Shown here piece by piece: positions 1 through 64,000 of a DNA stretch of 64,000 nt. Position 1 is the stretch's first letter, and every line of letters starts with the position of its first letter. Under the pieces are notes generated by a model. That model did no database searches, was not told where the DNA came from, and saw only the letters and a list, made by a program, of their open reading frames with translations. Where the stretch lies: the NCBI RefSeq assembly GCF_010894455.1, contig NZ_JAAIXY010000025.1, positions 62,001 through 126,000 of the forward strand. The letters are read 5' to 3'. Both the position numbers and the translations under genes were made by a program. This DNA comes from Myxococcus eversor. GTDB lineage: Bacteria; Myxococcota; Myxococcia; Myxococcales; Myxococcaceae.

Positions 1-753
1 TTCGGCACCTTCTATGCGTACGTCATCGCGCCTCCGAGAGCAGGGGGGCCACCCCCGCTGCCCTTGTCGAAGCTCGGACCGCGGGCTTCGGACGCTCCCG
101 ATTCACCGACTCCTCTTCTTGTCCGCCCGGAAGAAGATCCCCCGGGCGCGACCAAGGATGACGTGCGTCATGCCCGGAGATTGCTCGAGCGAGGCGATTA
201 CCAGTCGGCCTCCGCCATGGCGGAGAAGTGCCTGACTCTGGTGACGAACCATCCGGACTGTCTGTTCATCGCCGGTGCCAGCATGGCGCGCATGAAGAAG
301 TTCGACGTGGCCGTCCAGCGATATCAAAGCCTCGCCACGAACCACCCCGGTCATCCTCTCGCGGGGGTGACTCGAACGTTGATAGAAGAGTACGAGCGGA
401 AGCACGCGGAACAGGTGGCCTCCGCGCCGAGGACGACCTCCGAAAGCGCGCCATTGGACGCACACGATGTCGCGATTGTCGATGAGTGGGTCACCAAGTC
501 GCGTGCACTCATCAAGAAGCAGAAGTACCGGGAGGCCGCGGCGATGGCCGAGCAATGTCTCAAGGTGTTCCCCTCGGTTTCCGACTGCCATCTGCTGATG
601 GGGATCGCCAAGGCCCGGTTGGACAAGGTCGATGAGGGGGCCCGTCACTATCGACGGTTTCTCGAGCTGGCTCCGTCAGACCATCCCGCCCGAGGCGAAG
701 TCGCCACGCTCCTCAAGCACTATGAGGACAGCAAGCGCGGGGGACGTTATTGA
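1..753 (+). CDS. C-terminal end of a membrane Ser/Thr kinase (5' cut by window edge), TPR-like tail
   Basis: The frame is open from base 1, so this is the tail of a gene that starts outside the window; the TTG at 64 is only an internal codon. The first residues (FGTFYAYVIAP) match the end of the membrane helix of the next kinase (FVTYTYLIAP). After it come a Pro-rich linker, the phrase EDPPGATKDDV (DENPPGATKADV downstream) and two TPR-like helix pairs, each centred on a CL...P.V..DCHLL or CL...NHPDCLFI type motif. The similarity to the 942-3044 kinase continues to the stop codon, so I infer the missing part is a Hanks-type kinase domain and the visible part is its extracytoplasmic protein-binding tail. 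What lies outside the window cannot be seen. Confidence 0.8.
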   Translation, partial: FGTFYAYVIAPPRAGGPPPLPLSKLGPRASDAPDSPTPLLVRPEEDPPGATKDDVRHARRLLERGDYQSASAMAEKCLTLVTNHPDCLFIAGASMARMKKFDVAVQRYQSLATNHPGHPLAGVTRTLIEEYERKHAEQVASAPRTTSESAPLDAHDVAIVDEWVTKSRALIKKQKYREAAAMAEQCLKVFPSVSDCHLLMGIAKARLDKVDEGARHYRRFLELAPSDHPARGEVATLLKHYEDSKRGGRY

Positions 754-941
754 GGGACGGGTTCTCGCCGTCCGGCTGGGTGCTGCCCAGCGAGGCTTCC
801 GAGCCCTCGCGGTACCGTCCGAGCACCGGCAGGCCTTTTGGACCAGTGCGTCATGCCCGGCCCGGCCACGGTGCACAACCGTCCACAGGGAGACCCATGA
901 AGTTCGGGCTCCCAGGAAACTGGGGTAGGTTCCAGCTCGAT

Positions 942-3044
942 ATGGCCTTGCAGCCCGGCGACAAGTTCGGCCGATACGAGCTGGTGTCATGGCTCGGTCG
1001 GGGGGGAATGGCGGAGACCTGGCGCGCCCGGTGGGTGGGCGACGCCGGCATCACCAAGTCCGTCCTCATCAAGAAGGTCCTCCCCGCGTACGTGGAGGAT
1101 GAGGCCTTCATCTCGATGTTCATCAACGAGGCGCGCATCTCCGCCACGCTGTCCCACGGCAACATCGCCCAGGTCCTCGACTTCGGGCGGGTGGGCGGTG
1201 AGTACTTCCTGGCCATGGAGCTGGTGGACGGGCGGCCGCTCCACCACATCCTGAAGCGCGCCGCGAAGACCGGCCTCAAGCAACTGCCCGTCCCCCTCGC
1301 GGTCTACATCGCCCTGGAGATGTGCCGGGGCCTGCACTACGCGCACACCCGCACGGACGACAAGGGCTCGCCCCTGGACATCGTCCACCGGGACATCTCT
1401 CCGGACAACGTCCTCATCAGCTACGAGGGCCAGGTCAAGATCGTCGATTTCGGTATCGCGAAGGCGCAGATGGCGCGCAACTTCAAGACCGAGCCCGGCG
1501 TGGTGAAGGGCAAGTACCTGTTCTTCTCGCCCGAGCAGGCGAGGGGACGCGAGGTGGACGCCCGCACGGATGTCTGGGCCACGGGGCTGGTGCTGTATGA
1601 GCTGCTCTGCGGGCAGCTCCCCGTCACCGGAACGCAAGCGGTGGTGATGATGCGCATGGCGCACGGGGAGTTCCCCTCACCCCGAGAGGTGCGCCCGGAC
1701 CTGCCCGTCGAACTGGATGACATCGTCATGCAGGCGCTGGCGGTCAAACTCGATGAGCGCTTCGAATCGGCGAATGCGTTCGCCGACGCGCTGGCGACGT
1801 TCCTCTACGCCCACGCGCCCCGGTTCTCGTCGATCAACCTGGCGTACCTGGTCCGGGCCCTGTTCCGGGAGGACATGGCGGAGGAGGGACGCGAGCTGAC
1901 CGTGCCGCCCTCGTTCATCAATGAGCTGACGGTGTGGCGTGCGAACGGGGTGCCGCCCGATGCGCTGACGCAGAGGGATCGGGGAAGGGTGGTCTCCTCG
2001 CGCTCCAACAAGGCGCTGGATCCTGACCAGAAGCCGGCGCCCAGGCGGTCGACGCGCAATCAGGTCCCCGTCGCGCCGGCGGAGGCCGCCAAGGCCGCGC
2101 AACCCGAGGCGACGGAGACGCCGAAAGCCAGTGGAGGGCTCCTGGGCTGGGGGGCGATGCTGGGGGGCGTGGCGGTGCTGGGGATCGCCGCTTTTGTGAC
2201 CTACACGTACCTCATCGCCCCCAACATCCCCGCCGCGGGACCGCGCCCGCTGCCCGCATCGAGGCCCGGGCCGGGGATACCGCTTCGTCCCGTCACCCCG
2301 GACGAGAATCCCCCGGGCGCCACCAAGGCGGATGTGCAGAAGGCGCGCGCGGAGATAGAGCAGGGCGATTATGAGAAGGCCTCCGCCCTGGCGGAGAAGT
2401 GCCTGGCCGTCGTGCCGGACCATCCGGATTGCCTCATGATCTCCGGGGCCAGCCTGGCCCATCTCGAGAAGTTCGACGTCGCCGCGCGGCGCTATCAACG
2501 CCTCGTCGAGAAGCACCCCGGCCATCCCTTCGCCAAGACAGCGCGGACGCTGAGGCTGGAGTACGAGCGGAAGCACGAGCAGCAGTCCGAACAGGCCCAG
2601 GCCGATGCACCCGCGGCGCCACCCGTCGAGAGCCCGTCGACGACCACTCTTCCCGCCAATGTCACCGAACAAGGGAAGTCCCCCGACGTGAACGCCGAAT
2701 CAAGGAGGCCCAAGATCTCCGACCTCCTCGGCAAGAAGGGCGGAATGACGTCGGAGAATGGCACGCTGTCGATGTCCGGTGTGTGGGTCATCCGGGCCAA
2801 GGACTTCATCACGAAGAAGAAATACCGCGAGGCAGTCGAGGTGGCCGAGGAGTGCGTCGCGACGTTCGCCACGACGCCGGACTGTCACCTGATGTTGGGT
2901 ATCGCCAAGGCGCGGTTGAACAAGAACGTCGATGCGGCCAAGAGCTATCGCCGGTTCCTGGAGCTGGCTCCTCCCGACCATCCGAACCGCGAGGAGATCG
3001 AGAACATCGTCAAGGTCTACGCGGGGACCAAGAAGAGCCGGTGA
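942..3044 (+). CDS. Transmembrane Ser/Thr protein kinase with TPR-like C-terminal tail
   Basis: Hanks-type kinase, about 700 residues. Visible motifs: glycine loop GRGGMAET (about 19-26), ATP lysine in VLIKK (about 45), catalytic HRDISPDN (about 148), DFG in VDFGIAKA (about 168) and SPEQARG in place of APE. The usual HRDLKPEN lysine is Ser. One membrane helix lies near 402-425, so the kinase is cytoplasmic and the tail extracytoplasmic. The tail has two blocks of TPR-like helices (about 456-545 and 606-700). Start: ATG 942 puts eight residues before FGRYEL, as in the three downstream paralogues. ATG 897 has the better ribosome site (cagggag) and would add 15 residues. It stands alone after a 190-base gap and is followed 44 bases later by the next kinase. 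Substrates are unknown. Confidence 0.9.
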   Translation: MALQPGDKFGRYELVSWLGRGGMAETWRARWVGDAGITKSVLIKKVLPAYVEDEAFISMFINEARISATLSHGNIAQVLDFGRVGGEYFLAMELVDGRPLHHILKRAAKTGLKQLPVPLAVYIALEMCRGLHYAHTRTDDKGSPLDIVHRDISPDNVLISYEGQVKIVDFGIAKAQMARNFKTEPGVVKGKYLFFSPEQARGREVDARTDVWATGLVLYELLCGQLPVTGTQAVVMMRMAHGEFPSPREVRPDLPVELDDIVMQALAVKLDERFESANAFADALATFLYAHAPRFSSINLAYLVRALFREDMAEEGRELTVPPSFINELTVWRANGVPPDALTQRDRGRVVSSRSNKALDPDQKPAPRRSTRNQVPVAPAEAAKAAQPEATETPKASGGLLGWGAMLGGVAVLGIAAFVTYTYLIAPNIPAAGPRPLPASRPGPGIPLRPVTPDENPPGATKADVQKARAEIEQGDYEKASALAEKCLAVVPDHPDCLMISGASLAHLEKFDVAARRYQRLVEKHPGHPFAKTARTLRLEYERKHEQQSEQAQADAPAAPPVESPSTTTLPANVTEQGKSPDVNAESRRPKISDLLGKKGGMTSENGTLSMSGVWVIRAKDFITKKKYREAVEVAEECVATFATTPDCHLMLGIAKARLNKNVDAAKSYRRFLELAPPDHPNREEIENIVKVYAGTKKSR

Positions 3045-3088
3045 GCTGAACTCCCCTGTCCTCCGGTAGGACCCTCGACAGCCCAGCC

Positions 3089-5248
3089 ATGGCCCAGGAC
3101 CGCAACGCACGCTTCGGTCGGTACGAACTCCTGGCCCTGCTGGGGCGTGGAGGCATGGCCGAGACGTGGCGCGCGCGACTGGTGGGCGCGGCGGGCGTCA
3201 CCAAGCCCGTCCTCATCAAGAAGGTCCTCCCCGAGTTCGCGAACAACGAGGACTTCATCTCGATGTTCGTCCGCGAGGCCCGCATCTCCTCCACGCTGTC
3301 CCACGGCAACATCGCCCAGGTCTTCGAGTTCGGCCGCGTGGACGGCCAGTACTTCCTCGCGATGGAGTTGGTGGATGGCCAACCCCTCTACCGCGTGCAG
3401 AAGCGCGCGGCGAAGCTGGGCCTGTCGCAGTTGCCCGTCCCCCTGGCCACGTACATCGCCCTGGAGCTGTGCCGGGGGCTGCACTACGCGCACACGCGCA
3501 CGGATGACAAGGGCACGGCCCTGAACATCGTCCACCGGGACATCGCGCCGGACAACGTCCTCATCAGCTACGAGGGTCAGGTCAAGATCGTCGACTTCGG
3601 CATCGCCAAGGCGCGCATGTCGCAGACCTTCAAGACCGAGCCGGGCATCGTGAGAGGGAAGTACCTGTACTTCTCTCCCGAGCAGGCCAAGGGCCACGAG
3701 GTGGACGCCCGCTCCGACGTCTGGTCCACGGGCCTGTTGCTGTACGAGCTGCTCTGCGGACAGCCCCCCATCACCGGCACGCAGGCCGCGGTGATGCTGC
3801 GCATGGCCTATGGCGAGTTCCCCTCGCCGCGACAGGTGCGAGCAGACCTTCCCGTCGCGCTCGATGAGCTGATCATGAAGGCGCTGTCGGTGGACCTGGG
3901 GAGCCGCTACGAGTCAGCGAATGCCTTCGCGGATGCACTGGCCGGCTTCCTGTACTCGGTGTCTCCGCCGTTCTCGACCATGGACCTGGCGCACCTGGTC
4001 CGGGTGCTGTTCCAGGAGGACCTCACCGAAGCGGGCCGCTCGCTGTCCGTGCCTCGCACCTTCCACGACGACCTGGCGGCCTGGCGCGCCCATGCCGCGA
4101 AGTCCCGCCCACCCCCGAAGACGCCTCCCGTTCAAACCGAGGAGCTTCCGTCCGCCCGGGACACCGCGCCTGCCTCGCCCCAGGACCCGGGGCGCAAGCG
4201 CAGACAATCGGAGGTCATGATTCCCTTGTCGGAGCGGCCCACCCAGCTCCACCTCGATGGCGCCACGGAGCTGCAACTCGAGAGCATTCCCCAACCCCGG
4301 CGCTGGAAGCGCATCGCGGCCCTCGCCGGGGGTGGCGTGGTCCTCGCGGGCCTCTGCTGGGGCGCCATCCTGGCGAGGAGCCCGTCCACGTCGTCCACGG
4401 GCTCGCCCGGCTCGGACGTGCGGGGCCGCTCGGAGCCCGGTGCGCTGCGTCCTCCCATCGTCATCCAGTATCCGGTGAAGGAGTTCCTGCTCGAGGCCGA
4501 CCGCGACGTCATCATCGTTCCGCGGAGCCACAGGTCCTTCGGGCCGCTCAATCCCCAGAACACCTACGTCCTCTCCGACCTGAGTGCCGTCAAGCTGGGA
4601 GAGCCCGCCGTCCTCAGCCCCTCCTCGAGCGGGACTCCCACGGTCTTCTATCTCCTGTCCGGCGAGGCCTCGCGCCTGCCCGAGCAGGCCCGACTGGGAA
4701 TGCTCTCCGGCGACCCCAGGACCTTCGAGAGTGTCCGCGAGCTGGCGATCTTCCGGCTCGGCCCCGGCAGCACCGAGGCGATGTCCGAGCGCTACCTCCG
4801 CATGACCGGAGCCGACGGCGCTGATCCGCAGTCACTCGTCTTCCACCCGGATGGGGAGGGACTGCTGTTGAAGCGCGCGCTCGTCCTCAAGGGGCTCGAC
4901 CCGATGTCGACCTACACGCTCAATCTGGAGGCGACCGCCCAGGGCGCGTTCCTTCATGGGCGCGAGGCGGGCCCCGCCACCACGGTGGCCTGCGCGCAGT
5001 GGCTGCCGCCTCCCGAGGAGAATCCCTCCCTGCGGACGAGTCCCAGGGACCCGGACGCACTGATCCTCCAGTTCCTGCTCCGACAAGGAGAGGAGCGCCG
5101 CGTGCGGGGCGTCCTGGGACTGATGTGTGGCTTCGTCGACGACGGCGCCGATGGCAACTCGGGCGCGCTCCTCGTGCGCATCGACGCGGAGGCTCCGCCC
5201 AAGCGGCCTCCCCCCAGGAAGCCTCGCAACACGGACGCCACGCCCTGA
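3089..5248 (+). CDS. Transmembrane Ser/Thr protein kinase with unrecognised C-terminal domain
   Basis: 719 residues. The kinase domain (about 1-290) has GRGGMAET, VLIKK, HRDIAPDN, VDFGIAKA and SPEQAKG. The catalytic loop has Ala where most Ser/Thr kinases have Lys. A basic Pro-rich juxtamembrane stretch leads to one membrane helix (about 405-427). Outside it lies a domain (about 455-705) that I do not recognise. It recurs in the next two kinases: F.LE....V....R....L.P..TY near its start, FYLLSG in the middle, GLDPMSTYTL, then VACAQW and GLMCGFVDD near the end. Unlike its neighbours it has no TPR-like tail. It begins 44 bases after the previous kinase, so co-transcription is likely. I infer the outer domain senses or binds something. 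Confidence 0.9.
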   Translation: MAQDRNARFGRYELLALLGRGGMAETWRARLVGAAGVTKPVLIKKVLPEFANNEDFISMFVREARISSTLSHGNIAQVFEFGRVDGQYFLAMELVDGQPLYRVQKRAAKLGLSQLPVPLATYIALELCRGLHYAHTRTDDKGTALNIVHRDIAPDNVLISYEGQVKIVDFGIAKARMSQTFKTEPGIVRGKYLYFSPEQAKGHEVDARSDVWSTGLLLYELLCGQPPITGTQAAVMLRMAYGEFPSPRQVRADLPVALDELIMKALSVDLGSRYESANAFADALAGFLYSVSPPFSTMDLAHLVRVLFQEDLTEAGRSLSVPRTFHDDLAAWRAHAAKSRPPPKTPPVQTEELPSARDTAPASPQDPGRKRRQSEVMIPLSERPTQLHLDGATELQLESIPQPRRWKRIAALAGGGVVLAGLCWGAILARSPSTSSTGSPGSDVRGRSEPGALRPPIVIQYPVKEFLLEADRDVIIVPRSHRSFGPLNPQNTYVLSDLSAVKLGEPAVLSPSSSGTPTVFYLLSGEASRLPEQARLGMLSGDPRTFESVRELAIFRLGPGSTEAMSERYLRMTGADGADPQSLVFHPDGEGLLLKRALVLKGLDPMSTYTLNLEATAQGAFLHGREAGPATTVACAQWLPPPEENPSLRTSPRDPDALILQFLLRQGEERRVRGVLGLMCGFVDDGADGNSGALLVRIDAEAPPKRPPPRKPRNTDATP

Positions 5249-5391
5249 GGGGCCGCCCTTTCGTGAGTGCCCTCCAGAACACTCACAACCGAACAACGCA
5301 GGGCACCTCCTGATGGAAATCGGGGGCGGATCAGGGCCGAAATGACGGCACGACGACGACACGCGCCGAGCGCCCGTCACGGGTTGCCCCC

Positions 5392-7836
5392 ATGCCCCCT
5401 GATCCACATGAGAACCTTGGTCGCTACGAGCTCCTCACCCAGCTGGGCCGGGGTGGAATGGCGGAGACGTGGCGCGCCAGGCTGGTCGGCGCCGCGGGAA
5501 TCACCAAACCGGTCCTCATCAAGAAGGTCCTCCCGCAGCACGCCCACGACGAGGACTTCATCGAGATGTTCATCAGCGAGGCGCGCATCTCCGCCACGCT
5601 GTCGCATGGCAACATCGCCCAGGTCTTCGACTTCGGACGGATGGAGGGTCAGTACTTCCTGGCCATGGAGTTGGTGGATGGGCAGCCGCTCCACCGCATC
5701 CTGAAGCGCGCGGCGAGGACCGGGCTCAAGCAGATGCCCATTCCGCTGGCGGTCTACATCGCCCTGGAGATGTGCCGGGGACTGCACTACGCGCACTCGC
5801 GGACGGACGAGAAGGGCGAGCCCCTGCACATCGTCCACCGCGACATCTCTCCGGACAACGTGCTCATCAGCTACGAGGGCCAGGTCAAGATCGTCGACTT
5901 CGGCATCGCCAAGGCGCGCATGCTGCGCAACTTCGACACCGAGCCGGGCGTGGTGCGAGGGAAGTTCCTGTACTTCTCTCCGGAGCAGGCGAGGGGCCGC
6001 GCGGTGGACGCCCGCACGGATGTCTGGGCCACGGGGCTGGTGCTGTACGAGATGCTGTGTGGCCAGCTCCCCGTCATCGGGACGCAGGCGGCGGTGATGT
6101 CGCGGATGGCCCACGGGGAGTTTCCTTCACCTCGTGAGGTGCGCGCGGAGCTGCCGTCCGCGCTGAATGAACTCGTGATGCGGGCGCTGTCCGTGGATGC
6201 CTCGCTTCGCTACGAGTCGGCGAATGCCTTTGGCGACGCGCTGGCCGCGTTCCTCTATCCCTTCGCGCCCCGGTTCTCGCCCATGAACCTGGCGTATCTC
6301 GTCCGTGAGCTGTTCAACCCGGACCTGCTCCAGGAAGGCCGCGAACTCACCGTGCCTCCCACCTTCGTCGAGGAGCTGAGTGCCTGGCGGGGAGTGGAGC
6401 CCGCTGCGCCTGTTCCCCCTCCCGAGCGGCGACGGACTCCGGGCCCCGCGCCCGCCTCATCCAAGGTGTCCCTCCCGAAGCGAGATGCGCTCCTGGCCCC
6501 CACCATGCGCATGCCCGCCGTCGCGAGCCCCCGGAAATCCCCCGCGTGGGCTCGACTGGCGCTGATCCTGGGCGGTGGGCTGCTCGTGCTCGTGGGCGTC
6601 CTTCACGACGGGCCCTCGACCGAGGAGGCGGCGCTTCAGCCCCCTCCTGATGACGGCGCTTCGCGGCTCGCGCGGTACCCGGAGCCGGGTGTCGTGGCCC
6701 CCCCCGGGGACTCGACACTGAAGGGCGCTGCCCCGGAGGTGGCCGTCGCGGGGGAGAGGTCCGCTCCAGGGGCCGGTCCCGAGGGCGCCAGCGAGGCCGA
6801 GCCCATTCCGGCATATCCCGCGATGACCACGTTCCGACTGGACTCCCGGCTCCATGTGCTGCGCGTACACGCGGACCTGGTTGCCTTCTCGCCGCTGGAT
6901 CCGCTGGCCACCTACCGCCTCTGGGGAACGAACCCCATGGAGGGGGTGCCCCAGTCGTCCGCCATCCTGGAGCCTTCACCGAGCAGGGAGCTTCCGGTCT
7001 TCTTCCTGAGCTCCGGTGACTCCGTGCCCCCCGAGTCGCGCATGGGCACCGTCTCCCCTCGTCCCGTCTCCATCAGGGGCCCGCGGTCCATCATGCTGTT
7101 CACCCTGGGAGAGCCGACCAAGGACGACCTCGCGTCTCACACCGTCTACCTCAGGGAACTCAAGTCGAACACGGATCGTCGCTTCACCTTCCATCCCGAG
7201 CCCATGCGCATCTCCGGTCGCACGGGATTGCTCATCCGGGGCCTGGACCCGCGGCAGACCTATGGTTTGTCATTCAATCCGGTGGGGAAGGGCGTCTTCC
7301 TGCGCGGCCCAGGCGAGGGGCCCACGAGCCAGGTGGCCTGCCTCGAGTGGGATCCCCGGTCCACGACAAAGGGCCCGGTTTCGCGCGCCGCCACCGCCGG
7401 GAATCCCTTGCAGTTCCTCCTGACTCAGGGGCGCGACGTGAAGGTCCGGGGCATCCAGGGCCTGCGCTGCGGCTTCATCGACGATGCCGCCTTCGACAAC
7501 GAGGGTGAGGCCGAGGTGAGCATCACCGCCTGGGAGCCCAGGCGCGCGAGGAGTCAGGGCGGCCAGGGGAACTTCCGCGTGCAGGAGGCCACGCGCCTGG
7601 CCACCCAGGCGCAGCGACTGGCCCGGTCTGGACAGCACCACGACGCGTTCCTCCTGGCCGAGGACTGTCTCTCCAACGTTCCGGAGCAGCCCGACTGTCT
7701 GCTCCTCTCCGGGGCCATGCAGCAGAGACTGGGCCGGATGGATGGCGCCCTGGATCGGTATCGCACCTTCGTCCAGCGCTACCCCAGCCATCCCCAGGCC
7801 GCCACGGTGACGACGTTCCTCAAGAGCCGGCAATAG
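5392..7836 (+). CDS. Transmembrane Ser/Thr protein kinase with unrecognised outer domain plus TPR-like tail
   Basis: 814 residues, third complete member of the array. Kinase motifs: GRGGMAET, VLIKK, HRDISPDN, VDFGIAKA, SPEQARG. The membrane helix is at about 385-405 (ALILGGGLLVLVGVL). The unrecognised outer domain (about 478-715) starts TTFRLDSRLHVL, passes FFLSSGD and GLDPRQTYGL, and ends with VACLEW and GLRCGFIDDAAFDN. A TPR-like pair (about 727-814) with DCL....EQPDCLLL follows. The protein thus combines the outer domain of its upstream neighbour with the tail of the first two kinases. ATG 5392 gives the same short lead before LGRYEL as in the paralogues. A 143-base gap separates it from the previous gene. 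Confidence 0.9.
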   Translation: MPPDPHENLGRYELLTQLGRGGMAETWRARLVGAAGITKPVLIKKVLPQHAHDEDFIEMFISEARISATLSHGNIAQVFDFGRMEGQYFLAMELVDGQPLHRILKRAARTGLKQMPIPLAVYIALEMCRGLHYAHSRTDEKGEPLHIVHRDISPDNVLISYEGQVKIVDFGIAKARMLRNFDTEPGVVRGKFLYFSPEQARGRAVDARTDVWATGLVLYEMLCGQLPVIGTQAAVMSRMAHGEFPSPREVRAELPSALNELVMRALSVDASLRYESANAFGDALAAFLYPFAPRFSPMNLAYLVRELFNPDLLQEGRELTVPPTFVEELSAWRGVEPAAPVPPPERRRTPGPAPASSKVSLPKRDALLAPTMRMPAVASPRKSPAWARLALILGGGLLVLVGVLHDGPSTEEAALQPPPDDGASRLARYPEPGVVAPPGDSTLKGAAPEVAVAGERSAPGAGPEGASEAEPIPAYPAMTTFRLDSRLHVLRVHADLVAFSPLDPLATYRLWGTNPMEGVPQSSAILEPSPSRELPVFFLSSGDSVPPESRMGTVSPRPVSIRGPRSIMLFTLGEPTKDDLASHTVYLRELKSNTDRRFTFHPEPMRISGRTGLLIRGLDPRQTYGLSFNPVGKGVFLRGPGEGPTSQVACLEWDPRSTTKGPVSRAATAGNPLQFLLTQGRDVKVRGIQGLRCGFIDDAAFDNEGEAEVSITAWEPRRARSQGGQGNFRVQEATRLATQAQRLARSGQHHDAFLLAEDCLSNVPEQPDCLLLSGAMQQRLGRMDGALDRYRTFVQRYPSHPQAATVTTFLKSRQ

Positions 7837-7940
7837 ACACCGCCCGGGGCCGCCGCTCATCGGCCGATTGGCTGACATTGAGTCCCGCATTCACGGAGCC
7901 CCCTTTTTGATCGGAATCCCCCGCGATACCCTACGCCTCA

Positions 7941-10550
7941 ATGGCGAATGAGCAGCACGCACGGTTTGGCCGGTACGAGCTCCAATCCCGAATCGGCCGG
8001 GGGGGGATGGCGGAGACGTGGCGGGCCCAGTTGCTGGGGGCCGCGGGCGTCACCAAGCCAGTCCTCATCAAGAAGGTGTTGCCGGAGTTCGCCAACGACG
8101 AGGCGTTCGTCGCCATGTTCATCAGCGAGGCGCGCATCTCCGCCTCGCTGTCCCATGGGGCCATCGCCCAGGTCTTCGACTTCGGGCAGATGGACGGCGA
8201 TTACTTCCTGGCCATGGAGTACGTGGACGGCCAGCCGCTCAATCGCATCATGAAGCGGGCGCTGCGCTCCAACTTCGCCAGCCTGCCGGTGCCTATCGCC
8301 ACGTACATCGCGCTGGAGATGTGCCGGGGCCTGCACTATGCGCACACGCGCACGGACGACAAGGGCGAGCCCCTGCACATCGTCCACCGCGACATCTCTC
8401 CGGACAACGTCCTCGTCAGCTACGAGGGCCAGGTCAAGATCGTCGACTTCGGCATCGCCAAGGCGCGCTCGCTGCGCAGCTTCGACACCGCGCCGGGCGT
8501 GGTGAAGGGCAAGTACCTGTTCTTCTCGCCGGAGCAGGCGAGAGGCGAAGAGGTGGACGCGCGCACGGATGTCTGGGCCACGGCGGTGGTGCTGTTCGAG
8601 ATGGTGTGCGGCCGGCTCCCGTTGGAGGGGCCGGAGTACGTGGTGATGCACAAGCTGCACACGCGCCAGCCCTTGCCGCGTCCGCGCGATATCAAACCGG
8701 ACCTGCCGGTGCGACTGGAGGCCATCCTCCAGAAGGCGCTCGCGGTGCGGAAGGAGGACCGCTTCGAGTCCGCCCATGCCTTCGGCGATGCGCTGGCGGG
8801 ATTCCTCTTCAAGGCGGCGCCGCGCTTCTCCGCGATGTCCGCGGCCTATCTCCTGCGGGAGCTGTTCCGTCCCGACCTGACGGAGCTGGGCAAGGACACC
8901 AAGGTGCCGCCGTCGTTCGTGGAGGAGCTGTCCGTCTGGCGCGCCACCACGAGCCTGCTGCCCAAGCCCACGGAGCTGTCCACCCCGGAGCTGCGCACGG
9001 AGCCGACGACGCTGGAGAGCGAGCCGGGGGACCTGCCGGACGGAGGAGAAGGCGCGGCGCTGGACGCGGACGAGGAGGAGGACGGCAACTCTCCGGACCG
9101 GGGAGGCTTCTTCGAGAACAGCTTCCGCATCTCCACGCACCACGTCGTGGTGACGGTGGGACTGCTGATGCTCGCGGGCCTGTTCTGGTCGTCCTTCGAC
9201 AAGCTCAAGGCGGACTGGATGCCTCCCGAGCCGAAGGCCACCGGGCCTGTCAGGCCGCCGCTTCCCACGCAGCAGATCAAGGTCGCCGACGACCACCGCG
9301 CGCCGAACGGGGCCCCAGCCCAGCCCGTGCAGGAGCCGGCTTCGAGCAAGCCCTCCGGGGGCATGGATTCAGTGCATCTGCCGCTCGCGTCGTTCCGGCT
9401 GGAGGCTCGGAAGCACGTCTTCGGGGTGTCCTCCGGGCGCGCTGCGCTCGGGGCGTTGGATCCACAGGTGACGTACCGCATCTCCGAGTCGGGCCTCCTG
9501 TCTCCGGCGGATCGCGGCAAGCCCATGCCGAGCATCTTCTTCCTGCTGTCGGGGAAGGACGTCGCGGCGGACGCGGCGGTGGGACTGGTGACGCGCAGGC
9601 CAGAGCCGTTCCGAGGCGCCTCGGCGGTGATGTTCTTCACGGTGGGCGCGCCCACGCCGCAGGACGATCTGCCCGAGCGCATCGTCACGGTGCTGAACAC
9701 CCGGACGAATGAAGAGCGCCGTCACACCATCCACCTGGAGTGGATGACCACGGACTTGAGCCGGAGTCTCTTCGTCGATGGGTTGAACCCGATGGAGGTC
9801 TACACGCTGACGCTGGAGCAGGTGGAGGGGGGAGCCTTCACCCGAGGAAGGGCCCAGGGCCCGGTGGTGACGGTGGCGTGCGTGCAGCAGGTGTCCGTGG
9901 AGCGGGATGGTCCGGGCACACCTCCCGCCCGGGCGCAGCGCTTCCTGCTGACTCGGGGCGAGGACATGAAGATCAGCGGCATTCATGGGCTCTACTGCGG
10001 GTTCATCGACGACGACCCGTCCGACAATCAGGGCGCGGTGGAGATCCGCATCGAAACGGCGCGGGAGCGGGAGGAGCGAGACAAGAGGGAGCGCGAAGAG
10101 GCCGCGACCGCGCAGGGCTCCGAGGAGACCATCCTGGAGCCCACCGATGCGGGGACTCGCCCCGCGGGCACGGGGCCGACGACGGTTCCCTCCAAGGTGA
10201 CGACCGGCAAGCCACCGCCTCGACAGCCGGACCCGGTGGTGGCGCCGGACGAACCGCCCGACGCGAGCCGGGGGGACGTGGCGCTCCTGCAGGCGAAGAA
10301 CCTGTTCAAGGCGAAGCAGTACGACGCCGCGAGGACGCGAGCGCGCGAGTGCGTCGCGATGGAGCCGGAGAACCTCGAGTGCCACCTGTTCCTGGGCTCG
10401 GTGGCGGCCAAGCTCGGGCGCAAGGAGGAGGGCGCGAAGCACTACCGCCTCTTCCTCGACCTGGCCCCGTCGTCCCATCCGCATGCGAGCGCGGTGATCA
10501 GGGCCCTGGAGGAGTACGAGTCCATGCGGAGCACACCCACGCAGCCGTAG
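7941..10550 (+). CDS. Transmembrane Ser/Thr protein kinase with unrecognised outer domain plus TPR-like tail
   Basis: 869 residues, last and longest of the array. Kinase motifs: GRGGMAET, VLIKK, HRDISPDN, VDFGIAKA, SPEQARG. After an acidic linker (DADEEEDG) the membrane helix lies at about 400-420. The unrecognised domain (about 477-707) has LASFRLEARKHVF, FFLLSGKD, GLNPMEVYTL, VACVQQ and GLYCGFIDDDPSDN. A charged Glu/Arg stretch (REREERDKREREE) and a Pro-rich linker lead to a TPR-like pair (about 777-863). The kinase domain is the most divergent of the four complete copies: LEGPEYVVMHKLHTRQPLP replaces the shared T(G)TQAVVM segment. ATG 7941 matches the paralogue starts. It converges with the TPR gene downstream, 43 bases away. 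Confidence 0.9.
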   Translation: MANEQHARFGRYELQSRIGRGGMAETWRAQLLGAAGVTKPVLIKKVLPEFANDEAFVAMFISEARISASLSHGAIAQVFDFGQMDGDYFLAMEYVDGQPLNRIMKRALRSNFASLPVPIATYIALEMCRGLHYAHTRTDDKGEPLHIVHRDISPDNVLVSYEGQVKIVDFGIAKARSLRSFDTAPGVVKGKYLFFSPEQARGEEVDARTDVWATAVVLFEMVCGRLPLEGPEYVVMHKLHTRQPLPRPRDIKPDLPVRLEAILQKALAVRKEDRFESAHAFGDALAGFLFKAAPRFSAMSAAYLLRELFRPDLTELGKDTKVPPSFVEELSVWRATTSLLPKPTELSTPELRTEPTTLESEPGDLPDGGEGAALDADEEEDGNSPDRGGFFENSFRISTHHVVVTVGLLMLAGLFWSSFDKLKADWMPPEPKATGPVRPPLPTQQIKVADDHRAPNGAPAQPVQEPASSKPSGGMDSVHLPLASFRLEARKHVFGVSSGRAALGALDPQVTYRISESGLLSPADRGKPMPSIFFLLSGKDVAADAAVGLVTRRPEPFRGASAVMFFTVGAPTPQDDLPERIVTVLNTRTNEERRHTIHLEWMTTDLSRSLFVDGLNPMEVYTLTLEQVEGGAFTRGRAQGPVVTVACVQQVSVERDGPGTPPARAQRFLLTRGEDMKISGIHGLYCGFIDDDPSDNQGAVEIRIETAREREERDKREREEAATAQGSEETILEPTDAGTRPAGTGPTTVPSKVTTGKPPPRQPDPVVAPDEPPDASRGDVALLQAKNLFKAKQYDAARTRARECVAMEPENLECHLFLGSVAAKLGRKEEGAKHYRLFLDLAPSSHPHASAVIRALEEYESMRSTPTQP

Positions 10551-10593
10551 GGAGCGCACCGGCTCGGAGGCCTGGACGCGCGGTCGCCGCGGC

Positions 10594-11898
10594 TCACTCC
10601 ATGCGCTGGCCCTGGGCGCTGACGGTTCCCGAGGGAGGTGCCATCGCCCCGAGCAGCTCCCGGGCGCGCTCCGCCTGTCTCGGTGGAAGCGGAGGGAAGC
10701 CCCGCAGCGCCGCGTCCAGGTGAAGCCGGGCACCGTCCCGCTCGCCACTCGCCGAGGCGACGAGCCCCGCGACGTACTCCAACCTCGCGTGGCGTGTCCC
10801 CAGGCTCAGCGCGGCTTGCATCAGGGGCCGGGCCTCTTCCACCTTGCCCGCGCTGACGAGCGCATAGGCCAGCACCGCTTGCGTGAAGACATCCCGCCTG
10901 CGCGTCAGCTCACGCCGGGCGAGTTCCTCCGCCTGGGCCACATCCCGTCCCAGGTCCAGCAGCAGTCGCGCCTGTTCGCGGCCATCCTGGGCCGTGTCCT
11001 GGAGCGCCAGGACGTATTCCGCCTGGGCCTCCCGCTCGCGTCCCGCCGCCGAGAGCGCATCCGCCAGGAAGGCCCGGTGCCCCGCCTGAGGCCGCGCCGT
11101 CATCGCCGCCCGGTAGGCCTCGACGGCCGCGTCGGCCTGGCCTCGGGCGCGCAGGACATGGCCGCGTCCCGCGTGGGCCCGATCCAACTCCGGTGCATGG
11201 GTGAGCGCGACGGTGAAGTACTCGAAGGCCGTGTCCGGTTCGCCCTTCGCGAGGTACGCATCACCCAGCTCACACAGCGCCCGGGCCACCGTGTCTCCAT
11301 CGCGAGGGTCCGCCGACGTCGCCGCGAGCTTGAGCACGGAGATGGCCCCGTCCACGTCCCCTCGCAGGAGACGCAGATATCCCACGCGGGTGTACGTGGC
11401 ATGCGAGGGCTTCAGGTCCATCATCCGCGCATAGGCCGCCTCGCCCTCGTCGTAGCGCCCCAGCTCCAGTTCGGCGTCTCCGAGCAGTCCCTGGAAGAAG
11501 GCGTCGTGCGGGTACTGCTCCGTCAACCGCAGCGCGGCGTCGCGGAGGTCCTTGAACTGGTGGTCATGGTGGAGCAGCAGCAGCTCCACCTTGAGCGCAT
11601 CCACGCGCTCGGGGTCCGCCAGCAACGCGCGCCGGGCCGCGACGCGCGCGTGCATCAGGTGCCGGGGATCCGCCGAGCGCAGCCCCTCTCGCATCCACTC
11701 CGTGGCGAGGCGTGCCTGCGCCGGAGCGTCGTCCGGCGGGGCCTCTCGCTGCATCCGGGCCAGTCGCTCCAGCGTGGATTCACGAGCCCGCGGGCCCGAC
11801 GAATCCGGGCGCGCGGGAGCCAGCCACCACCGTGTGAGCCCGCCCACGGAGATCGCCACCACCGCGACGCCGAGGGCGAGCAATTGTCGAGAGGCCAT
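10594..11898 (-). CDS. Membrane-anchored TPR-repeat protein
   Basis: 434 residues. An N-terminal hydrophobic segment (LLALGVAVVAISVGGL) is followed by tetratricopeptide-type helix pairs from about 60 to 420. They are best seen in GDAELELGRYDEGEAAYA, LCELGDAYLAKGEPDTAFEYF and GHVLRARGQADAAVEAY. TPRs scaffold protein-protein contacts, and no catalytic motif is visible. The start codon lies 10 bases after the stop of the DUF4331 gene on the same strand, so the two are very likely one operon and may work on the same surface or secreted complex. It converges on the kinase array. Confidence 0.85.
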   Translation of the reverse strand: MASRQLLALGVAVVAISVGGLTRWWLAPARPDSSGPRARESTLERLARMQREAPPDDAPAQARLATEWMREGLRSADPRHLMHARVAARRALLADPERVDALKVELLLLHHDHQFKDLRDAALRLTEQYPHDAFFQGLLGDAELELGRYDEGEAAYARMMDLKPSHATYTRVGYLRLLRGDVDGAISVLKLAATSADPRDGDTVARALCELGDAYLAKGEPDTAFEYFTVALTHAPELDRAHAGRGHVLRARGQADAAVEAYRAAMTARPQAGHRAFLADALSAAGREREAQAEYVLALQDTAQDGREQARLLLDLGRDVAQAEELARRELTRRRDVFTQAVLAYALVSAGKVEEARPLMQAALSLGTRHARLEYVAGLVASASGERDGARLHLDAALRGFPPLPPRQAERARELLGAMAPPSGTVSAQGQRME

Positions 11899-11908
11899 GG
11901 CGCGGGGC

Positions 11909-13282
11909 TCAGGGGTTCGGATCGCCGGAGTGGGGCGGGGCTACATACGGGAAGGTGGTGAGGAACGCCTTGTCGTTGGCCGCCACACCGTCGCTGAGCC
12001 CGCTGGCCGCCGCCGCGAACGTGCCACCGCCGTCCGGAAGGATGGCGGGCCCGCCATCCGCGAACGTCGTGAAGAAGGCCCCGCCCACGGCCTTGAGCGC
12101 CACGTCCGTCACATCGTCGGTGAGCAGTCGACCATTCGGGTACGAGGAGTCCATGCCGGTGTTGATGTGCAGCATCTCGCCGGTGGGCTTGCCCTGGGTG
12201 TTGCGGGTGTAGATGGTGGCCAGGTCCGTGCGCGGCCCGGGTGGGGCCAGGGGGATGAAGCCCTTGGCCTGGAGGAGCTGGGGCAGCTCCGGGTTGGTGA
12301 CGATGGCGACGATGGTGGGCGTGGCCAGGTCGTTCTGCGGCTTGGAGGCGTTGAAGAAGTCCTTGAACTTCAGGGGGACGACCACCTCGTTCACCAGGGG
12401 ATTGCCCAACCGGGACACCTGCACCCAGGCGCCGCTCGTGTCCACGCCGCCATCCGCTCGGCGCGTGGTGACCTTCTGCCGGCTGGACGTGGTCCAGATG
12501 CCCAGGTGCGGGGAGCTGAACTCCGTCAGCGGCAGCTCGATGATGAGCGACAGCACGTTCAGCCCCGCCAGGTCATCGCGGTTCGGCTTGCCGTCGTAGT
12601 TGAGGAAGTCGAACGTCTTCGAGAGGTTGACGAAGAACGGGTCGTCCCGGGGGCCCGTGAAGACCTTGTACTTGGCCGCGGTGCCCAGGCCCGTCTGGAT
12701 GGCGCTCTGGGTGATGGGGTCCAACGTGGAGCCCGTCGCCGTCTGCGGATAGGCCGGCGTCGTCAGCCGCCCCACGTTGTTGGGCGCCACCGGCGCATCC
12801 TTGACGATGACCTGGTTCGAGCCGCCCACCACCTTGGTGAGCGTGTACGTCTGGTAGCGGAGGATCTCCGGCGACGTGGCCGTCTTCACGCCCGCGAAGG
12901 CGTACAGGAAGGAGTCCTTGTACGCGTCATAGCCGGCCACCACGCCCACCGAGGGCAGGGGGCTCTGGCGAATCTGCGTGCGGAAGCGGAACTGGTAGCG
13001 GATGTCCGGAGCGCCGTCTCCCGTCTGGTCGATATTGATTTCGTAGAGGACGTTGTCGTCGAACAGGTAGAAGTTGGGGCCGCCGTAGGGAAGGCCGAAG
13101 GGCGAGTAGTTCGCCACCAGCACCAGGTTGCCCCCCTGTTTCCAGGCGTACATGTCCGTCCCGTCCGCCGCCGGGTCGTTGCTGATGAGCGGAGCCTCCC
13201 GATGGCTGGACGCCACCGCGACGCTGGCTGCGAGGAACAGCGGTACCGCGAGGAGACGCCACGCTGAATGGGGAGTTCTCAT
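11909..13282 (-). CDS. Secreted DUF4331 family protein
   Basis: 457 residues. The Sec-type signal peptide (about 1-25, ending ASVAVASS) is followed directly by SHREAPLISNDPAADGTDMYAW, the hallmark N-terminus of DUF4331 proteins. Later family-like features include FNLS-type FVNLSKTFDFLNYDGKPNRDDLAGLNVLSLIIELP. The biochemical role of the family is not established. The frame is open upstream to 13735, but ATG 13282 is chosen because it gives a clean signal peptide and has an AGGAA ribosome site 6-7 bases ahead. It is the first gene of a two-gene unit with the TPR protein and diverges from the amylase gene across about 230 bases. Confidence 0.88.
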   Translation of the reverse strand: MRTPHSAWRLLAVPLFLAASVAVASSHREAPLISNDPAADGTDMYAWKQGGNLVLVANYSPFGLPYGGPNFYLFDDNVLYEINIDQTGDGAPDIRYQFRFRTQIRQSPLPSVGVVAGYDAYKDSFLYAFAGVKTATSPEILRYQTYTLTKVVGGSNQVIVKDAPVAPNNVGRLTTPAYPQTATGSTLDPITQSAIQTGLGTAAKYKVFTGPRDDPFFVNLSKTFDFLNYDGKPNRDDLAGLNVLSLIIELPLTEFSSPHLGIWTTSSRQKVTTRRADGGVDTSGAWVQVSRLGNPLVNEVVVPLKFKDFFNASKPQNDLATPTIVAIVTNPELPQLLQAKGFIPLAPPGPRTDLATIYTRNTQGKPTGEMLHINTGMDSSYPNGRLLTDDVTDVALKAVGGAFFTTFADGGPAILPDGGGTFAAAASGLSDGVAANDKAFLTTFPYVAPPHSGDPNP

Positions 13283-13410
13283 GCGTTTTCCTGTGAAGGG
13301 GAATCGCGAGCGCGGGTGCGGGACGAGACTGCGGGCTCGGTCGCCTGGGGGAGCCCTGAGTACCCAGCAGGTTGGGCTGGTGACTCCTGTCCCAAGGTAC
13401 GAGGTGCCCT

Positions 13411-13424
13411 CCAGTGTCCACTGG
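13411..13424. promoter_or_regulatory. Short perfect inverted repeat between divergent genes
   Basis: A 6-base inverted repeat with a 2-base centre (ccagtg-tc-cactgg) sits midway between the DUF4331 start (13282, minus) and the amylase start (13515, plus). The size and symmetry suit a dimeric regulator. Only position and symmetry support it, and repeats this short also arise by chance in G+C-rich DNA. Confidence 0.25.
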
Positions 13425-13514
13425 GGGTCAACTCGGATTGTGATGCAGTGAGTCAAAAAGGTGTCGGTGGGGGGGTTGGAAAAGCGGAGGGGCCTCCCGT
13501 AGAAAGGCAGCCGC

Positions 13515-15671
13515 ATGACGCACTCCCGCATCGTCCGTTCGCTCGCGCTTCCGGTGTTGCTCCTCTCCGCGGCCTGCGGTGACTCCGAGGACTCCATTCC
13601 CGTCCGGACCTGTGAGGTGACGCTGACGTACGCGCCACAGCAGTCGCTCCAGGGCACGGTGTCCCTCACCGGCGAATGGAATGGTTTCGCCAACAACCCC
13701 GTGGCCATGAAGGACCGGGGTGACGGCGTGTTCACCGCGCGCGTGGAAGGCCTGGAGCCGCGCGACTACGGCTACCGCTTCGTCGTGGGCAAGCAGGAGC
13801 TGATGGATCCGCAGAATCCATACTCCCGCTGGGTGCGCACGGAGGAGTACTCGCGCCTGACGGTGCCGGACTGCCGGCAGCCGGTGTTGGAGCTGCGGCG
13901 CTTCGTGGCCACGTCCGAGGGTGCGCTGGACGTCGACGTGGCGTACGTCGATGGGACGGACGAGGTGGGGCCGGACACCGACAAGGTGACGCTGTCGCTG
14001 GACGGAGAAGTCAGACAGGGCGCCTTCGACGCGAAGACGGGGCGCCTGCGGTTGCAGGTGGCGGGACTGGCCCAGGGCAAGCACCACGTGAAGGTGGTGG
14101 CCATGGACGCGTCCGGCCGCGCCGCGGAGCCGCTCTACCTGCCGTTCTGGGTGGAGCCCCAGAAGTTCCGGTGGGAGTCGGGGCTGATGTACTTCGCCTT
14201 CACGGACCGCTTCCTCAACGCGCGCTCGGAGAACGACGGCGCCGTGGCGGACGTGGACCCCATCGCCAACTACCAGGGCGGCGACTTCGCCGGCATCACC
14301 CAGAAGATTGAAGACGGCTACTTCGACGCGCTCGGCGTGCGCACCCTGTGGATCTCCCCGGTGGACCAGAACCCCGAGGGGCGCTTCATCGGCACGGGTG
14401 GCAAGTACTACGCCGGCTACCACGGCTACTGGCCCTCGGCGCCGCGCACCACGCAGCACCGCTTCGGTTCCATCGACGAGCTGCGCGCCCTCACCGCCGC
14501 GGCCCACGCCAGGGGCATCCGCGTCATCGCCGACCTGGTGCTCAACCACGTCCACCAGGAGCACCCGTACTGGGTCAACCACCGCAACGACGACTGGTTC
14601 AACACCTCCGCCAGCTGCGTGTGCGGCACCCAGGATTGTGACTGGGAAGAGAAGCGGCTGACCTGCAAGTTCACCGACTACCTGCCGGACTTCAACTGGC
14701 GCTCGTCGAACATGGTGGACCGGTTCATCGACGACACGCTGTGGTGGCTGGAGGCGGCGGACTTCGACGGCTTCCGCATGGACGCCGTGAAGCACATGGA
14801 CCAGGTGGCGGGCCGCACCCTGCGTGGTCGCCTGCGCGACATCACCGCGATGACGGGCACCGAGTTCTACCTGGTGGGAGAGACCTTCGTCGGCGCGGAT
14901 GGCCGCTCGCAGATCGCCCGCTACATCAGCCCGCGCGAGCTGGATGGCCAGTTCGACTTCCCCCTGTACTGGCCGGTGCGCGAGGCGTTCGCGGACGGCC
15001 AGGGCCTGGAGCGCGTGGACCAGGCGGTGCGGGAGAACGAGGTCTTCTACGCGCCGGGCACCATCAACTCGCCCTTCATCGGCAACCACGACGTGGCGCG
15101 CTTCATCTCCCAGGCGGCGAAGCAGTTGGACGGGGAGGGGGGAGACCCCTGGAGCAGCTCCCGCCCGTCGGCGACGGTGACGGACGCGGCGGCCTTCGAG
15201 AAGGCGAAGTTCGCCTTCACCTTCGTGCTGACGCAGCCGGGCGTGCCGCTCGTCTATTACGGCGACGAGGTGGGCCTGCCGGGCGCGGGAGACCCCGACA
15301 ACCGCCGGCTGATGCGCTTCGGCTCCACGCTCACCCCGCTGGAGGCGGAATTGCTCACCGTCGTCCAGAAGCTGGGGCAGGCGCGCCGCGCCCATCCCGC
15401 GCTCCAGACGGGAGCCCGGGACACGCTGCGGATTGAAAGGGACTTGTACGTCTTCCAGCGCTCGCTGCCGGACGGGCAGGGCGCGATCATCGCCATCAAC
15501 CGGAGCGACGTGGAGCGTCCGCTGGTGGTGGAGCCCCTGGGGAGCCTGGCGGCGAGCAGCGCCACCTACGCGGACGTCTTCAGTGGCCGCACGCTCCAGC
15601 TCGCCGGGACGGAGACCCAGATGGTGATCCCGCCGCGCAGCGTCGCCGTGTACGTGCCTGCCGCTGAGTAG
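13515..15671 (+). CDS. GH13 alpha-amylase family lipoprotein
   Basis: 718 residues. The lipoprotein signal ends LLLSAACGD (Cys about 21), so the protein is probably anchored in the outer membrane. Residues 33-115 look like a CBM48/E-set starch-binding fold (VSLTGEWNGFANN, YGYRFVVG). The (beta/alpha)8 amylase domain carries the four GH13 regions: ADLVLNH, GFRMDAVKH (nucleophile Asp near 420), LVGETF (acid/base Glu near 455) and FIGNHD (Asp near 524). All catalytic residues are present. A Cys-rich insert (ASCVCGTQDCDW) sits in domain B. A C-terminal beta domain follows. Role: alpha-glucan breakdown outside the cell or in the periplasm. It diverges from the DUF4331 operon. Confidence 0.93.
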   Translation: MTHSRIVRSLALPVLLLSAACGDSEDSIPVRTCEVTLTYAPQQSLQGTVSLTGEWNGFANNPVAMKDRGDGVFTARVEGLEPRDYGYRFVVGKQELMDPQNPYSRWVRTEEYSRLTVPDCRQPVLELRRFVATSEGALDVDVAYVDGTDEVGPDTDKVTLSLDGEVRQGAFDAKTGRLRLQVAGLAQGKHHVKVVAMDASGRAAEPLYLPFWVEPQKFRWESGLMYFAFTDRFLNARSENDGAVADVDPIANYQGGDFAGITQKIEDGYFDALGVRTLWISPVDQNPEGRFIGTGGKYYAGYHGYWPSAPRTTQHRFGSIDELRALTAAAHARGIRVIADLVLNHVHQEHPYWVNHRNDDWFNTSASCVCGTQDCDWEEKRLTCKFTDYLPDFNWRSSNMVDRFIDDTLWWLEAADFDGFRMDAVKHMDQVAGRTLRGRLRDITAMTGTEFYLVGETFVGADGRSQIARYISPRELDGQFDFPLYWPVREAFADGQGLERVDQAVRENEVFYAPGTINSPFIGNHDVARFISQAAKQLDGEGGDPWSSSRPSATVTDAAAFEKAKFAFTFVLTQPGVPLVYYGDEVGLPGAGDPDNRRLMRFGSTLTPLEAELLTVVQKLGQARRAHPALQTGARDTLRIERDLYVFQRSLPDGQGAIIAINRSDVERPLVVEPLGSLAASSATYADVFSGRTLQLAGTETQMVIPPRSVAVYVPAAE

Positions 15672-15688
15672 TGCTCCCGCGGAGTCAA

Positions 15689-15715
15689 GGGAAGGGGAGG
15701 AGCCGCCCCCTTCCC
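15689..15715. terminator. Hairpin between convergent genes
   Basis: A 9-bp perfect stem (gggaagggg / ccccttccc) with a 9-base loop lies between the stop of the amylase gene and the stop of the small minus-strand gene. It can serve both strands. There is no T-run, as is common in such G+C-rich genomes. Confidence 0.45.
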
Positions 15716-15731
15716 ACCGCGGCCCCGCGAA

Positions 15732-15944
15732 CTACGGCTGCTGCGGGGGAGGCTGCTGCGCCGTCTTGTGCTTGTAGAAGAGCACGAGGGTGTAGCAGTG
15801 GAATTCGTTGTCGGACGACTGGGCCACCACGCGATCCACGATCTCCAGATCCGAGTTGCTCTTCATCCAACGGGTGACGTTCTCACCCAGCTCCTCGCGC
15901 TCCTTCGCCTTGGTGGCGGAGAAGACCTTCACGCCCGTGAACAT
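15732..15944 (-). CDS. Small conserved-type hypothetical protein
   Basis: 70 residues, MFTGVKVFSATKAKEREELG..., with an alternating helix/strand pattern (TRWMKSNSDLEIVDRVVAQSSD then FHCYTLVLFY) and a Pro/Gln tail. I do not recognise the family. The pattern suggests a compact alpha/beta fold without a signal peptide. The ATG at 15944 is preferred because AAGGAG lies about 9 bases ahead; the in-frame ATG at 15989 lacks a spaced ribosome site and would add 15 poorly structured residues. It converges with the amylase gene. Confidence 0.7.
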   Translation of the reverse strand: MFTGVKVFSATKAKEREELGENVTRWMKSNSDLEIVDRVVAQSSDNEFHCYTLVLFYKHKTAQQPPPQQP

Positions 15945-16169
15945 CGCCTGCCACTCCTTGTGCGGTCCCGACTCAGGACAAGGGGCCATCCTCGCACGGC
16001 GTGTTCGGAGGTGTCAAAAACCCGGCTTCCTGGAGGCCAGGCCGGCGCGGGCCTCGCGACGGGGGTTTGCACGCGAAAGCGCATGCTTAGTTTGCTCAAG
16101 TCGCACCCGTTTGGGGGCGCTCGAGGCAGGGGCCACGAGTGGCGGCGTGTTGGGGAAGGGGGCAGGCCC

Positions 16170-16445
16170 GTGGACGTGAAGACCAAGAAGGATCTGGCGG
16201 TTGATTTCATCAACACCATCCGGACGATGGAGCCCACCGCGCTGAACGCGCTCATCGTCAAGGAGGCGGGGGAGGAGCTGGCGCAGTTCTTCCTGAACTA
16301 CAGCGCCAATCTCATCTCCAAGGACCCGTCCCGGGTGCTGGAGAACACGTCCTCGCTGATGCTGATGGGGTACCTCATCCGCACCTACGAGGAGAAGAAC
16401 ACGCAGGCCAAGCAGGGGACCTTCCAGTCCTACGCCTTCGCCTGA
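16170..16445 (+). CDS. Small helical hypothetical protein
   Basis: 91 residues, almost wholly helical and soluble (KKDLAVDFINTIRTMEPTA, GEELAQFFLNYSANLI, LMLMGYLIRTYEEKN). No known domain is recognised. The GTG at 16170 follows a GGGGAAGGGGG ribosome site. The frame is open further upstream, but those residues look non-coding. It ends about 60 bases before the PHP-domain gene on the same strand, so they may be co-transcribed. Confidence 0.7.
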   Translation: MDVKTKKDLAVDFINTIRTMEPTALNALIVKEAGEELAQFFLNYSANLISKDPSRVLENTSSLMLMGYLIRTYEEKNTQAKQGTFQSYAFA

Positions 16446-16507
16446 GGGACGCAGGGGGGCAGCGCGGGCTCGACAGGCCCTGGGGAGCCTGTTAGGGAGC
16501 GGCGCCC

Positions 16508-17260
16508 ATGCTCATCGACCTGCACGCCCATTCCCACCTGTCCAAGGGGTGCGAGTTGGACCCTCGCGCCGTGTTGGAAAGGGCCGCGCTGTTCGGCCTG
16601 GACGGGGTGGCCTTCACGGAGACCAATACCCAGGACGGCTGTGACGAGCTGTTCGAGATTGGCGCCAAGTCGAAGGTGAAGGTGTTCGTCGGGCTGGAGC
16701 TGGTGACGGACCGCGGCCAATACCTGTGCTTCTTCCCGAAGCCGGAGCTGGCCCCGGAGCCCGTGCAGATGTGGGGCAGCAACCGCGAGAAGCCCTGGAG
16801 CGCGGCGGAGTGTCTGCCCAAGGTGAAGGGGATGGGCGCCGCCATCATCGCGGCGCGGCCCTTCGACAGGGATTCGCCCAACCCGGCCATGGACTTCGTG
16901 CGCTCGCTCACCGTGCTGAGCGCCGTGGAGGGCTACAACGCCCGGGTGAAGCAGACCGCCAATGACCTGGCCGTGGAGGCCGCCGAGGCGCTCAAGCTGC
17001 CCTGCACCGGTGGCAGCGACGTGCGCGGCTCCCTGGACGAGATGGGTCGCGGCGCCACGTTCTTCAAGAACCCCGTGACGACGCAGGCCCAGTTGGTGGC
17101 CGAGCTGCTCAAGGGCGAGTTCTGGCCGGTGATGGCCGGTGAGCTGCCCCGCCTCACGCGCCCCGGCGAGGCCCAGGCGGCTCGCAAGCAGGGCGGCGGG
17201 GGTGGTGGCGGTGGTGGTGGCAAGCGCCGCCGCGGTGGTGGCGGCGGCGGTCGCCGGTAG
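16508..17260 (+). CDS. PHP-domain metal-dependent hydrolase with Gly/Arg-rich tail
   Basis: 250 residues. The PHP (polymerase and histidinol phosphatase) fold starts at residue 1 with IDLHAHSHLS. It continues with VAFTETN, VGLELVT, an AARPFDRD stretch and, near 180, TGGSDVRG, which supply typical PHP metal ligands. The enzyme probably hydrolyses a phosphoester; the substrate cannot be told. The last 30 residues are a run of Gly broken by KRRR and RR, encoded by ggt/ggc repeats at about 17191-17256. Such RGG-like tails often bind nucleic acid. A good ATG follows GGGAGCGGCGCCC. It converges with the lipoprotein gene at 17277. Confidence 0.85.
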   Translation: MLIDLHAHSHLSKGCELDPRAVLERAALFGLDGVAFTETNTQDGCDELFEIGAKSKVKVFVGLELVTDRGQYLCFFPKPELAPEPVQMWGSNREKPWSAAECLPKVKGMGAAIIAARPFDRDSPNPAMDFVRSLTVLSAVEGYNARVKQTANDLAVEAAEALKLPCTGGSDVRGSLDEMGRGATFFKNPVTTQAQLVAELLKGEFWPVMAGELPRLTRPGEAQAARKQGGGGGGGGGGKRRRGGGGGGRR

Positions 17261-17276
17261 TCGTTCAAAGCGGGCG

Positions 17277-18023
17277 CTACGGCAGGACGGAGGCGCCCGC
17301 CTCCTCGGCGCGAGCCAGGCGGCCATCCGAGATGAAGGCCTTGCGACGGCCTCCCGGATAGGTCCACTCCTCGTTCTTCGCGGTGCCCTCCAGCGTGCGC
17401 CGCACCAGCTCCGGCGGCCCCCAGGCCATGCGCACGGCGTCCGCGGACATGTTGGCCACCAGACGCTTCTCCTTCACGGCGTCGCGCACGGGCGGCGCCA
17501 GGGCCTCCAACTGGGCCTTGGGATTCTGGGGCGTGAGGTACTTCTCCACCTCCGCGCGGAAGTCGTTGGGCTGCTCCAGGTTGGGCGGCAGCACCAGCAC
17601 GAGGGGCGGCGCGTCCGGCTTGCCGTCCTCGGCCAGGTAGATCCACGGCCAGGTGCGCGGCGTGTAGAGGACGCGCTCGGCCACCACCCACGCGGTGGGG
17701 AACTCCACCTTGGTGATGCGCAGCTTCGTGCCCACGGGCAGGGTGCGCTCCACGGCGCCGGGGTTGATGGGCTTGCCCTTGCTGTCATCCAGGAGGCGCA
17801 CGTCGTCCGGCGCATAGGGCGTGAGCAGCCGCTTGGAGCCGTCCCCGAAGAAGGGGGTGACGTTGCCGGAGACGCGCAGGTACTGCTCCGCCTCCGGGCC
17901 GGTGAGCGTGCGTTGGAGCGACGCGCGGGCGTCCGGCGCCATGCGGGTGTAGTTGCCACAGCCGACCGCGACCGCGGCCAGCACGAGGAGGGACAGCGAG
18001 GAGAAGGGGTGTCGGGCGAGCAT
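17277..18023 (-). CDS. Lipoprotein with BamE/SmpA-like C-terminal segment
   Basis: 248 residues. The signal peptide ends LAAVAVGCGNY (Cys near 22), a lipobox. The middle holds a beta-rich segment (LPVGTKLRITKVEFPTAWVV). The C-terminal part (ANMSADAVRMAWGPPELV ... EEWTYPGGRRKAFISDGRL) has the BamE/SmpA pattern: a helix ending in GPP, then EEW.Y and strands. This suggests an envelope lipoprotein, possibly a helper in outer-membrane assembly, but the match was judged by eye. It is the last gene of a minus-strand series from 19929. Confidence 0.8.
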   Translation of the reverse strand: MLARHPFSSLSLLVLAAVAVGCGNYTRMAPDARASLQRTLTGPEAEQYLRVSGNVTPFFGDGSKRLLTPYAPDDVRLLDDSKGKPINPGAVERTLPVGTKLRITKVEFPTAWVVAERVLYTPRTWPWIYLAEDGKPDAPPLVLVLPPNLEQPNDFRAEVEKYLTPQNPKAQLEALAPPVRDAVKEKRLVANMSADAVRMAWGPPELVRRTLEGTAKNEEWTYPGGRRKAFISDGRLARAEEAGASVLP

Positions 18024-18069
18024 CGGGGCACCTTCCGCGACAGGGCGCGCGGGAAGTGCCTTGCTTAGC

Positions 18070-18273
18070 TCAGCGTGATGCCTGCGTCAGCGTCGTCGCG
18101 GCGGAGGCTTCCCGCTTGCCGCCACGGCAGCCTCGCTGTGGCGGACACACGGGCCCCCGGCCATGCGGGTCCGGCACCAACAGGAAGCGGCCGAGCCCTC
18201 GCGTATCCGTGAGCTCCGGGTGACCGCACAGAGCGCATTGGCGGGGAGGACGCTTGGAGGGGGGGAAGGGCAC
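18070..18273 (-). CDS. Small Cys-rich (zinc-binding type) protein
   Basis: 67 residues: QCALCGHPELTDTRGLGRF, then GPVCPPQRGC. Two CxxC-like pairs bracket a short beta hairpin, as in small zinc ribbons. The start is GTG 18273; no strong ribosome site is visible. It lies 60 bases after the FmdB-type gene and 46 before the lipoprotein gene on the same strand. Support: the Cys spacing and the fit in a gap of the operon. It could be a chance frame. Confidence 0.5.
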   Translation of the reverse strand: MPFPPSKRPPRQCALCGHPELTDTRGLGRFLLVPDPHGRGPVCPPQRGCRGGKREASAATTLTQASR

Positions 18274-18333
18274 GGGGAGCGAGTGTGCGTCGCTCCCGGA
18301 CCCCGCGCGAATTTTCCGCCCCTCCGCGTCCGA

Positions 18334-18678
18334 CTACTTCTTGTCGCTCGAGGCCGCGGCCGGCGCGGGGGCGCTGCTCGGCGCCGCGGCGGCGGGCGTC
18401 GACGACGTGCCGCTGCTCGAGGAGCTCGATGAAGACGAGGAGCCGCTGGAACCCGAGGTGCTCGAGGAGGAGGACGAGGAGCCGTCCTTCTTCGTGGAGC
18501 TGTACAGGTCCGAGTACCAGCCACCGCCCTTGAGGACGAAGCTGGAGCGGCTGAGCATCTTGGTCAGCGGACCCTCGGCGCCGCACGTGGCGCACACGGC
18601 GGGCGGCGGGTCGGAGAACTTCTGCAGCACGTCGATGACTTTTCCACAGCTCTGACAGGCGTACTCGTAGATGGGCAT
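18334..18678 (-). CDS. FmdB-family zinc ribbon protein with serine-rich tail
   Basis: 114 residues. The first 50 are a classic FmdB/CxxC zinc ribbon: MPIYEYACQSCG, then VCATCG, and LTKMLSRSSFVLKGGGWYSDLY, the usual motif after the ribbon. The rest is low complexity: about 30 residues almost all Ser, then Ala/Pro. FmdB proteins were named for a regulator of formamidase, but most have no known role. It starts 15 bases after the stop of the 411-residue gene, so they are co-transcribed. Confidence 0.9.
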   Translation of the reverse strand: MPIYEYACQSCGKVIDVLQKFSDPPPAVCATCGAEGPLTKMLSRSSFVLKGGGWYSDLYSSTKKDGSSSSSSSTSGSSGSSSSSSSSSSGTSSTPAAAAPSSAPAPAAASSDKK

Positions 18679-18693
18679 GGTCGCGGTGCCTCT

Positions 18694-19929
18694 TCAGGGA
18701 GTTGAGGGGGGAGCGCCGGGGTAGAGCTGCTTGCGCAGCCCCTCCGCGAGCCCCAGGCGCTCGATGGCGCGGAAGATGAGCTCCGCGGGCGAGCCGTACT
18801 TGCGGCCCACGGAGTCGCAGAGTCCGTGCAGGTCCGTGGCGCCGGGCAGCTCGTCCCGCATCAGCCGCTCCAGGTCCTTGCGGAGCGACTCGTTGAACTT
18901 GCGCTGGATGCCCAGGTCCACGAGGTACTTCTCACGGCCCAGCAGATCCAACCGGTGCGTCAGGTGCGAGGTGGCCAGCGCCTCGCGGCGGAAGCGCTCG
19001 CGCAGCGCCTCCACGTCCTCGGACAGCCCCACGGAGGCCACCAGCCGCGCCAGCTCCGGCGGACTGACGCCCAGCGCCCAGCCCACCCGGCCCGTGGCGC
19101 CACGCTGCTGGGTGTAGGCGTCCAGGACCTGGAGCTTCTCCTTCTCCTTCAGCGCGTCGAGCAGGCCGTGATCGCGCAGCACCGTCTCCAGATCCACGAG
19201 CGTCAGGTCGCCGCGCGAGCCGTTGAAGCGGTGGGACATGTTGCGCAGCAGGGCGAAGCGGTGCTCGGAGCCCTCCAGGGAGGCCTCCAGGAGGTCCTTG
19301 CCGCCGGCGCGCGTCAGCTCCACGAAGGGCGTGCGGGGTGCCTCCACGCGGGTGAAGCGGCCCCGGGGACGGGGAAGGTCGCGACGCAGGAAGCTGGGCC
19401 CGTCATCCAGGGTCTGAAGCTCCTGCTCGGAGGGCGAGGTCGTCTCCTCGTCCACCAGGGTGGAGCGCTTCTTCGGAGCGATGCGCTCCTGGACGGTGGC
19501 CTCCTCGGCCGCCTTGGAGCCCTTCTTCGCCTTGCCGGAGGACTCGGCGGGCTTCGTGGCGGGCAGGGCGAAGGAGGGGATGGAAGGGTCCGCGGCCGGG
19601 GCGGGCTTGGGGGTCTTCTCCTCCCGCACGTAGGCCAGCTCGCGGGCCACGTCGTAGTAGCCACAGCTCTGACGCTGGGCGGCAACGGCGGGGGCGGTAC
19701 CTCGGAGGATGTCCACGACGGCGAAGGGCCCCAGGGGGGTGGTCTCCGGCTCGGCGTCGGTGAGGGCCCGGACCCGGAAGTCGTCGTCCTCGAGCAGCAG
19801 GGCGAGTGCTTCACGGACTTCGGGAGCGGGTGCCGGCGACTTCGCGCGCCGGCAGAAATCCGAGACGGCAACCGCCACAGGGGTGGGGACGTCGTCGGGC
19901 TGTCGTCTTCTCTGCCAGGGGCTGGTCAT
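18694..19929 (-). CDS. Hypothetical protein with Fis-like helix-turn-helix segment
   Basis: 411 residues, soluble. The N-terminal 110 residues are helical, then a charged Pro/Lys-rich linker (to about 170) leads to a C-terminal domain. Inside the latter, LETVLRDHGLLDALKEKEK and the following GATGRVGWALGVSPPELARLV resemble the Fis-type helix-turn-helix found at the end of NtrC-like activators, but there is no AAA+ domain. DNA binding is therefore only an inference. It is the first gene of the minus-strand operon with the FmdB protein, with a candidate promoter 40-70 bases upstream. Confidence 0.75.
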   Translation of the reverse strand: MTSPWQRRRQPDDVPTPVAVAVSDFCRRAKSPAPAPEVREALALLLEDDDFRVRALTDAEPETTPLGPFAVVDILRGTAPAVAAQRQSCGYYDVARELAYVREEKTPKPAPAADPSIPSFALPATKPAESSGKAKKGSKAAEEATVQERIAPKKRSTLVDEETTSPSEQELQTLDDGPSFLRRDLPRPRGRFTRVEAPRTPFVELTRAGGKDLLEASLEGSEHRFALLRNMSHRFNGSRGDLTLVDLETVLRDHGLLDALKEKEKLQVLDAYTQQRGATGRVGWALGVSPPELARLVASVGLSEDVEALRERFRREALATSHLTHRLDLLGREKYLVDLGIQRKFNESLRKDLERLMRDELPGATDLHGLCDSVGRKYGSPAELIFRAIERLGLAEGLRKQLYPGAPPSTP

Positions 19930-20283
19930 GGAAAGGTGCGGAAAAATGCTCGTTTACGAGGGCCGATGCCTCTATCTTCGTGGCCAGACAGGTGTCAATG
20001 AGCCAGTCCGACTCCATTCTAAACAGTCAGCGGCTGCTGCAAGCCATGATACGGAGGCCGGCCAGGGGAGGGAGCGCTCCTTGACGCCGGCCGCTGGCGT
20101 TGCGGGCCGCGGAGGCGGGGGGTATCAGATGCCCCGCGTTCGGAGACCAACAGAGGTCGCTGACCGTTTACTTCGAAGATGAGCGGAGCTTGGGGGGGAT
20201 GGGCGTGGGCGCGCGGTTCCGGGGCGCCGTTACAACAAGGATGAGAGGGCCAGTGCAGGGTTGGCCCCCTACCGAGGGATTTC
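19930..20283. other. Intergenic region between divergent genes
   Basis: About 350 bases between the HTH-like gene (minus) and the Fur-family gene (plus). It holds the promoter candidate noted above on the minus strand. No convincing promoter or classical Fur box (gataatgataatcattatc-like) was seen ahead of the plus-strand gene, and open frames here look non-coding. Confidence 0.6.
19969..19998 (-). promoter_or_regulatory. Candidate sigma-70-type promoter for the 19929 operon
   Basis: On the minus strand TTGACA (19998-19993) is followed after 18 bases by TAGAGG (19974-19969). Transcription would begin near 19962, about 33 bases ahead of the ATG at 19929. The -35 is perfect; the -10 is weak. 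Confidence 0.45.
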
Positions 20284-20766
20284 ATGCAGGGCCACGACCA
20301 CGACCACGACGAAATCAAGGACAAGGACGAGGTGCTCGCCCGCTACATGGCCCAGCATGGGCTGAAGAGCACGCGTCAGCGCAGCCTCATCATCGACACC
20401 TTCTTCGCGGTGGGGGGCCACCTGTCCGTCGAAGAGCTGTGGAACAAGGTGCGGGCGCAGGACGCGAAGGTCTCCGTGGCGACGGTGTACCGGACCATGA
20501 AGCTGCTCAATGAGTGCGGCCTTGCCCACGCCCGGAACTTCGGCGACGGCCAGACGCGCTACGAGGCGGCGGCGGGGAGGGATCACCACGACCACCTCAT
20601 CTGCACCCGGTGCGGCACCATCGTCGAGTTCGAGAATGATCGCATCGAGACGCTCCAGGACGCGGTGGCCAGGAAGCACGGCTTCACCGTGACGTCGCAC
20701 AAGATGGAGCTGTACGGCCTGTGCCGGGACTGTCAGCGCGGCCTTCCCGTGGCCTCGGAAGCCTGA
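20284..20766 (+). CDS. Fur-family metal-responsive repressor
   Basis: 160 residues. The N-terminus is His/Asp rich (GHDHDHDE). A winged helix follows: GLKSTRQRSLIIDTFF, HLSVEELWNKV, VSVATVYRTMKLL, the signature recognition helix of Fur proteins. The dimer domain has HHDHLICTRCGTIVEF and LYGLCRDCQ, the two CxxC pairs of the structural zinc site. Family members repress genes when bound to Fe, Zn or Mn or on loss of oxidation; which applies here cannot be decided. The gene after it starts one base past its stop. The His-rich start may be an extra metal-binding patch. Confidence 0.92.
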   Translation: MQGHDHDHDEIKDKDEVLARYMAQHGLKSTRQRSLIIDTFFAVGGHLSVEELWNKVRAQDAKVSVATVYRTMKLLNECGLAHARNFGDGQTRYEAAAGRDHHDHLICTRCGTIVEFENDRIETLQDAVARKHGFTVTSHKMELYGLCRDCQRGLPVASEA

Positions 20767-20767
20767 G

Positions 20768-21280
20768 ATGGGCGCCGCCGCGCGAGCCCTGGCCTGCCTC
20801 GCCCTGCTGACGCTGGCCGGGTGCCGGGGGACGCGGCCGGTGGATGCGGGGCCCGCCTTCCTCCAGTCGCTGGCCCTGCCGTGGGTGGGCCCCACCCCCC
20901 ACGACGTGCGCAAGCTCCAGGGCAAGGTGGTGCTGGTCTCCTTCTTCGCGACGTGGTGCTTCCCGTGTCTGGCGGAGATGCCGACGCTGGAAGCGCTCCA
21001 GCGCGACTATGGCGCCCAGGGGCTTCAGGTGATCTCCGTGGGGATGGACCTGGAGGGCGCCAAGGTGCTCCAGCCCTTCGCCAACCACTACGCGCTCAAC
21101 TACCCGGTGCTGCTGGCCTCCCCGTGGATCATCGAGGGCCGCAGCCCCTTTGGCCCCATCAAGGGGCTGCCCACCACCGTCCTCTTGGATCGGCGAGGCC
21201 GCGCGGTGGCCGGCTGGCAGGGCGTGGAAGGGCATGACGACGTGGCGAAGGCGATCGAGAAGCTCTTGAAGCAGGACTGA
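20768..21280 (+). CDS. TlpA-like thioredoxin-fold lipoprotein
   Basis: 170 residues. The signal ends LLTLAGCRG (Cys near 19), a lipobox. The thioredoxin fold has KVVLVSFFATWCFPCLAEMP with the redox pair WCFPC near 63-67, then the TlpA/ResA order FPxxxLE...GMDLEG and the cis-Pro in LPTTVLLD. It reduces or exchanges disulphides on the outer side of the membrane, for example in cytochrome maturation. It starts one base after the stop of the Fur-family gene, so it is translationally linked to it and perhaps part of a metal or redox response. Confidence 0.9.
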   Translation: MGAAARALACLALLTLAGCRGTRPVDAGPAFLQSLALPWVGPTPHDVRKLQGKVVLVSFFATWCFPCLAEMPTLEALQRDYGAQGLQVISVGMDLEGAKVLQPFANHYALNYPVLLASPWIIEGRSPFGPIKGLPTTVLLDRRGRAVAGWQGVEGHDDVAKAIEKLLKQD

Positions 21281-21392
21281 GCGCCCCAACTCGCCGGACT
21301 TGCGTGGCGCGGCGCGTGCGCGCTCCCGGGTGCTACAGGTCTGGAGCGGATTTCTTGCGAGGGCGAGGCTCGCGGGTATCGTCGCCGCGTTC

Positions 21393-21674
21393 ATGACGGC
21401 TCGCGGAAAGCTCCTGGTGGTGGCGGTCGGTGTGGCGGGGGCCTTGAGCCTGCTGTCGGTGGCGGATGCCAAGGGCTTCCGTCGCTACCTCTCCTTGCGA
21501 CAGGACGTGGATGCGCTCCAGCAGCGCAACTCCTCCCTGTCCGAGCAGAACGAGGCGCTGCGACAGGAGATCGCCGCCTTGCGCAAGGACCCCGCGGCGC
21601 TGGAGCGGGCCGTGCGTGAAGAGCTCGGCTATGTGAAGCCGGGCGAGCTCGTCTTTCATCTGGAGTCACCATGA
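21393..21674 (+). CDS. ftsB: FtsB/DivIC-type septum formation initiator
   Basis: 93 residues: short cytoplasmic start, one membrane helix (LLVVAVGVAGALSLLSV), then a coiled coil (LRQDVDALQQRNSSLSEQN, ALRQEIAALRKD) and the family ending, here EELGYVKPGELVFHL. FtsB pairs with FtsL and FtsQ to activate septal cell-wall synthesis. The frame is open from 21300, but ATG 21393 gives the standard length. Its stop overlaps the ATG of the downstream diguanylate cyclase by four bases (ATGA). FtsB and DivIC cannot be separated by eye. Confidence 0.85.
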   Translation: MTARGKLLVVAVGVAGALSLLSVADAKGFRRYLSLRQDVDALQQRNSSLSEQNEALRQEIAALRKDPAALERAVREELGYVKPGELVFHLESP

Positions 21675-23839
21675 CGTCGCTGAGCGCGTTTCCGTCGCCC
21701 GGAAGGTTGCTGCGTCATGTCGTGCGGCTGGTTCCCGCCGTCGCGGGGCTGGCCACCTTCCTCCACCTGGCGCGCGGCGGTTTCCGAGGCCTGCACACGC
21801 TGGGCTGGCCGGAGGCCGCGCTGGTGTTGTTCCTGCTGGTGGGCATCGCAGTGGCGGCGTGGCGCCGGGCCATGCGCGGCTCGGTGGGCGCCATCATCGA
21901 CCTGCGGGATGACCTGGAGCTGGGTGGCGGGCTGGTCGCCGCGGGCTTCATCGTCGTGGCCATCGGGGGAGGGGAGCTGTTCCCCATCGTCTACCTCCTG
22001 ATGGCGTTCCTGGTCGCCTTCCTGCCGCGCAACGCGGGGCTGACGCTCCTGGGCGTGGCGCTGGTGTTCGACGCGCTGGTGACGCTGGGCGGCCCGGTGC
22101 CGAACGCGGCGAGCTTCGCGATGCACTCGGCGTTCCTCGTGCTCTTCGCGGGCCTGTACCACCTGGTGCTGGCGTCGCGCATCGCCGTGGCGCGCCGGGC
22201 GGAGAACGACGCGGTGCAGAAGCGCATCCGCGAGGTGGAGGAGCGCGCGCGCACCTTCCGCCTGGTCAGCTCCGGCACTGCGGACAGCTTCAGCGGCATG
22301 AGCTCGGACGAGAAGTGGCTCGTCGCCTCGGTGAAGGAGATTGAGGGCGCGGTGCACGCGGCGCTGGAGATCGCCGAGACGGGCCTGCGCACCCACACCT
22401 GCGCGGCCTTCCTGCTCGCCTCCGACGACCGCAGCCTGAAGCTCTACGACTGCCGCTCCGGCTCCGAGCGCGTGCAGCGCGAGCGGTTCGGCGCGGGCGA
22501 GGGCATCATCGGCGGCGTGCTCAAGCGCCGCGCGCCGGTGCGGATGAACTCCGCCCAGGGCCTCAAGGGCGTGACGTACTACGAGGGCAGCGGCCCCCAC
22601 GTGCAGGCCCTGCTGGCGGTCCCCATCATCGAGGGCAGCGGCCTGGTGCGCGGCGTGCTCGTGGCGGACCGGCTGGGCCATGAGCCGTTCAGCGACCAGG
22701 ACGAGAAGCTCTTGAGCACCATCGCCGGCGAGGTGCTGCGCTCCATCGAAGTCGAGCGGGTGATGAGCTACATCCGCAAGACGCGCGACGAGAAGGACCG
22801 GTTCTTCAAGGCCATCGAGGAGCTCAACCGCGCGGGCAGCCCGGAGCAGGTCTTCGTGGCCGTGCTGGAGAGCACCCGGCAGCTCGCGGGCCTGGACTTC
22901 TGCGCGGTGACGCTGGTGTCGGAAGTGGACGGCAAGCGGATGCACCGCGTGGCGCGGATGACGGGCGTGACGGCGCAGGGCAAGGCGCTGGAGGGCCGCT
23001 CCTTCCCGGACAACAACGGGCTGGTGGCGAACGTGGTGCGCTACGGCGCGCCGCTGCCGGGACGAGACCTGAAGGCCATGGACCGCCAGGTCATCTTCGA
23101 TGACGAGACGCAGATTCGCGGCCTGGGCGCGCTGAAGATCTTCCCGCTGGTGGCGGGCGACCGCATCCTGGGCACGCTGGTGGCGGGCTCGCGCAAGAAG
23201 GCGAACTTCGAGCAGGACGTGCTGCGGATGATCGAGGTCATCGCCATTCAGGCCGCGCAGGCGGTGCTGCGCGCGCAGCTCTACGAGCAGATGGAGCGGA
23301 TGGCGACGACGGACGGGCTCACCGGCCTGTTCAACCACCGCACCTTCCAGACGAAGGCGGACGAGATTCTCGCGCAGGCGCGGCGCTACGAGCGCAAGTG
23401 CTCCGTCGTCCTCACGGACGTGGACCACTTCAAGAGCGTCAACGACACCTACGGCCACCCGACGGGAGACCAGGTGCTCAAGGGCGTGGCGCGCATCATC
23501 AAGTCCATGGCGCGCGACACCGACATCGTGGCGCGCTACGGCGGCGAGGAGTTCGTCATCGTCATGCCGGAGACGGACGCGAAGGGTGCGTTCACCATCT
23601 CCGAGCGGATTCGCGAGGCGGTGAAGGCGGAGGTCTTCCAGACGGAGATGGGGCCCCTGCGCATCACCATGTCGCTGGGCATCGCCACCTTCCCGGACCA
23701 CGGGATGGAGAAGCAGCAGCTCATCGACCTCGCGGACCAGTGCCTCTACCACTCCAAGCGCAACGGCCGGAACCAGTCCGTCACCGTGGCGCAGATGCAG
23801 CAGGGTGGCCGGAAGCTCCAGGCGGTGGAGGCCTCGTAG
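21671..23839 (+). CDS. dmxA: Membrane GAF-GAF-GGDEF diguanylate cyclase (DmxA-like)
   Basis: 722 residues. About six membrane helices (1-175) are followed by a coiled linker, two GAF-like domains (about 200-360 and 370-540) and a C-terminal GGDEF domain. The active site is intact (ARYGGEEFVIV) and a product-inhibition site RxxD (RDTD) lies five residues ahead. It should make cyclic di-GMP from two GTP. The layout is that reported for M. xanthus DmxA, a cyclase active at the division site; the symbol rests on layout and on the ATGA overlap with the FtsB-like gene, not on an alignment. It converges with the cytochrome gene. Confidence 0.85.
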   Translation: MTSLSAFPSPGRLLRHVVRLVPAVAGLATFLHLARGGFRGLHTLGWPEAALVLFLLVGIAVAAWRRAMRGSVGAIIDLRDDLELGGGLVAAGFIVVAIGGGELFPIVYLLMAFLVAFLPRNAGLTLLGVALVFDALVTLGGPVPNAASFAMHSAFLVLFAGLYHLVLASRIAVARRAENDAVQKRIREVEERARTFRLVSSGTADSFSGMSSDEKWLVASVKEIEGAVHAALEIAETGLRTHTCAAFLLASDDRSLKLYDCRSGSERVQRERFGAGEGIIGGVLKRRAPVRMNSAQGLKGVTYYEGSGPHVQALLAVPIIEGSGLVRGVLVADRLGHEPFSDQDEKLLSTIAGEVLRSIEVERVMSYIRKTRDEKDRFFKAIEELNRAGSPEQVFVAVLESTRQLAGLDFCAVTLVSEVDGKRMHRVARMTGVTAQGKALEGRSFPDNNGLVANVVRYGAPLPGRDLKAMDRQVIFDDETQIRGLGALKIFPLVAGDRILGTLVAGSRKKANFEQDVLRMIEVIAIQAAQAVLRAQLYEQMERMATTDGLTGLFNHRTFQTKADEILAQARRYERKCSVVLTDVDHFKSVNDTYGHPTGDQVLKGVARIIKSMARDTDIVARYGGEEFVIVMPETDAKGAFTISERIREAVKAEVFQTEMGPLRITMSLGIATFPDHGMEKQQLIDLADQCLYHSKRNGRNQSVTVAQMQQGGRKLQAVEAS

Positions 23840-23885
23840 TCCCCCGGCGCGGAGAGCCCCTGTCTTCGGGACTCCCCGAGCCGAA

Positions 23886-23912
23886 GTCGAACGACCCTGG
23901 CGGGTCGACGAC
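23886..23912. terminator. Hairpin between convergent genes
   Basis: An imperfect hairpin gtcg-aa-cgaccc / tggc loop / gggtcg-a-cgac lies between the stop of the diguanylate cyclase and the stop of the di-haem gene. Ten pairs with a small bulge; no T-run. Confidence 0.35.
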
Positions 23913-26167
23913 TACAGCGACTGGAGGAACTTCAGCATCGCGGCGCGATCCGCGGCGTTCATCGCGGCGAAGGCGTTCTTCGCGGCGTTGCCCTCGCCCC
24001 CGTGCCAGAGGATGGCCTCCGTGAGGTTGCGAGCGCGACCGTCATGCAGGTACGCCTCGCCGCCGCTGACGCCGGCCGTCAGGCCGATGCCCCACAAGGG
24101 GGGCGTACGCCACTCGGCGCCAGAGGCGATGCCTTCGGGCAGGTTGTCCGCCAGGTCCGCGCCCATGTCGTGCAGGAGCAGGTCCGTGTACGGGCGGATG
24201 GTCTGCCCGCGCAGCTCCGCGTTCGGGTGGAAGGCGCTGGTGGTGAGCGAGGCCGTGTGGCACTTCGCGCAGCCCGCGTTGGCGAACAGCGTCTCGCCGC
24301 GCAGCGCCGTGGCGTCGCGCAGGTCACGCCGCGCGGGCACGCCGAGCAGCGCGATGTAGCGCACCATCTTGTCCAGGTCCGTGTTGTTCAGCTCCTGGCT
24401 CGATCCCGCGCACCCCTGCTGAGAGGGGCCGCAGTCACCCGTGGGGAACACGGCGCTGGTGACGCCGATGTCCCGGTTGAGGGCCTCGGCCACCTGGTGC
24501 TTGAGCCGGGCGACGCCGGCCTTCCACCCGAAGCGGCCCAGCCGCGTCTGGCCTGTCTCCGGGTCGACGACGGCCTGCATGCGGCCGGAGATGCCGTCAC
24601 CGTTGCTGTCGTTCGGGTCGGCGAGCGCCGCGACGGCCGTCTCCGGTACCGCTTCCAGCAGGCCGAGGCCCACGAGCTGCGGGGTGATTCGCGCCGAGTG
24701 GTTCGTGGGGATGACGTTGAGGAAGCTGTAGTTGGGCCGGCGCAGCTCGTAGCCCGAGCCGTCCCCGTACTGGCCCGTCCGGGTGGTCCAGCTCGCGATG
24801 CGCACGTCCGCCTCCGGAGTGCCGCTGGTGCTGCGCGGCTGGAGACGGAAGCCCAGGAAGGGGTCCGCCGTCACCGTGGAGCCATTCACCCGTCCCACCT
24901 TGACGACGTAGTTGCCCAGGGTGGTGTTGACGGCGGGCGGCAGGCCGCGGCCGTTCTGCACGTGGCAGGAGATGCACGAGCGGGAGATGTAGTGGGGCCC
25001 CAGCTTGTTCACGGCCGACGACAGGATGGGGTTGCCCGGCTCCGAGTGGCTTCCGTCGCTGAAGTCGGTGTGGTGCAGGCGGCGGCCCTCGACGAAGGGC
25101 TGCGCGTTGACGGGCGCCATGTTCAGCGCCATCTGCAGGAACCGGTTCCTCGGCTCGTTGGAGTACGGGTAGTTCAGCGTGGTGCGGCCACCCGACCAGC
25201 CCGCCGCGGGCAGGGCGAAGGAGTCGTTGATGGCGCCCTGGCCCTCGAAGGGGACGATTCCCGCGCTGCCCACGATGTAGAGCATGGCGCGGCCGTAGTA
25301 GTTGAAACGCCCTTCCACCGGTTGCCGAAGGAAGACGCCGGCTTCAATCTCCATGCGGTCGCCCACGCGGATGGCCCGGCCTTCCTTGGCGTTGAAGTTG
25401 ACGCTCGCGGTGTAGAGGAAGTCGTTCACCCGCTCGAACGTCCCGTTGTGGAAGTACTCCGCCACGGTGTTGAGGCCGCGGAAGAAGGCGCGGAAGTTCG
25501 TGCCGTCGTGCGGATAGACCGTGTGGAGGTTCACCCGGATTTGACTGCCGCCCTTGGCCACCTCGTCGAAGATTTCGAGCCAGAAGGTGCGGTTCTCGAA
25601 GTATCGCGCCAGGTAGTGGTCATACGCCTGGTATTGAGACTCGCGAGCGTGCCTGTCACGCACGCGGTCGCCTACGCGGGTGATGAGCGCGGCGGCCGTG
25701 TCCTGCGTCGTCGCGGGCTCCAGCGCGGTGCCGCTGTTGAAGAGGGGGATGATGTTGCCGACGTCGGGCGGGGGACCGGCGTCCTGGGGGCCCGGGCCAG
25801 CGTCCGGAGTCCCGGTGCCGGCGTCCGGTTGTTGCGGCGTGCCACCCGAGTGCGTATAGCGCGCCCACGCCGTATCAAAGGCGCAGTTACAGGCCACGTC
25901 CCAATACGTGAATGAGTAGTCGACGAAATCACCGGTGACGAGACCGCTCACCGTGAACTCGTTGCGGCCGCCGGTGACGACCATCCTCACGTTCTGCTGC
26001 AAACCGTTGTTCACCTTGAAGTGGATGTCTGCCCACGACGTGGTGTCGATGAAGAAGATGGCGGACGAGCCAGACGGCTGCGCGCCAGTGGTGGCGGCGC
26101 TCGCGGAACTGGCCGCGCAGGCCACCATCAACAATGCCACGGCCACTCCTGTTGCTCTTTTACTCAT
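23912..26167 (-). CDS. Secreted di-haem oxidoreductase (DUF1111 type) with N-terminal binding module
   Basis: 751 residues. The signal peptide ends near ASSASAAT. Residues about 27-110 form a beta-rich module (SGSSAIFFIDTTSWADIHFKV ... WDVACNCAFDTAW) like carbohydrate-binding modules of secreted myxobacterial enzymes, then an Asp/Ala/Gly/Pro linker. The main part has two c-type haem sites, CISCH (about 397) and CAKCH (about 633), with RRLHHTDFSDGSHSEPGNP and NVIPTNHSARITPQLVGLGLLEAVP, typical of di-haem proteins related to MauG and cytochrome c peroxidase. Likely periplasmic or surface redox enzyme; substrate unknown. It diverges from the methyltransferase across 207 bases with an A+T-rich inverted repeat. 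Confidence 0.88.
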   Translation of the reverse strand: MSKRATGVAVALLMVACAASSASAATTGAQPSGSSAIFFIDTTSWADIHFKVNNGLQQNVRMVVTGGRNEFTVSGLVTGDFVDYSFTYWDVACNCAFDTAWARYTHSGGTPQQPDAGTGTPDAGPGPQDAGPPPDVGNIIPLFNSGTALEPATTQDTAAALITRVGDRVRDRHARESQYQAYDHYLARYFENRTFWLEIFDEVAKGGSQIRVNLHTVYPHDGTNFRAFFRGLNTVAEYFHNGTFERVNDFLYTASVNFNAKEGRAIRVGDRMEIEAGVFLRQPVEGRFNYYGRAMLYIVGSAGIVPFEGQGAINDSFALPAAGWSGGRTTLNYPYSNEPRNRFLQMALNMAPVNAQPFVEGRRLHHTDFSDGSHSEPGNPILSSAVNKLGPHYISRSCISCHVQNGRGLPPAVNTTLGNYVVKVGRVNGSTVTADPFLGFRLQPRSTSGTPEADVRIASWTTRTGQYGDGSGYELRRPNYSFLNVIPTNHSARITPQLVGLGLLEAVPETAVAALADPNDSNGDGISGRMQAVVDPETGQTRLGRFGWKAGVARLKHQVAEALNRDIGVTSAVFPTGDCGPSQQGCAGSSQELNNTDLDKMVRYIALLGVPARRDLRDATALRGETLFANAGCAKCHTASLTTSAFHPNAELRGQTIRPYTDLLLHDMGADLADNLPEGIASGAEWRTPPLWGIGLTAGVSGGEAYLHDGRARNLTEAILWHGGEGNAAKNAFAAMNAADRAAMLKFLQSL

Positions 26168-26264
26168 GCGTGTTCTCCAGGGGGATCCTCCGCATGGTGG
26201 CTTCGGCTTTCTCCACCATCCGAAGGAAGTGGAGTGTCAGCCGAGCAGCCAAGAATTCCTATGA

Positions 26265-26303
26265 TGTTCGGAAAATTTATCTACTAGTGATATTTTCCGG
26301 ACA
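26265..26303. promoter_or_regulatory. A+T-rich inverted repeat between divergent genes
   Basis: Arms tgttcggaaaat (26265-26276) and attttccggaca (26292-26303) are inverted repeats matching at 11 of 12 positions around a 15-base A+T-rich centre. It lies about 98 bases ahead of the di-haem gene and 71 ahead of the methyltransferase gene, in a strikingly A+T-rich patch. It is a candidate operator or promoter element; it does not resemble a Fur box. Confidence 0.5.
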
Positions 26304-26374
26304 TCCGTGACAGCCCGGACTTGCGTCCTGATGCATTGCGTTGAATCGCGACTGGGGCAGGATGCGCGCCGCTC

Positions 26375-27163
26375 ATGCCCCCCGTACCCCTGGCGGTGAC
26401 GACCAGCACCAAGGTGGATGCCGCGCTGCTTCATGAAGCGCGAGCCGTGGCGGTGCGGTGGGGGCTGCCGTTCCTGCCGCGTCGCGCGAAGGAGGGCATC
26501 GCCCCCTGGCTCGGGACGAAGGTGGAGGCCCTGCTGGTGGTGGGTGGGGATGGGGTGACGCTGTGGGAGCCGGAGGGTTCCTTCGGGTTCCATGCGGGCA
26601 TGGCGCACCTGCGGCTGATGCGCCTGCGGGCGGGGGAGCCGGACACCTTCGTGCGCGTGGCGGAGCTGCGTGCGGGGGACTCGGTGTTGGACTGCACGCT
26701 GGGCCTCGGTCAGGACGCGCTGGTGGCCTCACTGGCGGTGGGGCCGCCGGGACGCGTCGTCGGACTGGAGAAGAGCCTCGCGCTGTGCGTGGTGGCGGGG
26801 GAGGGGCTGCATCGGTACGAGCGCGGGGCTGACTCGTGCGCGGTGGAGGTGGTGCACGCGGACGCGCGCGAATACCTCAAGACGGTGCCGTCGGATTCCT
26901 TCGACGTGGTGTTCTTCGACCCGATGTTCGCCAAGCCGAAGAAGGCCCAGCCCGCGTTCGAGGTGCTGCGTCGCTTCGCGGAGCACGCTCCGCTGTCGGC
27001 GGAGACGTTGGAAGAGGGCCGCCGGGTGGCGCGCCGGTGGGTGGTGGTGAAGGGCGCGCGCTACACGGATGACCTGCGCAAGCTCGGACTCACTCCGGAG
27101 CCGCTGTCGCGCTTCTCCGATGTCGCCTGGGGGCGCGTGGCCGCGCATCCCCAGGCGAAGTAG
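26375..27163 (+). CDS. RsmJ-like SAM-dependent methyltransferase
   Basis: 262 residues. After an N-terminal part with LHEARAVAVRWGLPFLPR, the class I methyltransferase fold starts at DSVLDCTLGLGQDALVAS (SAM-binding loop), with VVGLEKS at the acidic second strand and FDVVFFDPMFAKPKKA as the catalytic motif. DPMF with following basic residues is the pattern of RsmJ (16S rRNA G1516 N2-methyltransferase). It could also be a related enzyme of unknown target, since the N-terminal domain differs. Soluble and cytoplasmic. ATG 26375 follows ATGCGCGCCGCTC without a strong ribosome site. Confidence 0.82.
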   Translation: MPPVPLAVTTSTKVDAALLHEARAVAVRWGLPFLPRRAKEGIAPWLGTKVEALLVVGGDGVTLWEPEGSFGFHAGMAHLRLMRLRAGEPDTFVRVAELRAGDSVLDCTLGLGQDALVASLAVGPPGRVVGLEKSLALCVVAGEGLHRYERGADSCAVEVVHADAREYLKTVPSDSFDVVFFDPMFAKPKKAQPAFEVLRRFAEHAPLSAETLEEGRRVARRWVVVKGARYTDDLRKLGLTPEPLSRFSDVAWGRVAAHPQAK

Positions 27164-27438
27164 TCGTTGCGCATTGCAACGGTGGGCCGTCCCTGTTTTC
27201 CCGGGCCCGCGCCAGATGGCGTCAATGACTCAGGGATGTTTTGCATTGCCACGCAGTGAGCCACCAGGACTTGTCGCGACGATGGACCCGGGCGAGTCTC
27301 GCCAAACCCATACATAGGTGAAAGCCCTTATATTGACAGACATGTGACGACTCCGCTGGCATGCGCGCGCTGTCGAGGCACGTTGGGATTGCTCAACAGC
27401 GTCACACCCCACACAGTTCGCAAGGAGTTGCCCCCGCA

Positions 27439-28737
27439 ATGTCGCGTCCATTCAATGGATTGGCGGTGCTGTTGGCGCTGGTCGCACTGGGCCCCCCAGG
27501 CTCGGCGTCCGCGCGTCCCATGTTTTGGCCCAATGATCGGGTCGCGCTCGATGACGGATCCGCCGTGTACGGAGACACGTACACCCTGGATCAGATCTAT
27601 TCCGAGGTGACCTACGAGAAGTACAGCAACTGCACCGGCGTGTGCCTTTCAGGCATGGAGGCGGGGGATACGGATGCCCACGTCTTCGTGGACGAAGGCG
27701 CGGATCCAGAGGCGTCGAACACGACGGAGCCTCCGGGCGTGCAGGTGAACCCCTCCACCGTGGACCCGGCTGGCCAACCCTTCAGCAAGGCATTCCACAA
27801 GGACTCAGGATTCGGAAACAGCCTCTTCGGCGCGGGCTACACCATCGACGCGACGTTGAATGGTGTTCCGTCCACACCCTCGACTGGCGCGACGCTCGAC
27901 GCCGCGGCCGAGGGGAAGATCTGGGCGCAAGCCTTCGGCTCCGGCAAGCAGGATCTGTTGCGTGGCCGAGCCACCGCGAGCGGCCACCAGTCGGGGGCCT
28001 TCAACGCGGCGGCGAACGTCTATGTCCTGGGCACACAGATCTACGAGAAGAAGCTGTCGGTGGGCACGCTCACGCTGGTGGACGAAGTGCTCTTCAACCG
28101 CGAGTTCATCAAGGCGCAGAAGAGCTTCAACATCATGTTCATCACGGTGACGGTGAAGGCCGCGCTCGCGGGCAATGCCGGCGTCAAGGTGACGGCCTCC
28201 GTGGGCCCCACCGCGGCGAAGCTGCTGGCGACTCCCAAGGGTGGCGTCTACGCCACGGCCAGCGCGTCTGCTTCCGTCTTCGTGGTCAGCGTGGGCGTGG
28301 AAGGCAGTCTGACGCTCATCGAGGCCTCGCTGCCTGTCAGCGGACAGCTTGTCTCCAGCGGTTGCAGCACGCTGGGCTGGGACCTCAAGTCCTCGTTCTC
28401 GGTGACGACCCTCTCCGGGAAGCTGAAGGCCTTCGTGAAGATCAAACTGTTCTTCATCAAGAAGAAGGCCTCCGTCACGGTGGCCTCGTGGAATGGCAAC
28501 CTGACGGGAAGCACCACGACGTGGAACCTCTACAACGCCACGGGCACCGCGCCGATGTACTTCACGTGCGTGGGCGGCGCTCCGGTGGGAGGGATCTCCA
28601 CGCTGAACCCCGTGCCCAGTCCTCCCTCGGGTGGCGGAGGGACCACGACCCCACCGCCTGGGCCGGGTGGGGGTGGGGGTGAATGCCTCATGGCCACGGT
28701 GGCGGGCGAGGGACTGCGCCCCATGCCCTGCCTCTAG
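27439..28737 (+). CDS. Secreted beta-rich protein of unknown function
   Basis: 432 residues. The signal peptide ends PPGSASARP. The mature part is almost all predicted strand: alternating hydrophobic residues such as ITVTVKAALAGNAGVKV, YATASASASVFVVSVGVEG and KLKAFVKIKLFFIKKKAS. The tail is a Pro/Gly/Thr spacer and ends with a two-Cys segment (GECLMATVAGEGLRPMPCL). I do not recognise the family. Start: ATG 27439 has AAGGAG 11 bases ahead and gives the signal peptide; the frame is open from 27361. It is followed by a strong hairpin, so it is probably a transcription unit of its own. Confidence 0.78.
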   Translation: MSRPFNGLAVLLALVALGPPGSASARPMFWPNDRVALDDGSAVYGDTYTLDQIYSEVTYEKYSNCTGVCLSGMEAGDTDAHVFVDEGADPEASNTTEPPGVQVNPSTVDPAGQPFSKAFHKDSGFGNSLFGAGYTIDATLNGVPSTPSTGATLDAAAEGKIWAQAFGSGKQDLLRGRATASGHQSGAFNAAANVYVLGTQIYEKKLSVGTLTLVDEVLFNREFIKAQKSFNIMFITVTVKAALAGNAGVKVTASVGPTAAKLLATPKGGVYATASASASVFVVSVGVEGSLTLIEASLPVSGQLVSSGCSTLGWDLKSSFSVTTLSGKLKAFVKIKLFFIKKKASVTVASWNGNLTGSTTTWNLYNATGTAPMYFTCVGGAPVGGISTLNPVPSPPSGGGGTTTPPPGPGGGGGECLMATVAGEGLRPMPCL

Positions 28738-28764
28738 TTCGAAGCAGGCCGCAATGGCCCATGT

Positions 28765-28794
28765 AGGAGACCGCGCCACGTGACGCGGTCTCCT
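28765..28794 (+). terminator. Hairpin terminator after the secreted-protein gene
   Basis: An 11-bp perfect stem (aggagaccgcg / cgcggtctcct) with an 8-base loop, 28 bases past the stop codon. It is followed by cgcatc rather than a T-run. Confidence 0.6.
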
Positions 28795-28855
28795 CGCATC
28801 ACTCCCGGCGGTGGACCTCGCCGCCGGACTCCCTTCGCTTCCTCCAGGACCTCCC

Positions 28856-30796
28856 GTGCCCCGTCGCCACTGGCTTACAGCCACTGTCTTCCTCGTCCTC
28901 GCCCTGGGACTCGTCGCGCTCCTCGCCAGGAAAGAAGCGTCGCAGCCCCATCCCCCCGCCGAAGTCGCCGTGTCCCCACGTCCCTCGGCACCCATGCCGC
29001 CGCCGATGCCTGCTCCGATCCCCACGTCCACGGACCGGTGGCGACGCGCGTGGGTTCCTGGCACGCAGTTCGTCTACACCGTCTCCACCGAGCAGCGGCT
29101 CTCGTTCGGTCAGCCCGCCCGGAATGCGCCGCCCACCGTGCGCATGGGCCTGACGGGCGAGCTGAGCCTGGGCGTGGTGGGCGTCCACGGCGACCAGGTG
29201 GACCTTCAGGTGTTGGTGCGCGCGGGGAGCATCACCTTCGAGTCCGAGGGACAGGACTCACTGGACGACAAGCGCCGCCCGGAGATGCTCGGCCACCTCC
29301 AGCAGCCGTTCTACGTGACGCTCAACGCGCAGGGAGCGGCCTTGGTGACATACTTCGAGTTGGGCGTGAATCCCGTGGCGCAGAACTTCCTGCGCTCGCT
29401 CGTCGCGTCGACCCAGTTCGTCATGCCGGATGCGCCCCAGGACACCTGGCAGGCCCAGGAACTGGATGTGACCGGGCAATACGTCGCGGACTACCAGGGC
29501 TCCGCCGGCCAGCCCTATGTGAAGTCCAAGGCGCGCTACCTCCGGCTGGCGTCCCCCGAGGGACTGCGCGCGATTGCCGCCTCCGTCCAGGTCGCGACCC
29601 GCTCCCGCACGACCATCATCCTGGGGGACGAGCTCTGGCCGAAGTCGCTCGAGGGCCAGGAGCGACTGGAGCTGAACTCGAATGACGGGGCGCCTCCCAT
29701 CCTGGGCGAGGTCCAGGTATCCCTGCTGCGCACGTCCGTACGTCGCGTGCCCACGCTCATCGGCATGCTCGACGCGAGACGCAAGCACCTGGGGAAGGCG
29801 TCGCTGGCCACGCAGGTGTTCGCTCCGGCGGATCCTCGCGAGGAGCTGCGGCGACAGGTCGCGGGCGCCCGGTTGGAGGACCTCGCCGGCAAGCTCCGAC
29901 AGCTTCCTCGGGAGGAGGGCGCGAATGGACAGGCCACCGCCCAGCTCATGGCGCGACTGAAGGCCCTGTTCCAGTTGGAGCCGGCGTCGGCATTGGCCGT
30001 CCCCGGACAGCTCCGAGGCGAGGAGGATCGCAACACCTACAGCAGCATGCTCGGCGCGCTGTCGGCCGCCAGCACGCCCGAGGCGGTCCGAGCCCTGGGC
30101 CAGGTCGCGAGCGATGGCACCCTGGCGTTGCCCGTCCGAGTCGATGCAACGGCGGCGCTCGGCGCGGCGGAGGCCCCGACGGCCGAGGGCATCGATGCAC
30201 TGCGAGCCCTCTCGGGCAGTACCCAACAGGAGCTTCGCGGCACCGCGACGCTGGCCCTGGGCAATGCGACGAGGAACGCCCTGGCCCAGGGAGGGGCGCA
30301 GGGAGAATCACTGATGAGGGAGTTGATGCGATCCGTGGCGACCGCGCAGACACCTCAGGCGCGTGCGCTCCAGCTCCGCGCGCTGGCCAACACCGCCGAT
30401 GTGCGGGTGCTGCCCACGCTCCAGGAAGCGCTGAGAGATCCATCGCCCATCGTCCGCGAGGCGGCGGCGGAGGCGCTGCGACTCATTCCAGGCCCTGACG
30501 CGGACCGGATGGTGTCCGCCGTCATGCTGGGCGACATGGCCCCGGAGGTGCGTCGCGCGGCCATCTTCGCGACCAGCTTCCGCGCCCTGGCACCCCAGAT
30601 TCCGGCCCTGGCGCAGGTGATTCGCCAGGACGCGGTGGAGGCGGTGCGAATCGAAGCAGTGCGCCTGCTCGGAACGAACCTCCGCAACGCTCCGGGCGTC
30701 GCGGAGATCCTCGCCTGGGCGGGGCAGAACGACCCGAACAGCGACGTCCGCCACACCGCCATGGCCTTCCTCGGCACCCGCGCACCCGTCCGGTAG
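28856..30796 (+). CDS. Membrane-anchored beta-domain plus HEAT-repeat protein (vitellogenin-N-like layout)
   Basis: About 646 residues. An N-terminal membrane anchor (WLTATVFLVLALGLVALLA) and a Pro-rich linker are followed by a beta-rich domain (about 60-280, FVYTVSTEQRLSF ... GELSLGVVGVHGDQVDLQV). A long all-helical part (about 300-645) has HEAT-type repeats, e.g. TPEAVRALGQVASD, LPVRVDATAALGAAEAPT, DPSPIVREAAAEALRLI. Beta barrel then helical solenoid is the order of the vitellogenin/MTP N-terminal region of lipid-carrying proteins; this is a fold-level inference. GTG 28856 has AGGAC ahead; GTG 28811 would add 15 residues. The stop codon sits in the loop of a terminator hairpin. Confidence 0.8.
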   Translation: MPRRHWLTATVFLVLALGLVALLARKEASQPHPPAEVAVSPRPSAPMPPPMPAPIPTSTDRWRRAWVPGTQFVYTVSTEQRLSFGQPARNAPPTVRMGLTGELSLGVVGVHGDQVDLQVLVRAGSITFESEGQDSLDDKRRPEMLGHLQQPFYVTLNAQGAALVTYFELGVNPVAQNFLRSLVASTQFVMPDAPQDTWQAQELDVTGQYVADYQGSAGQPYVKSKARYLRLASPEGLRAIAASVQVATRSRTTIILGDELWPKSLEGQERLELNSNDGAPPILGEVQVSLLRTSVRRVPTLIGMLDARRKHLGKASLATQVFAPADPREELRRQVAGARLEDLAGKLRQLPREEGANGQATAQLMARLKALFQLEPASALAVPGQLRGEEDRNTYSSMLGALSAASTPEAVRALGQVASDGTLALPVRVDATAALGAAEAPTAEGIDALRALSGSTQQELRGTATLALGNATRNALAQGGAQGESLMRELMRSVATAQTPQARALQLRALANTADVRVLPTLQEALRDPSPIVREAAAEALRLIPGPDADRMVSAVMLGDMAPEVRRAAIFATSFRALAPQIPALAQVIRQDAVEAVRIEAVRLLGTNLRNAPGVAEILAWAGQNDPNSDVRHTAMAFLGTRAPVR

Positions 30797-30807
30797 CGGG
30801 TGCGCGG
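30778..30807. terminator. Hairpin over the stop codon, between convergent genes
   Basis: An 11-bp perfect stem (ccgcgcacccg / cgggtgcgcgg) with an 8-base loop that holds the TAG of the HEAT-repeat gene. The next gene converges and ends at 30821, so the hairpin may act for both strands. Confidence 0.55.
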
Positions 30808-30820
30808 AGGGGAGGGCGCT

Positions 30821-32533
30821 TCAGTCCTTCCCAGCGCCCTTGGGCGGCCCTTCTCCACCCATGGGAGACAGTCGCGCGGACAGCGCGCCGGCCTGCTCGT
30901 GCGGCATCTGATCTCTCGGCGAGCGGTAGTACTGCATGGGCGAGTGGTGCAGGAAGTTGGAGACGCGGCTCGTGTAGAGGCACGCGTACTGCTCCACCTG
31001 GTAGCCGAAGCGGCTGTTCTCGTTGCCTTCCTTGAACAGCAGGCCCCAGTACGGGTTGAAGCCCTCTTCGACGTCCTCCTCCAGCGTGTCGGCGATGCCC
31101 GTCGCGTCCTTCAGCGCGCGACGCATCTTGTCCAGCTCCGCCTTCAACAGCCGGCGCTGCTCCTCCACGGACTCGCGATCCTCCGGCGTCAGCGGCTCGC
31201 GCTCCAACCGCCGCTCCAGGAGGTTGAGCAGCGTCTTGTGGTGGTTGACCTCGTCGTCCAGGCGCTCGCGGAGGATCTCCATCTGGGTGAGGGTGCCGAT
31301 CTCCTCGCGCCGCGTGGCGGTGTAGGTGATCTCATCTTCAATCTCCTGCACCACCATGCACGTGCGCCACAGCGACGACTTCTTCGACTTGAGGATGTCG
31401 CCGTAGATGTGGTCGCCGACGTACAGGATGTTCTCACCCCGGTAGCCCGTGAGCTCCTCGAAGCGCGCCAGGTTGCCGCCCGAGTATGCCTTCCCCCGGT
31501 CCAACGACGTGGCCTCGCCCACGGAGCGACCTTCCTCCGTCGACGTGTCCAGCTCCAGGAACGGCCGGGCATCGGTGAAGAAGCCCGGCTTGCCCGCGGC
31601 CGTCACCACGACGTCGAAGTAGTTGCGCCAGCTCGGGTACTCCGGCAACTGCCCGTCCAAGAGGTACTTCATCACCGCGTCCGTGTAGTCCCACGCGGAG
31701 TTGGTCAGCAGGAACAACCGCTTGCCGCCCGAGCGCAGCTTGTGCAACGCGGGCCCCAGCTCTGGATCCAGGAACACGTACCGGCCCAGATCCTTGCGCA
31801 CCTCGCGCTTGAGCGAGTTGTCCCGGTGCACCGCGTCGATGGCCTCGCGGATGTCGTCGTAGAGCTTGCCGTAGTTCACGCTCTGACCCAGCGACTCCAG
31901 CAGCTCGATGATGCCCGCGAACAGGCACGTCTCCGGCAGCGCGAACAGCGTGTCGTTCCACGCGAACTGGGGGTTGCGCAGCCGCACGCGCTTGTTGCGG
32001 TACAGCTCCCGCTGCACCTCCGACTTCAACGGACGCAGCCCGTGGTACGCGCGGCCCACGTGGCCGAAGCGGTCCATCTTGAGGATGTTTCCGTTGAGGC
32101 GGTCCACCGCGAGCCCGCGCATCACGAAATGGTGGTCGTAGAGCAGGTTCCCCACCAGCGGAGGGTAGTGGTACTCGCTGATGAGCTTGGCCAGCGTCAT
32201 GTCGAACGACAGCTGCTCCAGCCGGCGCATGTGGTAGATGGCCAGCGTGTAGTCCATGTCGAAGCCGATCAACTCGACGCCGGACATGCGCAGGTTGCGA
32301 TTGACGAAGACCTCACGCGCCCTCGGCACGGTGTCCCGGGTGGGGGCACGCGGCGTGGTGAGCAGTCGCGTCAGCGCCTCGTCGTCGAGGAGTTGCTGGG
32401 CGTGCTGGGCCGCTGACTCCGCGCGCGCGCGGTTCAGAGGTGAACGAAAGCTCCCATGCAGCGGGTCCGGAGAGGGCCCGCCGGGGATCGGACGGAAGGG
32501 GGACAGGGTTGGAGCCACGGGACGTCCACACAT
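30821..32533 (-). CDS. HAD-IG family 5'-nucleotidase (cN-II-like)
   Basis: About 570 residues. HAD motif I is GFDMDYTLAIYH, with both Asp residues; motif II is LFLLTNSAWDYT; motif III/IV lie in NILYVGDHIYGDILKSKK. This is the cytosolic purine 5'-nucleotidase (cN-II/HAD-IG) pattern: hydrolysis of IMP/GMP-type nucleotides. The last 170 residues contain a long coiled coil (LRERLDDEVNHHKTLLNLL and following). Start: ATG 32533 is the first that clears the divergent gene at 32582. The frame stays open to 32653, and the N-terminal 45 residues are poorly structured, so the true start may be later. Confidence 0.85.
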   Translation of the reverse strand: MCGRPVAPTLSPFRPIPGGPSPDPLHGSFRSPLNRARAESAAQHAQQLLDDEALTRLLTTPRAPTRDTVPRAREVFVNRNLRMSGVELIGFDMDYTLAIYHMRRLEQLSFDMTLAKLISEYHYPPLVGNLLYDHHFVMRGLAVDRLNGNILKMDRFGHVGRAYHGLRPLKSEVQRELYRNKRVRLRNPQFAWNDTLFALPETCLFAGIIELLESLGQSVNYGKLYDDIREAIDAVHRDNSLKREVRKDLGRYVFLDPELGPALHKLRSGGKRLFLLTNSAWDYTDAVMKYLLDGQLPEYPSWRNYFDVVVTAAGKPGFFTDARPFLELDTSTEEGRSVGEATSLDRGKAYSGGNLARFEELTGYRGENILYVGDHIYGDILKSKKSSLWRTCMVVQEIEDEITYTATRREEIGTLTQMEILRERLDDEVNHHKTLLNLLERRLEREPLTPEDRESVEEQRRLLKAELDKMRRALKDATGIADTLEEDVEEGFNPYWGLLFKEGNENSRFGYQVEQYACLYTSRVSNFLHHSPMQYYRSPRDQMPHEQAGALSARLSPMGGEGPPKGAGKD

Positions 32534-32581
32534 AACACGCGTACGTGTCCGCGGCTCGGTCCTTGAGGGCCCAGGACGGGC

Positions 32582-32929
32582 ATGGCACGCTCTTGGACCG
32601 CGATGCGTTCGCCCGTTCGACGTCAGCCCTCGGAGACTCCCGAGGAAGTCCATGCGCGCCTGGCCACCCGGGTCGCCGCGCTCGAGGACCGGGTGCGACG
32701 CCTGGAGGCACGGCTTCGCGCCGCGGCTCCTCGTCCTGGCGCGGGCCCGCGGAGCACTGCTTCCGGGCGAGCGGCCGAGCCCTCGACGACGGTGTCCCGG
32801 CGAGCGCGCCCGCGCTGCCCGGGCTGTACCCTGGAGCTGCCACCAGGCCGACGCGGCGAGTCGTGCGTCTGGTGTGGCTTCGTCTTTTCCGCAGTGACTC
32901 GCCGCCGCCCGGCGCGAAAGAAGCGATGA
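32582..32929 (+). CDS. Small coiled-coil protein with zinc-ribbon end
   Basis: 115 residues. A coiled coil (VHARLATRVAALEDRVRRL) is followed by a basic Pro/Arg linker, a CPGC ... CVWC zinc-ribbon pair and a basic end (RRRPARKKR). No enzyme motif. The start ATG has AGGAC ahead. Its stop overlaps the ATG of the pseudokinase gene (ATGA), so the two are translationally coupled; I infer the products interact. Confidence 0.7.
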   Translation: MARSWTAMRSPVRRQPSETPEEVHARLATRVAALEDRVRRLEARLRAAAPRPGAGPRSTASGRAAEPSTTVSRRARPRCPGCTLELPPGRRGESCVWCGFVFSAVTRRRPARKKR

Positions 32930-34983
32930 GCGCCACGTATCGTCTGACGGGTCGAATCGAGACCGGAGAGCTGGCGGAGCTCTACGAAGCCATCCAGGCC
33001 CCTTCGGCCGAGGTGGTGGTGAAGCTCTTCCACCCCAAGACGTCGGACCCCGCCTACGCGCTGGACCTGGCCGAGACGACCCGCCTGCTCCAGTCCGTGC
33101 GCCACCCGGGCATCCTCCACGTCATCGACATGGGCGTGGCGCGTCAGCGGCTCGCCGTGGTGCGCGAGGACGTGGACGGCGCGCTCCTGGGCACCGCGCT
33201 CCAGCGCCTCCACACCAAGGAGGTCGTCCTCCCGTCGGCGGTCGCCCTCTACATCATCATCCAGTTGCTGGACGCCGTGCAGCACGCGCACGACGCGGGC
33301 GTCCTCCACGGGGCCATCACTCCGGGCAACGTGGTGCTGAGCCGCAATGGCCTGCCCGCCATCTGTGACTTCGGCGCGATGCGCGCGCTGCTGGCGGTGC
33401 CGCAGCTGCGCAAGTCCTTCGCGGGCCGGGGCCGTGGGACGTACCGAGCGCCCGAAGTCACGCGCGGAGAGGACGCCACGGAGTCCTCCGACGTGTACTC
33501 GCTGGGGGCCATCGCCTACGAGCTGCTCACGCAGCGCGAGCCGGTGATTCCCGGCAGCGGCGTCTCCACCCGCCGCAGCGAGGGACTGCCTCCGCCCAGC
33601 CGGTTGGACCGCCGCATCAACGCCCGGTTGGATCCGCTGGTGCTCCGCGCGCTGGAGCCCAACGCGGGGCGGCGGTTCCGCTCCTGCGCGGAGTTCTCGA
33701 ACGCACTGCGCAACTTCCTCTCCGCCAGCGGCGGCATGCCGGGCGCGGATGACGTGCGCCGCTTCGTCACCGAGCTGTTCCCCAACGAGGTCAGCATCGC
33801 GAGCCTCGCGGCCCCGCCGTTCAAGGAGCCCTTCTCGCTGGAGGCCATCTCCGGCGCGGAGATGGATGACCTGGGCCTGGGCGCCGAGGAGCCCGAGGCA
33901 TCCATCGTCCAGCGCACGCCCTACAGCCGCGCGCTCAGCGAGACGGAGGCCCGCGCGGAGACCGTGGAGTCGACGCCCGGCTTCGAGGAGTACCGGCCGG
34001 AGGACTACGAGCCGGATATCGCTCCGTCCGCCGCGAGCGCTCCGGAGTCCGAGGCGCGCCTGCCTGAAGGAGACTGGACGGAGGGGACGCGGAGCGCCGA
34101 GGTCGAGCAGAGCTGGGAAGCGCCTCCGGGCGCCGCTCCCGCCAAGCCGCGCCGTCCCTATGGCGCCCAGGGTGGCGGAGCGGGGCAGGGGGCCGCGCGT
34201 CCTCAGGCTCGCAATCCGCGCATGCGTGTGATGGAGGACTTCTCTTCACCGAGCCCTCCCGCCGACGATGACGAGGAGTTCTCCGTCGCGGGCCGCCGCT
34301 CCGCCGCCCGCGCCAAACGCGCGCCGCCCGTGGAGAAGGGGCCGCGCACGCTGGCGGACCCGATCCCCGCGGTGGCCCACCCGGGACAGCGCGACGACAT
34401 CGCGATGCCGCCGCCTTCCGCGCCCGCGCTCCCCGCGCAGCAACTCCCTCGGGTGAACACCCAGCAGGCGCGGAGCATCCGCGAGACGGAGCATCGCCGC
34501 GGGAGGCTGGTCGCCATCGCGGGAGTGCTGGCGCTCGTCGGACTCACCACCTTTGTCATCGCCGCGTGGCGCCTGGGCGGCGAGACGCCCCAGGAGCCGG
34601 AGACGCCCGCCGACGTCCTCGTCCTCCCGCCGGACCCGACGCCGATTGCCCGCCCCGCGGCACCGCCCCCGAAGGCCACAGCCCCTCGCGCGCCGGAGCC
34701 TCGGGAGGAGCTGGAGGAGACGGTCGTCTCGCTCAACAAGCCCCCCGCCAAGGTGCGCGGCTACCTGACCGTCGAGTCCAACATCCCCGCGAAGGTGTTC
34801 CTCGATGGTGACCTCATCAGCCGCACGACGCCCGTGAAGCGCTACCCGGTGCGCACCGGCTCCTACGAGGTCTTGATGATCGCGCTGTCGACCGGTGAGG
34901 TGAAGAAGACGCCGGTCCGCATTGTGAAGGGAAAGACCCACGAAGTGCACGTGCTGGACTTCCGCGTGCCCCCCCGACGGTGA
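32926..34983 (+). CDS. Pseudokinase with membrane helix and PEGA domain
   Basis: 685 residues. The kinase fold (about 1-270) keeps VVVK, DFGAM and YRAPEV, but the catalytic loop reads HGAITPGN instead of HRDLKPEN, so the catalytic Asp is missing, and the glycine loop (GRIETGELAELYE) is degenerate. It is therefore probably a non-catalytic scaffold. A long acidic and Pro-rich linker leads to a membrane helix near 528-548 (VAIAGVLALVGLTTFVIAAW). The end is a PEGA domain (GYLTVESNIPAKVFLDGD ... KKTPVRIVKGKTHEV), probably extracytoplasmic. ATG overlaps the upstream stop; downstream the stop overlaps or abuts the response regulator. This suggests one signalling unit. Confidence 0.87.
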   Translation: MSATYRLTGRIETGELAELYEAIQAPSAEVVVKLFHPKTSDPAYALDLAETTRLLQSVRHPGILHVIDMGVARQRLAVVREDVDGALLGTALQRLHTKEVVLPSAVALYIIIQLLDAVQHAHDAGVLHGAITPGNVVLSRNGLPAICDFGAMRALLAVPQLRKSFAGRGRGTYRAPEVTRGEDATESSDVYSLGAIAYELLTQREPVIPGSGVSTRRSEGLPPPSRLDRRINARLDPLVLRALEPNAGRRFRSCAEFSNALRNFLSASGGMPGADDVRRFVTELFPNEVSIASLAAPPFKEPFSLEAISGAEMDDLGLGAEEPEASIVQRTPYSRALSETEARAETVESTPGFEEYRPEDYEPDIAPSAASAPESEARLPEGDWTEGTRSAEVEQSWEAPPGAAPAKPRRPYGAQGGGAGQGAARPQARNPRMRVMEDFSSPSPPADDDEEFSVAGRRSAARAKRAPPVEKGPRTLADPIPAVAHPGQRDDIAMPPPSAPALPAQQLPRVNTQQARSIRETEHRRGRLVAIAGVLALVGLTTFVIAAWRLGGETPQEPETPADVLVLPPDPTPIARPAAPPPKATAPRAPEPREELEETVVSLNKPPAKVRGYLTVESNIPAKVFLDGDLISRTTPVKRYPVRTGSYEVLMIALSTGEVKKTPVRIVKGKTHEVHVLDFRVPPRR

Positions 34984-34985
34984 CC

Positions 34986-35651
34986 ATGGACCGCACTCGC
35001 ATCTTCGTCGTCGAGGACCAGCCGCAGCTGCTCAAGAACCTGCTCAAGGTGCTGAGCACGTTCGACGAGCTGGAAGTCGTGGGCAGCAGCCAGGAGGGCG
35101 AGTCCGCGGTGGAGGACATCGTCCGCCTCCGGCCGCAGCTCGTGCTGCTGGATTTGGAGCTGCCGGGCATCAACGGCATCCAGGTGACGCAGAAGGTGAA
35201 GCGCCGGGCGCCGGAGGTGGAGATCCTCATCCTCACCTCGTTCGACGACGAGCAGAAGGTCTACGAGGCCATCCAGGCCGGCGCGTCCGGCTACCTGGTG
35301 AAGCGCGTGGGCCCGGAGAAGATTCGCGCCGGCATCCACGAGGTGATGGCGGGTGGCACCGTGCTGGAAGCCATCATCGCCCGTCGCTTCTGGAACTACT
35401 TCCAGTCCATCCAGGGCAAGCCCGCCACGCCCGAGAAGAAGGCGGACAACCCCTGGAAGCTGACGCCCACCGAGTTCGAGGTGCTGGGCTACGTGGCCAA
35501 GGGACTGTCCAACGCGGAGGTGGGCCACGTGATGACGCTGGAGCGCCGCACCGTCCGGACACACCTGTCACATATCTACCGGAAGATGGGCGTCAACTCT
35601 CACGTGGAAGCCGTCGTGATGGCCCTGCGTGAAGGTGTCGTGGACCTGTAG
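34986..35651 (+). CDS. NarL/LuxR-family response regulator
   Basis: 221 residues. The receiver domain is complete: FVVEDQ acidic pair, LLDLELPGI phospho-Asp (near 54), ILTSFDD Thr/Ser and YLVKR Lys. The output is a GerE/LuxR helix-turn-helix (LTPTEFEVLGYVAKGLSNAEV, RTVRTHLSHIYRKMGV). It binds DNA when phosphorylated. ATG 34986 is chosen; GTG 34980 would overlap the pseudokinase stop (GTGA) and add two residues. No sensor histidine kinase gene is visible nearby, and the partner kinase is unknown. It forms one unit with the pseudokinase and the zinc/coiled-coil protein. Confidence 0.92.
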   Translation: MDRTRIFVVEDQPQLLKNLLKVLSTFDELEVVGSSQEGESAVEDIVRLRPQLVLLDLELPGINGIQVTQKVKRRAPEVEILILTSFDDEQKVYEAIQAGASGYLVKRVGPEKIRAGIHEVMAGGTVLEAIIARRFWNYFQSIQGKPATPEKKADNPWKLTPTEFEVLGYVAKGLSNAEVGHVMTLERRTVRTHLSHIYRKMGVNSHVEAVVMALREGVVDL

Positions 35652-35677
35652 CCCCGCCCTGTATACGTTGGGGGCCT

Positions 35678-36997
35678 ATGCGCAAGGCTTCCCCGAAGAC
35701 CCCCGCTCCCGCCCGCGCCGCGGACCCCGCCCTCCAGTCCCTGTTCGACGTGCACGAGGCCACGCTTCCCAATGGCCTCCAGGTGCGACTGCTCGCCAAC
35801 CACCTGGCCCCCGTCGTCAGCCTCTACACCTTCTTCAACGTGGGCAGCCGCAACGAGCGCCCCGGAATCACCGGCATCAGCCACCTCTTCGAGCACATGA
35901 TGTTCAACGGGGCCAAGAAGTACGGCCCCAAGATGTTCGACAAGACGCTGGAGTCCAACGGCGGCAGCTCCAACGCGTACACGTCCCACGACATGACGGT
36001 GTACTACGACGACTTCGCCTCCGACGCGCTGGAGACGGTGCTGGATTTGGAGTCGGACCGGATGCGCTCGCTGCGCATCTCCCAGGAGATGCTGACCAGC
36101 GAGCGCGAGGTGGTGAAGGAAGAGCGCAGCGTCCGCATGGACAACGACATCGGCGGGATGATGGGCGAGGAGCTGGACTCGCTCGTCTACAAGGCGCACG
36201 CGTACCGCTGGCCGGTGATTGGATGGCTGGCCGATATCGAAAACATCTCCCGCGAGGACTGCCAGGCGTACTTCCGCACCTACTACGCCCCCAACAACGC
36301 GATGCTCTACATCGCGGGTGACATCGACCCGAAGAAGACGCTGGCGCTGGTGCGCCGCTACTACGGCGACATCCCCCGAGGCCCCGCGCCGCTGCCCGTC
36401 ATCAACGCGGAGCCCGAGCAGCGCGGTGAGCGCCGCGCCACCGTGCGCCACCCCGCGCAGTCTCCGGCGGTGATGATCGGCTACCGGGGTCCGGCGGCGC
36501 GCGACGAGGACACGCTGGCCCTGGACGTGGCGCAGTACGTGCTCACGAAGGGGGAGGGCAGCCGCCTCACCCGCTCCATGGTGTACGAGCAGAAGGTGGT
36601 GGTGGGCGTGGGCCTCGACTGGGGCTGGCGCATCGACCCCGGCACCGTCCTCTTCTTCCTGGAGCTCAAGCCGGGCGCGGACCCGCAGAAGGCGGAGGCC
36701 TCGCTGTACACGGAGCTGGAGAAGCTGGCGCGCGACGGAATCACGGACCGCGAGCTCCAGAAGGCGCTCAACAACCTGCGCTCGGACCACCTGCGCGAGC
36801 TGGGCACCAACAACGGCCGCGCGCATGCCATGGGCAACTACGAGGCGTTGCTGGGCGACTGGCGTCACGTCCTCACGCTGCCCTCGGCCTATGCCGCCGT
36901 GACGAGCGAGCAGGTGAAGGCCGCCGTCGCGAAGTACCTCCTCCCCGAGCGGCGCTCCGTCGTGACGCTGCTGCCCGCGCCTTCCGCAGAAAGCTGA
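35678..36997 (+). CDS. M16 family zinc metallopeptidase, catalytic subunit
   Basis: 439 residues. The inverted zinc motif HLFEH (about 69-73) and the downstream Glu in REVVKEER (about 143-150) are present, so it should be active. It also has the typical VGSRNE, GGSSNAYTS and YRWPVIGW blocks and the C-terminal half RYYGDIPRG ... VGVGLDWGWRIDPG. No signal peptide is obvious. M16 enzymes of this kind work as an active/inactive heterodimer that cuts unfolded peptides; the second subunit follows 9 bases later. Confidence 0.93.
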   Translation: MRKASPKTPAPARAADPALQSLFDVHEATLPNGLQVRLLANHLAPVVSLYTFFNVGSRNERPGITGISHLFEHMMFNGAKKYGPKMFDKTLESNGGSSNAYTSHDMTVYYDDFASDALETVLDLESDRMRSLRISQEMLTSEREVVKEERSVRMDNDIGGMMGEELDSLVYKAHAYRWPVIGWLADIENISREDCQAYFRTYYAPNNAMLYIAGDIDPKKTLALVRRYYGDIPRGPAPLPVINAEPEQRGERRATVRHPAQSPAVMIGYRGPAARDEDTLALDVAQYVLTKGEGSRLTRSMVYEQKVVVGVGLDWGWRIDPGTVLFFLELKPGADPQKAEASLYTELEKLARDGITDRELQKALNNLRSDHLRELGTNNGRAHAMGNYEALLGDWRHVLTLPSAYAAVTSEQVKAAVAKYLLPERRSVVTLLPAPSAES

Positions 36998-37006
36998 TTG
37001 CCTCCC

Positions 37007-38464
37007 ATGGCCTCCCGCAAGAAGAGCCGAACCCCGAAGTCCTCCCCCCGCCGCGCCGCGAAGAAGCCGGCGGCCCGGGCCACGAAGTCCGCGCCTCGCA
37101 AGACGGCCTCTCGCAAGGCCGCGCCCGTCACCAGTTCGGCCAGCCGCGCCCTGGTGTTCCCCACGTTGCACGAGAGCCTCACCTCCAGCGGGCTGCGGGT
37201 GGTCGCCGCCGAGCGCGGCCCTTTGCCCATGGTCTCCATGCGGCTGGTGATTCGCGCCGGCAGCGCCACGGACCTCGCGGGCAAGCACGGCATCGCGGAC
37301 TTCGCGGGCCGGCTGCTGCGCCGGGGCACGCGCCGCCTGAGCGCGGAGGCCATCGACGAGGCCGTGGAGTTCGTCGGCGCCAGCCTGGGCGTGGGCGTGG
37401 GCGAGGACACCCTGTCCGTCGCCATCACCACCCCGGCCGAGCACTTCGCGCAGATGCTGGGCATCATGGGCCAGCTCGTGAAGGAGCCCAGCTTCCCGGA
37501 GTCGGAAGTGGTGGACGCGCGCGAGCGGGCGCTGGCCCAGTTCGCCAATGATTTGGACGAGCCGTCCGTCATCGCCGACCGGGCCCTGGTCCAGGCGCTG
37601 TGGGGGAATCATCCCTACGGGCACGACGTGAGCGGCTCGGCGAAGACGGTGGCGACCTTCACGCGGGACGACGTGGTCCGCTTCCACCAGCAGCGCATGG
37701 GGCCGAAGGTCGCCATGCTGGTGGTGGTGGGCTCGGTGGACCCCAAGCGCGTGGCCGCCGCGGCCGAGGAGGCCTTCGCCGGTTGGACGGGCGGCCCCGA
37801 TGCGCCCCTGGTCATCCCGCCGCTGGCCAAGGTGGCGAAGGCCGGCAAGGTCATCGTGGTGGACAAGCCGGACCAGACGCAGTCGCAGGTGCGCATGGGC
37901 GGCCCGGGCTACCGCACGGGCCACGAGGACTACTTTCCGTCCACCGCGATGAACGTGGCCCTGGGCGGCGGCTTCACGTCGCGCCTGATGAACGAGGTCC
38001 GCGTCAACCGGGGCCTCACGTACGGCATCGGCTGCTGGTTCGACGCGATGAGCGCCGCGGGCATCTTCGCGCTGTCGACCTTCACCAAGACGGAGTCGAC
38101 GCGGGAGATCATCGACGTGTCACTGGCGGAGATCGCCAAGATGCGCGACTCCGGAATCAAGCCGGGCGAGCTGCGGGATGCGCAGGCGTACATGGGCGGC
38201 CTCTACCCGCTGCGCACCGAGACGAACGAGTCCATCGCCAGCAGCATCGCCGACATCCGCCTGAACGGGCTCGGTGATGACTGGGTGGTGAACTTCCGCG
38301 ACAGGCTGCGCGCGGTGACGCCGAAGCAGGTGGCCGCGGTGGCGAAGAAGTACTGCTTCGCCGAGCCGCCCACCATCGTCGTGCTGGGCAAGGCGGACGC
38401 GGTGAAGAAGCAGCTTCGCGGGCTCGGCCCCATCTCCGTGGTGCAGGCCTCGGAGTACGAGTGA
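37007..38464 (+). CDS. M16 family peptidase, non-catalytic subunit with basic N-terminal tail
   Basis: 485 residues. The M16 fold is clear (VVAAERGPLPMVSMRLVIRAG, GGFTSRLMNEVRVNRGLTYG), but the HxxEH site is replaced by GIADFAGRLLRRG. It is therefore the inactive partner of the gene before it. The first 45 residues are a Lys/Arg/Ser/Pro/Ala tail (RKKSRTPKSSPRRAAKKPAA and on) like a histone-H1 tail and unlike a signal peptide. ATG 37007 is nine bases after the upstream stop. The stop overlaps the next GTG (GTGA), so the pseudouridine synthase is in the same operon. Confidence 0.9.
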   Translation: MASRKKSRTPKSSPRRAAKKPAARATKSAPRKTASRKAAPVTSSASRALVFPTLHESLTSSGLRVVAAERGPLPMVSMRLVIRAGSATDLAGKHGIADFAGRLLRRGTRRLSAEAIDEAVEFVGASLGVGVGEDTLSVAITTPAEHFAQMLGIMGQLVKEPSFPESEVVDARERALAQFANDLDEPSVIADRALVQALWGNHPYGHDVSGSAKTVATFTRDDVVRFHQQRMGPKVAMLVVVGSVDPKRVAAAAEEAFAGWTGGPDAPLVIPPLAKVAKAGKVIVVDKPDQTQSQVRMGGPGYRTGHEDYFPSTAMNVALGGGFTSRLMNEVRVNRGLTYGIGCWFDAMSAAGIFALSTFTKTESTREIIDVSLAEIAKMRDSGIKPGELRDAQAYMGGLYPLRTETNESIASSIADIRLNGLGDDWVVNFRDRLRAVTPKQVAAVAKKYCFAEPPTIVVLGKADAVKKQLRGLGPISVVQASEYE

Positions 38465-39159
38465 CGGAGGTTCGCATCCTCTTCGAAGGGGGAGGACTGC
38501 TGGTGGTGGACAAGCCGCCCGGGGTGCCGGTCATCCCCGGGCGTGATGGCGGCCCCTCCCTGAGGGACGCGCTGGAGACGCAGCGCGGGCAGAAAGTCTT
38601 CGTGGTGCATCGGTTGGATCGCGACACGTCCGGCGCGCTCGTCTTCGCGCTGGACGCCCAGGTGCACCGCTCGCTCTCCGTGGCCTTCGAGGGCGGCAAG
38701 GTGCGCAAGCGCTACGTGGCGCTGGTGGAGGGACGCATCGATGCGCCCGCCCTCGTGGACGCGCCGCTGGTGGCCGCTCGCAAGGGCCGCATGCGCGTGG
38801 CCCGTCCCGGAGAAGCGGACGCGAAGGCGTCCCGCACCCGCGTGAGGCCGGTGGAGAGCTTTGACGCCGCCACGCTGGTGGAGGCCGAGCCGCTCACCGG
38901 GCGCACGCACCAGATTCGCGTGCACCTGCTCTCGTTGGGACACCCGCTGCTCCTGGACCACCAGTACGGCCGGGACACCCCATGGCTCGAGAAGGAGCTG
39001 GGAGGGCAGGGGGACGCCGTCGTCCTCGCGCGCACGCCGCTGCATGCCGCGCGCGTGGAGTGGCCCGCGCTGCCCGGTGTGGAGGCCCGCGCGGTGGAGG
39101 CGCCCCTGCCGCCGGACATGAGCCGCGTCCGGGAGCTGCTGCGCCTCACGCTGGCCTGA
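38461..39159 (+). CDS. RluA-family pseudouridine synthase
   Basis: 232 residues. It has LLVVDKPPGVPVIPG, the catalytic HRLDRDTSGAL (Asp near 61), KRYVALVEG and LTGRTHQIRVHLLSLGHPLL, all RluA-family motifs. It turns U into pseudouridine in rRNA or tRNA; the target cannot be assigned. There is no S4 domain, as in RluA and RluC-short forms. GTG start overlaps the M16 stop. Confidence 0.93.
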   Translation: MTEVRILFEGGGLLVVDKPPGVPVIPGRDGGPSLRDALETQRGQKVFVVHRLDRDTSGALVFALDAQVHRSLSVAFEGGKVRKRYVALVEGRIDAPALVDAPLVAARKGRMRVARPGEADAKASRTRVRPVESFDAATLVEAEPLTGRTHQIRVHLLSLGHPLLLDHQYGRDTPWLEKELGGQGDAVVLARTPLHAARVEWPALPGVEARAVEAPLPPDMSRVRELLRLTLA

Positions 39160-39171
39160 CGACGACGCGGG

Positions 39172-39963
39172 TTACTTCACCCTGAAGCTGTTGGACGTGC
39201 CCTTGACGCCGAAGCGGTCCGTCACCGTCAGCGTCACGTTGGCGCCCTGGGCGTTCACGGAGATGGACTGTGCGCAGACGCCCGCGACGAACATGTCCAG
39301 GGAGGTGGGGCTGACGCCGCCGTTGGAGCTGCTCACGGTGAGGTCCAGCTTGTCCTCGAACTCCTCCGCGCGCGGGCCCAGCGCGCGCACCGTGACGACG
39401 AAGGGCTGGCCCCGGGTCTGCTCCGGCACCACGTCGAACTCGAAGCCGGTGATGTCGCCTTCCTTCATCGGCGTGCCTGGAGTCGGACCGCCGTCCGGCG
39501 CGGAGGTGCCCCCGTCGACCTCAGGACCACCATCCGCGACGAAGATGCCCCCGTCGGGCACCTCCTCGACACCTCCATCCTCGTCGAGGACGACCTCCTC
39601 GATGACGGTGAAGCCGTCCACGCGGAGCGCCTCGCGCCCATCCGCCAGGACGACGCGGACATCGTGCGTGCCCGGCTCAAGTCCCGAAGGCACGTCCGCG
39701 GAGAGCGTGCCCTCCGCATCCAAGTCACGCAGAGGGGCTTCCACTTCACCGAACCACAGCCGCACGCCGGTCCCCGCGCTCGCCTCCTGCCGCGAGTAGT
39801 CCACGCGGATGGGGAACACCACGTCGAGCGTCACGCGGATGGTGCCGAGATAGCCGACATGGGCCTCCTGCGGACTCACCGAGCGGATGGTGGGCGCGGG
39901 GAGCACCGCGCTCGAGCCGCAGGCCGACAACAGCAGCGCGAGGAGCACGGTGAGGCGCGTCAT
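39172..39963 (-). CDS. Lipoprotein with IPT/TIG-like domain
   Basis: 263 residues. The signal ends LLLSACGSS (lipobox). TIRSVSPQEAHVGYLGTIRVTL ... GTHDVRVVLADG fits an IPT/TIG Ig-like domain. A low-complexity Asp/Gly/Pro linker rich in DGG follows, then a second beta domain (FEFDVVPEQTRGQPFVVTVRA). Two Cys lie in the protein; no enzyme motif. It overlaps the upstream gene by four bases, so they are co-transcribed and probably act together at the cell surface. Confidence 0.8.
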   Translation of the reverse strand: MTRLTVLLALLLSACGSSAVLPAPTIRSVSPQEAHVGYLGTIRVTLDVVFPIRVDYSRQEASAGTGVRLWFGEVEAPLRDLDAEGTLSADVPSGLEPGTHDVRVVLADGREALRVDGFTVIEEVVLDEDGGVEEVPDGGIFVADGGPEVDGGTSAPDGGPTPGTPMKEGDITGFEFDVVPEQTRGQPFVVTVRALGPRAEEFEDKLDLTVSSSNGGVSPTSLDMFVAGVCAQSISVNAQGANVTLTVTDRFGVKGTSNSFRVK

Positions 39964-41348
39964 GGCTCGAACCTCATTCCCAGCAACGCGGACACACCGC
40001 CGAGCTGCGCATCCAGCAGGGGCGTGCTCGCCGGTGCCCAGGCGCCCCGCAGCTCTCCCAGCGCGCTCCAGCGCCCGAATCGGTACGCGCCCTGGATGGC
40101 CAGAAACCCCATGCCCGAAAGCTTGCTCTCTTTCACCTCCGCCTGGAAGTCACTGCGGAGTCGATGGCGGAAAGGCGCCAGTCCTCCTCCTGCTCGGCCG
40201 TACAGGGTGAACGCCGCGACTTGGAGCACCTCCGCGCGCACCGACACGAGAAGGGGCACCGCCAGCACCCGCGAGCGCACCGCGCCCAACGCGCCCACCG
40301 TCCCGTTGAACGTCGCGCCCCGCACGCCCACCTCGAGCTCCGCGGCGAGCCTGCCGCTCCACCACGGCGAGGCCACCGACCCGCCCAGCACGCCGAAGGG
40401 CCCCGTGTTGTCGCCGCTCGCGAACGAGGCACCCGCGAGCACGTGAAGCGCCGGACGCCACATGACGACAGGCGCGACGACGACGGGCGGCGCGGGCACC
40501 ACCGGCGGCGCCGCGGCCACGGGCGCGCGCTTCACCTCGGCCCGGGTGCGGGCCTCGTCCGTGCCAGGCGAGTGGACGACCGCGGTGACGGCGGTGGCCT
40601 GGGGCTCGGGGATGATTCGGAAGCGCGCGACGTCGGCGTCTCCCGGCACGGGCTCGAACCGGGCGCCGTCGACGGACAGGCTCAGCGTGTCCACGTCGAT
40701 GGGGCCGTCTCCAGCGACAAACAACCACCCTCCGTCAGAGGGGAGGGGAACCGGCGTGAGCACCACCACGCGGGGGCTCGCGTGGGGCGCATCCAGGGGC
40801 GTGGCCGCGTCCGTGCGCAGCTCGCCTCGGGTGGCGAGGACGCGCGCGGAGGCGACGCCGGGAGGAACCTCCACCGGAACGCGAGCCTTGCCCCGGGCAT
40901 CCGCCTGGATGGGGCCGAAGCGCTTGTCCCCGAGAAGCACTTCGACGGTGGCGCCAGGCGCGGTGACCACGTCGAGCGTCGTCTGGCCGAGCAGCGCGAG
41001 CCGGAACAGCGTCACCTGGGGAGGGCCGTCACCGGCCTCGACCCAGAACGCGAACACCGCCACCAGGGGATATCGGACGGGAGGCGGCGTCCAGCGGAAG
41101 ATGCGTCGGGCGCCTCCGTCCAGGCGCTCCTCGGAGAACCGGCCCGAGGAAGCCACGGCTCGCACCGGCCCCGCGCCCGAGGGCACGCGGACCTCCAACG
41201 CGACGGCCGTGTCCCGCCCGAGGACGACACGGGCCGGGGTGACGAGCACCTCCAACCCGGAGTCCTGGGGCTCCGCCGCCATGGCCGTCGTAGCGACCAG
41301 GGCCAGCAGCACGAGGAACGTCGGGAAGGGCGGCGGGCGGGTGCGCAC
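39960..41348 (-). CDS. Exported protein with probable outer-membrane C-terminal region
   Basis: 462 residues. Signal peptide (FLVLLALVATTAMAAE). Residues 30-300 are Ig-like beta strands (LEVLVTPARVVLGRDTAVALEV). After an Ala/Pro/Val hinge, residues 310-462 have alternating strands rich in Gly and aromatics (LHVLAGASFASGDNTGPFG, GAYRFGRWSALGEL) ending in GMRFEP, as in small outer-membrane barrels. It is the upstream partner of the IPT-like lipoprotein. Function unknown. Confidence 0.75.
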   Translation of the reverse strand: MRTRPPPFPTFLVLLALVATTAMAAEPQDSGLEVLVTPARVVLGRDTAVALEVRVPSGAGPVRAVASSGRFSEERLDGGARRIFRWTPPPVRYPLVAVFAFWVEAGDGPPQVTLFRLALLGQTTLDVVTAPGATVEVLLGDKRFGPIQADARGKARVPVEVPPGVASARVLATRGELRTDAATPLDAPHASPRVVVLTPVPLPSDGGWLFVAGDGPIDVDTLSLSVDGARFEPVPGDADVARFRIIPEPQATAVTAVVHSPGTDEARTRAEVKRAPVAAAPPVVPAPPVVVAPVVMWRPALHVLAGASFASGDNTGPFGVLGGSVASPWWSGRLAAELEVGVRGATFNGTVGALGAVRSRVLAVPLLVSVRAEVLQVAAFTLYGRAGGGLAPFRHRLRSDFQAEVKESKLSGMGFLAIQGAYRFGRWSALGELRGAWAPASTPLLDAQLGGVSALLGMRFEP

Positions 41349-41388
41349 GAGCAGTACCGCCAGACTTCACCCTCCCAGCGGACCTCGG

Positions 41389-41937
41389 TCAATCCCCGTT
41401 GACAGGGGATTCCCCGACAGGCGCGTCCGCGGGGGCATCCGAGGGAGCGAGCTGGGGCTTGTCCGCGGGGCCGGTGACCTGCCGGACGGGCGGGCTGAAG
41501 GCCGGCTTCTCCGAGGGGGCGCCGCCACGGCCGTGCACCAGCGTCTTGGTGTCGGTGCGGAAGGTGAGGTCCACCTTGTCTCCCCGCACCGCCGTCACCA
41601 GCCCCACGCCGAACGTCGGGTGCTGGATGACCTGATCCACGCTGTACGTGTCCTTCGGGCTGTAGCGAGGCGCGTTGGCGACGTCCTTGCCCGCGAGCTG
41701 CTCCTCGAAGGAGATGATGATCTTCTCCGCCTTGGACAGGCCAGAGGACCGGCGCGGGGCCGGAGCGGGGCGGTCCGTCGTGCCCGGGGCGCCTCGGTAG
41801 GCGTGGTCCCCGTTGCAGGTGTTGCAGCGCACCCGAGCGATCTTCGTTCCCACAATCGCCAGGATGATGTGCGCGAGGGTGAGCTTGCAGCGGGTGCAGT
41901 ATGCGTCCACCTCGCCGCCGACCTTATGAGTTGCCAT
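41389..41937 (-). CDS. Zinc-ribbon and CarD-like small regulator-type protein
   Basis: 182 residues. The start has CTRC ... CNTC, a zinc ribbon around a hydrophobic strand (LAHIILAIVGTKIARVRCN). The middle has SVDQVIQHPTFGVGLVTAVRGDKVDLTF, which resembles the RNA-polymerase-interacting domain of CarD and TRCF. The end is Pro-rich. This suggests a transcription or nucleic-acid role, but only by resemblance. ATG 41937 is chosen as the first that yields the zinc ribbon; the frame is open far upstream. A hairpin (cccggtgc / gcaccggg, 41956-41980) lies in its leader. Confidence 0.75.
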   Translation of the reverse strand: MATHKVGGEVDAYCTRCKLTLAHIILAIVGTKIARVRCNTCNGDHAYRGAPGTTDRPAPAPRRSSGLSKAEKIIISFEEQLAGKDVANAPRYSPKDTYSVDQVIQHPTFGVGLVTAVRGDKVDLTFRTDTKTLVHGRGGAPSEKPAFSPPVRQVTGPADKPQLAPSDAPADAPVGESPVNGD

Positions 41938-42135
41938 GTTCGTCTGAGTTCTCGGCCCGGTGCGCCTCGCGGGCACCGGGCTTGGAAAGAAAGGGGCGCG
42001 GAACATAAACGCATCGCTCCGAAGTGAGGTAGTCCCTTCGTCGCCCGCCCGCCTGGTGACGTAGCACTGAGGCCGGGGAGGGAACACTTCGCTTGTGCCC
42101 TCCATCGGGTCACGTAAGAGTAGGCGTCTGAGCGC

Positions 42136-42954
42136 ATGACCACGCAGACCCCCAGCAAGCCGGCCCCCCCCGAGCCCGGGATCCTCGCCCAGTCGGTGGC
42201 CAGCTTCGGCAAGGGCCTCATCGACGTCGTCAGCACCATTGGCGGCGTCGTGACGCTCGCCTTCGACGTGGCCCGCTGGAGCGTCAGGCGCCCTTTTCGC
42301 CTCCAGAACCTGTTCGCCCAGCTGGACTTCGTGGGGGTGGGCTCCATCTTCATCGTCGGCCTGACGGGCCTGTTCACCGGCATGGTGTTCGCCCTCCAGA
42401 CGTCGGAGGCCTTCGCGCTCTTCGACGCGGAGAGCCTGGTGGGCCCCACGGTGGCGCTGACGCTGACGCGCGAGTTGGCGGCGGTGTTCTCCGCGCTGAT
42501 GGTCACCATGCGCGCCGGCTCCGCCATGTGCACGGAGCTGGGCACCATGCGCGTCACCGAGCAGGTGGACGCGCTGGAGACCATGGCCGTCAACCCGGTG
42601 CAGTACCTGCTGGTGCCGCGCGTCCTGGCCGGGCTGTTCATGGTCCCCATGCTGACCATCCTGTTCAGCACCGCCGGCATGTCGGGCGCCTACTTCGTCG
42701 CGGTGGGCGGGCTGGGCATCTCCCCGGGCACCTTCCTGACGCGCACCCAGCAGTGGCTGGAGCCCATCGACATCTACGAGGGCGTCATCAAGGGCGCCGT
42801 GTTCGGCGTCTCCGTGGCGCTCATCTGTTGCTACAAGGGCTTCAACGCGTCTGGCGGTGCCAAGGGCGTGGGTCAGGCGACGACCGAGGCGATGGTGGCC
42901 AGCGCGCTGTCCATCTTCATCCTCGATTTCATCGTGGGCGTCGTGATGCACTGA
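42136..42954 (+). CDS. mlaE: MlaE-type ABC transporter permease
   Basis: 272 residues. It has the MlaE/YrbE fold: about five membrane helices, starting VGVGSIFIVGLTGLFTGMVFALQ, and the conserved LTRELAAVFSALMVTMRAGSAMCTELG, the family signature. MlaE forms the inner-membrane core of the phospholipid transporter MlaFED. The next gene starts by TGATG overlap. Confidence 0.93.
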   Translation: MTTQTPSKPAPPEPGILAQSVASFGKGLIDVVSTIGGVVTLAFDVARWSVRRPFRLQNLFAQLDFVGVGSIFIVGLTGLFTGMVFALQTSEAFALFDAESLVGPTVALTLTRELAAVFSALMVTMRAGSAMCTELGTMRVTEQVDALETMAVNPVQYLLVPRVLAGLFMVPMLTILFSTAGMSGAYFVAVGGLGISPGTFLTRTQQWLEPIDIYEGVIKGAVFGVSVALICCYKGFNASGGAKGVGQATTEAMVASALSIFILDFIVGVVMH

Positions 42955-43745
42955 TGGCTGCCTCCGCTCCTCCGTCCAGACCCGAAGCCGGCGCGTCCAC
43001 GAAGCCGATGATCGACATCGTGGACCTGCACAAGACGTTCGGTGAGAACAAGGTCCTCACCGGCATCAACCTGAGCGTGCCCGCGGGCAGCACGTGCGTC
43101 ATCCTCGGCGGCTCCGGCTCCGGGAAGACGGTGCTGATGAAGCACATGATCGGCCTGCTCCATCCCGACAGCGGCAAGGTCATCATCGACGGCGAGGACA
43201 TCGTCCCCATGGGCGTCGATGACCTGCAGCGCGTGCGCAACAAGTTCGGCATGGTGTTCCAGGCCGCGGCCCTCTTCGACTCCATGACGGTGTTCGAGAA
43301 CGTCGCCTTCCCCCTGCGCGAGCACACCCGCCTCTCCGAGGACGAGCTGTACGCCAAGGTCCGCTCCAAGCTGGACTTGATGGGGCTCAAACGGGAGGTG
43401 GAGTCGAAGTTCCCCGCGGACTTGTCGGGCGGCATGCGCAAGCGGGTGGGGCTGGCGCGCGCCGTCGTGCTGGACCCGAAAATCGTCCTCTACGACGAGC
43501 CGACGACGGGGTTGGACCCGATCACGACGGACTACGTGGACGAGATGATATTGGCGGCGCAGAAGGGGCTGGGCGTCACCAGCGTGGTCATCAGCCACGA
43601 CATCTCCTCGGCGTTCAACGTGGGGGATCAGATCGCCTTCCTCTCCAAGGGCGTCATCGTGGCGCACGGGACTCCGGAGGAGCTGCGCGAGTCGCAGCAC
43701 CCCGCGGTGAAGGTGTTCCTGGAGACGTGGTTCGGGAAGAACTGA
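42954..43745 (+). CDS. mlaF: MlaF-type ABC transporter ATPase
   Basis: 263 residues. Walker A GGSGSGKT, Q-loop VFQAAALFDSM, signature LSGGMRKRVGLAR, Walker B IVLYDEP and switch H in VISHD. The GGMRKR form of the signature is typical of MlaF. It powers phospholipid transfer by the MlaE permease. ATG overlaps the mlaE stop (TGATG). About 100 bases separate it from mlaD, with a G+C-rich imperfect hairpin and a candidate sigma-54 promoter in the gap. Confidence 0.94.
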   Translation: MAASAPPSRPEAGASTKPMIDIVDLHKTFGENKVLTGINLSVPAGSTCVILGGSGSGKTVLMKHMIGLLHPDSGKVIIDGEDIVPMGVDDLQRVRNKFGMVFQAAALFDSMTVFENVAFPLREHTRLSEDELYAKVRSKLDLMGLKREVESKFPADLSGGMRKRVGLARAVVLDPKIVLYDEPTTGLDPITTDYVDEMILAAQKGLGVTSVVISHDISSAFNVGDQIAFLSKGVIVAHGTPEELRESQHPAVKVFLETWFGKN

Positions 43746-43784
43746 GGGCGGGCGCCCCGGCAGGGGTGCGCTTTCAGGAAAATG

Positions 43785-43800
43785 TGGCACTCCAGATGCA
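43785..43800 (+). promoter_or_regulatory. Candidate sigma-54 promoter ahead of mlaD
   Basis: The 16 bases tggcactccagatgca fit the -24/-12 consensus TGGCACGN4TTGCW at 14 scored positions save two, with GG and GC exactly 12 apart. Transcription would start near 43811, about 36 bases ahead of the GTG of mlaD. Confidence 0.5.
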
Positions 43801-43846
43801 AAACGTTAGAGTCGCGCCCGGCCGGTAGCCCTCGGAGTCACATCAG

Positions 43847-45376
43847 GTGAAGAAGCTCGTTACGCCCTTCCGTGTTGGCCTGCTGGTCATCGCCGCGGGG
43901 GCTTTTTTCGTCTCCTTCGTGCTGTTCGCGCGAGAAGGCGGCCTGAGCGACAGTGACTCCACGCGCGTGTGGGCCTATTTCCGGGACGCGTCGGGCCTCG
44001 CGGTGCGCGGTCGGGTGCAGATCGCCGGCATCCGGGTGGGCGAGATTGACGACATCATCCTGGAGGGAACGCGCGCGCGGGTCGTCCTGAAGATCCGCAA
44101 CGACGTGGACTTGCGCGAGGACGCGGTCGTCACCAAGCGCTCGGAGTCGCTCCTGGGCGACTACCTGTTGGACTTGAATCCCGGCACGGAGAACGCCCCC
44201 AAGCTGGAGAACGGCGGGCAGATCCGCCGGGTCATCGACACGCAGGGCATGGAGGCCATCTTCGAGTCGCTGTCGCAAATCACCTCCGACATCCAGCAGG
44301 TGACGGGCGCGCTGCGCGAGGTGCTCGGCGGAGAGCGCGGCGCGGGCTCGCTCCAGCGCATCGTCGAGAACCTGGTGCGGCTGTCGGACTCGGTGGACGC
44401 GACGGTGCGCCGCAACGCGGACCGGCTGGACGTCATCCTCGCGAACTTCGAGGGCGTGTCGACCGACGTGCGGACGATCACCCAGAGCAACCAGGCCGAC
44501 GTCGGGCGCATCGTCGACAACATCGAGTTCATCACCCGCGACGTGCGCGAGGTGCTCGCCAGCGTCAAGAACATCGTCGGGAGCGGGGAGGGTGACTTCA
44601 AGGAGAGCGTCGCCAGCCTGAAGCAGACGCTGACCAAGCTGGACAGCACGTTGGGCAACCTGGAGGAGATCACCCGCAAGGTGAAGGACGGCGAGGGCGC
44701 CGCGGGCGTGCTGCTCACCGACGAGAGCGTGGGCCGCGAGGTCCGCGAGACGGTGCAGGATGTGGCGCGCTTCGCCTCCAAGCTCACCGACCTCCAGACG
44801 GAAGTCGGCATCCAGAGCAGCTACCTGGCCGCCCAGGGCCGCTCCAAGAACGTCTTCTCCGTGCGGCTCATCCCCAAGCCGGACAAGTACTACCTGCTGG
44901 AGCTGGTGGACGACCCGCGCGGCACGGTGTCGACGGAGGTGGTGCAGACCAACCCGCCGTCCGAGGGTGACCCGGTCATCCAGACCCGCAAGGTGACGAA
45001 GGAGAGCCTGAGGATCAGCGCCCAGTTCGCCAAGCGCTGGTATTTCACCACGCTGCGCGTGGGTCTCATCGAGTCCACCGGCGGCGTGGGCGCGGACCTG
45101 CACCTGTTCGACGACGCGCTCACCCTGAAGATGGACGCCTTCAACTTCGCGGCGGACGAGCTGCGCTATCCCCGGCTGCGCGCCACGCTGCGGGCTCAGG
45201 CGTTCGACCATCTGTTCGTCGTCGCGGGCATGGATGACATGCTCAACGCCCAGCAGCGCGACACCGCGACCCAGCGGCTCATCGCCGGTCGCGACTTCTT
45301 CGTGGGCGGCGGCTTGTTCTTCACCGACGACGACCTGAAGGCCATCCTCACGGCCACGGGCATCCCCACTCCCTAA
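43847..45376 (+). CDS. mlaD: MlaD-type MCE protein with long helix and probable C-terminal beta-barrel
   Basis: 509 residues, far longer than E. coli MlaD (about 180). An N-terminal membrane helix (VGLLVIAAGAFFVSFVLF) and one MCE domain (about 35-115, DASGLAVRGRVQIAGIRVGEI) are followed by about 200 residues of continuous helix (QITSDIQQVTGALREVLGG and on). The C-terminal 170 residues (from about 337) alternate strand pattern: FSVRLIPKPDKYYLLELVDD, AKRWYFTTLRVGLIES, FVVAGMDDM, FFVGGGLFFTDDDL. This matches an outer-membrane barrel and the one-piece trans-envelope form of MlaD. It probably spans inner to outer membrane and carries phospholipid. GTG start; no mlaB or mlaC gene follows. Confidence 0.9.
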   Translation: MKKLVTPFRVGLLVIAAGAFFVSFVLFAREGGLSDSDSTRVWAYFRDASGLAVRGRVQIAGIRVGEIDDIILEGTRARVVLKIRNDVDLREDAVVTKRSESLLGDYLLDLNPGTENAPKLENGGQIRRVIDTQGMEAIFESLSQITSDIQQVTGALREVLGGERGAGSLQRIVENLVRLSDSVDATVRRNADRLDVILANFEGVSTDVRTITQSNQADVGRIVDNIEFITRDVREVLASVKNIVGSGEGDFKESVASLKQTLTKLDSTLGNLEEITRKVKDGEGAAGVLLTDESVGREVRETVQDVARFASKLTDLQTEVGIQSSYLAAQGRSKNVFSVRLIPKPDKYYLLELVDDPRGTVSTEVVQTNPPSEGDPVIQTRKVTKESLRISAQFAKRWYFTTLRVGLIESTGGVGADLHLFDDALTLKMDAFNFAADELRYPRLRATLRAQAFDHLFVVAGMDDMLNAQQRDTATQRLIAGRDFFVGGGLFFTDDDLKAILTATGIPTP

Positions 45377-45490
45377 GCGGGTTTTCACGGCCGCGCGGCT
45401 TGACGCCAGCCGTGAAACCGCGTACCCGGCACGGGCACGGGGTTCCTGGCAGGGCACCGTGCCCCCCTCTGTATTTCCAGGAAGCTCGCA

Positions 45491-46417
45491 ATGTCCCTCC
45501 TCGTCGTCGGCTCCGTCGCTCTGGACTCGGTGGAAACCCCCTTCGGACAGAAGGAGGACGTCCTCGGCGGGTCCGCCACCTACTTCTCCACGTCGGCGTC
45601 GTTCTTCACCCCCGCGCGGATTGTCGCCGTGGTGGGCGAGGACTTCGACGAAGCGCACCTGAGCTTCCTCAAGGGGCGGGGCATCGACCTGGAGGGCCTC
45701 ACCCGGGTGCCCGGCCGCACCTTCCGCTGGAAGGGCCGCTACGGGTACGAGCTGAACGAGGCGAAGACGCTCGACACCCAGCTCAACGTCTTCCAGACCT
45801 TCTCGCCCGAGCTGCCCGACGCCTACCGCGACACGCCCTACGTCTTCCTGGGCAACATCCACCCGGAGCTGCAGTCGCGCGTGGTGGATCAGGTGCGCTC
45901 GCCCAAGCTGGTGGCCGCGGACACGATGAACTTCTGGATCCAGGGCAGCCGCGAGGCCCTGCTCAAGACGCTCCAGCGCGTCAACCTGCTCTTCGTCAAC
46001 GACTCGGAGGCGCGCCAGCTCGCCGGCGAGCACAACGTCGTGAAGGCCGCCCGCGCCATCCTCGGCATGGGCCCGCAGCGGGTCGTCATCAAGCGCGGTG
46101 AGTACGGCGCGCTCCTCTTCGAGAAGGACCACGTCTTCGCCTGCCCCGCCTTCCCGCTGGCCGAGGTCTTCGACCCCACGGGCGCGGGTGACACCTTCGC
46201 GGGTGGCTTCATGGGCGCGCTGGCCACGGCGACGTCGGACATCGATTCGACGGTGCTGCGCCGGGCGATGGTGATGGGCAGCGTCATGGCCTCGTTCACC
46301 GTGGAGAAGTTCAGCCTGGAGCGCCTGCGGGAGGTGACGCACCCGGAGATCCGGGCGCGTTTCGCGGAATTCAGGAAGCTGACCCATTTCGACGACTTGG
46401 GGCCCCTGGAGCGTTGA
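45491..46417 (+). CDS. PfkB-family carbohydrate/nucleoside kinase
   Basis: 308 residues. It has GGSATYFSTSASFF (substrate side), VGEDFDE, FVNDSEARQLAG and the catalytic, anion-hole motif DPTGAGDTFAGGFMGAL (catalytic Asp near 236). PfkB kinases phosphorylate sugars or nucleosides; a nucleoside-type substrate is as likely as a sugar. Its good ribosome site (AGGAAG) lies ahead of ATG 45491. It stands alone between mlaD and the PilZ gene. Confidence 0.9.
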   Translation: MSLLVVGSVALDSVETPFGQKEDVLGGSATYFSTSASFFTPARIVAVVGEDFDEAHLSFLKGRGIDLEGLTRVPGRTFRWKGRYGYELNEAKTLDTQLNVFQTFSPELPDAYRDTPYVFLGNIHPELQSRVVDQVRSPKLVAADTMNFWIQGSREALLKTLQRVNLLFVNDSEARQLAGEHNVVKAARAILGMGPQRVVIKRGEYGALLFEKDHVFACPAFPLAEVFDPTGAGDTFAGGFMGALATATSDIDSTVLRRAMVMGSVMASFTVEKFSLERLREVTHPEIRARFAEFRKLTHFDDLGPLER

Positions 46418-46431
46418 GCGCCTGGACGGTC

Positions 46432-46452
46432 GGGTGGGGTCCTTGCCCACCC
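46432..46452 (+). terminator. Weak hairpin after the PfkB gene
   Basis: A 7-bp stem (gggtggg / cccaccc) with a 7-base loop begins 15 bases past the stop. No T-run. Confidence 0.35.
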
Positions 46453-46458
46453 ACGAAC

Positions 46459-46488
46459 TTGACGGTGGATTCAGGCCGTCTCTAGGCT
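46459..46488 (+). promoter_or_regulatory. Candidate sigma-70-type promoter for the PilZ gene
   Basis: TTGACG (46459-46464), an 18-base spacer and TAGGCT (46483-46488). Transcription would start near 46495, about 26 bases before the TTG start at 46521. This would rule out the earlier in-frame start at 46434. Confidence 0.45.
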
Positions 46489-46520
46489 TCCACCCTTTGG
46501 TGCTCGGGGAAGGAAGAGGG

Positions 46521-46874
46521 TTGAGCGATAACCGAAAGTCAGCACGGGTACCCACCTTGCTGCGCTGCTGGTGCGAGGGAGACAACGTCACCCTGTATGC
46601 CCGCATCACGAACCTGAGCGAGGGCGGTCTCTTCCTGCGGACGAGCACGCCGCTGGCGCGTGGAGCGCGAGCGGTCCTCCGGCTGACGCCTTCGGATGAT
46701 CCTGAAGTACAGGCGGCGGCCACGGTGGTATGGCTGAGGGAAGAGGAGGACCGTGCGTACCCGCCGGGAATGGGTCTCCAGTTCGAAGCGCTGGATGCGG
46801 AAACCCTGGGGCGGCTCCGGCGGATCATCTCGCAGCAGCAGAAGAACCCCGTGAAGGCGGTCTGGGCCGGCTGA
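46521..46874 (+). CDS. PilZ-domain cyclic di-GMP receptor
   Basis: 117 residues, a stand-alone PilZ domain. Both c-di-GMP-binding motifs are present: RxxxR (RKSAR) and NxSxxG (NLSEGG). TTG 46521 is preferred since AAGGAAGAGGG lies right ahead and the protein then starts MSDNRKSARVP, close to the binding motif; the frame is open from 46434. The likely role is to relay c-di-GMP made by cyclases such as the two in this window. It is followed after 26 bases by the phosphoesterase gene. Confidence 0.88.
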   Translation: MSDNRKSARVPTLLRCWCEGDNVTLYARITNLSEGGLFLRTSTPLARGARAVLRLTPSDDPEVQAAATVVWLREEEDRAYPPGMGLQFEALDAETLGRLRRIISQQQKNPVKAVWAG

Positions 46875-46900
46875 ACGCGGCGCCACCGACCGAGGCATCC

Positions 46901-47632
46901 ATGCGCATCGCCGTCATCTCCGACATCCACTCCAACATCGAAGCGCTCACCGAGGTGCTCCGCGTCTGCGAGCACCAGAAGGTGGACCGCATCGTGTCCC
47001 TGGGGGACATCGTCGGCTACGGGGCGTCTCCCAACCCCTGCTGTGAGCTGGTGCGTTCGGTGGCGGAAGTGACGCTGCTGGGCAACCACGACGCCGCCGT
47101 CGCGGGGCGGATGGACTACTCGTACTACTACGACGCCGCCCGGCACGCGCTGGACTGGTCCGCCAACGTCCTCACGGACGAGAACATGGCCTGGCTCAGG
47201 AGCCTGCCGTACACGTATCGCATCGGCGAGGTGGGCTTCTGCCATGGCTCGCCCATCGACCCGAAGGCGTACGAGTACATCTTCGCGCTGGAGCAGGCGC
47301 GGGAGCTGACGCCCTACGTGGAGGAGCTGCCGGAGGTGACGTTCATCGGCCACAGCCATCTGTGCCGGGCGTTCGCCATCGGCAATGGCGAGGTGAACGA
47401 CGTGGTGGCCCAGAAGTTCGGCATCCGCAAGGGCTACAAGTACATCATCTCCGTGGGCAGCGTGGGCCAGCCGCGCGACTACGACAACCGCGCGTGCTTC
47501 GTCATCTGCGACACGGATGCGCGCACGGTGGAGTACGTCCGGGTGGAGTACGACATCGAGACGTCCGCCCAGAAGATCTTCGACGCGGACCTGGCGCTCA
47601 ACTTCGGCAAGCGTCTGTTCCTCGGCGTTTGA
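46901..47632 (+). CDS. Calcineurin-like metallophosphoesterase
   Basis: 243 residues. It has all metal-site motifs: DIHSNIEAL, GDIVGYG, GNHDAAV, and GHSH. The first is the MJ0936/YfcE-type order, seen in small phosphodiesterases and phosphatases. A cytoplasmic enzyme, substrate unknown. ATG 46901 is used; the longer frame from 46730 only shadows the PilZ gene. It is next to the PilZ gene, likely in the same transcript. Confidence 0.9.
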   Translation: MRIAVISDIHSNIEALTEVLRVCEHQKVDRIVSLGDIVGYGASPNPCCELVRSVAEVTLLGNHDAAVAGRMDYSYYYDAARHALDWSANVLTDENMAWLRSLPYTYRIGEVGFCHGSPIDPKAYEYIFALEQARELTPYVEELPEVTFIGHSHLCRAFAIGNGEVNDVVAQKFGIRKGYKYIISVGSVGQPRDYDNRACFVICDTDARTVEYVRVEYDIETSAQKIFDADLALNFGKRLFLGV

Positions 47633-47687
47633 CGCGGCGCCTTCTGAAAACTGGGCAGGGTGGGGGGAAATGAAATAAACCGGGTCC

Positions 47688-48404
47688 GTGCGCCCCCAGG
47701 TCCTCCGAGCTTCCCTCCGGCCCTTCGCGGCCCTTGTCTCCGCCCTCTTGCTGGTGCTGTCGGCCTGTCGTCGCGAGCCGCCACCTCCCTCGGCGGAGTA
47801 CGAGCAGGCCACCCGTCAGTTCCGCGAGCTGTACGCGCAGAAGCTGGATGAGGCGTATCTGGACCCGAAGATGGGGTCCATCGAGGCGCAGCTCCAGCGC
47901 GTGCCCCAGGACAGCCTGGACGCGCCCTCCGCGCAGGAGCTGCTCCAGCGCATCCAGACCAACCGCAAGCGCATGCAGGACGGCGTCGCCGCGCGCGACA
48001 AGGCCGTGGCCAGCGCCCACGAGGTCGTCCCGAACGCGCCCTCCACGACGCTGGCGCCGCCGCCTCCTCCGCCGCCTCCCGAGCCGGTGGACGCGGGTCC
48101 TCCGGACGCGGGCCCGGTGAATGGCCCCCAGATTGGCACCCCGGCGAACGAGCTGGTCGCCGGCTTCCGTGGCTGCTTCAAGCGCGGCGCCCCCATCAAC
48201 GTGGAGGGGCGCGGCATCCGGGAGTCCTGGGAGATGACGGACGGCACGGCCTGCCGCCTGGAGTTCCCGGGTCATGCGGACACGGTGCTGCTCGTCGAAG
48301 AAGGACGGGTGTTGATGCTGTTGCCCAAGAGCTCCGTGCGGTCGGTGCAGAGGCCGCAAGAAACCGGGACGGTGCCCCCCGCGGGGACCGACGCCGGCCG
48401 TTAA
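47688..48404 (+). CDS. Lipoprotein of unknown function
   Basis: 238 residues. The signal ends LLLVLSACRRE (lipobox). Helical segment (YEQATRQFRELYAQKLDEAYLD, cut at the motif) is followed by a Pro/Asp/Ala/Gly linker and a small beta domain (GFRGCFKRGAPINVEGRG ... CRLEFPGHADTVLLVEEGR) with two Cys. No match recognised. It ends 13 bases ahead of the psd gene. Confidence 0.78.
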   Translation: MRPQVLRASLRPFAALVSALLLVLSACRREPPPPSAEYEQATRQFRELYAQKLDEAYLDPKMGSIEAQLQRVPQDSLDAPSAQELLQRIQTNRKRMQDGVAARDKAVASAHEVVPNAPSTTLAPPPPPPPPEPVDAGPPDAGPVNGPQIGTPANELVAGFRGCFKRGAPINVEGRGIRESWEMTDGTACRLEFPGHADTVLLVEEGRVLMLLPKSSVRSVQRPQETGTVPPAGTDAGR

Positions 48405-48417
48405 TCAAAGACGCCCC

Positions 48418-49260
48418 ATGAACGAACAGACCTTCATGAAGTTGATGCGCGTGTTGCCCAAGTCCGCCCTGTCGACGGCGGTGGGAATGGCCACGCGAGT
48501 GCCCATCCCCGCGCCCGTGCACCAGGCGGCCATGCGGGCGTTCGCCAGGTCCTACAACGTGGACATGGCGGAGGCCGAGCACCCCATCGAGCACTACCCG
48601 ACGTTCGCCCAGTTCTTCACGCGCGCGCTCAAGCCGGGCCTGCGGCCCATCGACCCGGACGAGAAGGCCGTGGTGTCCCCGGTGGACGGCCGCGTGTCGC
48701 AGGTGGGCTACTCCGAGCACGGCCGGTGCCTGCAGGCCAAGGGCATCGAGTACACGGTGGACGAGCTGCTGGGTGACTCGGAGGCGGCGAAGCCCTTCCA
48801 CGGTGGCGCCTGGACGACCATCTACCTGTCGCCGCGCGACTATCACCGCATCCACTCGCCGCTGGCGGGCACGATTACCGGCTACGCGTACATCCCCGGT
48901 GAGTTCTGGCCGGTGAACCCGGCGTCGGTGAAGAACAAGCAGGCTCTGTTCTGCGTCAACGAGCGGCTGGTGACGTACCTCCAGACGCCGGCGGGGCAGT
49001 GTGCCGTCGTGAAGGTGGGCGCCACGTGTGTGTCGCGCATCAAGGCGTCCTACGAGGACATCACCACGCACACGGGCCAGCCGGGCAAGGTGCACCGGTA
49101 CCAGGACGGCTACAAGGTGGAGAAGGGCGGCGAGCTGGGCCGCTTCGAGATGGGCTCCACCGTCATCCTGTTGTTCGAGCCGGGCCGCGTGAAGTGGGAC
49201 CCGGTGATGCAGGACGAAGCGGTGCTTCGCCTGGGGCAGCGCATTGGAGTGCTCCCGTGA
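48418..49260 (+). CDS. psd: Phosphatidylserine decarboxylase
   Basis: 280 residues, the usual size. It has FAQFFTRALKPGLRP, SPVDGRVSQVG (Asp of the self-cleavage triad), PRDYHRIHSP (His), and, near the end, GRFEMGSTVILLFE with the GST self-cleavage site that makes the pyruvoyl group. It converts phosphatidylserine to phosphatidylethanolamine, the main phospholipid. It fits the lipid theme of the mla genes nearby. The stop overlaps the GTG of hisS. Confidence 0.95.
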   Translation: MNEQTFMKLMRVLPKSALSTAVGMATRVPIPAPVHQAAMRAFARSYNVDMAEAEHPIEHYPTFAQFFTRALKPGLRPIDPDEKAVVSPVDGRVSQVGYSEHGRCLQAKGIEYTVDELLGDSEAAKPFHGGAWTTIYLSPRDYHRIHSPLAGTITGYAYIPGEFWPVNPASVKNKQALFCVNERLVTYLQTPAGQCAVVKVGATCVSRIKASYEDITTHTGQPGKVHRYQDGYKVEKGGELGRFEMGSTVILLFEPGRVKWDPVMQDEAVLRLGQRIGVLP

Positions 49261-50555
49261 GCCAGACGCTCAGCGCCGTCAAGGGCATGAACGACCTGCT
49301 TCCAGGGGAGATTGAAATCTGGCAGCACGTGGAGGGCCTGGCGCGGGAGCTGTTCGGCCGCTACGGCTACGGAGAGATCCGCACGCCCATGCTGGAGGAC
49401 ACGGCGCTGTTCGTGCGCAGCGTGGGCGAGGAGACGGACATCGTCGGCAAGGAGATGTACACCTTCGACGACAAGGCTGGCCGCAGCCTGTCGCTGCGTC
49501 CCGAGGGCACTGCTCCGGCGGCGCGCGCGTACATCGAGCACTCCATCCTGAACCAGGAGCCGCTGACGCGCTGGTTCTACACGGGGCCGATGTTCCGGTA
49601 CGAGCGGATGAAGACGGGCCGCTACCGGCAGTTCTATCAAGTCGGCGCGGAGGCCTACGGCTCGAAGGAGCCCGCCCAGGACGTCGAGGTGATGGACATG
49701 GTGGCCCAGTTCCTCCAGAAGCTGGGGCTCCAGGACATCGCGCTCAACCTCAACTCGCTCGGGGACGAAACGTGCCGGCCCGCGTACCACGCGAAGCTGG
49801 TGGAGTACCTGCAGGCTCACATCGAGGAGCTGTGCACCGACTGTCACCGGCGCATGGAGAAGAACCCGCTGCGGGTGCTCGACTGCAAGAACCCGACATG
49901 CCAGGCGGTCGCCTCCAAGGGACCCAACGTGCTCGAGTTCCTCTGTGAGCCCTGCAAGGCGCACTTCGATGACGTGCAGCGCAAGCTGACGGCGCTGGAC
50001 ATCAAGTACGTCGTCAATCCGCGCATGGTTCGCGGCCTGGACTACTACACGCGCACCGTCTTCGAGTTCATCGCCTCGCACCCCGCGCTGGGCACCGCCA
50101 GCACCGTGGGCGGCGGAGGCCGGTACGACAAGCTGGTGAAGAGCCTGGGCGGACCGGATGTGCCCGCCGTCGGCTTCGCGTGTGGACTGGACCGGCTGGT
50201 GCTCCTGCTCAAGGAGAGCCAGCAGAAGTTCGGCGCGACGCCGGACCTGTTCATCGCGGTGGCGGACGCGGGCTCGCACGACGTGGCCTTCACCCTGGCC
50301 AGCCGCCTGCGGCGCGAGGGCCTTCGCGTGGACTTCGACACGCGCGGCGGCAGCCTCAAGAGCCAGATGAAGCGCTCGGACAAGAGCGGGGCGCGCTTCA
50401 CGCTCGTGCTCGGGGAACTGGAGCGCACCAGCGGGCAGGCCAAGCTCAAGCAGATGGCCGGAGGGGAGCCCATCCCCGTGGCCCTGGACGATATCGCGCG
50501 GACCGTGCGGGCCCACTCGGCCGCTCCTCGGGCGGACGCTACCGGCGTCTCCTGA
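49257..50555 (+). CDS. hisS: Histidine-tRNA ligase
   Basis: 432 residues. Class II synthetase motifs: GMNDLLPGE, SLRPEGTAPAARAYI, FRYERMKTGRYRQFYQ, and the two HisRS signatures RGLDYYTRTVFEF and GGGGRYDKL, GFACGLDRLVLLL. A C-terminal anticodon-binding domain follows (LFIAVADAGSHDVAF). It charges tRNA-His. GTG start overlaps the psd stop by four bases (GTGA). A strong terminator follows right after the stop. Confidence 0.96.
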   Translation: MSQTLSAVKGMNDLLPGEIEIWQHVEGLARELFGRYGYGEIRTPMLEDTALFVRSVGEETDIVGKEMYTFDDKAGRSLSLRPEGTAPAARAYIEHSILNQEPLTRWFYTGPMFRYERMKTGRYRQFYQVGAEAYGSKEPAQDVEVMDMVAQFLQKLGLQDIALNLNSLGDETCRPAYHAKLVEYLQAHIEELCTDCHRRMEKNPLRVLDCKNPTCQAVASKGPNVLEFLCEPCKAHFDDVQRKLTALDIKYVVNPRMVRGLDYYTRTVFEFIASHPALGTASTVGGGGRYDKLVKSLGGPDVPAVGFACGLDRLVLLLKESQQKFGATPDLFIAVADAGSHDVAFTLASRLRREGLRVDFDTRGGSLKSQMKRSDKSGARFTLVLGELERTSGQAKLKQMAGGEPIPVALDDIARTVRAHSAAPRADATGVS

Positions 50556-50556
50556 G

Positions 50557-50596
50557 ACAGAAGGCTCGGAATTTCCGCATTCCGAGCCTTCTGTTT
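50557..50596 (+). terminator. Strong hairpin terminator after hisS
   Basis: A 16-bp perfect stem (acagaaggctcggaat / attccgagccttctgt) with a 6-base loop, then ttaaaa. It starts two bases past the stop. It marks the end of the psd-hisS unit and isolates the peptide cassette that follows. Confidence 0.9.
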
Positions 50597-50692
50597 AAAA
50601 CCAGAGGAACCTCGTAACCTCCTGGAAATTCAGGGGGAACCCCCTGGGACTCATTCGCGCCGCTCGGAGCGCTGCGATACACTCACGTGGCA

Positions 50693-51100
50693 ATGTCGGG
50701 TGAGTCCCCCACCTTCTCTTCACCTTCGGCCTTTCGCTGGATTCCCGTACGGGGAGACAGCATGTGGCCGTCGTTGCGGGCAGGGGACTTCGCCGGGGTG
50801 GAGCCGCTGTCGGGCGAGCCTCGGCCGGGTGAGGTGGTGCTGGCGCGGTTCGACGACGCGCTCGTCCTGCATCGAGTCCGTTCAGCGGGCGAGGGCGTGC
50901 TGTCGCTGCGCGGGGACAATGCGCCGGCCGAGGATCCTCCGATTCCGGCCTCGCGCATCCTCGGGCGGGTGACGTGTGTCAGGCGGGGCGAGGTGGAGCT
51001 GGGCGCGGAGTGGGACCGGGGGCCGTCGCGGCTGGGGCGCGTGCGAGCGGTGGTGCGGGGCAGGGTGGCGCGGTGGCTGGGGCGGGGAGGGCGGCCATGA
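50693..51100 (+). CDS. S24/S26-type (signal-peptidase-like) protein
   Basis: 135 residues. VRGDSMWPSLRAGDFAGVEP is the Ser site of LexA/signal peptidase folds (Ser near 25); PGEVVLARFDDALVLHRV and LSLRGDNAPAEDPPI follow the same fold. The Lys general base normally in the second block is not obvious (Arg instead), so activity is uncertain. There is no membrane helix. First gene of a six-gene overlapping cassette. The ATG overlaps nothing upstream; its stop overlaps the PqqD ATG (ATGA). Confidence 0.8.
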   Translation: MSGESPTFSSPSAFRWIPVRGDSMWPSLRAGDFAGVEPLSGEPRPGEVVLARFDDALVLHRVRSAGEGVLSLRGDNAPAEDPPIPASRILGRVTCVRRGEVELGAEWDRGPSRLGRVRAVVRGRVARWLGRGGRP

Positions 51101-51393
51101 GCGGCGACTTCCCGGCGGACCACCTTCCACGGCGACGGGCGGGCGCGGAGGGACAGCGCTTCGGCGCGGACTATCTTTTGCTGGATGCGGAGGGGCGCAC
51201 GCTGCGCGGCCTCAACGCGACGGCGGTGCGAATCTGGGAGCTCTGTGACGGGACGCGCTCGGCGCGCTCGGTGGCCGAGGTCGTGGCCCGCGAGTTCTCG
51301 ATGGACGTGGGGCAGGTGCTCACGGACACGGTGCGGTTTCTCACGGACCTGGCCCGCCTGGGCCTGGTCGACGAGCTTCAGGAGGTACGGTGA
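51097..51393 (+). CDS. PqqD-family peptide chaperone (RRE domain)
   Basis: 98 residues. GADYLLLDAEGRTLRGLNATAVRIWELCDGTRS then VAEVVAREFSMDVGQVLTDTVRFL: the PqqD/RRE order of strands and a winged-helix part. These domains bind the leader of a peptide that is to be modified. It overlaps the peptidase-like gene by four bases and the lipoprotein gene by one or more bases. Confidence 0.88.
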   Translation: MSGDFPADHLPRRRAGAEGQRFGADYLLLDAEGRTLRGLNATAVRIWELCDGTRSARSVAEVVAREFSMDVGQVLTDTVRFLTDLARLGLVDELQEVR

Positions 51394-51932
51394 TGCGAGC
51401 GCGCATTGCAGGCGTATCGGCGGCGGCGCTGCTGCTGACGGCCTGTACGGAGGGCGGTATCTCGCCCCGGGTGTTCGACTGGACGGATTCACCGGGCGGT
51501 GGGACGCCCGTCGTGGAGCCCGTCTCGCCGACGGACGTGCTGGGTGAGGAGAGCGAGGCCGCCCGGCCTCCGGCCCCTGAAGCCGTCGCGGAGGGCGAGC
51601 CGATGCCCGCGCCTGTCTCCGGACGCGCCGAGGTGGTGGGGCTGGACGCCCACGGCCTGTCGGATGTGTCCCAGGTGGACGTAGACCTGACGGTGAGCGG
51701 GGTGAACGGCAAGGGCCGCGTGGAGGTCGAGTTCGTCTCGCCCACTGGCCATCCGTATGAGCGGCGCACCTCCGTGGTGGAGGCGAAGCCGGAGATGACT
51801 CGCACCGTGCGCTTCTCGTTGCCCGTGGCCGGGACGACGGTGGCCACCTCCGGCATGAGCGGGACGTGGCAGGTTCGCTTCTTTCTCGACGGCGCGCCGC
51901 TGACCACGGCCGCCTTCACCCTGGAGCCGTGA
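51393..51932 (+). CDS. Lipoprotein of the peptide cassette
   Basis: 179 residues. The signal ends LLLTACTEG (lipobox). An acidic Pro-rich linker is followed by a beta domain (VDVDLTVSGVNGKGRVEVEF ... TWQVRFFLDGAPLTTAAFTL) of Ig-like look. No match is recognised. AGGAGG ahead of ATG 51393. It sits between PqqD and the large secreted protein, one base from the latter. Confidence 0.8.
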   Translation: MRARIAGVSAAALLLTACTEGGISPRVFDWTDSPGGGTPVVEPVSPTDVLGEESEAARPPAPEAVAEGEPMPAPVSGRAEVVGLDAHGLSDVSQVDVDLTVSGVNGKGRVEVEFVSPTGHPYERRTSVVEAKPEMTRTVRFSLPVAGTTVATSGMSGTWQVRFFLDGAPLTTAAFTLEP

Positions 51933-51933
51933 C

Positions 51934-54900
51934 GTGAGGACCGCCGCCATGATGCCCCTCAACGCCCGCCTCGCCGCGCTCGTCGCGGTGCTCGTCCTTC
52001 CCGCCGCCGCGCTGGCGCAGAGCACGACGCGCGCCGCCGTCTTCACGACGCTCGCGGAGCCTGGAGAGACCCAGGCGACCGTGGTGATGGACGAGGCCTC
52101 CGAGCTGCGCGTCCAGGTGCGCAACAACACCCGGAGCACGTCGCCGCAGTTCCGCCCCATCAACCAGGTGACGTTCGTTCTGCCCACCGGCTACACGTTG
52201 CTGGAGAGCCCGCCGCCCCCAGGTTGGGTGGTGGACCACTTCATCGCGGCGCGACAGGTGACGTACAACCTCCCCGTCAACTGCGCGCTGGCGGATGCCG
52301 GGTTGATGCAGAACGAGACGGCGACCTTCACGCTGCGGATGATTCCGCAGGTGACCGCGACGACCAATGCCACGGGCCAGCGGTTCACGACGCTGACGGC
52401 TTTCGAGGCTTGCGGAAACCTGTCCTTCACCACGAACCGGACCGACGCCATCGCGGAGTGGCGTCGCGTGGGCCTGTCCACGCGGGCTCAGATCCAGCCG
52501 CGTGTACTGCCCGTGGGCGACGACGTCACCGCGCGCCTCGTCATCGAGAACCGGACCAGCCTGACGGCGACGCAGAACAACATCACGGCGGAAGGTCCCA
52601 GCACCGGCGCGGGCGGTGTCTCGTTCCAGGTCGTCGAGCTCCAACCCGCCAACTTCATGGTGAACCTTCCGCTCCGAAGCGCGGGCATCCTCTCCGCGCG
52701 AGCCACCACCCAGACAGGTGGGACGATGGTGGCCAGCGTCCGCGCCACCAACGCGAACGGCACGCTCACCTCCGCCGTGGCGGACACCCCCATGGTCAAC
52801 GTGGGCGTGCTCGCGGCTTCCGCTGACGTGGACAATGACCAGGCCTTCACGGGCGAGGCAGTGAAGCTGCGCCTCAGCGTCACCAACACGTCCACCACCG
52901 CGTCCTATCTGAACGTGACGCCCCGGGCTCCCATCCTCGTGGGCACGGCCGTGGCGACCCTGGCCTCGGGCCCCAGCCCCACCAGCGTGACGCGACTGGC
53001 GCCCGGAGTCTCCGCGCACTTCGTCTGGACGTACACCCTCTCCGGCACCGAGTTCTCCTCGTATGCCTTCGACCTGCAGGCGGACGCGACGTTGAACGGG
53101 AGCGCCGCGACGACGCAGGTGGTTCGTTCAGGAGAGGGCCGCATCGTGTCGCATCGCGTGCGCGTGAGTCCGTCCGTGCTGGTGCCGGGCACGCCCAACC
53201 AGGCCGTCGTCTACACCGTGCAAAACCGGGGGGCGCTCCCGCTCGACGAAGTCACGCTGCTCCGGCCCGCCGTGAACTTCTTCACGTTCGTCGGCGGCAA
53301 CCCGGCTGCTCCCACGGGGTGGTCGGTGTCGAGCAACGCGACGAGCTTCACCTGGATGACGGGCAACGCGGCCCAGCGCATCATGCCCAACCAGGAGCGC
53401 TCCTTCACGGTGACGTATGCGAGCGTCGGCACCGTCACCGCGCCCACGACGTTCCGCCATCGGATGCACCTGCCCCTCGCGTATGCGTCCGACTCGGCCG
53501 CGCGCATCGAGGCCCCTGTGACTCTCGCCACGGGCACCGCGCCGGAAGTCGAGCGCCTCACCGCCGTGGCTCGGGACGGGAGCGTGACGGTGACGTGGGA
53601 CAACCCCGCCGCGCACAACGGCGTGCTGGTGCTTCGCACCGCCGGGGCAGCGCCCAACACACTGCCCGTTGCCGGTCGCGCCTACGCCGCCGGCTCGACG
53701 CTGGGCAACGCCACCGTTATCGCCTCCGAGAGCTTCGGCTCGACGTCCTCCGTCACCGACACCTCCGTCGTCAACGGCACCACGTACCAGTACCGGGTGT
53801 TCAACACGGATGAAGTGGGCCGGTACTCTCCGGGCAGCCGGCCCTCGGCCTCGGCGGCGCTCATCGCGACGCCCCAGGCCCGCGTGGGCGCGGCACCGCT
53901 GTGGTGCTACTCGGTGGGCATCGACGCGCGCCTCCAGCCCATCACCGAGCTGGGCGTGGGCATCTTCAGCTCCTACAACGACTCGGTCGTCGCCAACCTC
54001 ACCAACGTCACCACGCCCTCGACCGACGGCGCCGAGCGTTGGCGTCCGCTTCCCCTGTCCGGCCTCATTGGCAGTCGCTTCCCGGTGGTTCCGCTCAATG
54101 GTCTGGCCGGCCAGTACATCCTCACGGCCGACCAGGCGGGAGTGGCCTACGCCATCAACGCCACCACCGGCACGGTGCTCTGGCGCTGGGACAACACGGG
54201 CGCGCCCATTGGCATCATCCAGTCCTTCCCCGTGACGCAGCTCCACGACTTCGCGAACCCCGCGTACAAGGCCGCGCGGCCGAACGTGGACCTGGTGTTC
54301 TACGCGACGCGGCTGGCGAACCCGGCCCTCAATCGCGTGGTGGCGCTCAACGCCCGGACAGGCACGTCGGTCTTCACCTACCAGCCCGGAGACCTGGGCA
54401 TGGTGAGCGGCGGCATGGTGGTCGACTACACCACCAACCGCCTCTTCATCGGTTCGAAGACGCATGGCGGCTCGACGGCCTCGCTCCGCGTCCTGAACAC
54501 GCTGACGGGTGCGGAGGTGGCGCGGCTGTCGCTCGGTGACCTGGACCACAGCCTGGTGCGCAATGCCGTGGCGAATCAGATCTTCGCGACCAACAGCGAC
54601 GGCGTTGTCCACGCCATCGACGCGGGCACCCTGGCGCCCGTGTGGAATGTGAACGTGGGCACGCGCCCCTCGCCGAGCACACCCGCGTTCACCAGCTTCG
54701 TGCGCCCCCTGGGCGGCGGCTTCGTGGCCAGCCTCGCCAGCGGGCAGGTGGCGTTCTGGGACTACGCGGCGCCTGGGGCGACGACGCCCACGCAGGTGTG
54801 GTCCACCCCCATCGCGAATCCGTCAGGCACCTTCACCCTCAACTCCGCCGGCGTCGTCCGCATCTACGTGGGCAGCTCCGATGGGAAGGTGCATCAGCTC

Positions 54901-55047
54901 GAGATGATTGGTGGCGTGGACTCGCGGCAGGTGTCCATTGGCGCCGCACAGCTCATCGGCACTCCGACCGTCGACAACACCGTCTCCCGACTGCATGTCG
55001 GCTCTCAGGACGGCCGCATCTGCGCCTTCCCGGTACCGTTCCCGTGA
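51934..55047 (+). CDS. Large secreted protein: Ig-like and FN3-like domains plus PQQ-like beta-propeller
   Basis: 1037 residues. Signal peptide (LVAVLVLPAAALAQ). Residues 30-530 hold four or more Ig-like/DUF11-type beta domains. A fibronectin III-like domain follows near 540-640 (VERLTAVARDGSVTVTWDN ... TYQYRVFN). The C-terminal 370 residues are a propeller of PQQ-type repeats, e.g. YAINATTGTVLWRW, VVALNARTGTSVFTY, VHAIDAGTLAPVWNV. GTG 51934 or ATG 51949 could be the start. The stop overlaps the GTG of the small peptide. Probable surface protein, perhaps displaying or binding the peptide. Confidence 0.85.
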   Translation: MRTAAMMPLNARLAALVAVLVLPAAALAQSTTRAAVFTTLAEPGETQATVVMDEASELRVQVRNNTRSTSPQFRPINQVTFVLPTGYTLLESPPPPGWVVDHFIAARQVTYNLPVNCALADAGLMQNETATFTLRMIPQVTATTNATGQRFTTLTAFEACGNLSFTTNRTDAIAEWRRVGLSTRAQIQPRVLPVGDDVTARLVIENRTSLTATQNNITAEGPSTGAGGVSFQVVELQPANFMVNLPLRSAGILSARATTQTGGTMVASVRATNANGTLTSAVADTPMVNVGVLAASADVDNDQAFTGEAVKLRLSVTNTSTTASYLNVTPRAPILVGTAVATLASGPSPTSVTRLAPGVSAHFVWTYTLSGTEFSSYAFDLQADATLNGSAATTQVVRSGEGRIVSHRVRVSPSVLVPGTPNQAVVYTVQNRGALPLDEVTLLRPAVNFFTFVGGNPAAPTGWSVSSNATSFTWMTGNAAQRIMPNQERSFTVTYASVGTVTAPTTFRHRMHLPLAYASDSAARIEAPVTLATGTAPEVERLTAVARDGSVTVTWDNPAAHNGVLVLRTAGAAPNTLPVAGRAYAAGSTLGNATVIASESFGSTSSVTDTSVVNGTTYQYRVFNTDEVGRYSPGSRPSASAALIATPQARVGAAPLWCYSVGIDARLQPITELGVGIFSSYNDSVVANLTNVTTPSTDGAERWRPLPLSGLIGSRFPVVPLNGLAGQYILTADQAGVAYAINATTGTVLWRWDNTGAPIGIIQSFPVTQLHDFANPAYKAARPNVDLVFYATRLANPALNRVVALNARTGTSVFTYQPGDLGMVSGGMVVDYTTNRLFIGSKTHGGSTASLRVLNTLTGAEVARLSLGDLDHSLVRNAVANQIFATNSDGVVHAIDAGTLAPVWNVNVGTRPSPSTPAFTSFVRPLGGGFVASLASGQVAFWDYAAPGATTPTQVWSTPIANPSGTFTLNSAGVVRIYVGSSDGKVHQLEMIGGVDSRQVSIGAAQLIGTPTVDNTVSRLHVGSQDGRICAFPVPFP

Positions 55048-55223
55048 AAAATCCCTCGACTCCCTCGTCCTCTCCGTCGCCGACGACGGAGGCTCCTCGG
55101 GCCGCTCCGGCCCAGGCCGCTCCGCGCTACGAGGCTCCCGCCATCCTGTGGGAGCAGCCCTTCGTCGCGCTCGCGGCCATGTCCCAGTGCAACATCCCCG
55201 GCGAATCGGAGTGCACGCCCTGA
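55044..55223 (+). CDS. Candidate precursor peptide (Cys-containing, RiPP-like)
   Basis: 59 residues. The first half is Ser/Pro/Thr/Ala rich and looks disordered; the second half is RYEAPAILWEQPFVALAAMS then QCNIPGESECTP. A YxxPxIxWEExF-like segment followed by a short Cys/Gly/Ser end is typical of RRE/PqqD-linked peptides, where the first part is the leader. GTG 55044 overlaps the stop of the large gene (GTGA); the end overlaps the HprK-like gene by 13 bases. That double overlap makes chance unlikely. No cyclase gene is in reach. Confidence 0.75.
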   Translation: MKNPSTPSSSPSPTTEAPRAAPAQAAPRYEAPAILWEQPFVALAAMSQCNIPGESECTP

Positions 55224-56113
55224 ACACGCCGGGAGCCGGCCCGTCCGGTCCCCAGCGCCCCGGCGGTTCCGGCGACGATGGCCTGGAGCTGTCCGGCCCG
55301 TGGCTCTCCATCGCCGGCTGGACGGTGGGCCTCGATGTCCCGGACTCCCGTGTCCGGGAGCTCTTGCTCCGCTCCCTCTCTGGCTTCGTGACAGGTCCAC
55401 CGCGGGCCGGAGCCCGTTGCTCCCGGCTGCGTGTCGTGGCCCCCTCTGCGGTTCGCCCCGAGCCGCCGACTCGTGAGTTGCCCCGGCCCTGGCGTGAGCA
55501 GGATGGCTCGCTCCGGTTGGAAGGGGAGGACTACTCGGCGCGAATCGATGCGGACGGCCTTCGCGGTGAAGTGTCGGGCACGGGCCGCTTCCCTGTTGAG
55601 GTAGTGCTGCGGGTGATGCTGGCGGCGGAGCTGGCCCGACGCGGCGGCCTGCTGGTGCATGGCGTGGCGCTCGTGCTGGGAGAGACGGCGGCGCTCTTCA
55701 CGGGACACTCGGGCGCGGGCAAGAGCACCTTGGGTGGGCTGTGGATGGACGCGGGCGAAACGGTGCTCTCGGATGAGCTGGTGGCTGTGTGGCCCGATGC
55801 GGTGGAGGGCTCGTGGCGAGCCTCGGGCACGCCTTGGAACCTGGGCTTCCCCCGTGAGGCGCGGCTTCGTGCCGTGGGGACGTTGGCCTGGGATTCGGGC
55901 TCGCGTTGGGAGCGACAGCGCGCGGGGGACGTGGGCCGGGTGCTGGTGCACAATGCGCTGCTGTCGGAGGCCTCCTCGGTGGGCCGCGCGGCGCTGCTCG
56001 CCTCGGCGGGGAGGTTGTTGTCGGAGGTGGAGCCGGTGCGACTGGTGTTCGCGAGAGATGCGTCCGCCGCCACCGTGGTGCGTGAGGCCCTGGGAGTGTC
56101 GGGACATGGGTGA
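55211..56113 (+). CDS. HprK-like kinase of the peptide cassette
   Basis: 300 residues. Walker A GHSGAGKST near 175, LLVHGVALVLG ahead of it, and LSDELVAVWP after it: the pattern of HPr kinase/phosphorylase and its RiPP-linked relatives. Homologues in lasso-peptide clusters phosphorylate the peptide. No HPr or PTS gene lies nearby. GTG 55211 is inside the peptide gene; a later start is possible as the first 20 residues look loose. The stop overlaps miaA by 8 bases. Confidence 0.82.
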   Translation: MHALNTPGAGPSGPQRPGGSGDDGLELSGPWLSIAGWTVGLDVPDSRVRELLLRSLSGFVTGPPRAGARCSRLRVVAPSAVRPEPPTRELPRPWREQDGSLRLEGEDYSARIDADGLRGEVSGTGRFPVEVVLRVMLAAELARRGGLLVHGVALVLGETAALFTGHSGAGKSTLGGLWMDAGETVLSDELVAVWPDAVEGSWRASGTPWNLGFPREARLRAVGTLAWDSGSRWERQRAGDVGRVLVHNALLSEASSVGRAALLASAGRLLSEVEPVRLVFARDASAATVVREALGVSGHG

Positions 56114-57032
56114 GGGACAGGAGGGGAGACCGACGTTGACGGTGCTGGCCGGGCCGACCGCGTCGGGGAAGTCGGCGCTGGCCTTGGAATTGGCTCGGCG
56201 ATTGGGTGGCGAGATTGTCAGCGCGGACTCGCAGCAGGTGTACCGGCACTTCGACGTCGGCACCGCGAAGCCTTCCGCGGAGGAGCTGACGGCGGTGCCG
56301 CACCACCTCGTGTCGGTGGTGGACCCGATGGAGACCTTCTCCGCCGCCGAGTACCAACGTCGCGCGGACACGGCCATCGCCGACATCACCGGACGAGGTC
56401 GGCCCGTCGTCGTGGTGGGCGGCACGGGGCTCTATCTGCGCATCCTGCTTCACGGCGTGGTGGACGCTCCGGGGGCACTGCCGGAGCTGCGCGCGGAGCT
56501 GGAGACACTCGCGGCGGAGCAGGGCCGCGAGGCCGTGCACCAGCGACTGGCCCTGGTGGACCCGGAGACCGCGGCGAAGCTGCCCGTTCAAGACCTGGTA
56601 CGCGTGGTCCGAGCGCTGGAGATTCATGCGCAGACAGGTGTGGCCGCGTCCGAGTTCCGCAAGGCCCACGCCTTCGCGCCGGACCGATATCCCTTCCGGT
56701 TCTACGTGTTGGACCCGCCGCGCGAGGAGCTGTACGCCCGCATCAACACGCGCACCGAGGCCATGTTCGCCGCCGGGCTCGTGGAAGAGACGCGGGCACA
56801 TCTGGAGCGGGGCCTTGGCGACGCGGCTCCCATGCGGAGCGTGGGCTACGTGCAGGCGCGCGCCGTGGTGGAGGGCCGCATGTCCGTGGACCAGGCCATT
56901 CAAGACACCGCCCAGGAGACTCGGCGGTACGCCAAGCGCCAGCTCACCTGGTTCCGGAAGGAGCCCGGCGCCGTCTTCATCCAGCCCCCGTATGAGGCCC
57001 TGCGCGGAAGCACGCCAAGCCTTCCGGGCTGA
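56106..57032 (+). CDS. miaA: tRNA dimethylallyltransferase
   Basis: 308 residues. It has AGPTASGKSALALELAR (Walker A), IVSADSQQVYRHFDVGTAKP, DPMETFSAAEYQ, VVVGGTGLYLR and, near the end, PMRSVGYVQAR with TRRYAKRQLTWFRK. It puts the isopentenyl group on A37 of tRNAs reading U-starting codons, including Leu(CAA) found in this window. ATG overlaps the HprK-like stop by 8 bases, so it is cotranscribed with the peptide cassette. Confidence 0.96.
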   Translation: MGEGQEGRPTLTVLAGPTASGKSALALELARRLGGEIVSADSQQVYRHFDVGTAKPSAEELTAVPHHLVSVVDPMETFSAAEYQRRADTAIADITGRGRPVVVVGGTGLYLRILLHGVVDAPGALPELRAELETLAAEQGREAVHQRLALVDPETAAKLPVQDLVRVVRALEIHAQTGVAASEFRKAHAFAPDRYPFRFYVLDPPREELYARINTRTEAMFAAGLVEETRAHLERGLGDAAPMRSVGYVQARAVVEGRMSVDQAIQDTAQETRRYAKRQLTWFRKEPGAVFIQPPYEALRGSTPSLPG

Positions 57033-57147
57033 AGCCGCCCTTCAGGGAGGGGCGAGGAGGGGAGGCGCGGGAAGCGAGGCCGTTGTCCCCGTGCTCGGAG
57101 GCACCCATGTTCGCCACTGAATCTTTCCTCCAAGGAGGCGGACCGAC

Positions 57148-57732
57148 ATGGACACCAGCTTCAAACGTGAACCCCTGACAGGTGACCGAAGCAAGGCCGC
57201 CTCGGCTGCCTGGGGCCCCCCCTTCGTGTTGGGGCTGTTGATGGCCGTTCTCGGCTTCGTCGCGCTGGGCGCCTCGTTCCTCACCAGCCTGGTCTCGGTC
57301 ATCCTCTTCGGCGCGCTGCTGGCCGGAACGGGCATCGCTGAGATTGTCTCCTCGTTCCGCGTCCGCAAGGCCGGCGGCCCTTTCTGGCTCTACCTGCTCA
57401 GCGGCGTGCTCTCCACGGTGGTGGGGTTCTTCGTCCTCGTGTACCCGGCGGCGGGCCTGGGGGCGCTGACGCTCCTGCTCGCTGGCTACTTCTTCGCCAG
57501 CGGCCTCTTCCACGTGGTGACGTCGCTGATGGACCGCTACCCGCAGTGGGGCTGGGACTGCGCCTATGGCGTCATCTCCATCGCCCTGGGTGTCATCGTC
57601 ATGGCCCAGTGGCCCGTCTCCGCGGTGTGGCTGGTGGGGACCCTGGTCGGTATCTCCATCCTCATGCGTGGCATCGCGCTCATGGCCGGCTCGCTGGAGC
57701 TGCGCAAGGGCCTGCGTCGCGTCACCACGTGA
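57148..57732 (+). CDS. HdeD-family (DUF308) membrane protein
   Basis: 194 residues, six membrane helices in pairs (GPPFVLGLLMAVLGFVALGA ... GVISIALGVIVMAQWPVSAV), the repeated layout of HdeD, linked with acid resistance in enterics. A strong AAGGAGG lies ahead of ATG 57148. A 13-bp hairpin follows. Confidence 0.9.
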   Translation: MDTSFKREPLTGDRSKAASAAWGPPFVLGLLMAVLGFVALGASFLTSLVSVILFGALLAGTGIAEIVSSFRVRKAGGPFWLYLLSGVLSTVVGFFVLVYPAAGLGALTLLLAGYFFASGLFHVVTSLMDRYPQWGWDCAYGVISIALGVIVMAQWPVSAVWLVGTLVGISILMRGIALMAGSLELRKGLRRVTT

Positions 57733-57755
57733 CCGGTGCGTCAGGAGAAGGACGA

Positions 57756-57789
57756 AAGGGCACGGTGGCCATCAGGCACCGTGCCCTTT
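57756..57789. terminator. Bidirectional terminator between convergent genes
   Basis: A 13-bp perfect stem (aaagggcacggtg / caccgtgcccttt) with an 8-base loop; the arms end in aaa and ttt, so both strands gain a short T-run. It lies between the stops at 57732 and 57792. Confidence 0.9.
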
Positions 57790-57791
57790 GT

Positions 57792-58178
57792 CTAGCTGTC
57801 TGCTGACAAATCCTCATCCAGTTCCTCTGGCGGAATCTCCGTCAACGCGCCCTTGCATGCCTCGTTGAGCATCGCGGTGTCGTTGACGCGGAATGCAGTG
57901 ACCTCTGCCGCCACATTCGACTCCCGCAGACCGCTTGCGCGGCTATCAGGAAAGGCCCAATGGATGACGAGCCCCACGCGATAGTTGCGACCGCCGGGCT
58001 TCAGGACGAGGTGCTCTCCGACGAGCGGTACGCGGTCGAACGGGCGGAAGCCGCTAAACACCTCCAACCCATCAACCGTGTCGAAACAATGAAGCCACAC
58101 CTTGGAGCGAGGAGCTGCCCGAGACGGGGGGCTGGACCGGGTTCGAGAGGAACGGGGCGTCTTTGGCATGTCGCCCAC
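57792..58178 (-). CDS. Hypothetical protein
   Basis: 128 residues. A basic Ser/Pro/Arg start (about 25 residues) leads to a beta-rich part (KVWLHCFDTVDGLEVFSGFRP ... NYRVGLVIHWAFPDS) and an acidic end (EIPPEELDEDLSADS). No family recognised. ATG 58178 or 58169 may be used. Its base composition is lower in G+C at places than the neighbours. It lies alone, between the bidirectional terminator and the FAD/receiver gene. Confidence 0.65.
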   Translation of the reverse strand: MGDMPKTPRSSRTRSSPPSRAAPRSKVWLHCFDTVDGLEVFSGFRPFDRVPLVGEHLVLKPGGRNYRVGLVIHWAFPDSRASGLRESNVAAEVTAFRVNDTAMLNEACKGALTEIPPEELDEDLSADS

Positions 58179-58269
58179 CGTATCGCCAGGTTCGCGCGCC
58201 CTGCGCCCCTTTCAGCGGAGCCTTTCTGGACCAACCCGTCAGCCTCTCATCGGACTTCCCTGAAGGAGG

Positions 58270-60006
58270 TCAGGAAGCGGCGTAACGGTCCGAGCCTCCC
58301 GCGTCGCTCGGCGCTGGGGTCGCCGCATCGGGAGTGGTGCTCGAAGAGGTCAACCGTCCGGTCAGGATGCGCAGCAGCCGCTCGGGGTCCACGGGCTTGG
58401 GCATGAACGCCTCCGCGCCCGCGTCGAGCGCCCGCTGACGGACGTGAGGACGATTCAATCCGCTCATCACCACCACGCGCGTGTTCCGGGTGAGGGGATG
58501 CTGCTTCAAGCCCTCGCACAGCCTCAGCCCATCCACCCAGTGCAGCACGACGTCGAGGATGATGGCCGTGGGCGGCCTTCGCGCCACGGCGCAGAACAGC
58601 GCCAGTTCGTCCGCGAACGACACCACCTTCGCGCCCGTGCTCTCCAGCAGCGCCGTCAGCGCCTCGCGCGCATCGGGGTCATCGTCCACGACGTAGTACA
58701 GGTCCGGCTCCAGCTCCGGCACCGCCATGGGCACCGGCTCCATCGTCGTCCTCAGCCAGGAGCCCACCACCTCGCGCAGGCCCGCCCAGCGCATCGCGCC
58801 CAGCAGCGCCAGCGGCGTGGGGGCACTCAGGCCCAGCACGCCCCCGCCGTAGACTCCCGCCGACGTGCGTCGCCCCTTCGCCGCGACGAAGGCCCCGGGC
58901 GCTCGCTTCCCCGCGCGTCGCAACCAGGACGCCGCACGGGCGCCCGCCGCCGCGTCCTCCATCAGCTCGCACAGCCCTTCGCGGACATACCGGCGCTCCA
59001 GCGCGGAGCCATCCAGGCCCCCATCCAGCAGCGCCACCGCCGCGCGGCTGCACGAGGCCAGCGTCTCAGACAACCCCACCTGGAGCGGATGACCGAAGGC
59101 CGCGGGGCCCACGGCGATCTGCCCCGGCGCCACCAGCGTGCGCCCCGGCCCGTAGGGCAGGCGCGTCGTCTCCAACGCCGCCAGTTCGAACCCTTCCTCC
59201 AGCAGCCCGTCGCGCGCGGCCATCATCAGCGCCTGGCACAGGTCGGCCGGCGTCACCGCGGGGCCGAAGGCCAGCGCATAGACGGAGTCCGCGCCCGGCA
59301 GGAGGAACAGCCCATCCACCGTGGGCAGCGGCGCCACCCACAGCCGCGCCACGGGGGCGATCTCCAGCCGAGGCGACGCATGCCGCAGCCGCGCCTGCAC
59401 GGCCGCCACCGTGGGCGCGGGGCGGAAGCCCGGGAAGAACGCATCGCCCATCAAGGGCCCCGCGCCGCCCGCCAGGGCCACCGCATGGAAGCGCTCGCCA
59501 CCGCCCTGCGCGCGGACCACCAGCGGACCCGCGCCTCGCACGGCCGCCGGCGCATCCGGGGCCGGGGGCTGCCGCTCCACGCGGTCCACATGCCGCTCCA
59601 GGAACCGTGCCCCCTGCGCGCTGGCCGCCGTGGCCAGCACGTCCCGCACCTGCGCCAGGCCGCCTTGTCCCTGGGGCCAGCCGTCCACCACCCAGAGCCC
59701 ACCGGGGGCGGAGGTCAAAAGCTCGCGACGTCCCTCGGCGATGATCTCCACGCCCCGCAGCTCGTGGGCACGCCACTCGGCGGGGATGCGACAGCCCAGG
59801 GCGGCGAGCCGGGAGCGACACTCGGGCGTCAGCACCGCGGGAGGCGCGGTGCGCTCCGACAGTCCTCCGGAGTAGACGCGCACATCGAGCGTCAGCCCCC
59901 GTGCCCTGGCGTTGAAGAGCAGCGAGGCCGCCAGCCCCGCTCCCGCGATACCGCCCCCGACGACCGCCACCCTCGAACCGCTCGTCAGCCTGTTGCCCAG
60001 AATCAT
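58270..60006 (-). CDS. FAD-dependent oxidoreductase fused to a response-regulator receiver domain
   Basis: 578 residues. The N-terminal VAVVGGGIAGAGLAASLLF is a dinucleotide-binding fold of FAD enzymes; VALAGGAGPLMGDAFFPG and VGPAAFGHPLQVGLSETLAS are near the usual second and third FAD contacts. Residues about 430-555 are a complete receiver domain: YYVVDDDPDA, LDVVLHW phospho-Asp, VVMSG and FMPKPV. The fusion implies redox activity controlled by phosphorylation, or a sensor. ATG 60006. It is transcribed after the REC-GGDEF gene (48 bases). Confidence 0.87.
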   Translation of the reverse strand: MILGNRLTSGSRVAVVGGGIAGAGLAASLLFNARARGLTLDVRVYSGGLSERTAPPAVLTPECRSRLAALGCRIPAEWRAHELRGVEIIAEGRRELLTSAPGGLWVVDGWPQGQGGLAQVRDVLATAASAQGARFLERHVDRVERQPPAPDAPAAVRGAGPLVVRAQGGGERFHAVALAGGAGPLMGDAFFPGFRPAPTVAAVQARLRHASPRLEIAPVARLWVAPLPTVDGLFLLPGADSVYALAFGPAVTPADLCQALMMAARDGLLEEGFELAALETTRLPYGPGRTLVAPGQIAVGPAAFGHPLQVGLSETLASCSRAAVALLDGGLDGSALERRYVREGLCELMEDAAAGARAASWLRRAGKRAPGAFVAAKGRRTSAGVYGGGVLGLSAPTPLALLGAMRWAGLREVVGSWLRTTMEPVPMAVPELEPDLYYVVDDDPDAREALTALLESTGAKVVSFADELALFCAVARRPPTAIILDVVLHWVDGLRLCEGLKQHPLTRNTRVVVMSGLNRPHVRQRALDAGAEAFMPKPVDPERLLRILTGRLTSSSTTPDAATPAPSDAGGSDRYAAS

Positions 60007-60054
60007 CCGCGCCCTCTAGCTTCCCACCGTCGCCTGCTTCGTCGCGTCCCGCGC

Positions 60055-61011
60055 TCAGTGTCTCTGCGCGGGCGGCTCGAGCGCCGGACGGCCGAACACC
60101 ACGACCCGGTCCCGACCTTCACGCTTGGCCTCGTAGAGGGCCGCGTCCGCCGCCTTCATCAGCGCATCCGTGTCGTCCCGGGGTGTCTCCAATGTGTGGT
60201 CGGCGATGCCGACGCTCACGCTCAACCCGAAGGAGGCAGGGCGGCCGTCGCTCTTCTGCACGCCGACGGAACGCAGCCCGGTGCGGATGCGCTCGGCGAA
60301 CACCGCTGCTTCCAATGCCGTCTGGTGGGGCAGGAGCGCCACGAACTCGTCGCCGCCGAAGCGCGCCGCGAAGTCCGACTCGCGCAGATTGCCCTTGAGC
60401 TGGTTGGCCAGCGCGAGGATGGCCCGGTTGCCCACGTCGTGCCCCATCCCGTCGTTGATGGCCTTCAGGTGGTCCAGGTCGATGACCACCACGCTGAGCG
60501 GGTAGCCGTAGCGCTGGGCCCGGCGCAACTCCTCTTCGAGCCGAATGGTGAGCGCCCGGAAGTTCGCCAGCCCCGTGAGGGCATCCGTCTGGGCGAGGAT
60601 CTGAAGCCGCCGCTGCTGTTCACTCTGCCGCAGCGCCCGGTCGATCCGTGCCATCAGCTCCCTCGCGCTCGCCGGCTTGTGGATGAAGTCCACCGCGCCC
60701 ATCTCCAGGCAACGCTCCAGGGTGGCCTCGTCCGCGTCCCCGGTCAGGAAGATGACCGGCGTGGACTCCGTGCGGGAGTCCTTCTGGAGCGCCTCCAGCA
60801 CCGCCAGCCCATCCCCGCCGGGCAGGAATCTGTCCAGCAGCACCAGGTCCGGACGATGTTCGCTCGCCAACTCCAACCCCTCGCCCACATCCGCCGCGCC
60901 CAGGACGTCGAAGCGCGAGGCGAGCAGGTCCGACAGGCTCTCCAGCACGCTCACGTCATCCTCGATGACCAGGAGGAGGGACCGCTCCGAGGTGCGCCCT
61001 CGCCGTTGCAT
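60055..61011 (-). CDS. dmxB: REC-GGDEF diguanylate cyclase (DmxB-like)
   Basis: 318 residues. A complete receiver domain (LLVIEDDVSV, LLDRFLPGGDG, IFLTGDAD, FIHKPAS) is followed by a GGDEF domain with an intact active site (ARFGGDEFVALL) and an inhibition site RxxD (RESD) five residues ahead. The layout is that of M. xanthus DmxB, a cyclase needed in development. The symbol rests on layout and on the nearby dmxA-like gene, not on alignment. ATG 61011 has a GAGAGG site; the frame is open to 61161. It is followed by the FAD/receiver gene. Confidence 0.85.
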   Translation of the reverse strand: MQRRGRTSERSLLLVIEDDVSVLESLSDLLASRFDVLGAADVGEGLELASEHRPDLVLLDRFLPGGDGLAVLEALQKDSRTESTPVIFLTGDADEATLERCLEMGAVDFIHKPASARELMARIDRALRQSEQQRRLQILAQTDALTGLANFRALTIRLEEELRRAQRYGYPLSVVVIDLDHLKAINDGMGHDVGNRAILALANQLKGNLRESDFAARFGGDEFVALLPHQTALEAAVFAERIRTGLRSVGVQKSDGRPASFGLSVSVGIADHTLETPRDDTDALMKAADAALYEAKREGRDRVVVFGRPALEPPAQRH

Positions 61012-61408
61012 GAACCTCTCCGCTTCGTTGATCTCCCGGTGACTCGCGGTCCAGAGGTCTCGGACGCCACGCTCCACCAGGTGCTCTCGCCGCCCATGCG
61101 CCTCGTGCGCACCCGCCACCGCCCGGTCCTGCGAGCACCCACCGCCACCCGCAACCTTCACCCGAGACCTCCGGCCGCCAAGCCCGACTGACGCGCCCCA
61201 CGGGTGTTCAGCCCCATTGGCGCGCGTGGGCGAAGAGCAAGCGGCATGCCCTTGGAGCAGGCATCCGGGCCTGGAGTCATTTCAGGGGGTTGTGGCGACA
61301 ACGCTTCCTCGCGACAGAGGCGAAGCGGAAGTCGTTCCAGCGTCAGGGCAGGGGAGGCGGTAGGAATTCCCGGCGAAGGAGGGCGCGAACGCCCTCCACG
61401 CGCGTGGA
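61012..61408. other. Intergenic region
   Basis: About 400 bases between the start of the dmxB-like gene and the stop of the TPR gene, which lies upstream on the same strand. The part next to dmxB is an open extension of that frame (to 61161) that looks non-coding. No clear promoter, RNA or repeat was seen. Confidence 0.6.
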
Positions 61409-62155
61409 TCAACGTCGGGTAACGAACTGCATGCGGCGTCCACCACCGCCCATGGGCGGCATCGTCGGCGGGGCCTCGAGCCCGAACTGCCACCACAGGG
61501 GCTCGTACGGCTTCATCTTCAGCCGCTTGTCATTCTGGAGCTGGGCGAGGCTGGCCTTGAGCTTCTCGTCCTTCGGGTTCTCCTCCACGCCCCGGCCGAG
61601 CACCTTGAGGGCCTCGTCCTTCTCCTTGTTCTGCAGGAGGCACCAGGCATAGACGGCCCAGACGATGGCTTCCTTCTTCCCGCTCTTGGTGGCGGACTCG
61701 AAGGCGGTCTTCATCCCCGTGAAGTCCTTGCGCTGGTAGCGCAGGGCGCCCTCCATGGCCTTCGCCATGTAGTTGCGGGAGCTGCCCTTGCTGAAGGCCG
61801 CCTGCGCCCCGTCATGGTCCTTCACCATGTACTTCAGCATGCCGATCTGCGCCTGGATCTCCGGGCCCACCATGAACTGCCACTTGTCGTAGACGAGCCC
61901 CTTCTCGAGCGTCTTCACCGCCCGGTCGACCCGGCCCTGGGCGTCCTTCTGACTGGTGGGCTGGGACTGGAGGTCCTGTTGCACCGTCGTCATGAGGGCC
62001 TGGATGCGGGTGGCGACCCTCCGGGCGAGGAAGACGAAAGCGCCGAGTGCGGCGATGAGGCCGGGCACCAGGCCGGCCCAGATGGAGAAGCCGGCGAACT
62101 TCACCAGCAGCGCGACCACGATTCCCACTGCCAGCGAGATGAGCAGGTTGTACAT
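61409..62155 (-). CDS. Membrane-anchored TPR-like protein
   Basis: 248 residues. Two N-terminal membrane helices (LLISLAVGIVVALLVKFAG, WAGLVPGLIAALGAFVFLA) precede a helical part with TPR-type repeats (AVKTLEKGLVYDKW, MKTAFESATKSGKKEAIVW, EALKVLGRGVEENPKDEKL). The end is a Gly/Met-rich patch. ATG 62155 has GAGGGG ahead and starts at the first helix; the frame runs to 62206. Function unknown. Confidence 0.82.
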   Translation of the reverse strand: MYNLLISLAVGIVVALLVKFAGFSIWAGLVPGLIAALGAFVFLARRVATRIQALMTTVQQDLQSQPTSQKDAQGRVDRAVKTLEKGLVYDKWQFMVGPEIQAQIGMLKYMVKDHDGAQAAFSKGSSRNYMAKAMEGALRYQRKDFTGMKTAFESATKSGKKEAIVWAVYAWCLLQNKEKDEALKVLGRGVEENPKDEKLKASLAQLQNDKRLKMKPYEPLWWQFGLEAPPTMPPMGGGGRRMQFVTRR

Positions 62156-62251
62156 GCGGGGCCCCTCATAGCGATGTGCGTCCGGCACCGCAATCTTCGG
62201 ATGCATCCTTGCGACCGTCGCGGTATACGTCTGGCCGCTTCCGTAACAAAC

Positions 62252-62337
62252 GGCCCTCTGTCGAAATTGGTAGACGAGGCGGACTCAAAATCCGCTGCGG
62301 CTGACCCCGCGTCCCGGTTCGAGTCCGGGGAGGGCCA
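62252..62337 (+). tRNA. tRNA-Leu (CAA)
   Basis: 86 bases. Acceptor stem ggccctc / gagggcc (7 pairs), U8 at 62259, D-stem tcg / cga, anticodon stem gcgga / tccgc with loop ctcaaaa, anticodon CAA at 62286-62288, a long variable arm as in all Leu tRNAs, T-arm cccgg-ttcgagt-ccggg and discriminator A at 62337. CCA is not encoded. A tatacg -10-like box lies about 25 bases upstream. It reads UUG codons, and A37 would be the target of MiaA. Confidence 0.95.
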
Positions 62338-62436
62338 CTTCCCGAAAGGGGTGGGTGACTGGCATGGCACCGCCGGTTCCCCCGCCTGGGACCGTGGAGG
62401 ACGTGCTCCGGTCAGGGGCGTTGGAGATACCCCGAG

Positions 62437-63105
62437 ATGAAGGTTCTGCTGGTCGAGGACGACGCGAGCCTCCGTGAAGGAATGGGTGAGCTGATCTCCG
62501 ACCTGGCGGAGGTGCGCTCGGTGGGTGACGTGAGCGCCGCGCTGGCCGCCCTGGGCGAGGAGCGCTTCGAGCTCGTCGTGACGGACCTGCGCATCGGTGG
62601 TGGAGAAGCCGGCGGGCGCTCCGTGCTGGAGGCGGCCCGGAAGGGGCTGCAGGCGGTGGCCATCGTCAGCGCCGCGGCTCCAGAGGAAGTGGCCCGGGCG
62701 CTGCGGCCCTCGGTTCCGGACGGCGTGCTGGTGAAGCCCTTCCAGATCGAGGACATCCTCGGGCTGGTGGAGCGCTTCCTGGCGGTGCACCGGAACGTGG
62801 AGCTGGCCTCGCGAGGGCAGCTCCCCGCGGAGGGCGACTGGGTGCAGTGCGCGCCCGGAGTCCACCTGGCCTCGCCGGGTGGTGGGGCGGGCGGCGCCAT
62901 CTGGGTGCGAATGGCGGCGCAGGGCCAGTGGGACTGGGCGGCCCGGGCCCGAGGGCGGGAGGCTGCCCTGTTGCTGGAGGGCGAGCTGGAGTTCGAGGGG
63001 ACACGCTTCGTGGCCCCGGCGACGTTCTTCGTGGGTGCGGACGAAACGCCCGAGGCGCGCACGCCCACCGGGTGTCTCGTCATCACGCTCGGCCTGGACG
63101 GTTGA
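62437..63105 (+). CDS. Receiver domain fused to a cupin-like domain
   Basis: 222 residues. The receiver domain (about 1-115) is complete: LLVEDDAS, VVTDLRIGG, IVSAAA and VLVKPF. Residues about 125-222 have the cupin pattern (VHLASPGGGAGGAIWVRM ... EAALLLEGELEFEGTRFVAPATFFV). Neither a DNA-binding nor an enzyme part is seen. The cupin may bind a small ligand or metal. It starts 100 bases after the tRNA, with no strong ribosome site visible. Confidence 0.83.
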   Translation: MKVLLVEDDASLREGMGELISDLAEVRSVGDVSAALAALGEERFELVVTDLRIGGGEAGGRSVLEAARKGLQAVAIVSAAAPEEVARALRPSVPDGVLVKPFQIEDILGLVERFLAVHRNVELASRGQLPAEGDWVQCAPGVHLASPGGGAGGAIWVRMAAQGQWDWAARARGREAALLLEGELEFEGTRFVAPATFFVGADETPEARTPTGCLVITLGLDG

Positions 63106-63123
63106 AAGGGCAGGTAGGCACCC

Positions 63124-64000
63124 GTGGACACTGTTTGGCCTACAACGCCGCATGATGCGGCACGTCTGGGTCGTCCCTCGCGCAGGGCGGCGACGGCGGC
63201 CTTGGAAGCACACATCGCCGTGCTGCAGGGGGATCCGCTGAAGGCCGCGCTGGCCAATGCGCTGCGGGACGCGGATGGGCTCGGGGGGCAGGAGCGGCGC
63301 TTCGCCGCGCTCGCCGTGCGTGAGCTGTCCCGCCATCAGCGCCTGCTGGACCTGGCCGCGAAGCTCCTGGGCCACCCGCCGGGGAAGCTGGTGATGACGG
63401 AGGACCAGGCCCTGGTGCGGTACGTGCTGTGGCGGCGCATCTTCTGTGGTGAGACCTGGACGCGCATCGGCCCGGAGGTGCGGCTGCCCGGACCGGTGAG
63501 GCCGCGCACCCTCAAGGACGAGGTTCTCCAGAAGGTGGCGGAGTCGGAGCTGCCGGAGGCGCCGCTGCCGGACGCCCATGTGGACCGGCTCGCCATCCGG
63601 TACTCGTTCCCCAACTGGCTGGTGCAGAAGCTGGCGCAGGCGTACCCGGACGAGGCCACGCTGGAGGGACTGCTGTCGTCGCTCGACGAGGAGCCGGGCC
63701 TGCACTTCCGCGTCAGGCCTCCGGGCACGCGGGACGAAGTGCTGGCGGCGCTGGTGGCGGAGGGCGTCGCCGCGGAGGCGGTGCTCGCCGCGCCGGACGC
63801 GGTGCGCGTGGTGGATTCGAGCCATCGCGTCTTCGAGACGCGGATGATGAAGACGGGGCGCCTTCAAGTCCAGGACGTGGGCAGCCAGCTCATCTCAGAG
63901 GTCTGCCGTCCTGCGGGCGGCTCGCTGACGGGGCTCACCGTCGCGGATGTCTGCGCCGGTGCGGGCGGCAAGACGCTGGCGCTGGCGGACTTCGTCGGTC
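63124..64000 (+). CDS. rsmB: RsmB/Sun-type 16S rRNA cytosine-C5 methyltransferase (3' end cut by window edge)
   Basis: 292 residues seen, then cut. The N-terminal NusB-like helices (DPLKAALANALRDADGLGG, FAALAVRELSRHQRLLDLA) lead to YSFPNWLVQKLAQAYPD, RVRPPGTRDEVLAAL, LQVQDVGSQLISEV and DVCAGAGGKTLALAD, the SAM-binding motif of the Nol1/Nop2/Sun family. The catalytic Cys lies past the window edge. GTG 63124 is chosen with AGGTAGG 5-7 bases ahead; it gives the full N-terminal domain. It follows the REC-cupin gene by 18 bases. Confidence 0.88.
   Translation, partial: MDTVWPTTPHDAARLGRPSRRAATAALEAHIAVLQGDPLKAALANALRDADGLGGQERRFAALAVRELSRHQRLLDLAAKLLGHPPGKLVMTEDQALVRYVLWRRIFCGETWTRIGPEVRLPGPVRPRTLKDEVLQKVAESELPEAPLPDAHVDRLAIRYSFPNWLVQKLAQAYPDEATLEGLLSSLDEEPGLHFRVRPPGTRDEVLAALVAEGVAAEAVLAAPDAVRVVDSSHRVFETRMMKTGRLQVQDVGSQLISEVCRPAGGSLTGLTVADVCAGAGGKTLALADFVG

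Follow-up and report, generated by a model that had tools for sequence, protein, structure and literature searches.

The window, the whole 64,000-nucleotide stretch of Myxococcus eversor DNA analysed here, carries six genes between hisS and miaA, all on the + strand (Table 1). As an earlier note on this DNA had described, the genes overlap or abut one another, with overlaps of 4, 1, 4 and 13 bases and a 1-base gap 5′ of the propeller gene, and the unit runs into miaA, whose ATG at 56106 falls inside the 3′ end of the kinase gene. The kinase most likely starts at the GTG at 55211 rather than at a CTG nine bases downstream. The strong terminator that the same note placed 5′ of the unit corresponds to the hairpin behind hisS, which in an RNA fold of 50553-50610 formed 18 pairs at -30.3 kcal/mol (z -7.09, with 0 of 200 shuffles as good); a consensus terminator scan did not list it because its T run is short. 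We read this hairpin as the hisS terminator, setting the six-gene unit apart from hisS.

Table 1. Features of the six-gene unit and its upstream border (positions in the window)
Feature	Position	Strand	Basis and remarks
Hairpin directly 3′ of hisS	50555-50596	+	RNA fold; read as hisS terminator
S24/S26-fold serine peptidase gene	50693-51100	+	Pfam Peptidase_S24; predicted leader peptidase
Discrete PqqD-type RRE (RiPP recognition element) gene	51097-51393	+	Pfam PqqD; predicted leader binder
Lipoprotein gene	51393-51932	+	Lipobox LTAC at residues 15-18; without known domain
Propeller protein gene (secreted, 1037 residues)	51934-55047	+	AF2 model, structure comparison
Precursor peptide gene (59 residues)	55044-55223	+	GTG start overlapping the stop of the propeller gene
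Leader motif Y29-A44, YEAPAILWEQPFVALA	55128-55175	+	Gap-free match to LPP leader consensus
Predicted 15-residue core, AMSQCNIPGESECTP	55176-55220	+	Ser47 at 55182-55184; Cys49, Cys57
HprK/PEPCK-fold P-loop kinase gene	55211-56113	+	Fold and invariant residues; predicted peptide kinase

All six genes were found in the same order and on one strand at each of the 31 loci of our main set (31 larger regions from five genera of the family), with hisS immediately upstream in 30 and miaA downstream in 29 of them. This gene order is beyond chance and old. The peptide profile was present in 54 of 96 family genomes; PqqD, the propeller protein, the kinase and the S26 protein were detected in 54, 54, 53 and 50 of these and in 0, 4, 0 and 0 of the 42 peptide-negative genomes, respectively, a clean split that depends on presence thresholds chosen after the tables had been seen. 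More distant RRE and kinase homologues are present in many of the peptide-negative genomes. The four genomes with a propeller protein and no standard peptide (G049, G052, G053 and G136) all encode a WxxP peptide with six cysteines directly behind the propeller gene; G049, G052 and G053 keep both the lipoprotein and the propeller genes, with no RRE or kinase alongside, and G136 keeps the propeller gene. Because the propeller protein occurs in 54 of 54 peptide-positive family genomes and the four exceptions carry a WxxP peptide, the lipoprotein/propeller pair can be said to track the peptide. The earlier note had taken a peptide not conserved beside PqqD and HprK-like genes in relatives as grounds against its reading, and we found the opposite, a conserved peptide accompanied by the PqqD/RRE, HprK-like and S24/S26 genes; the note's inclusion of the secreted proteins in the unit is likewise supported by the fixed order and by the co-occurrence of the propeller protein. 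Peptide matches in G093 (E 0.0018, in a frame that by eye continues into a VOC-like protein) and G143 (E 0.0056) were dropped as chance and are excluded from the peptide counts, which comprise the 54 family genomes together with G015, from another family of the order, and G155, from another family of the phylum.

The first two gene products were assigned as the note had proposed, since both exceed curated Pfam cut-offs (Peptidase_S24, 43.8 bits; PqqD, 52.9 bits against a cut-off of 23.4). The best NCBIfam match of the peptidase, sigpep_I_arch, stayed below its cut-off (5.9e-7; 29.5 of 51.85 bits), and PDB profile searches matched SEC11A (2e-4) and LexA (4e-4). Ser23, His60, Asp75 and Asp81 are invariant in an alignment of 22 sequences, and the spacing suggests that Asp81 would be the catalytic Asp of an S26 protein; by eye, the protein has no membrane helix. 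A role as a LexA-like regulator was rejected, the protein having 135 residues and no match to a DNA-binding domain in Pfam. For the RRE, PDB profile matches were TbiB1 (6e-11, 45.3 bits), PqqD (8e-11, 44.8 bits) and LppB (9x8z; 2e-9, 40.5 bits), placing its profile at least as near to lasso RREs and to PqqD as to LppB; its residues N40, D77 and F81 align with the LppB contact residues N33, D70 and F74.

The kinase gave weak scores against the HprK models of Pfam and NCBIfam, far below every curated cut-off. In a PDB profile search, HprK (1jb1, 0.0018) was outranked by a P-loop protein (1.7e-7) and ABC ATPases followed, so the sequence signal of the kinase is largely that of the P-loop. Its AF2 model (pLDDT 90.7) was matched by Foldseek to PEPCK (7e-7) and HprK (2.9e-5), although HprK chains were absent among the best 50 matches listed in a further comparison. 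Across 35 aligned sequences, H150, S167-G168, G170-K171-S172-T173, D188 and E189 are invariant, retaining the His-Lys-Asp of lasso-peptide kinases with Glu189 in place of the second catalytic Asp. The fold and the invariant His, Lys and Asp thus fit the HprK-like P-loop kinase that had been proposed, though below curated cut-offs.

The lipoprotein had no Pfam match and chance-level NCBIfam matches (best E 0.047). The lipobox pattern recurs in 33 of 36 rows of relatives (34 genomes, two of them represented twice), and both this protein and the propeller protein carry, by eye, ordinary Sec signals. The propeller protein exceeded the curated cut-off of Pfam PQQ_2 (33.4 bits), which, with the lipobox LTAC, agrees with the lipoprotein and the 1037-residue secreted protein with PQQ-like repeats named in the note. 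In its AF2 model (pLDDT 88.0; alignment of 32 sequences), residues 651-1037 form a C-terminal eight-bladed propeller, with VIA Z scores of 35.7 against the designed eight-bladed Cake8 and 29.8 against BamB, and the all-beta front half may be read from the model as Ig-like sandwiches.

The 59-residue Cys-containing peptide, which had no match in Pfam or NCBIfam, proved to be conserved among relatives. After a variable head it carries the motif YEAPAILWEQPFVALA and, beyond it, a Ser and two Cys; by eye it has no signal sequence. The search pattern itself requires [YW]xxPx[IV]xW, Phe or Leu at position 12 and one or more Cys; these features are therefore no evidence. Of 33 distinct sequences, 32 have Ser or Thr at the place of Ser47 (G085 has Val there and Ser one residue on), and in 31 two or more Cys come after that third core residue when it is Ser or Thr, the G015 peptide having one Cys only. 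A-L-A precedes the predicted cut in 29 of 33 and a small residue stands at -1 in the remainder; a cut at ALA/A after Ala44 would suit a signal peptidase. In an alignment of 27 of 32 loci, leaving out L051 (WAQ) and four with longer cores, dN/dS was about 0.22 for the peptide, 0.09 for the leader motif Y29-A44 and 0.42 for the core. Purifying selection acts on the peptide, most strongly on the leader, and constrains the core less.

This combination resembles the linear polyphosphorylated peptide (LPP) RiPPs of Bacillota, reported in 2026 for the lpp cluster of Paenibacillus alginolyticus (PMC13381572). In that report, the pathway comprises an RRE, an HprK-like kinase and an archaeal-type signal peptidase acting with a YxxP leader (consensus YxxPxVLxHQxIxFETxxS); LppK adds phosphate to core Ser3, and LppS, a Ser/His/Asp enzyme, cleaves after motif position 16, aided by LppB, with cutting lowered by mutation of F-3, E-2 or T-1. 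The leader of the window's peptide aligns with this consensus without gaps and Ser on Ser, making Ser47 core position 3; Y, P, L, Q and S are identical, I and F are conservatively replaced and FET is not kept. Identities beyond YxxP number 3 of 9 (permutation p 0.012), and p falls to 1.7e-4 when similar residues are counted under similarity classes chosen afterwards. The likeness to LPPs extends to a discrete RRE, an HprK-like kinase, a predicted signal-peptidase-like leader peptidase, an equally spaced YxxP leader with Ser as third core residue and the lack of a lasso cyclase in the unit, as well as to the NTP_transf_5 gene of the G015 and G155 relatives. The same report describes LPPs as restricted to Bacillota, patchy, mobile, variable in product and of unknown role, whereas the present unit lies in Myxococcota at one fixed locus and has a well-conserved short core; it lacks an NTP transferase and an MsbA-like exporter, adds the lipoprotein and the propeller protein, and has A-L-A rather than F-E-T before the cut. 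Between hisS and miaA, Pfam and NCBIfam found neither the exporter nor the NTP transferase PF14907, which is present at the G015 and G155 loci, in any of the six genes. PF14907 has four matches in the window's genome, those with listed places being on other contigs; it was rejected as a marker, being found in 96 of 96 family genomes. Neither LppB nor the kinase gave a match when LPP clusters were sought on plasmids, and the LPP leader was not found in the PDB sequence set.

Other known systems share fewer elements. The phosphorylated lasso peptides paeninodin and pseudomycoidin (PMC9266682) also combine an HprK-like kinase, a discrete RRE and a [Y/W]xxP leader, but their phosphosite is a C-terminal Ser whereas the one predicted here lies at the core start, and neither a macrolactam synthetase nor a B2 cysteine peptidase was found among the six genes (Pfam, NCBIfam). 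SynChlorMet (Scm) cassettes (NCBIfam TIGR04248-TIGR04251) share PqqD-like and kinase-like genes, and the G015 RRE and kinase have ScmD and ScmC as their best NCBIfam matches, both below cut-off. In contrast, the window's RRE scores far below the ScmD cut-off, ScmC is not among the matches listed for its kinase, the unit has no radical SAM/SPASM gene such as those of ScmE/ScmF, and no SPASM match was obtained in the whole genome at E <= 0.001. The HPr-rel-A system likewise pairs an HprK-related kinase with a PqqD-like protein, but its models TIGR04352 (18.6 of 200 bits) and TIGR04353 (18.2 of 35 bits) were matched below cut-off. The absence of radical SAM, YcaO, lasso and lanthipeptide enzymes noted earlier was borne out for the six genes by Pfam and NCBIfam and, for SPASM proteins, genome-wide. 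The suggestion drawn from it, that the chemistry may be new, is not supported: the trio with a YxxP leader is that of the LPP pathway (PMC13381572), and novel chemistry is not required. Its novelty lies in the lineage and the fixed locus, in a short core with two Cys, in a unit devoid of LppN and LppD, and in the lipoprotein and propeller protein. Open-licence PMC text yielded no description of the six-gene unit, which other literature may hold, and passages of PMC12710340 do not show it.

On balance, we consider it fairly probable that the unit produces a small modified peptide and puts it to use along the lines of LPP RiPPs, and we infer the following steps of RRE binding, phosphorylation, cleavage, export and surface display or partnership. 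The PqqD-type RRE would grip the leader motif Y29-x-x-P32-x-I34, and the HprK-like kinase would phosphorylate Ser47, the third core residue. With the RRE presenting the leader to it, the S26-type peptidase would cut after Ala44 in the cytoplasm, freeing the core AMSQCNIPGESECTP with its two cysteines, which may be exported by an exporter encoded elsewhere. The lipoprotein and propeller protein would leave by Sec, and the core would act together with both. A bolder extension, which we regard as unlikely, is that the modified peptide serves one large surface protein as a tailored component, be it ligand, tether or prosthetic group, rather than being released as an antibiotic, with a separate [Y/W]xxP cysteine peptide gene for each large secreted protein, a common RRE/HprK-like/S26 set for maturation, and the propeller protein as a dedicated phosphopeptide receptor.

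The outgroup loci bear on a different history, in which the unit arose by reduction from a radical-SAM RiPP cassette whose chemistry was lost or acts in trans, the remainder only trimming and tagging the peptide. In G015, genes for an NTase, S26, RRE, peptide, propeller protein, lipoprotein and kinase are followed by a radical SAM/SPASM gene, and in G155 a lipoprotein gene, an NTase gene (on the other strand), the peptide and the kinase precede a 50% identical SPASM enzyme and an RRE; the ancestral chemistry may therefore have been richer. We nevertheless find this account of the window's unit quite improbable: besides the missing SPASM matches, the G015 enzyme found no match in the window's genome at E <= 1e-20, which speaks against that enzyme family acting in trans, and a peptide kept under purifying selection suggests a function that needs no radical SAM enzyme.

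Still less probable, in our view, is that the peptide serves the surface complex as a small subunit with a regulatory or structural role, unmodified by the kinase and RRE, with S26 processing the lipoprotein or the propeller protein. The propeller gene in G136, and the lipoprotein and propeller genes in G049, G052 and G053, do stand without an adjoining RRE or kinase, but the peptide right behind the propeller gene in these four is of the WxxP type, while within the family RRE and kinase track the standard peptide; by eye, the peptide lacks the Sec signal that both secreted proteins possess. A Ser or Thr as third core residue, with cysteines after it, would also permit Ser47 phosphorylation to be a step to dehydroalanine, one of the two cysteines closing a lanthionine ring. 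This we hold to be very improbable, given that neither a lyase nor a cyclase turned up in Pfam and NCBIfam searches of the six genes, that the G015 peptide has a single Cys, and that the LPP study located the phosphate on Ser3, although it did not identify the final product.

Under the LPP-like reading, such a unit occupies one housekeeping locus across several genera with a well-conserved product, which suggests a constant role in the cell and not warfare, and the co-encoded surface pair makes the role of phosphorylated linear RiPPs testable. The peptide was present in 27 of 27 genomes examined of the window's genus, and a laboratory Myxococcus strain should therefore permit deletion tests.

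An earlier note had described a six-gene peptide-modification cassette running into miaA in this genome, which spans 11.4 Mb on 124 contigs. By its RRE (RiPP recognition element) the closest named relatives are Myxococcus species, and on this basis the family is taken to be Myxococcaceae. The unit is real and conserved: all six genes were found on the plus strand, with miaA next (Table). An 18-pair hairpin 3' of hisS sets the unit apart from hisS, and a sigma-70 scan of 50400-57200 returned no promoter-like sites.

Table. Positions of the six-gene unit and of related features in fetched regions (L numbers)
Feature	Sequence	Positions	Strand	Remark
S24/S26 peptidase (S26)	window	50693-51100	+	
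PqqD-type RRE	window	51097-51393	+	
Lipoprotein	window	51393-51932	+	
Propeller protein	window	51934-55047	+	
Peptide	window	55044-55223	+	
Kinase-like protein	window	55211-56113	+	
miaA	window	starts 56106	+	next after kinase gene
Six-Cys peptide	L117	7240-7530	-	directly 3' of propeller gene
Six-Cys peptide	L118	5896-6090	-	directly 3' of propeller gene
Six-Cys peptide	L119	2478-2681	-	directly 3' of propeller gene
Six-Cys peptide	L120	1540-1780	+	directly 3' of propeller gene
Related loci outside the family (two families of the same phylum)	L115	5084-12465		NTP_transf_5 and radical SAM/SPASM beside peptide and kinase
	L110	5201-9241		as L115

Of the order's 145 genomes, 91 matched the kinase query at E <= 1e-5, many through distant paralogues only. 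Forty larger regions around matches were fetched; nine were divergent, and 31 formed the main set (L037-L067), drawn from 48 other genomes with a strong match in genera g1, g3, g5, g6 and g20. All 31 carry the six genes in the same sequence and on a single strand. Directly upstream is hisS in 30, the remaining region beginning at a contig start with no hisS match, and miaA lies downstream in 29 (within 400 bases in 28, 2.2 kb away in one); of the other two, one has the start of miaA at the region edge and one has none. We read this fixed locus as pointing to largely vertical inheritance. Among the nine divergent regions, those of genomes G085 and G086 keep the RRE, lipoprotein, propeller, peptide and kinase genes, with S26 not detected; in G091 the RRE, peptide and kinase genes sit together while propeller copies lie at other places; the set is divided between contigs in G092; and G015, from another family of the order, holds the whole set plus an NTase and a radical SAM enzyme. 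Four regions (L073-L076) contain another kinase paralogue; YxxP cysteine-rich peptides were seen less than about 3 kb from an HprK-like paralogue in L073 (4690-4880, directly behind a 1551-residue frame) and L074 (4440-4680).

Across the phylum, 58 of 195 genomes matched a peptide profile; once two weak matches were dropped, 54 of 96 Myxococcaceae genomes remained, plus G015 and G155, the latter from another family of the phylum. At presence thresholds fixed after the tables had been seen (E < 1e-10, 1e-70, 1e-40, 1e-25 and 1e-20 for peptide, propeller, S26, RRE and kinase, respectively), the 54 peptide-positive family genomes held the RRE and propeller protein in all cases, the kinase in 53 and S26 in 50, and the 42 without the peptide held no RRE, kinase or S26 and the propeller in four; beyond these thresholds, more distant RRE and kinase homologues occur in many peptide-negative genomes. 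Fisher values for the co-occurrence are inflated by relatedness. The association of the peptide with RRE, kinase and S26, which the earlier note had proposed to check, was borne out, and genus g3 shows joint loss, with three genomes holding everything and three holding none of it.

Linear polyphosphorylated peptide (LPP) RiPPs of Bacillota, as described by Popov et al. 2026 (PMC13381572), use the RRE LppB, kinase LppK, signal-peptidase-like LppS, NTP transferase LppN and exporter LppD; their leader is YxxPxVLxHQxIxFETxxS, core Ser3 is phosphorylated and cleavage follows motif position 16. Aligned gap-free to this leader, the window peptide is identical at Y29, P32, L35, Q38 and S47, and in shuffling tests p was 0.012 when identities were scored and 1.7e-4 when similar residues were, with classes picked post hoc. 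The LPP register puts the predicted cut after Ala44, in an A-x-A context of the kind that fits signal peptidases. Among 33 distinct leader-core segments from the window and the loci, motif position 19 is Ser or Thr in 32, the exception having Ser one residue later, and at least two Cys occur in 32. Across 27 sequences, dN/dS was 0.22 over Y29-E54, 0.09 over the leader motif Y29-A44 and 0.42 over A45-S55, a stretch that ends before the kinase-gene overlap; within the 15-residue core, seven positions were unchanged and three more were the same in 26 of the 27. Longer cores occur in genera g3 and g20.

The S24/S26-fold peptidase is 135 residues long; among curated models it comes nearest to archaeal signal peptidase, with a score below the cut-off, a PDB profile search matched SEC11A and LexA, and Ser23, His60, Asp75 and Asp81 are invariant (alignment, n=22). 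In profile, the RRE resembles the lasso RRE TbiB1, PqqD and LppB. LppB N33, D70 and F74, which contact the leader Tyr and Pro (PMC13381572), correspond in a gap-free alignment to N40, D77 and F81 of the window RRE, given a tag offset of 18; we inferred this offset from the fit that it gives to every residue the paper names. Among 21 sequences, N40 and F81 do not vary and D77 is nearly invariant. The predicted model of the kinase-like protein (pLDDT 90.7) has an HprK/PEPCK fold, with Foldseek values of 7e-7 for PEPCK and 2.9e-5 for HprK and a comparison with PEPCK of VIA Z 14.7 (4.5 A, 251 residues); by sequence profile HprK scored 0.0018, outranked by a P-loop protein at 1.7e-7. H150, K171, D188 and E189 are invariant (alignment, n=35). 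Lasso kinases require His-Lys-Asp-Asp, whereas the window kinase keeps His-Lys-Asp but has Glu (E189) in place of the last Asp.

We hold that the window unit works like an LPP: the RRE would bind the leader, the kinase would phosphorylate Ser47, the peptidase would cut after Ala44, and the product would be exported and would partner the surface proteins. What the analysis shows directly is the gene order, its conservation and the residues. However, the unit lacks LppN and LppD, and the FET of the LPP leader differs in the window peptide, so it was not filed as an LPP; the best reading is that of an LPP-like phosphopeptide RiPP which Myxococcaceae have retained, together with surface proteins of its own. 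NTP_transf_5 and a radical SAM/SPASM enzyme are present at both the G015 and G155 loci, whose peptides read YEPPAIAWDEAFEPLT|AAS... and YEAPAVAWEEDFEPAG|QVTGC..., respectively. The G015 propeller protein is 24% identical, and its lipoprotein was assigned by place and weak similarity. At the G155 locus the NTase is on the opposite strand, S26 was not detected, and a 1221-residue frame before the lipoprotein matched no Pfam family and not the propeller protein. Searches of the window's genome gave no match for SPASM at E <= 0.001 or for the G015 radical SAM/SPASM enzyme at E <= 1e-20. NTP_transf_5 has four matches there, none within the unit, so a transfer step may take place in trans.

The propeller protein model (pLDDT 88) comprises an all-beta front half, read as Ig-like domains, followed by an eight-bladed propeller that resembles Cake8 (Z 35.7, 2.0 A, 314 residues) and BamB (Z 29.8, 2.4 A, 315 residues) in fold; such a likeness does not establish a function. 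Four family genomes (G049, G052, G053 and G136) have the propeller without the standard peptide, and each carries, directly 3' of the propeller gene, a small frame that combines a W-x-A-P-x-[VI] motif and a six-Cys tail; the tail ends in GG. The L117-L120 peptides have W-x-A-P-x-[VI] leaders and share the core pattern LLCxxGxPxxCxxxxCCDxxxxCxxxCxGG, a different core on a leader system that may be shared. In L117, L118 and L119 the six-Cys peptide has an S24-like gene close by. A parallel set in G078 (L076 1429-9532) comprises an RRE, a lipoprotein-like protein of 1957 residues, a two-Cys peptide with YxxP, an HprK-like gene and, in one frame with an acetyltransferase-like part, an S26-like domain; it may be another case of a surface protein that has a peptide of its own. 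Based on the WxxP six-Cys peptides and the G078 set, a candidate idea is that each large secreted protein has one small cysteine peptide. G091 and G092 speak against a strict one-protein-one-peptide rule: about half a kilobase 3' of their extra propeller copies contained no such WxxP six-Cys peptide. In L060 (about 5040-8078), the propeller gene lies in two frames, reflecting a broken gene or a sequencing error.
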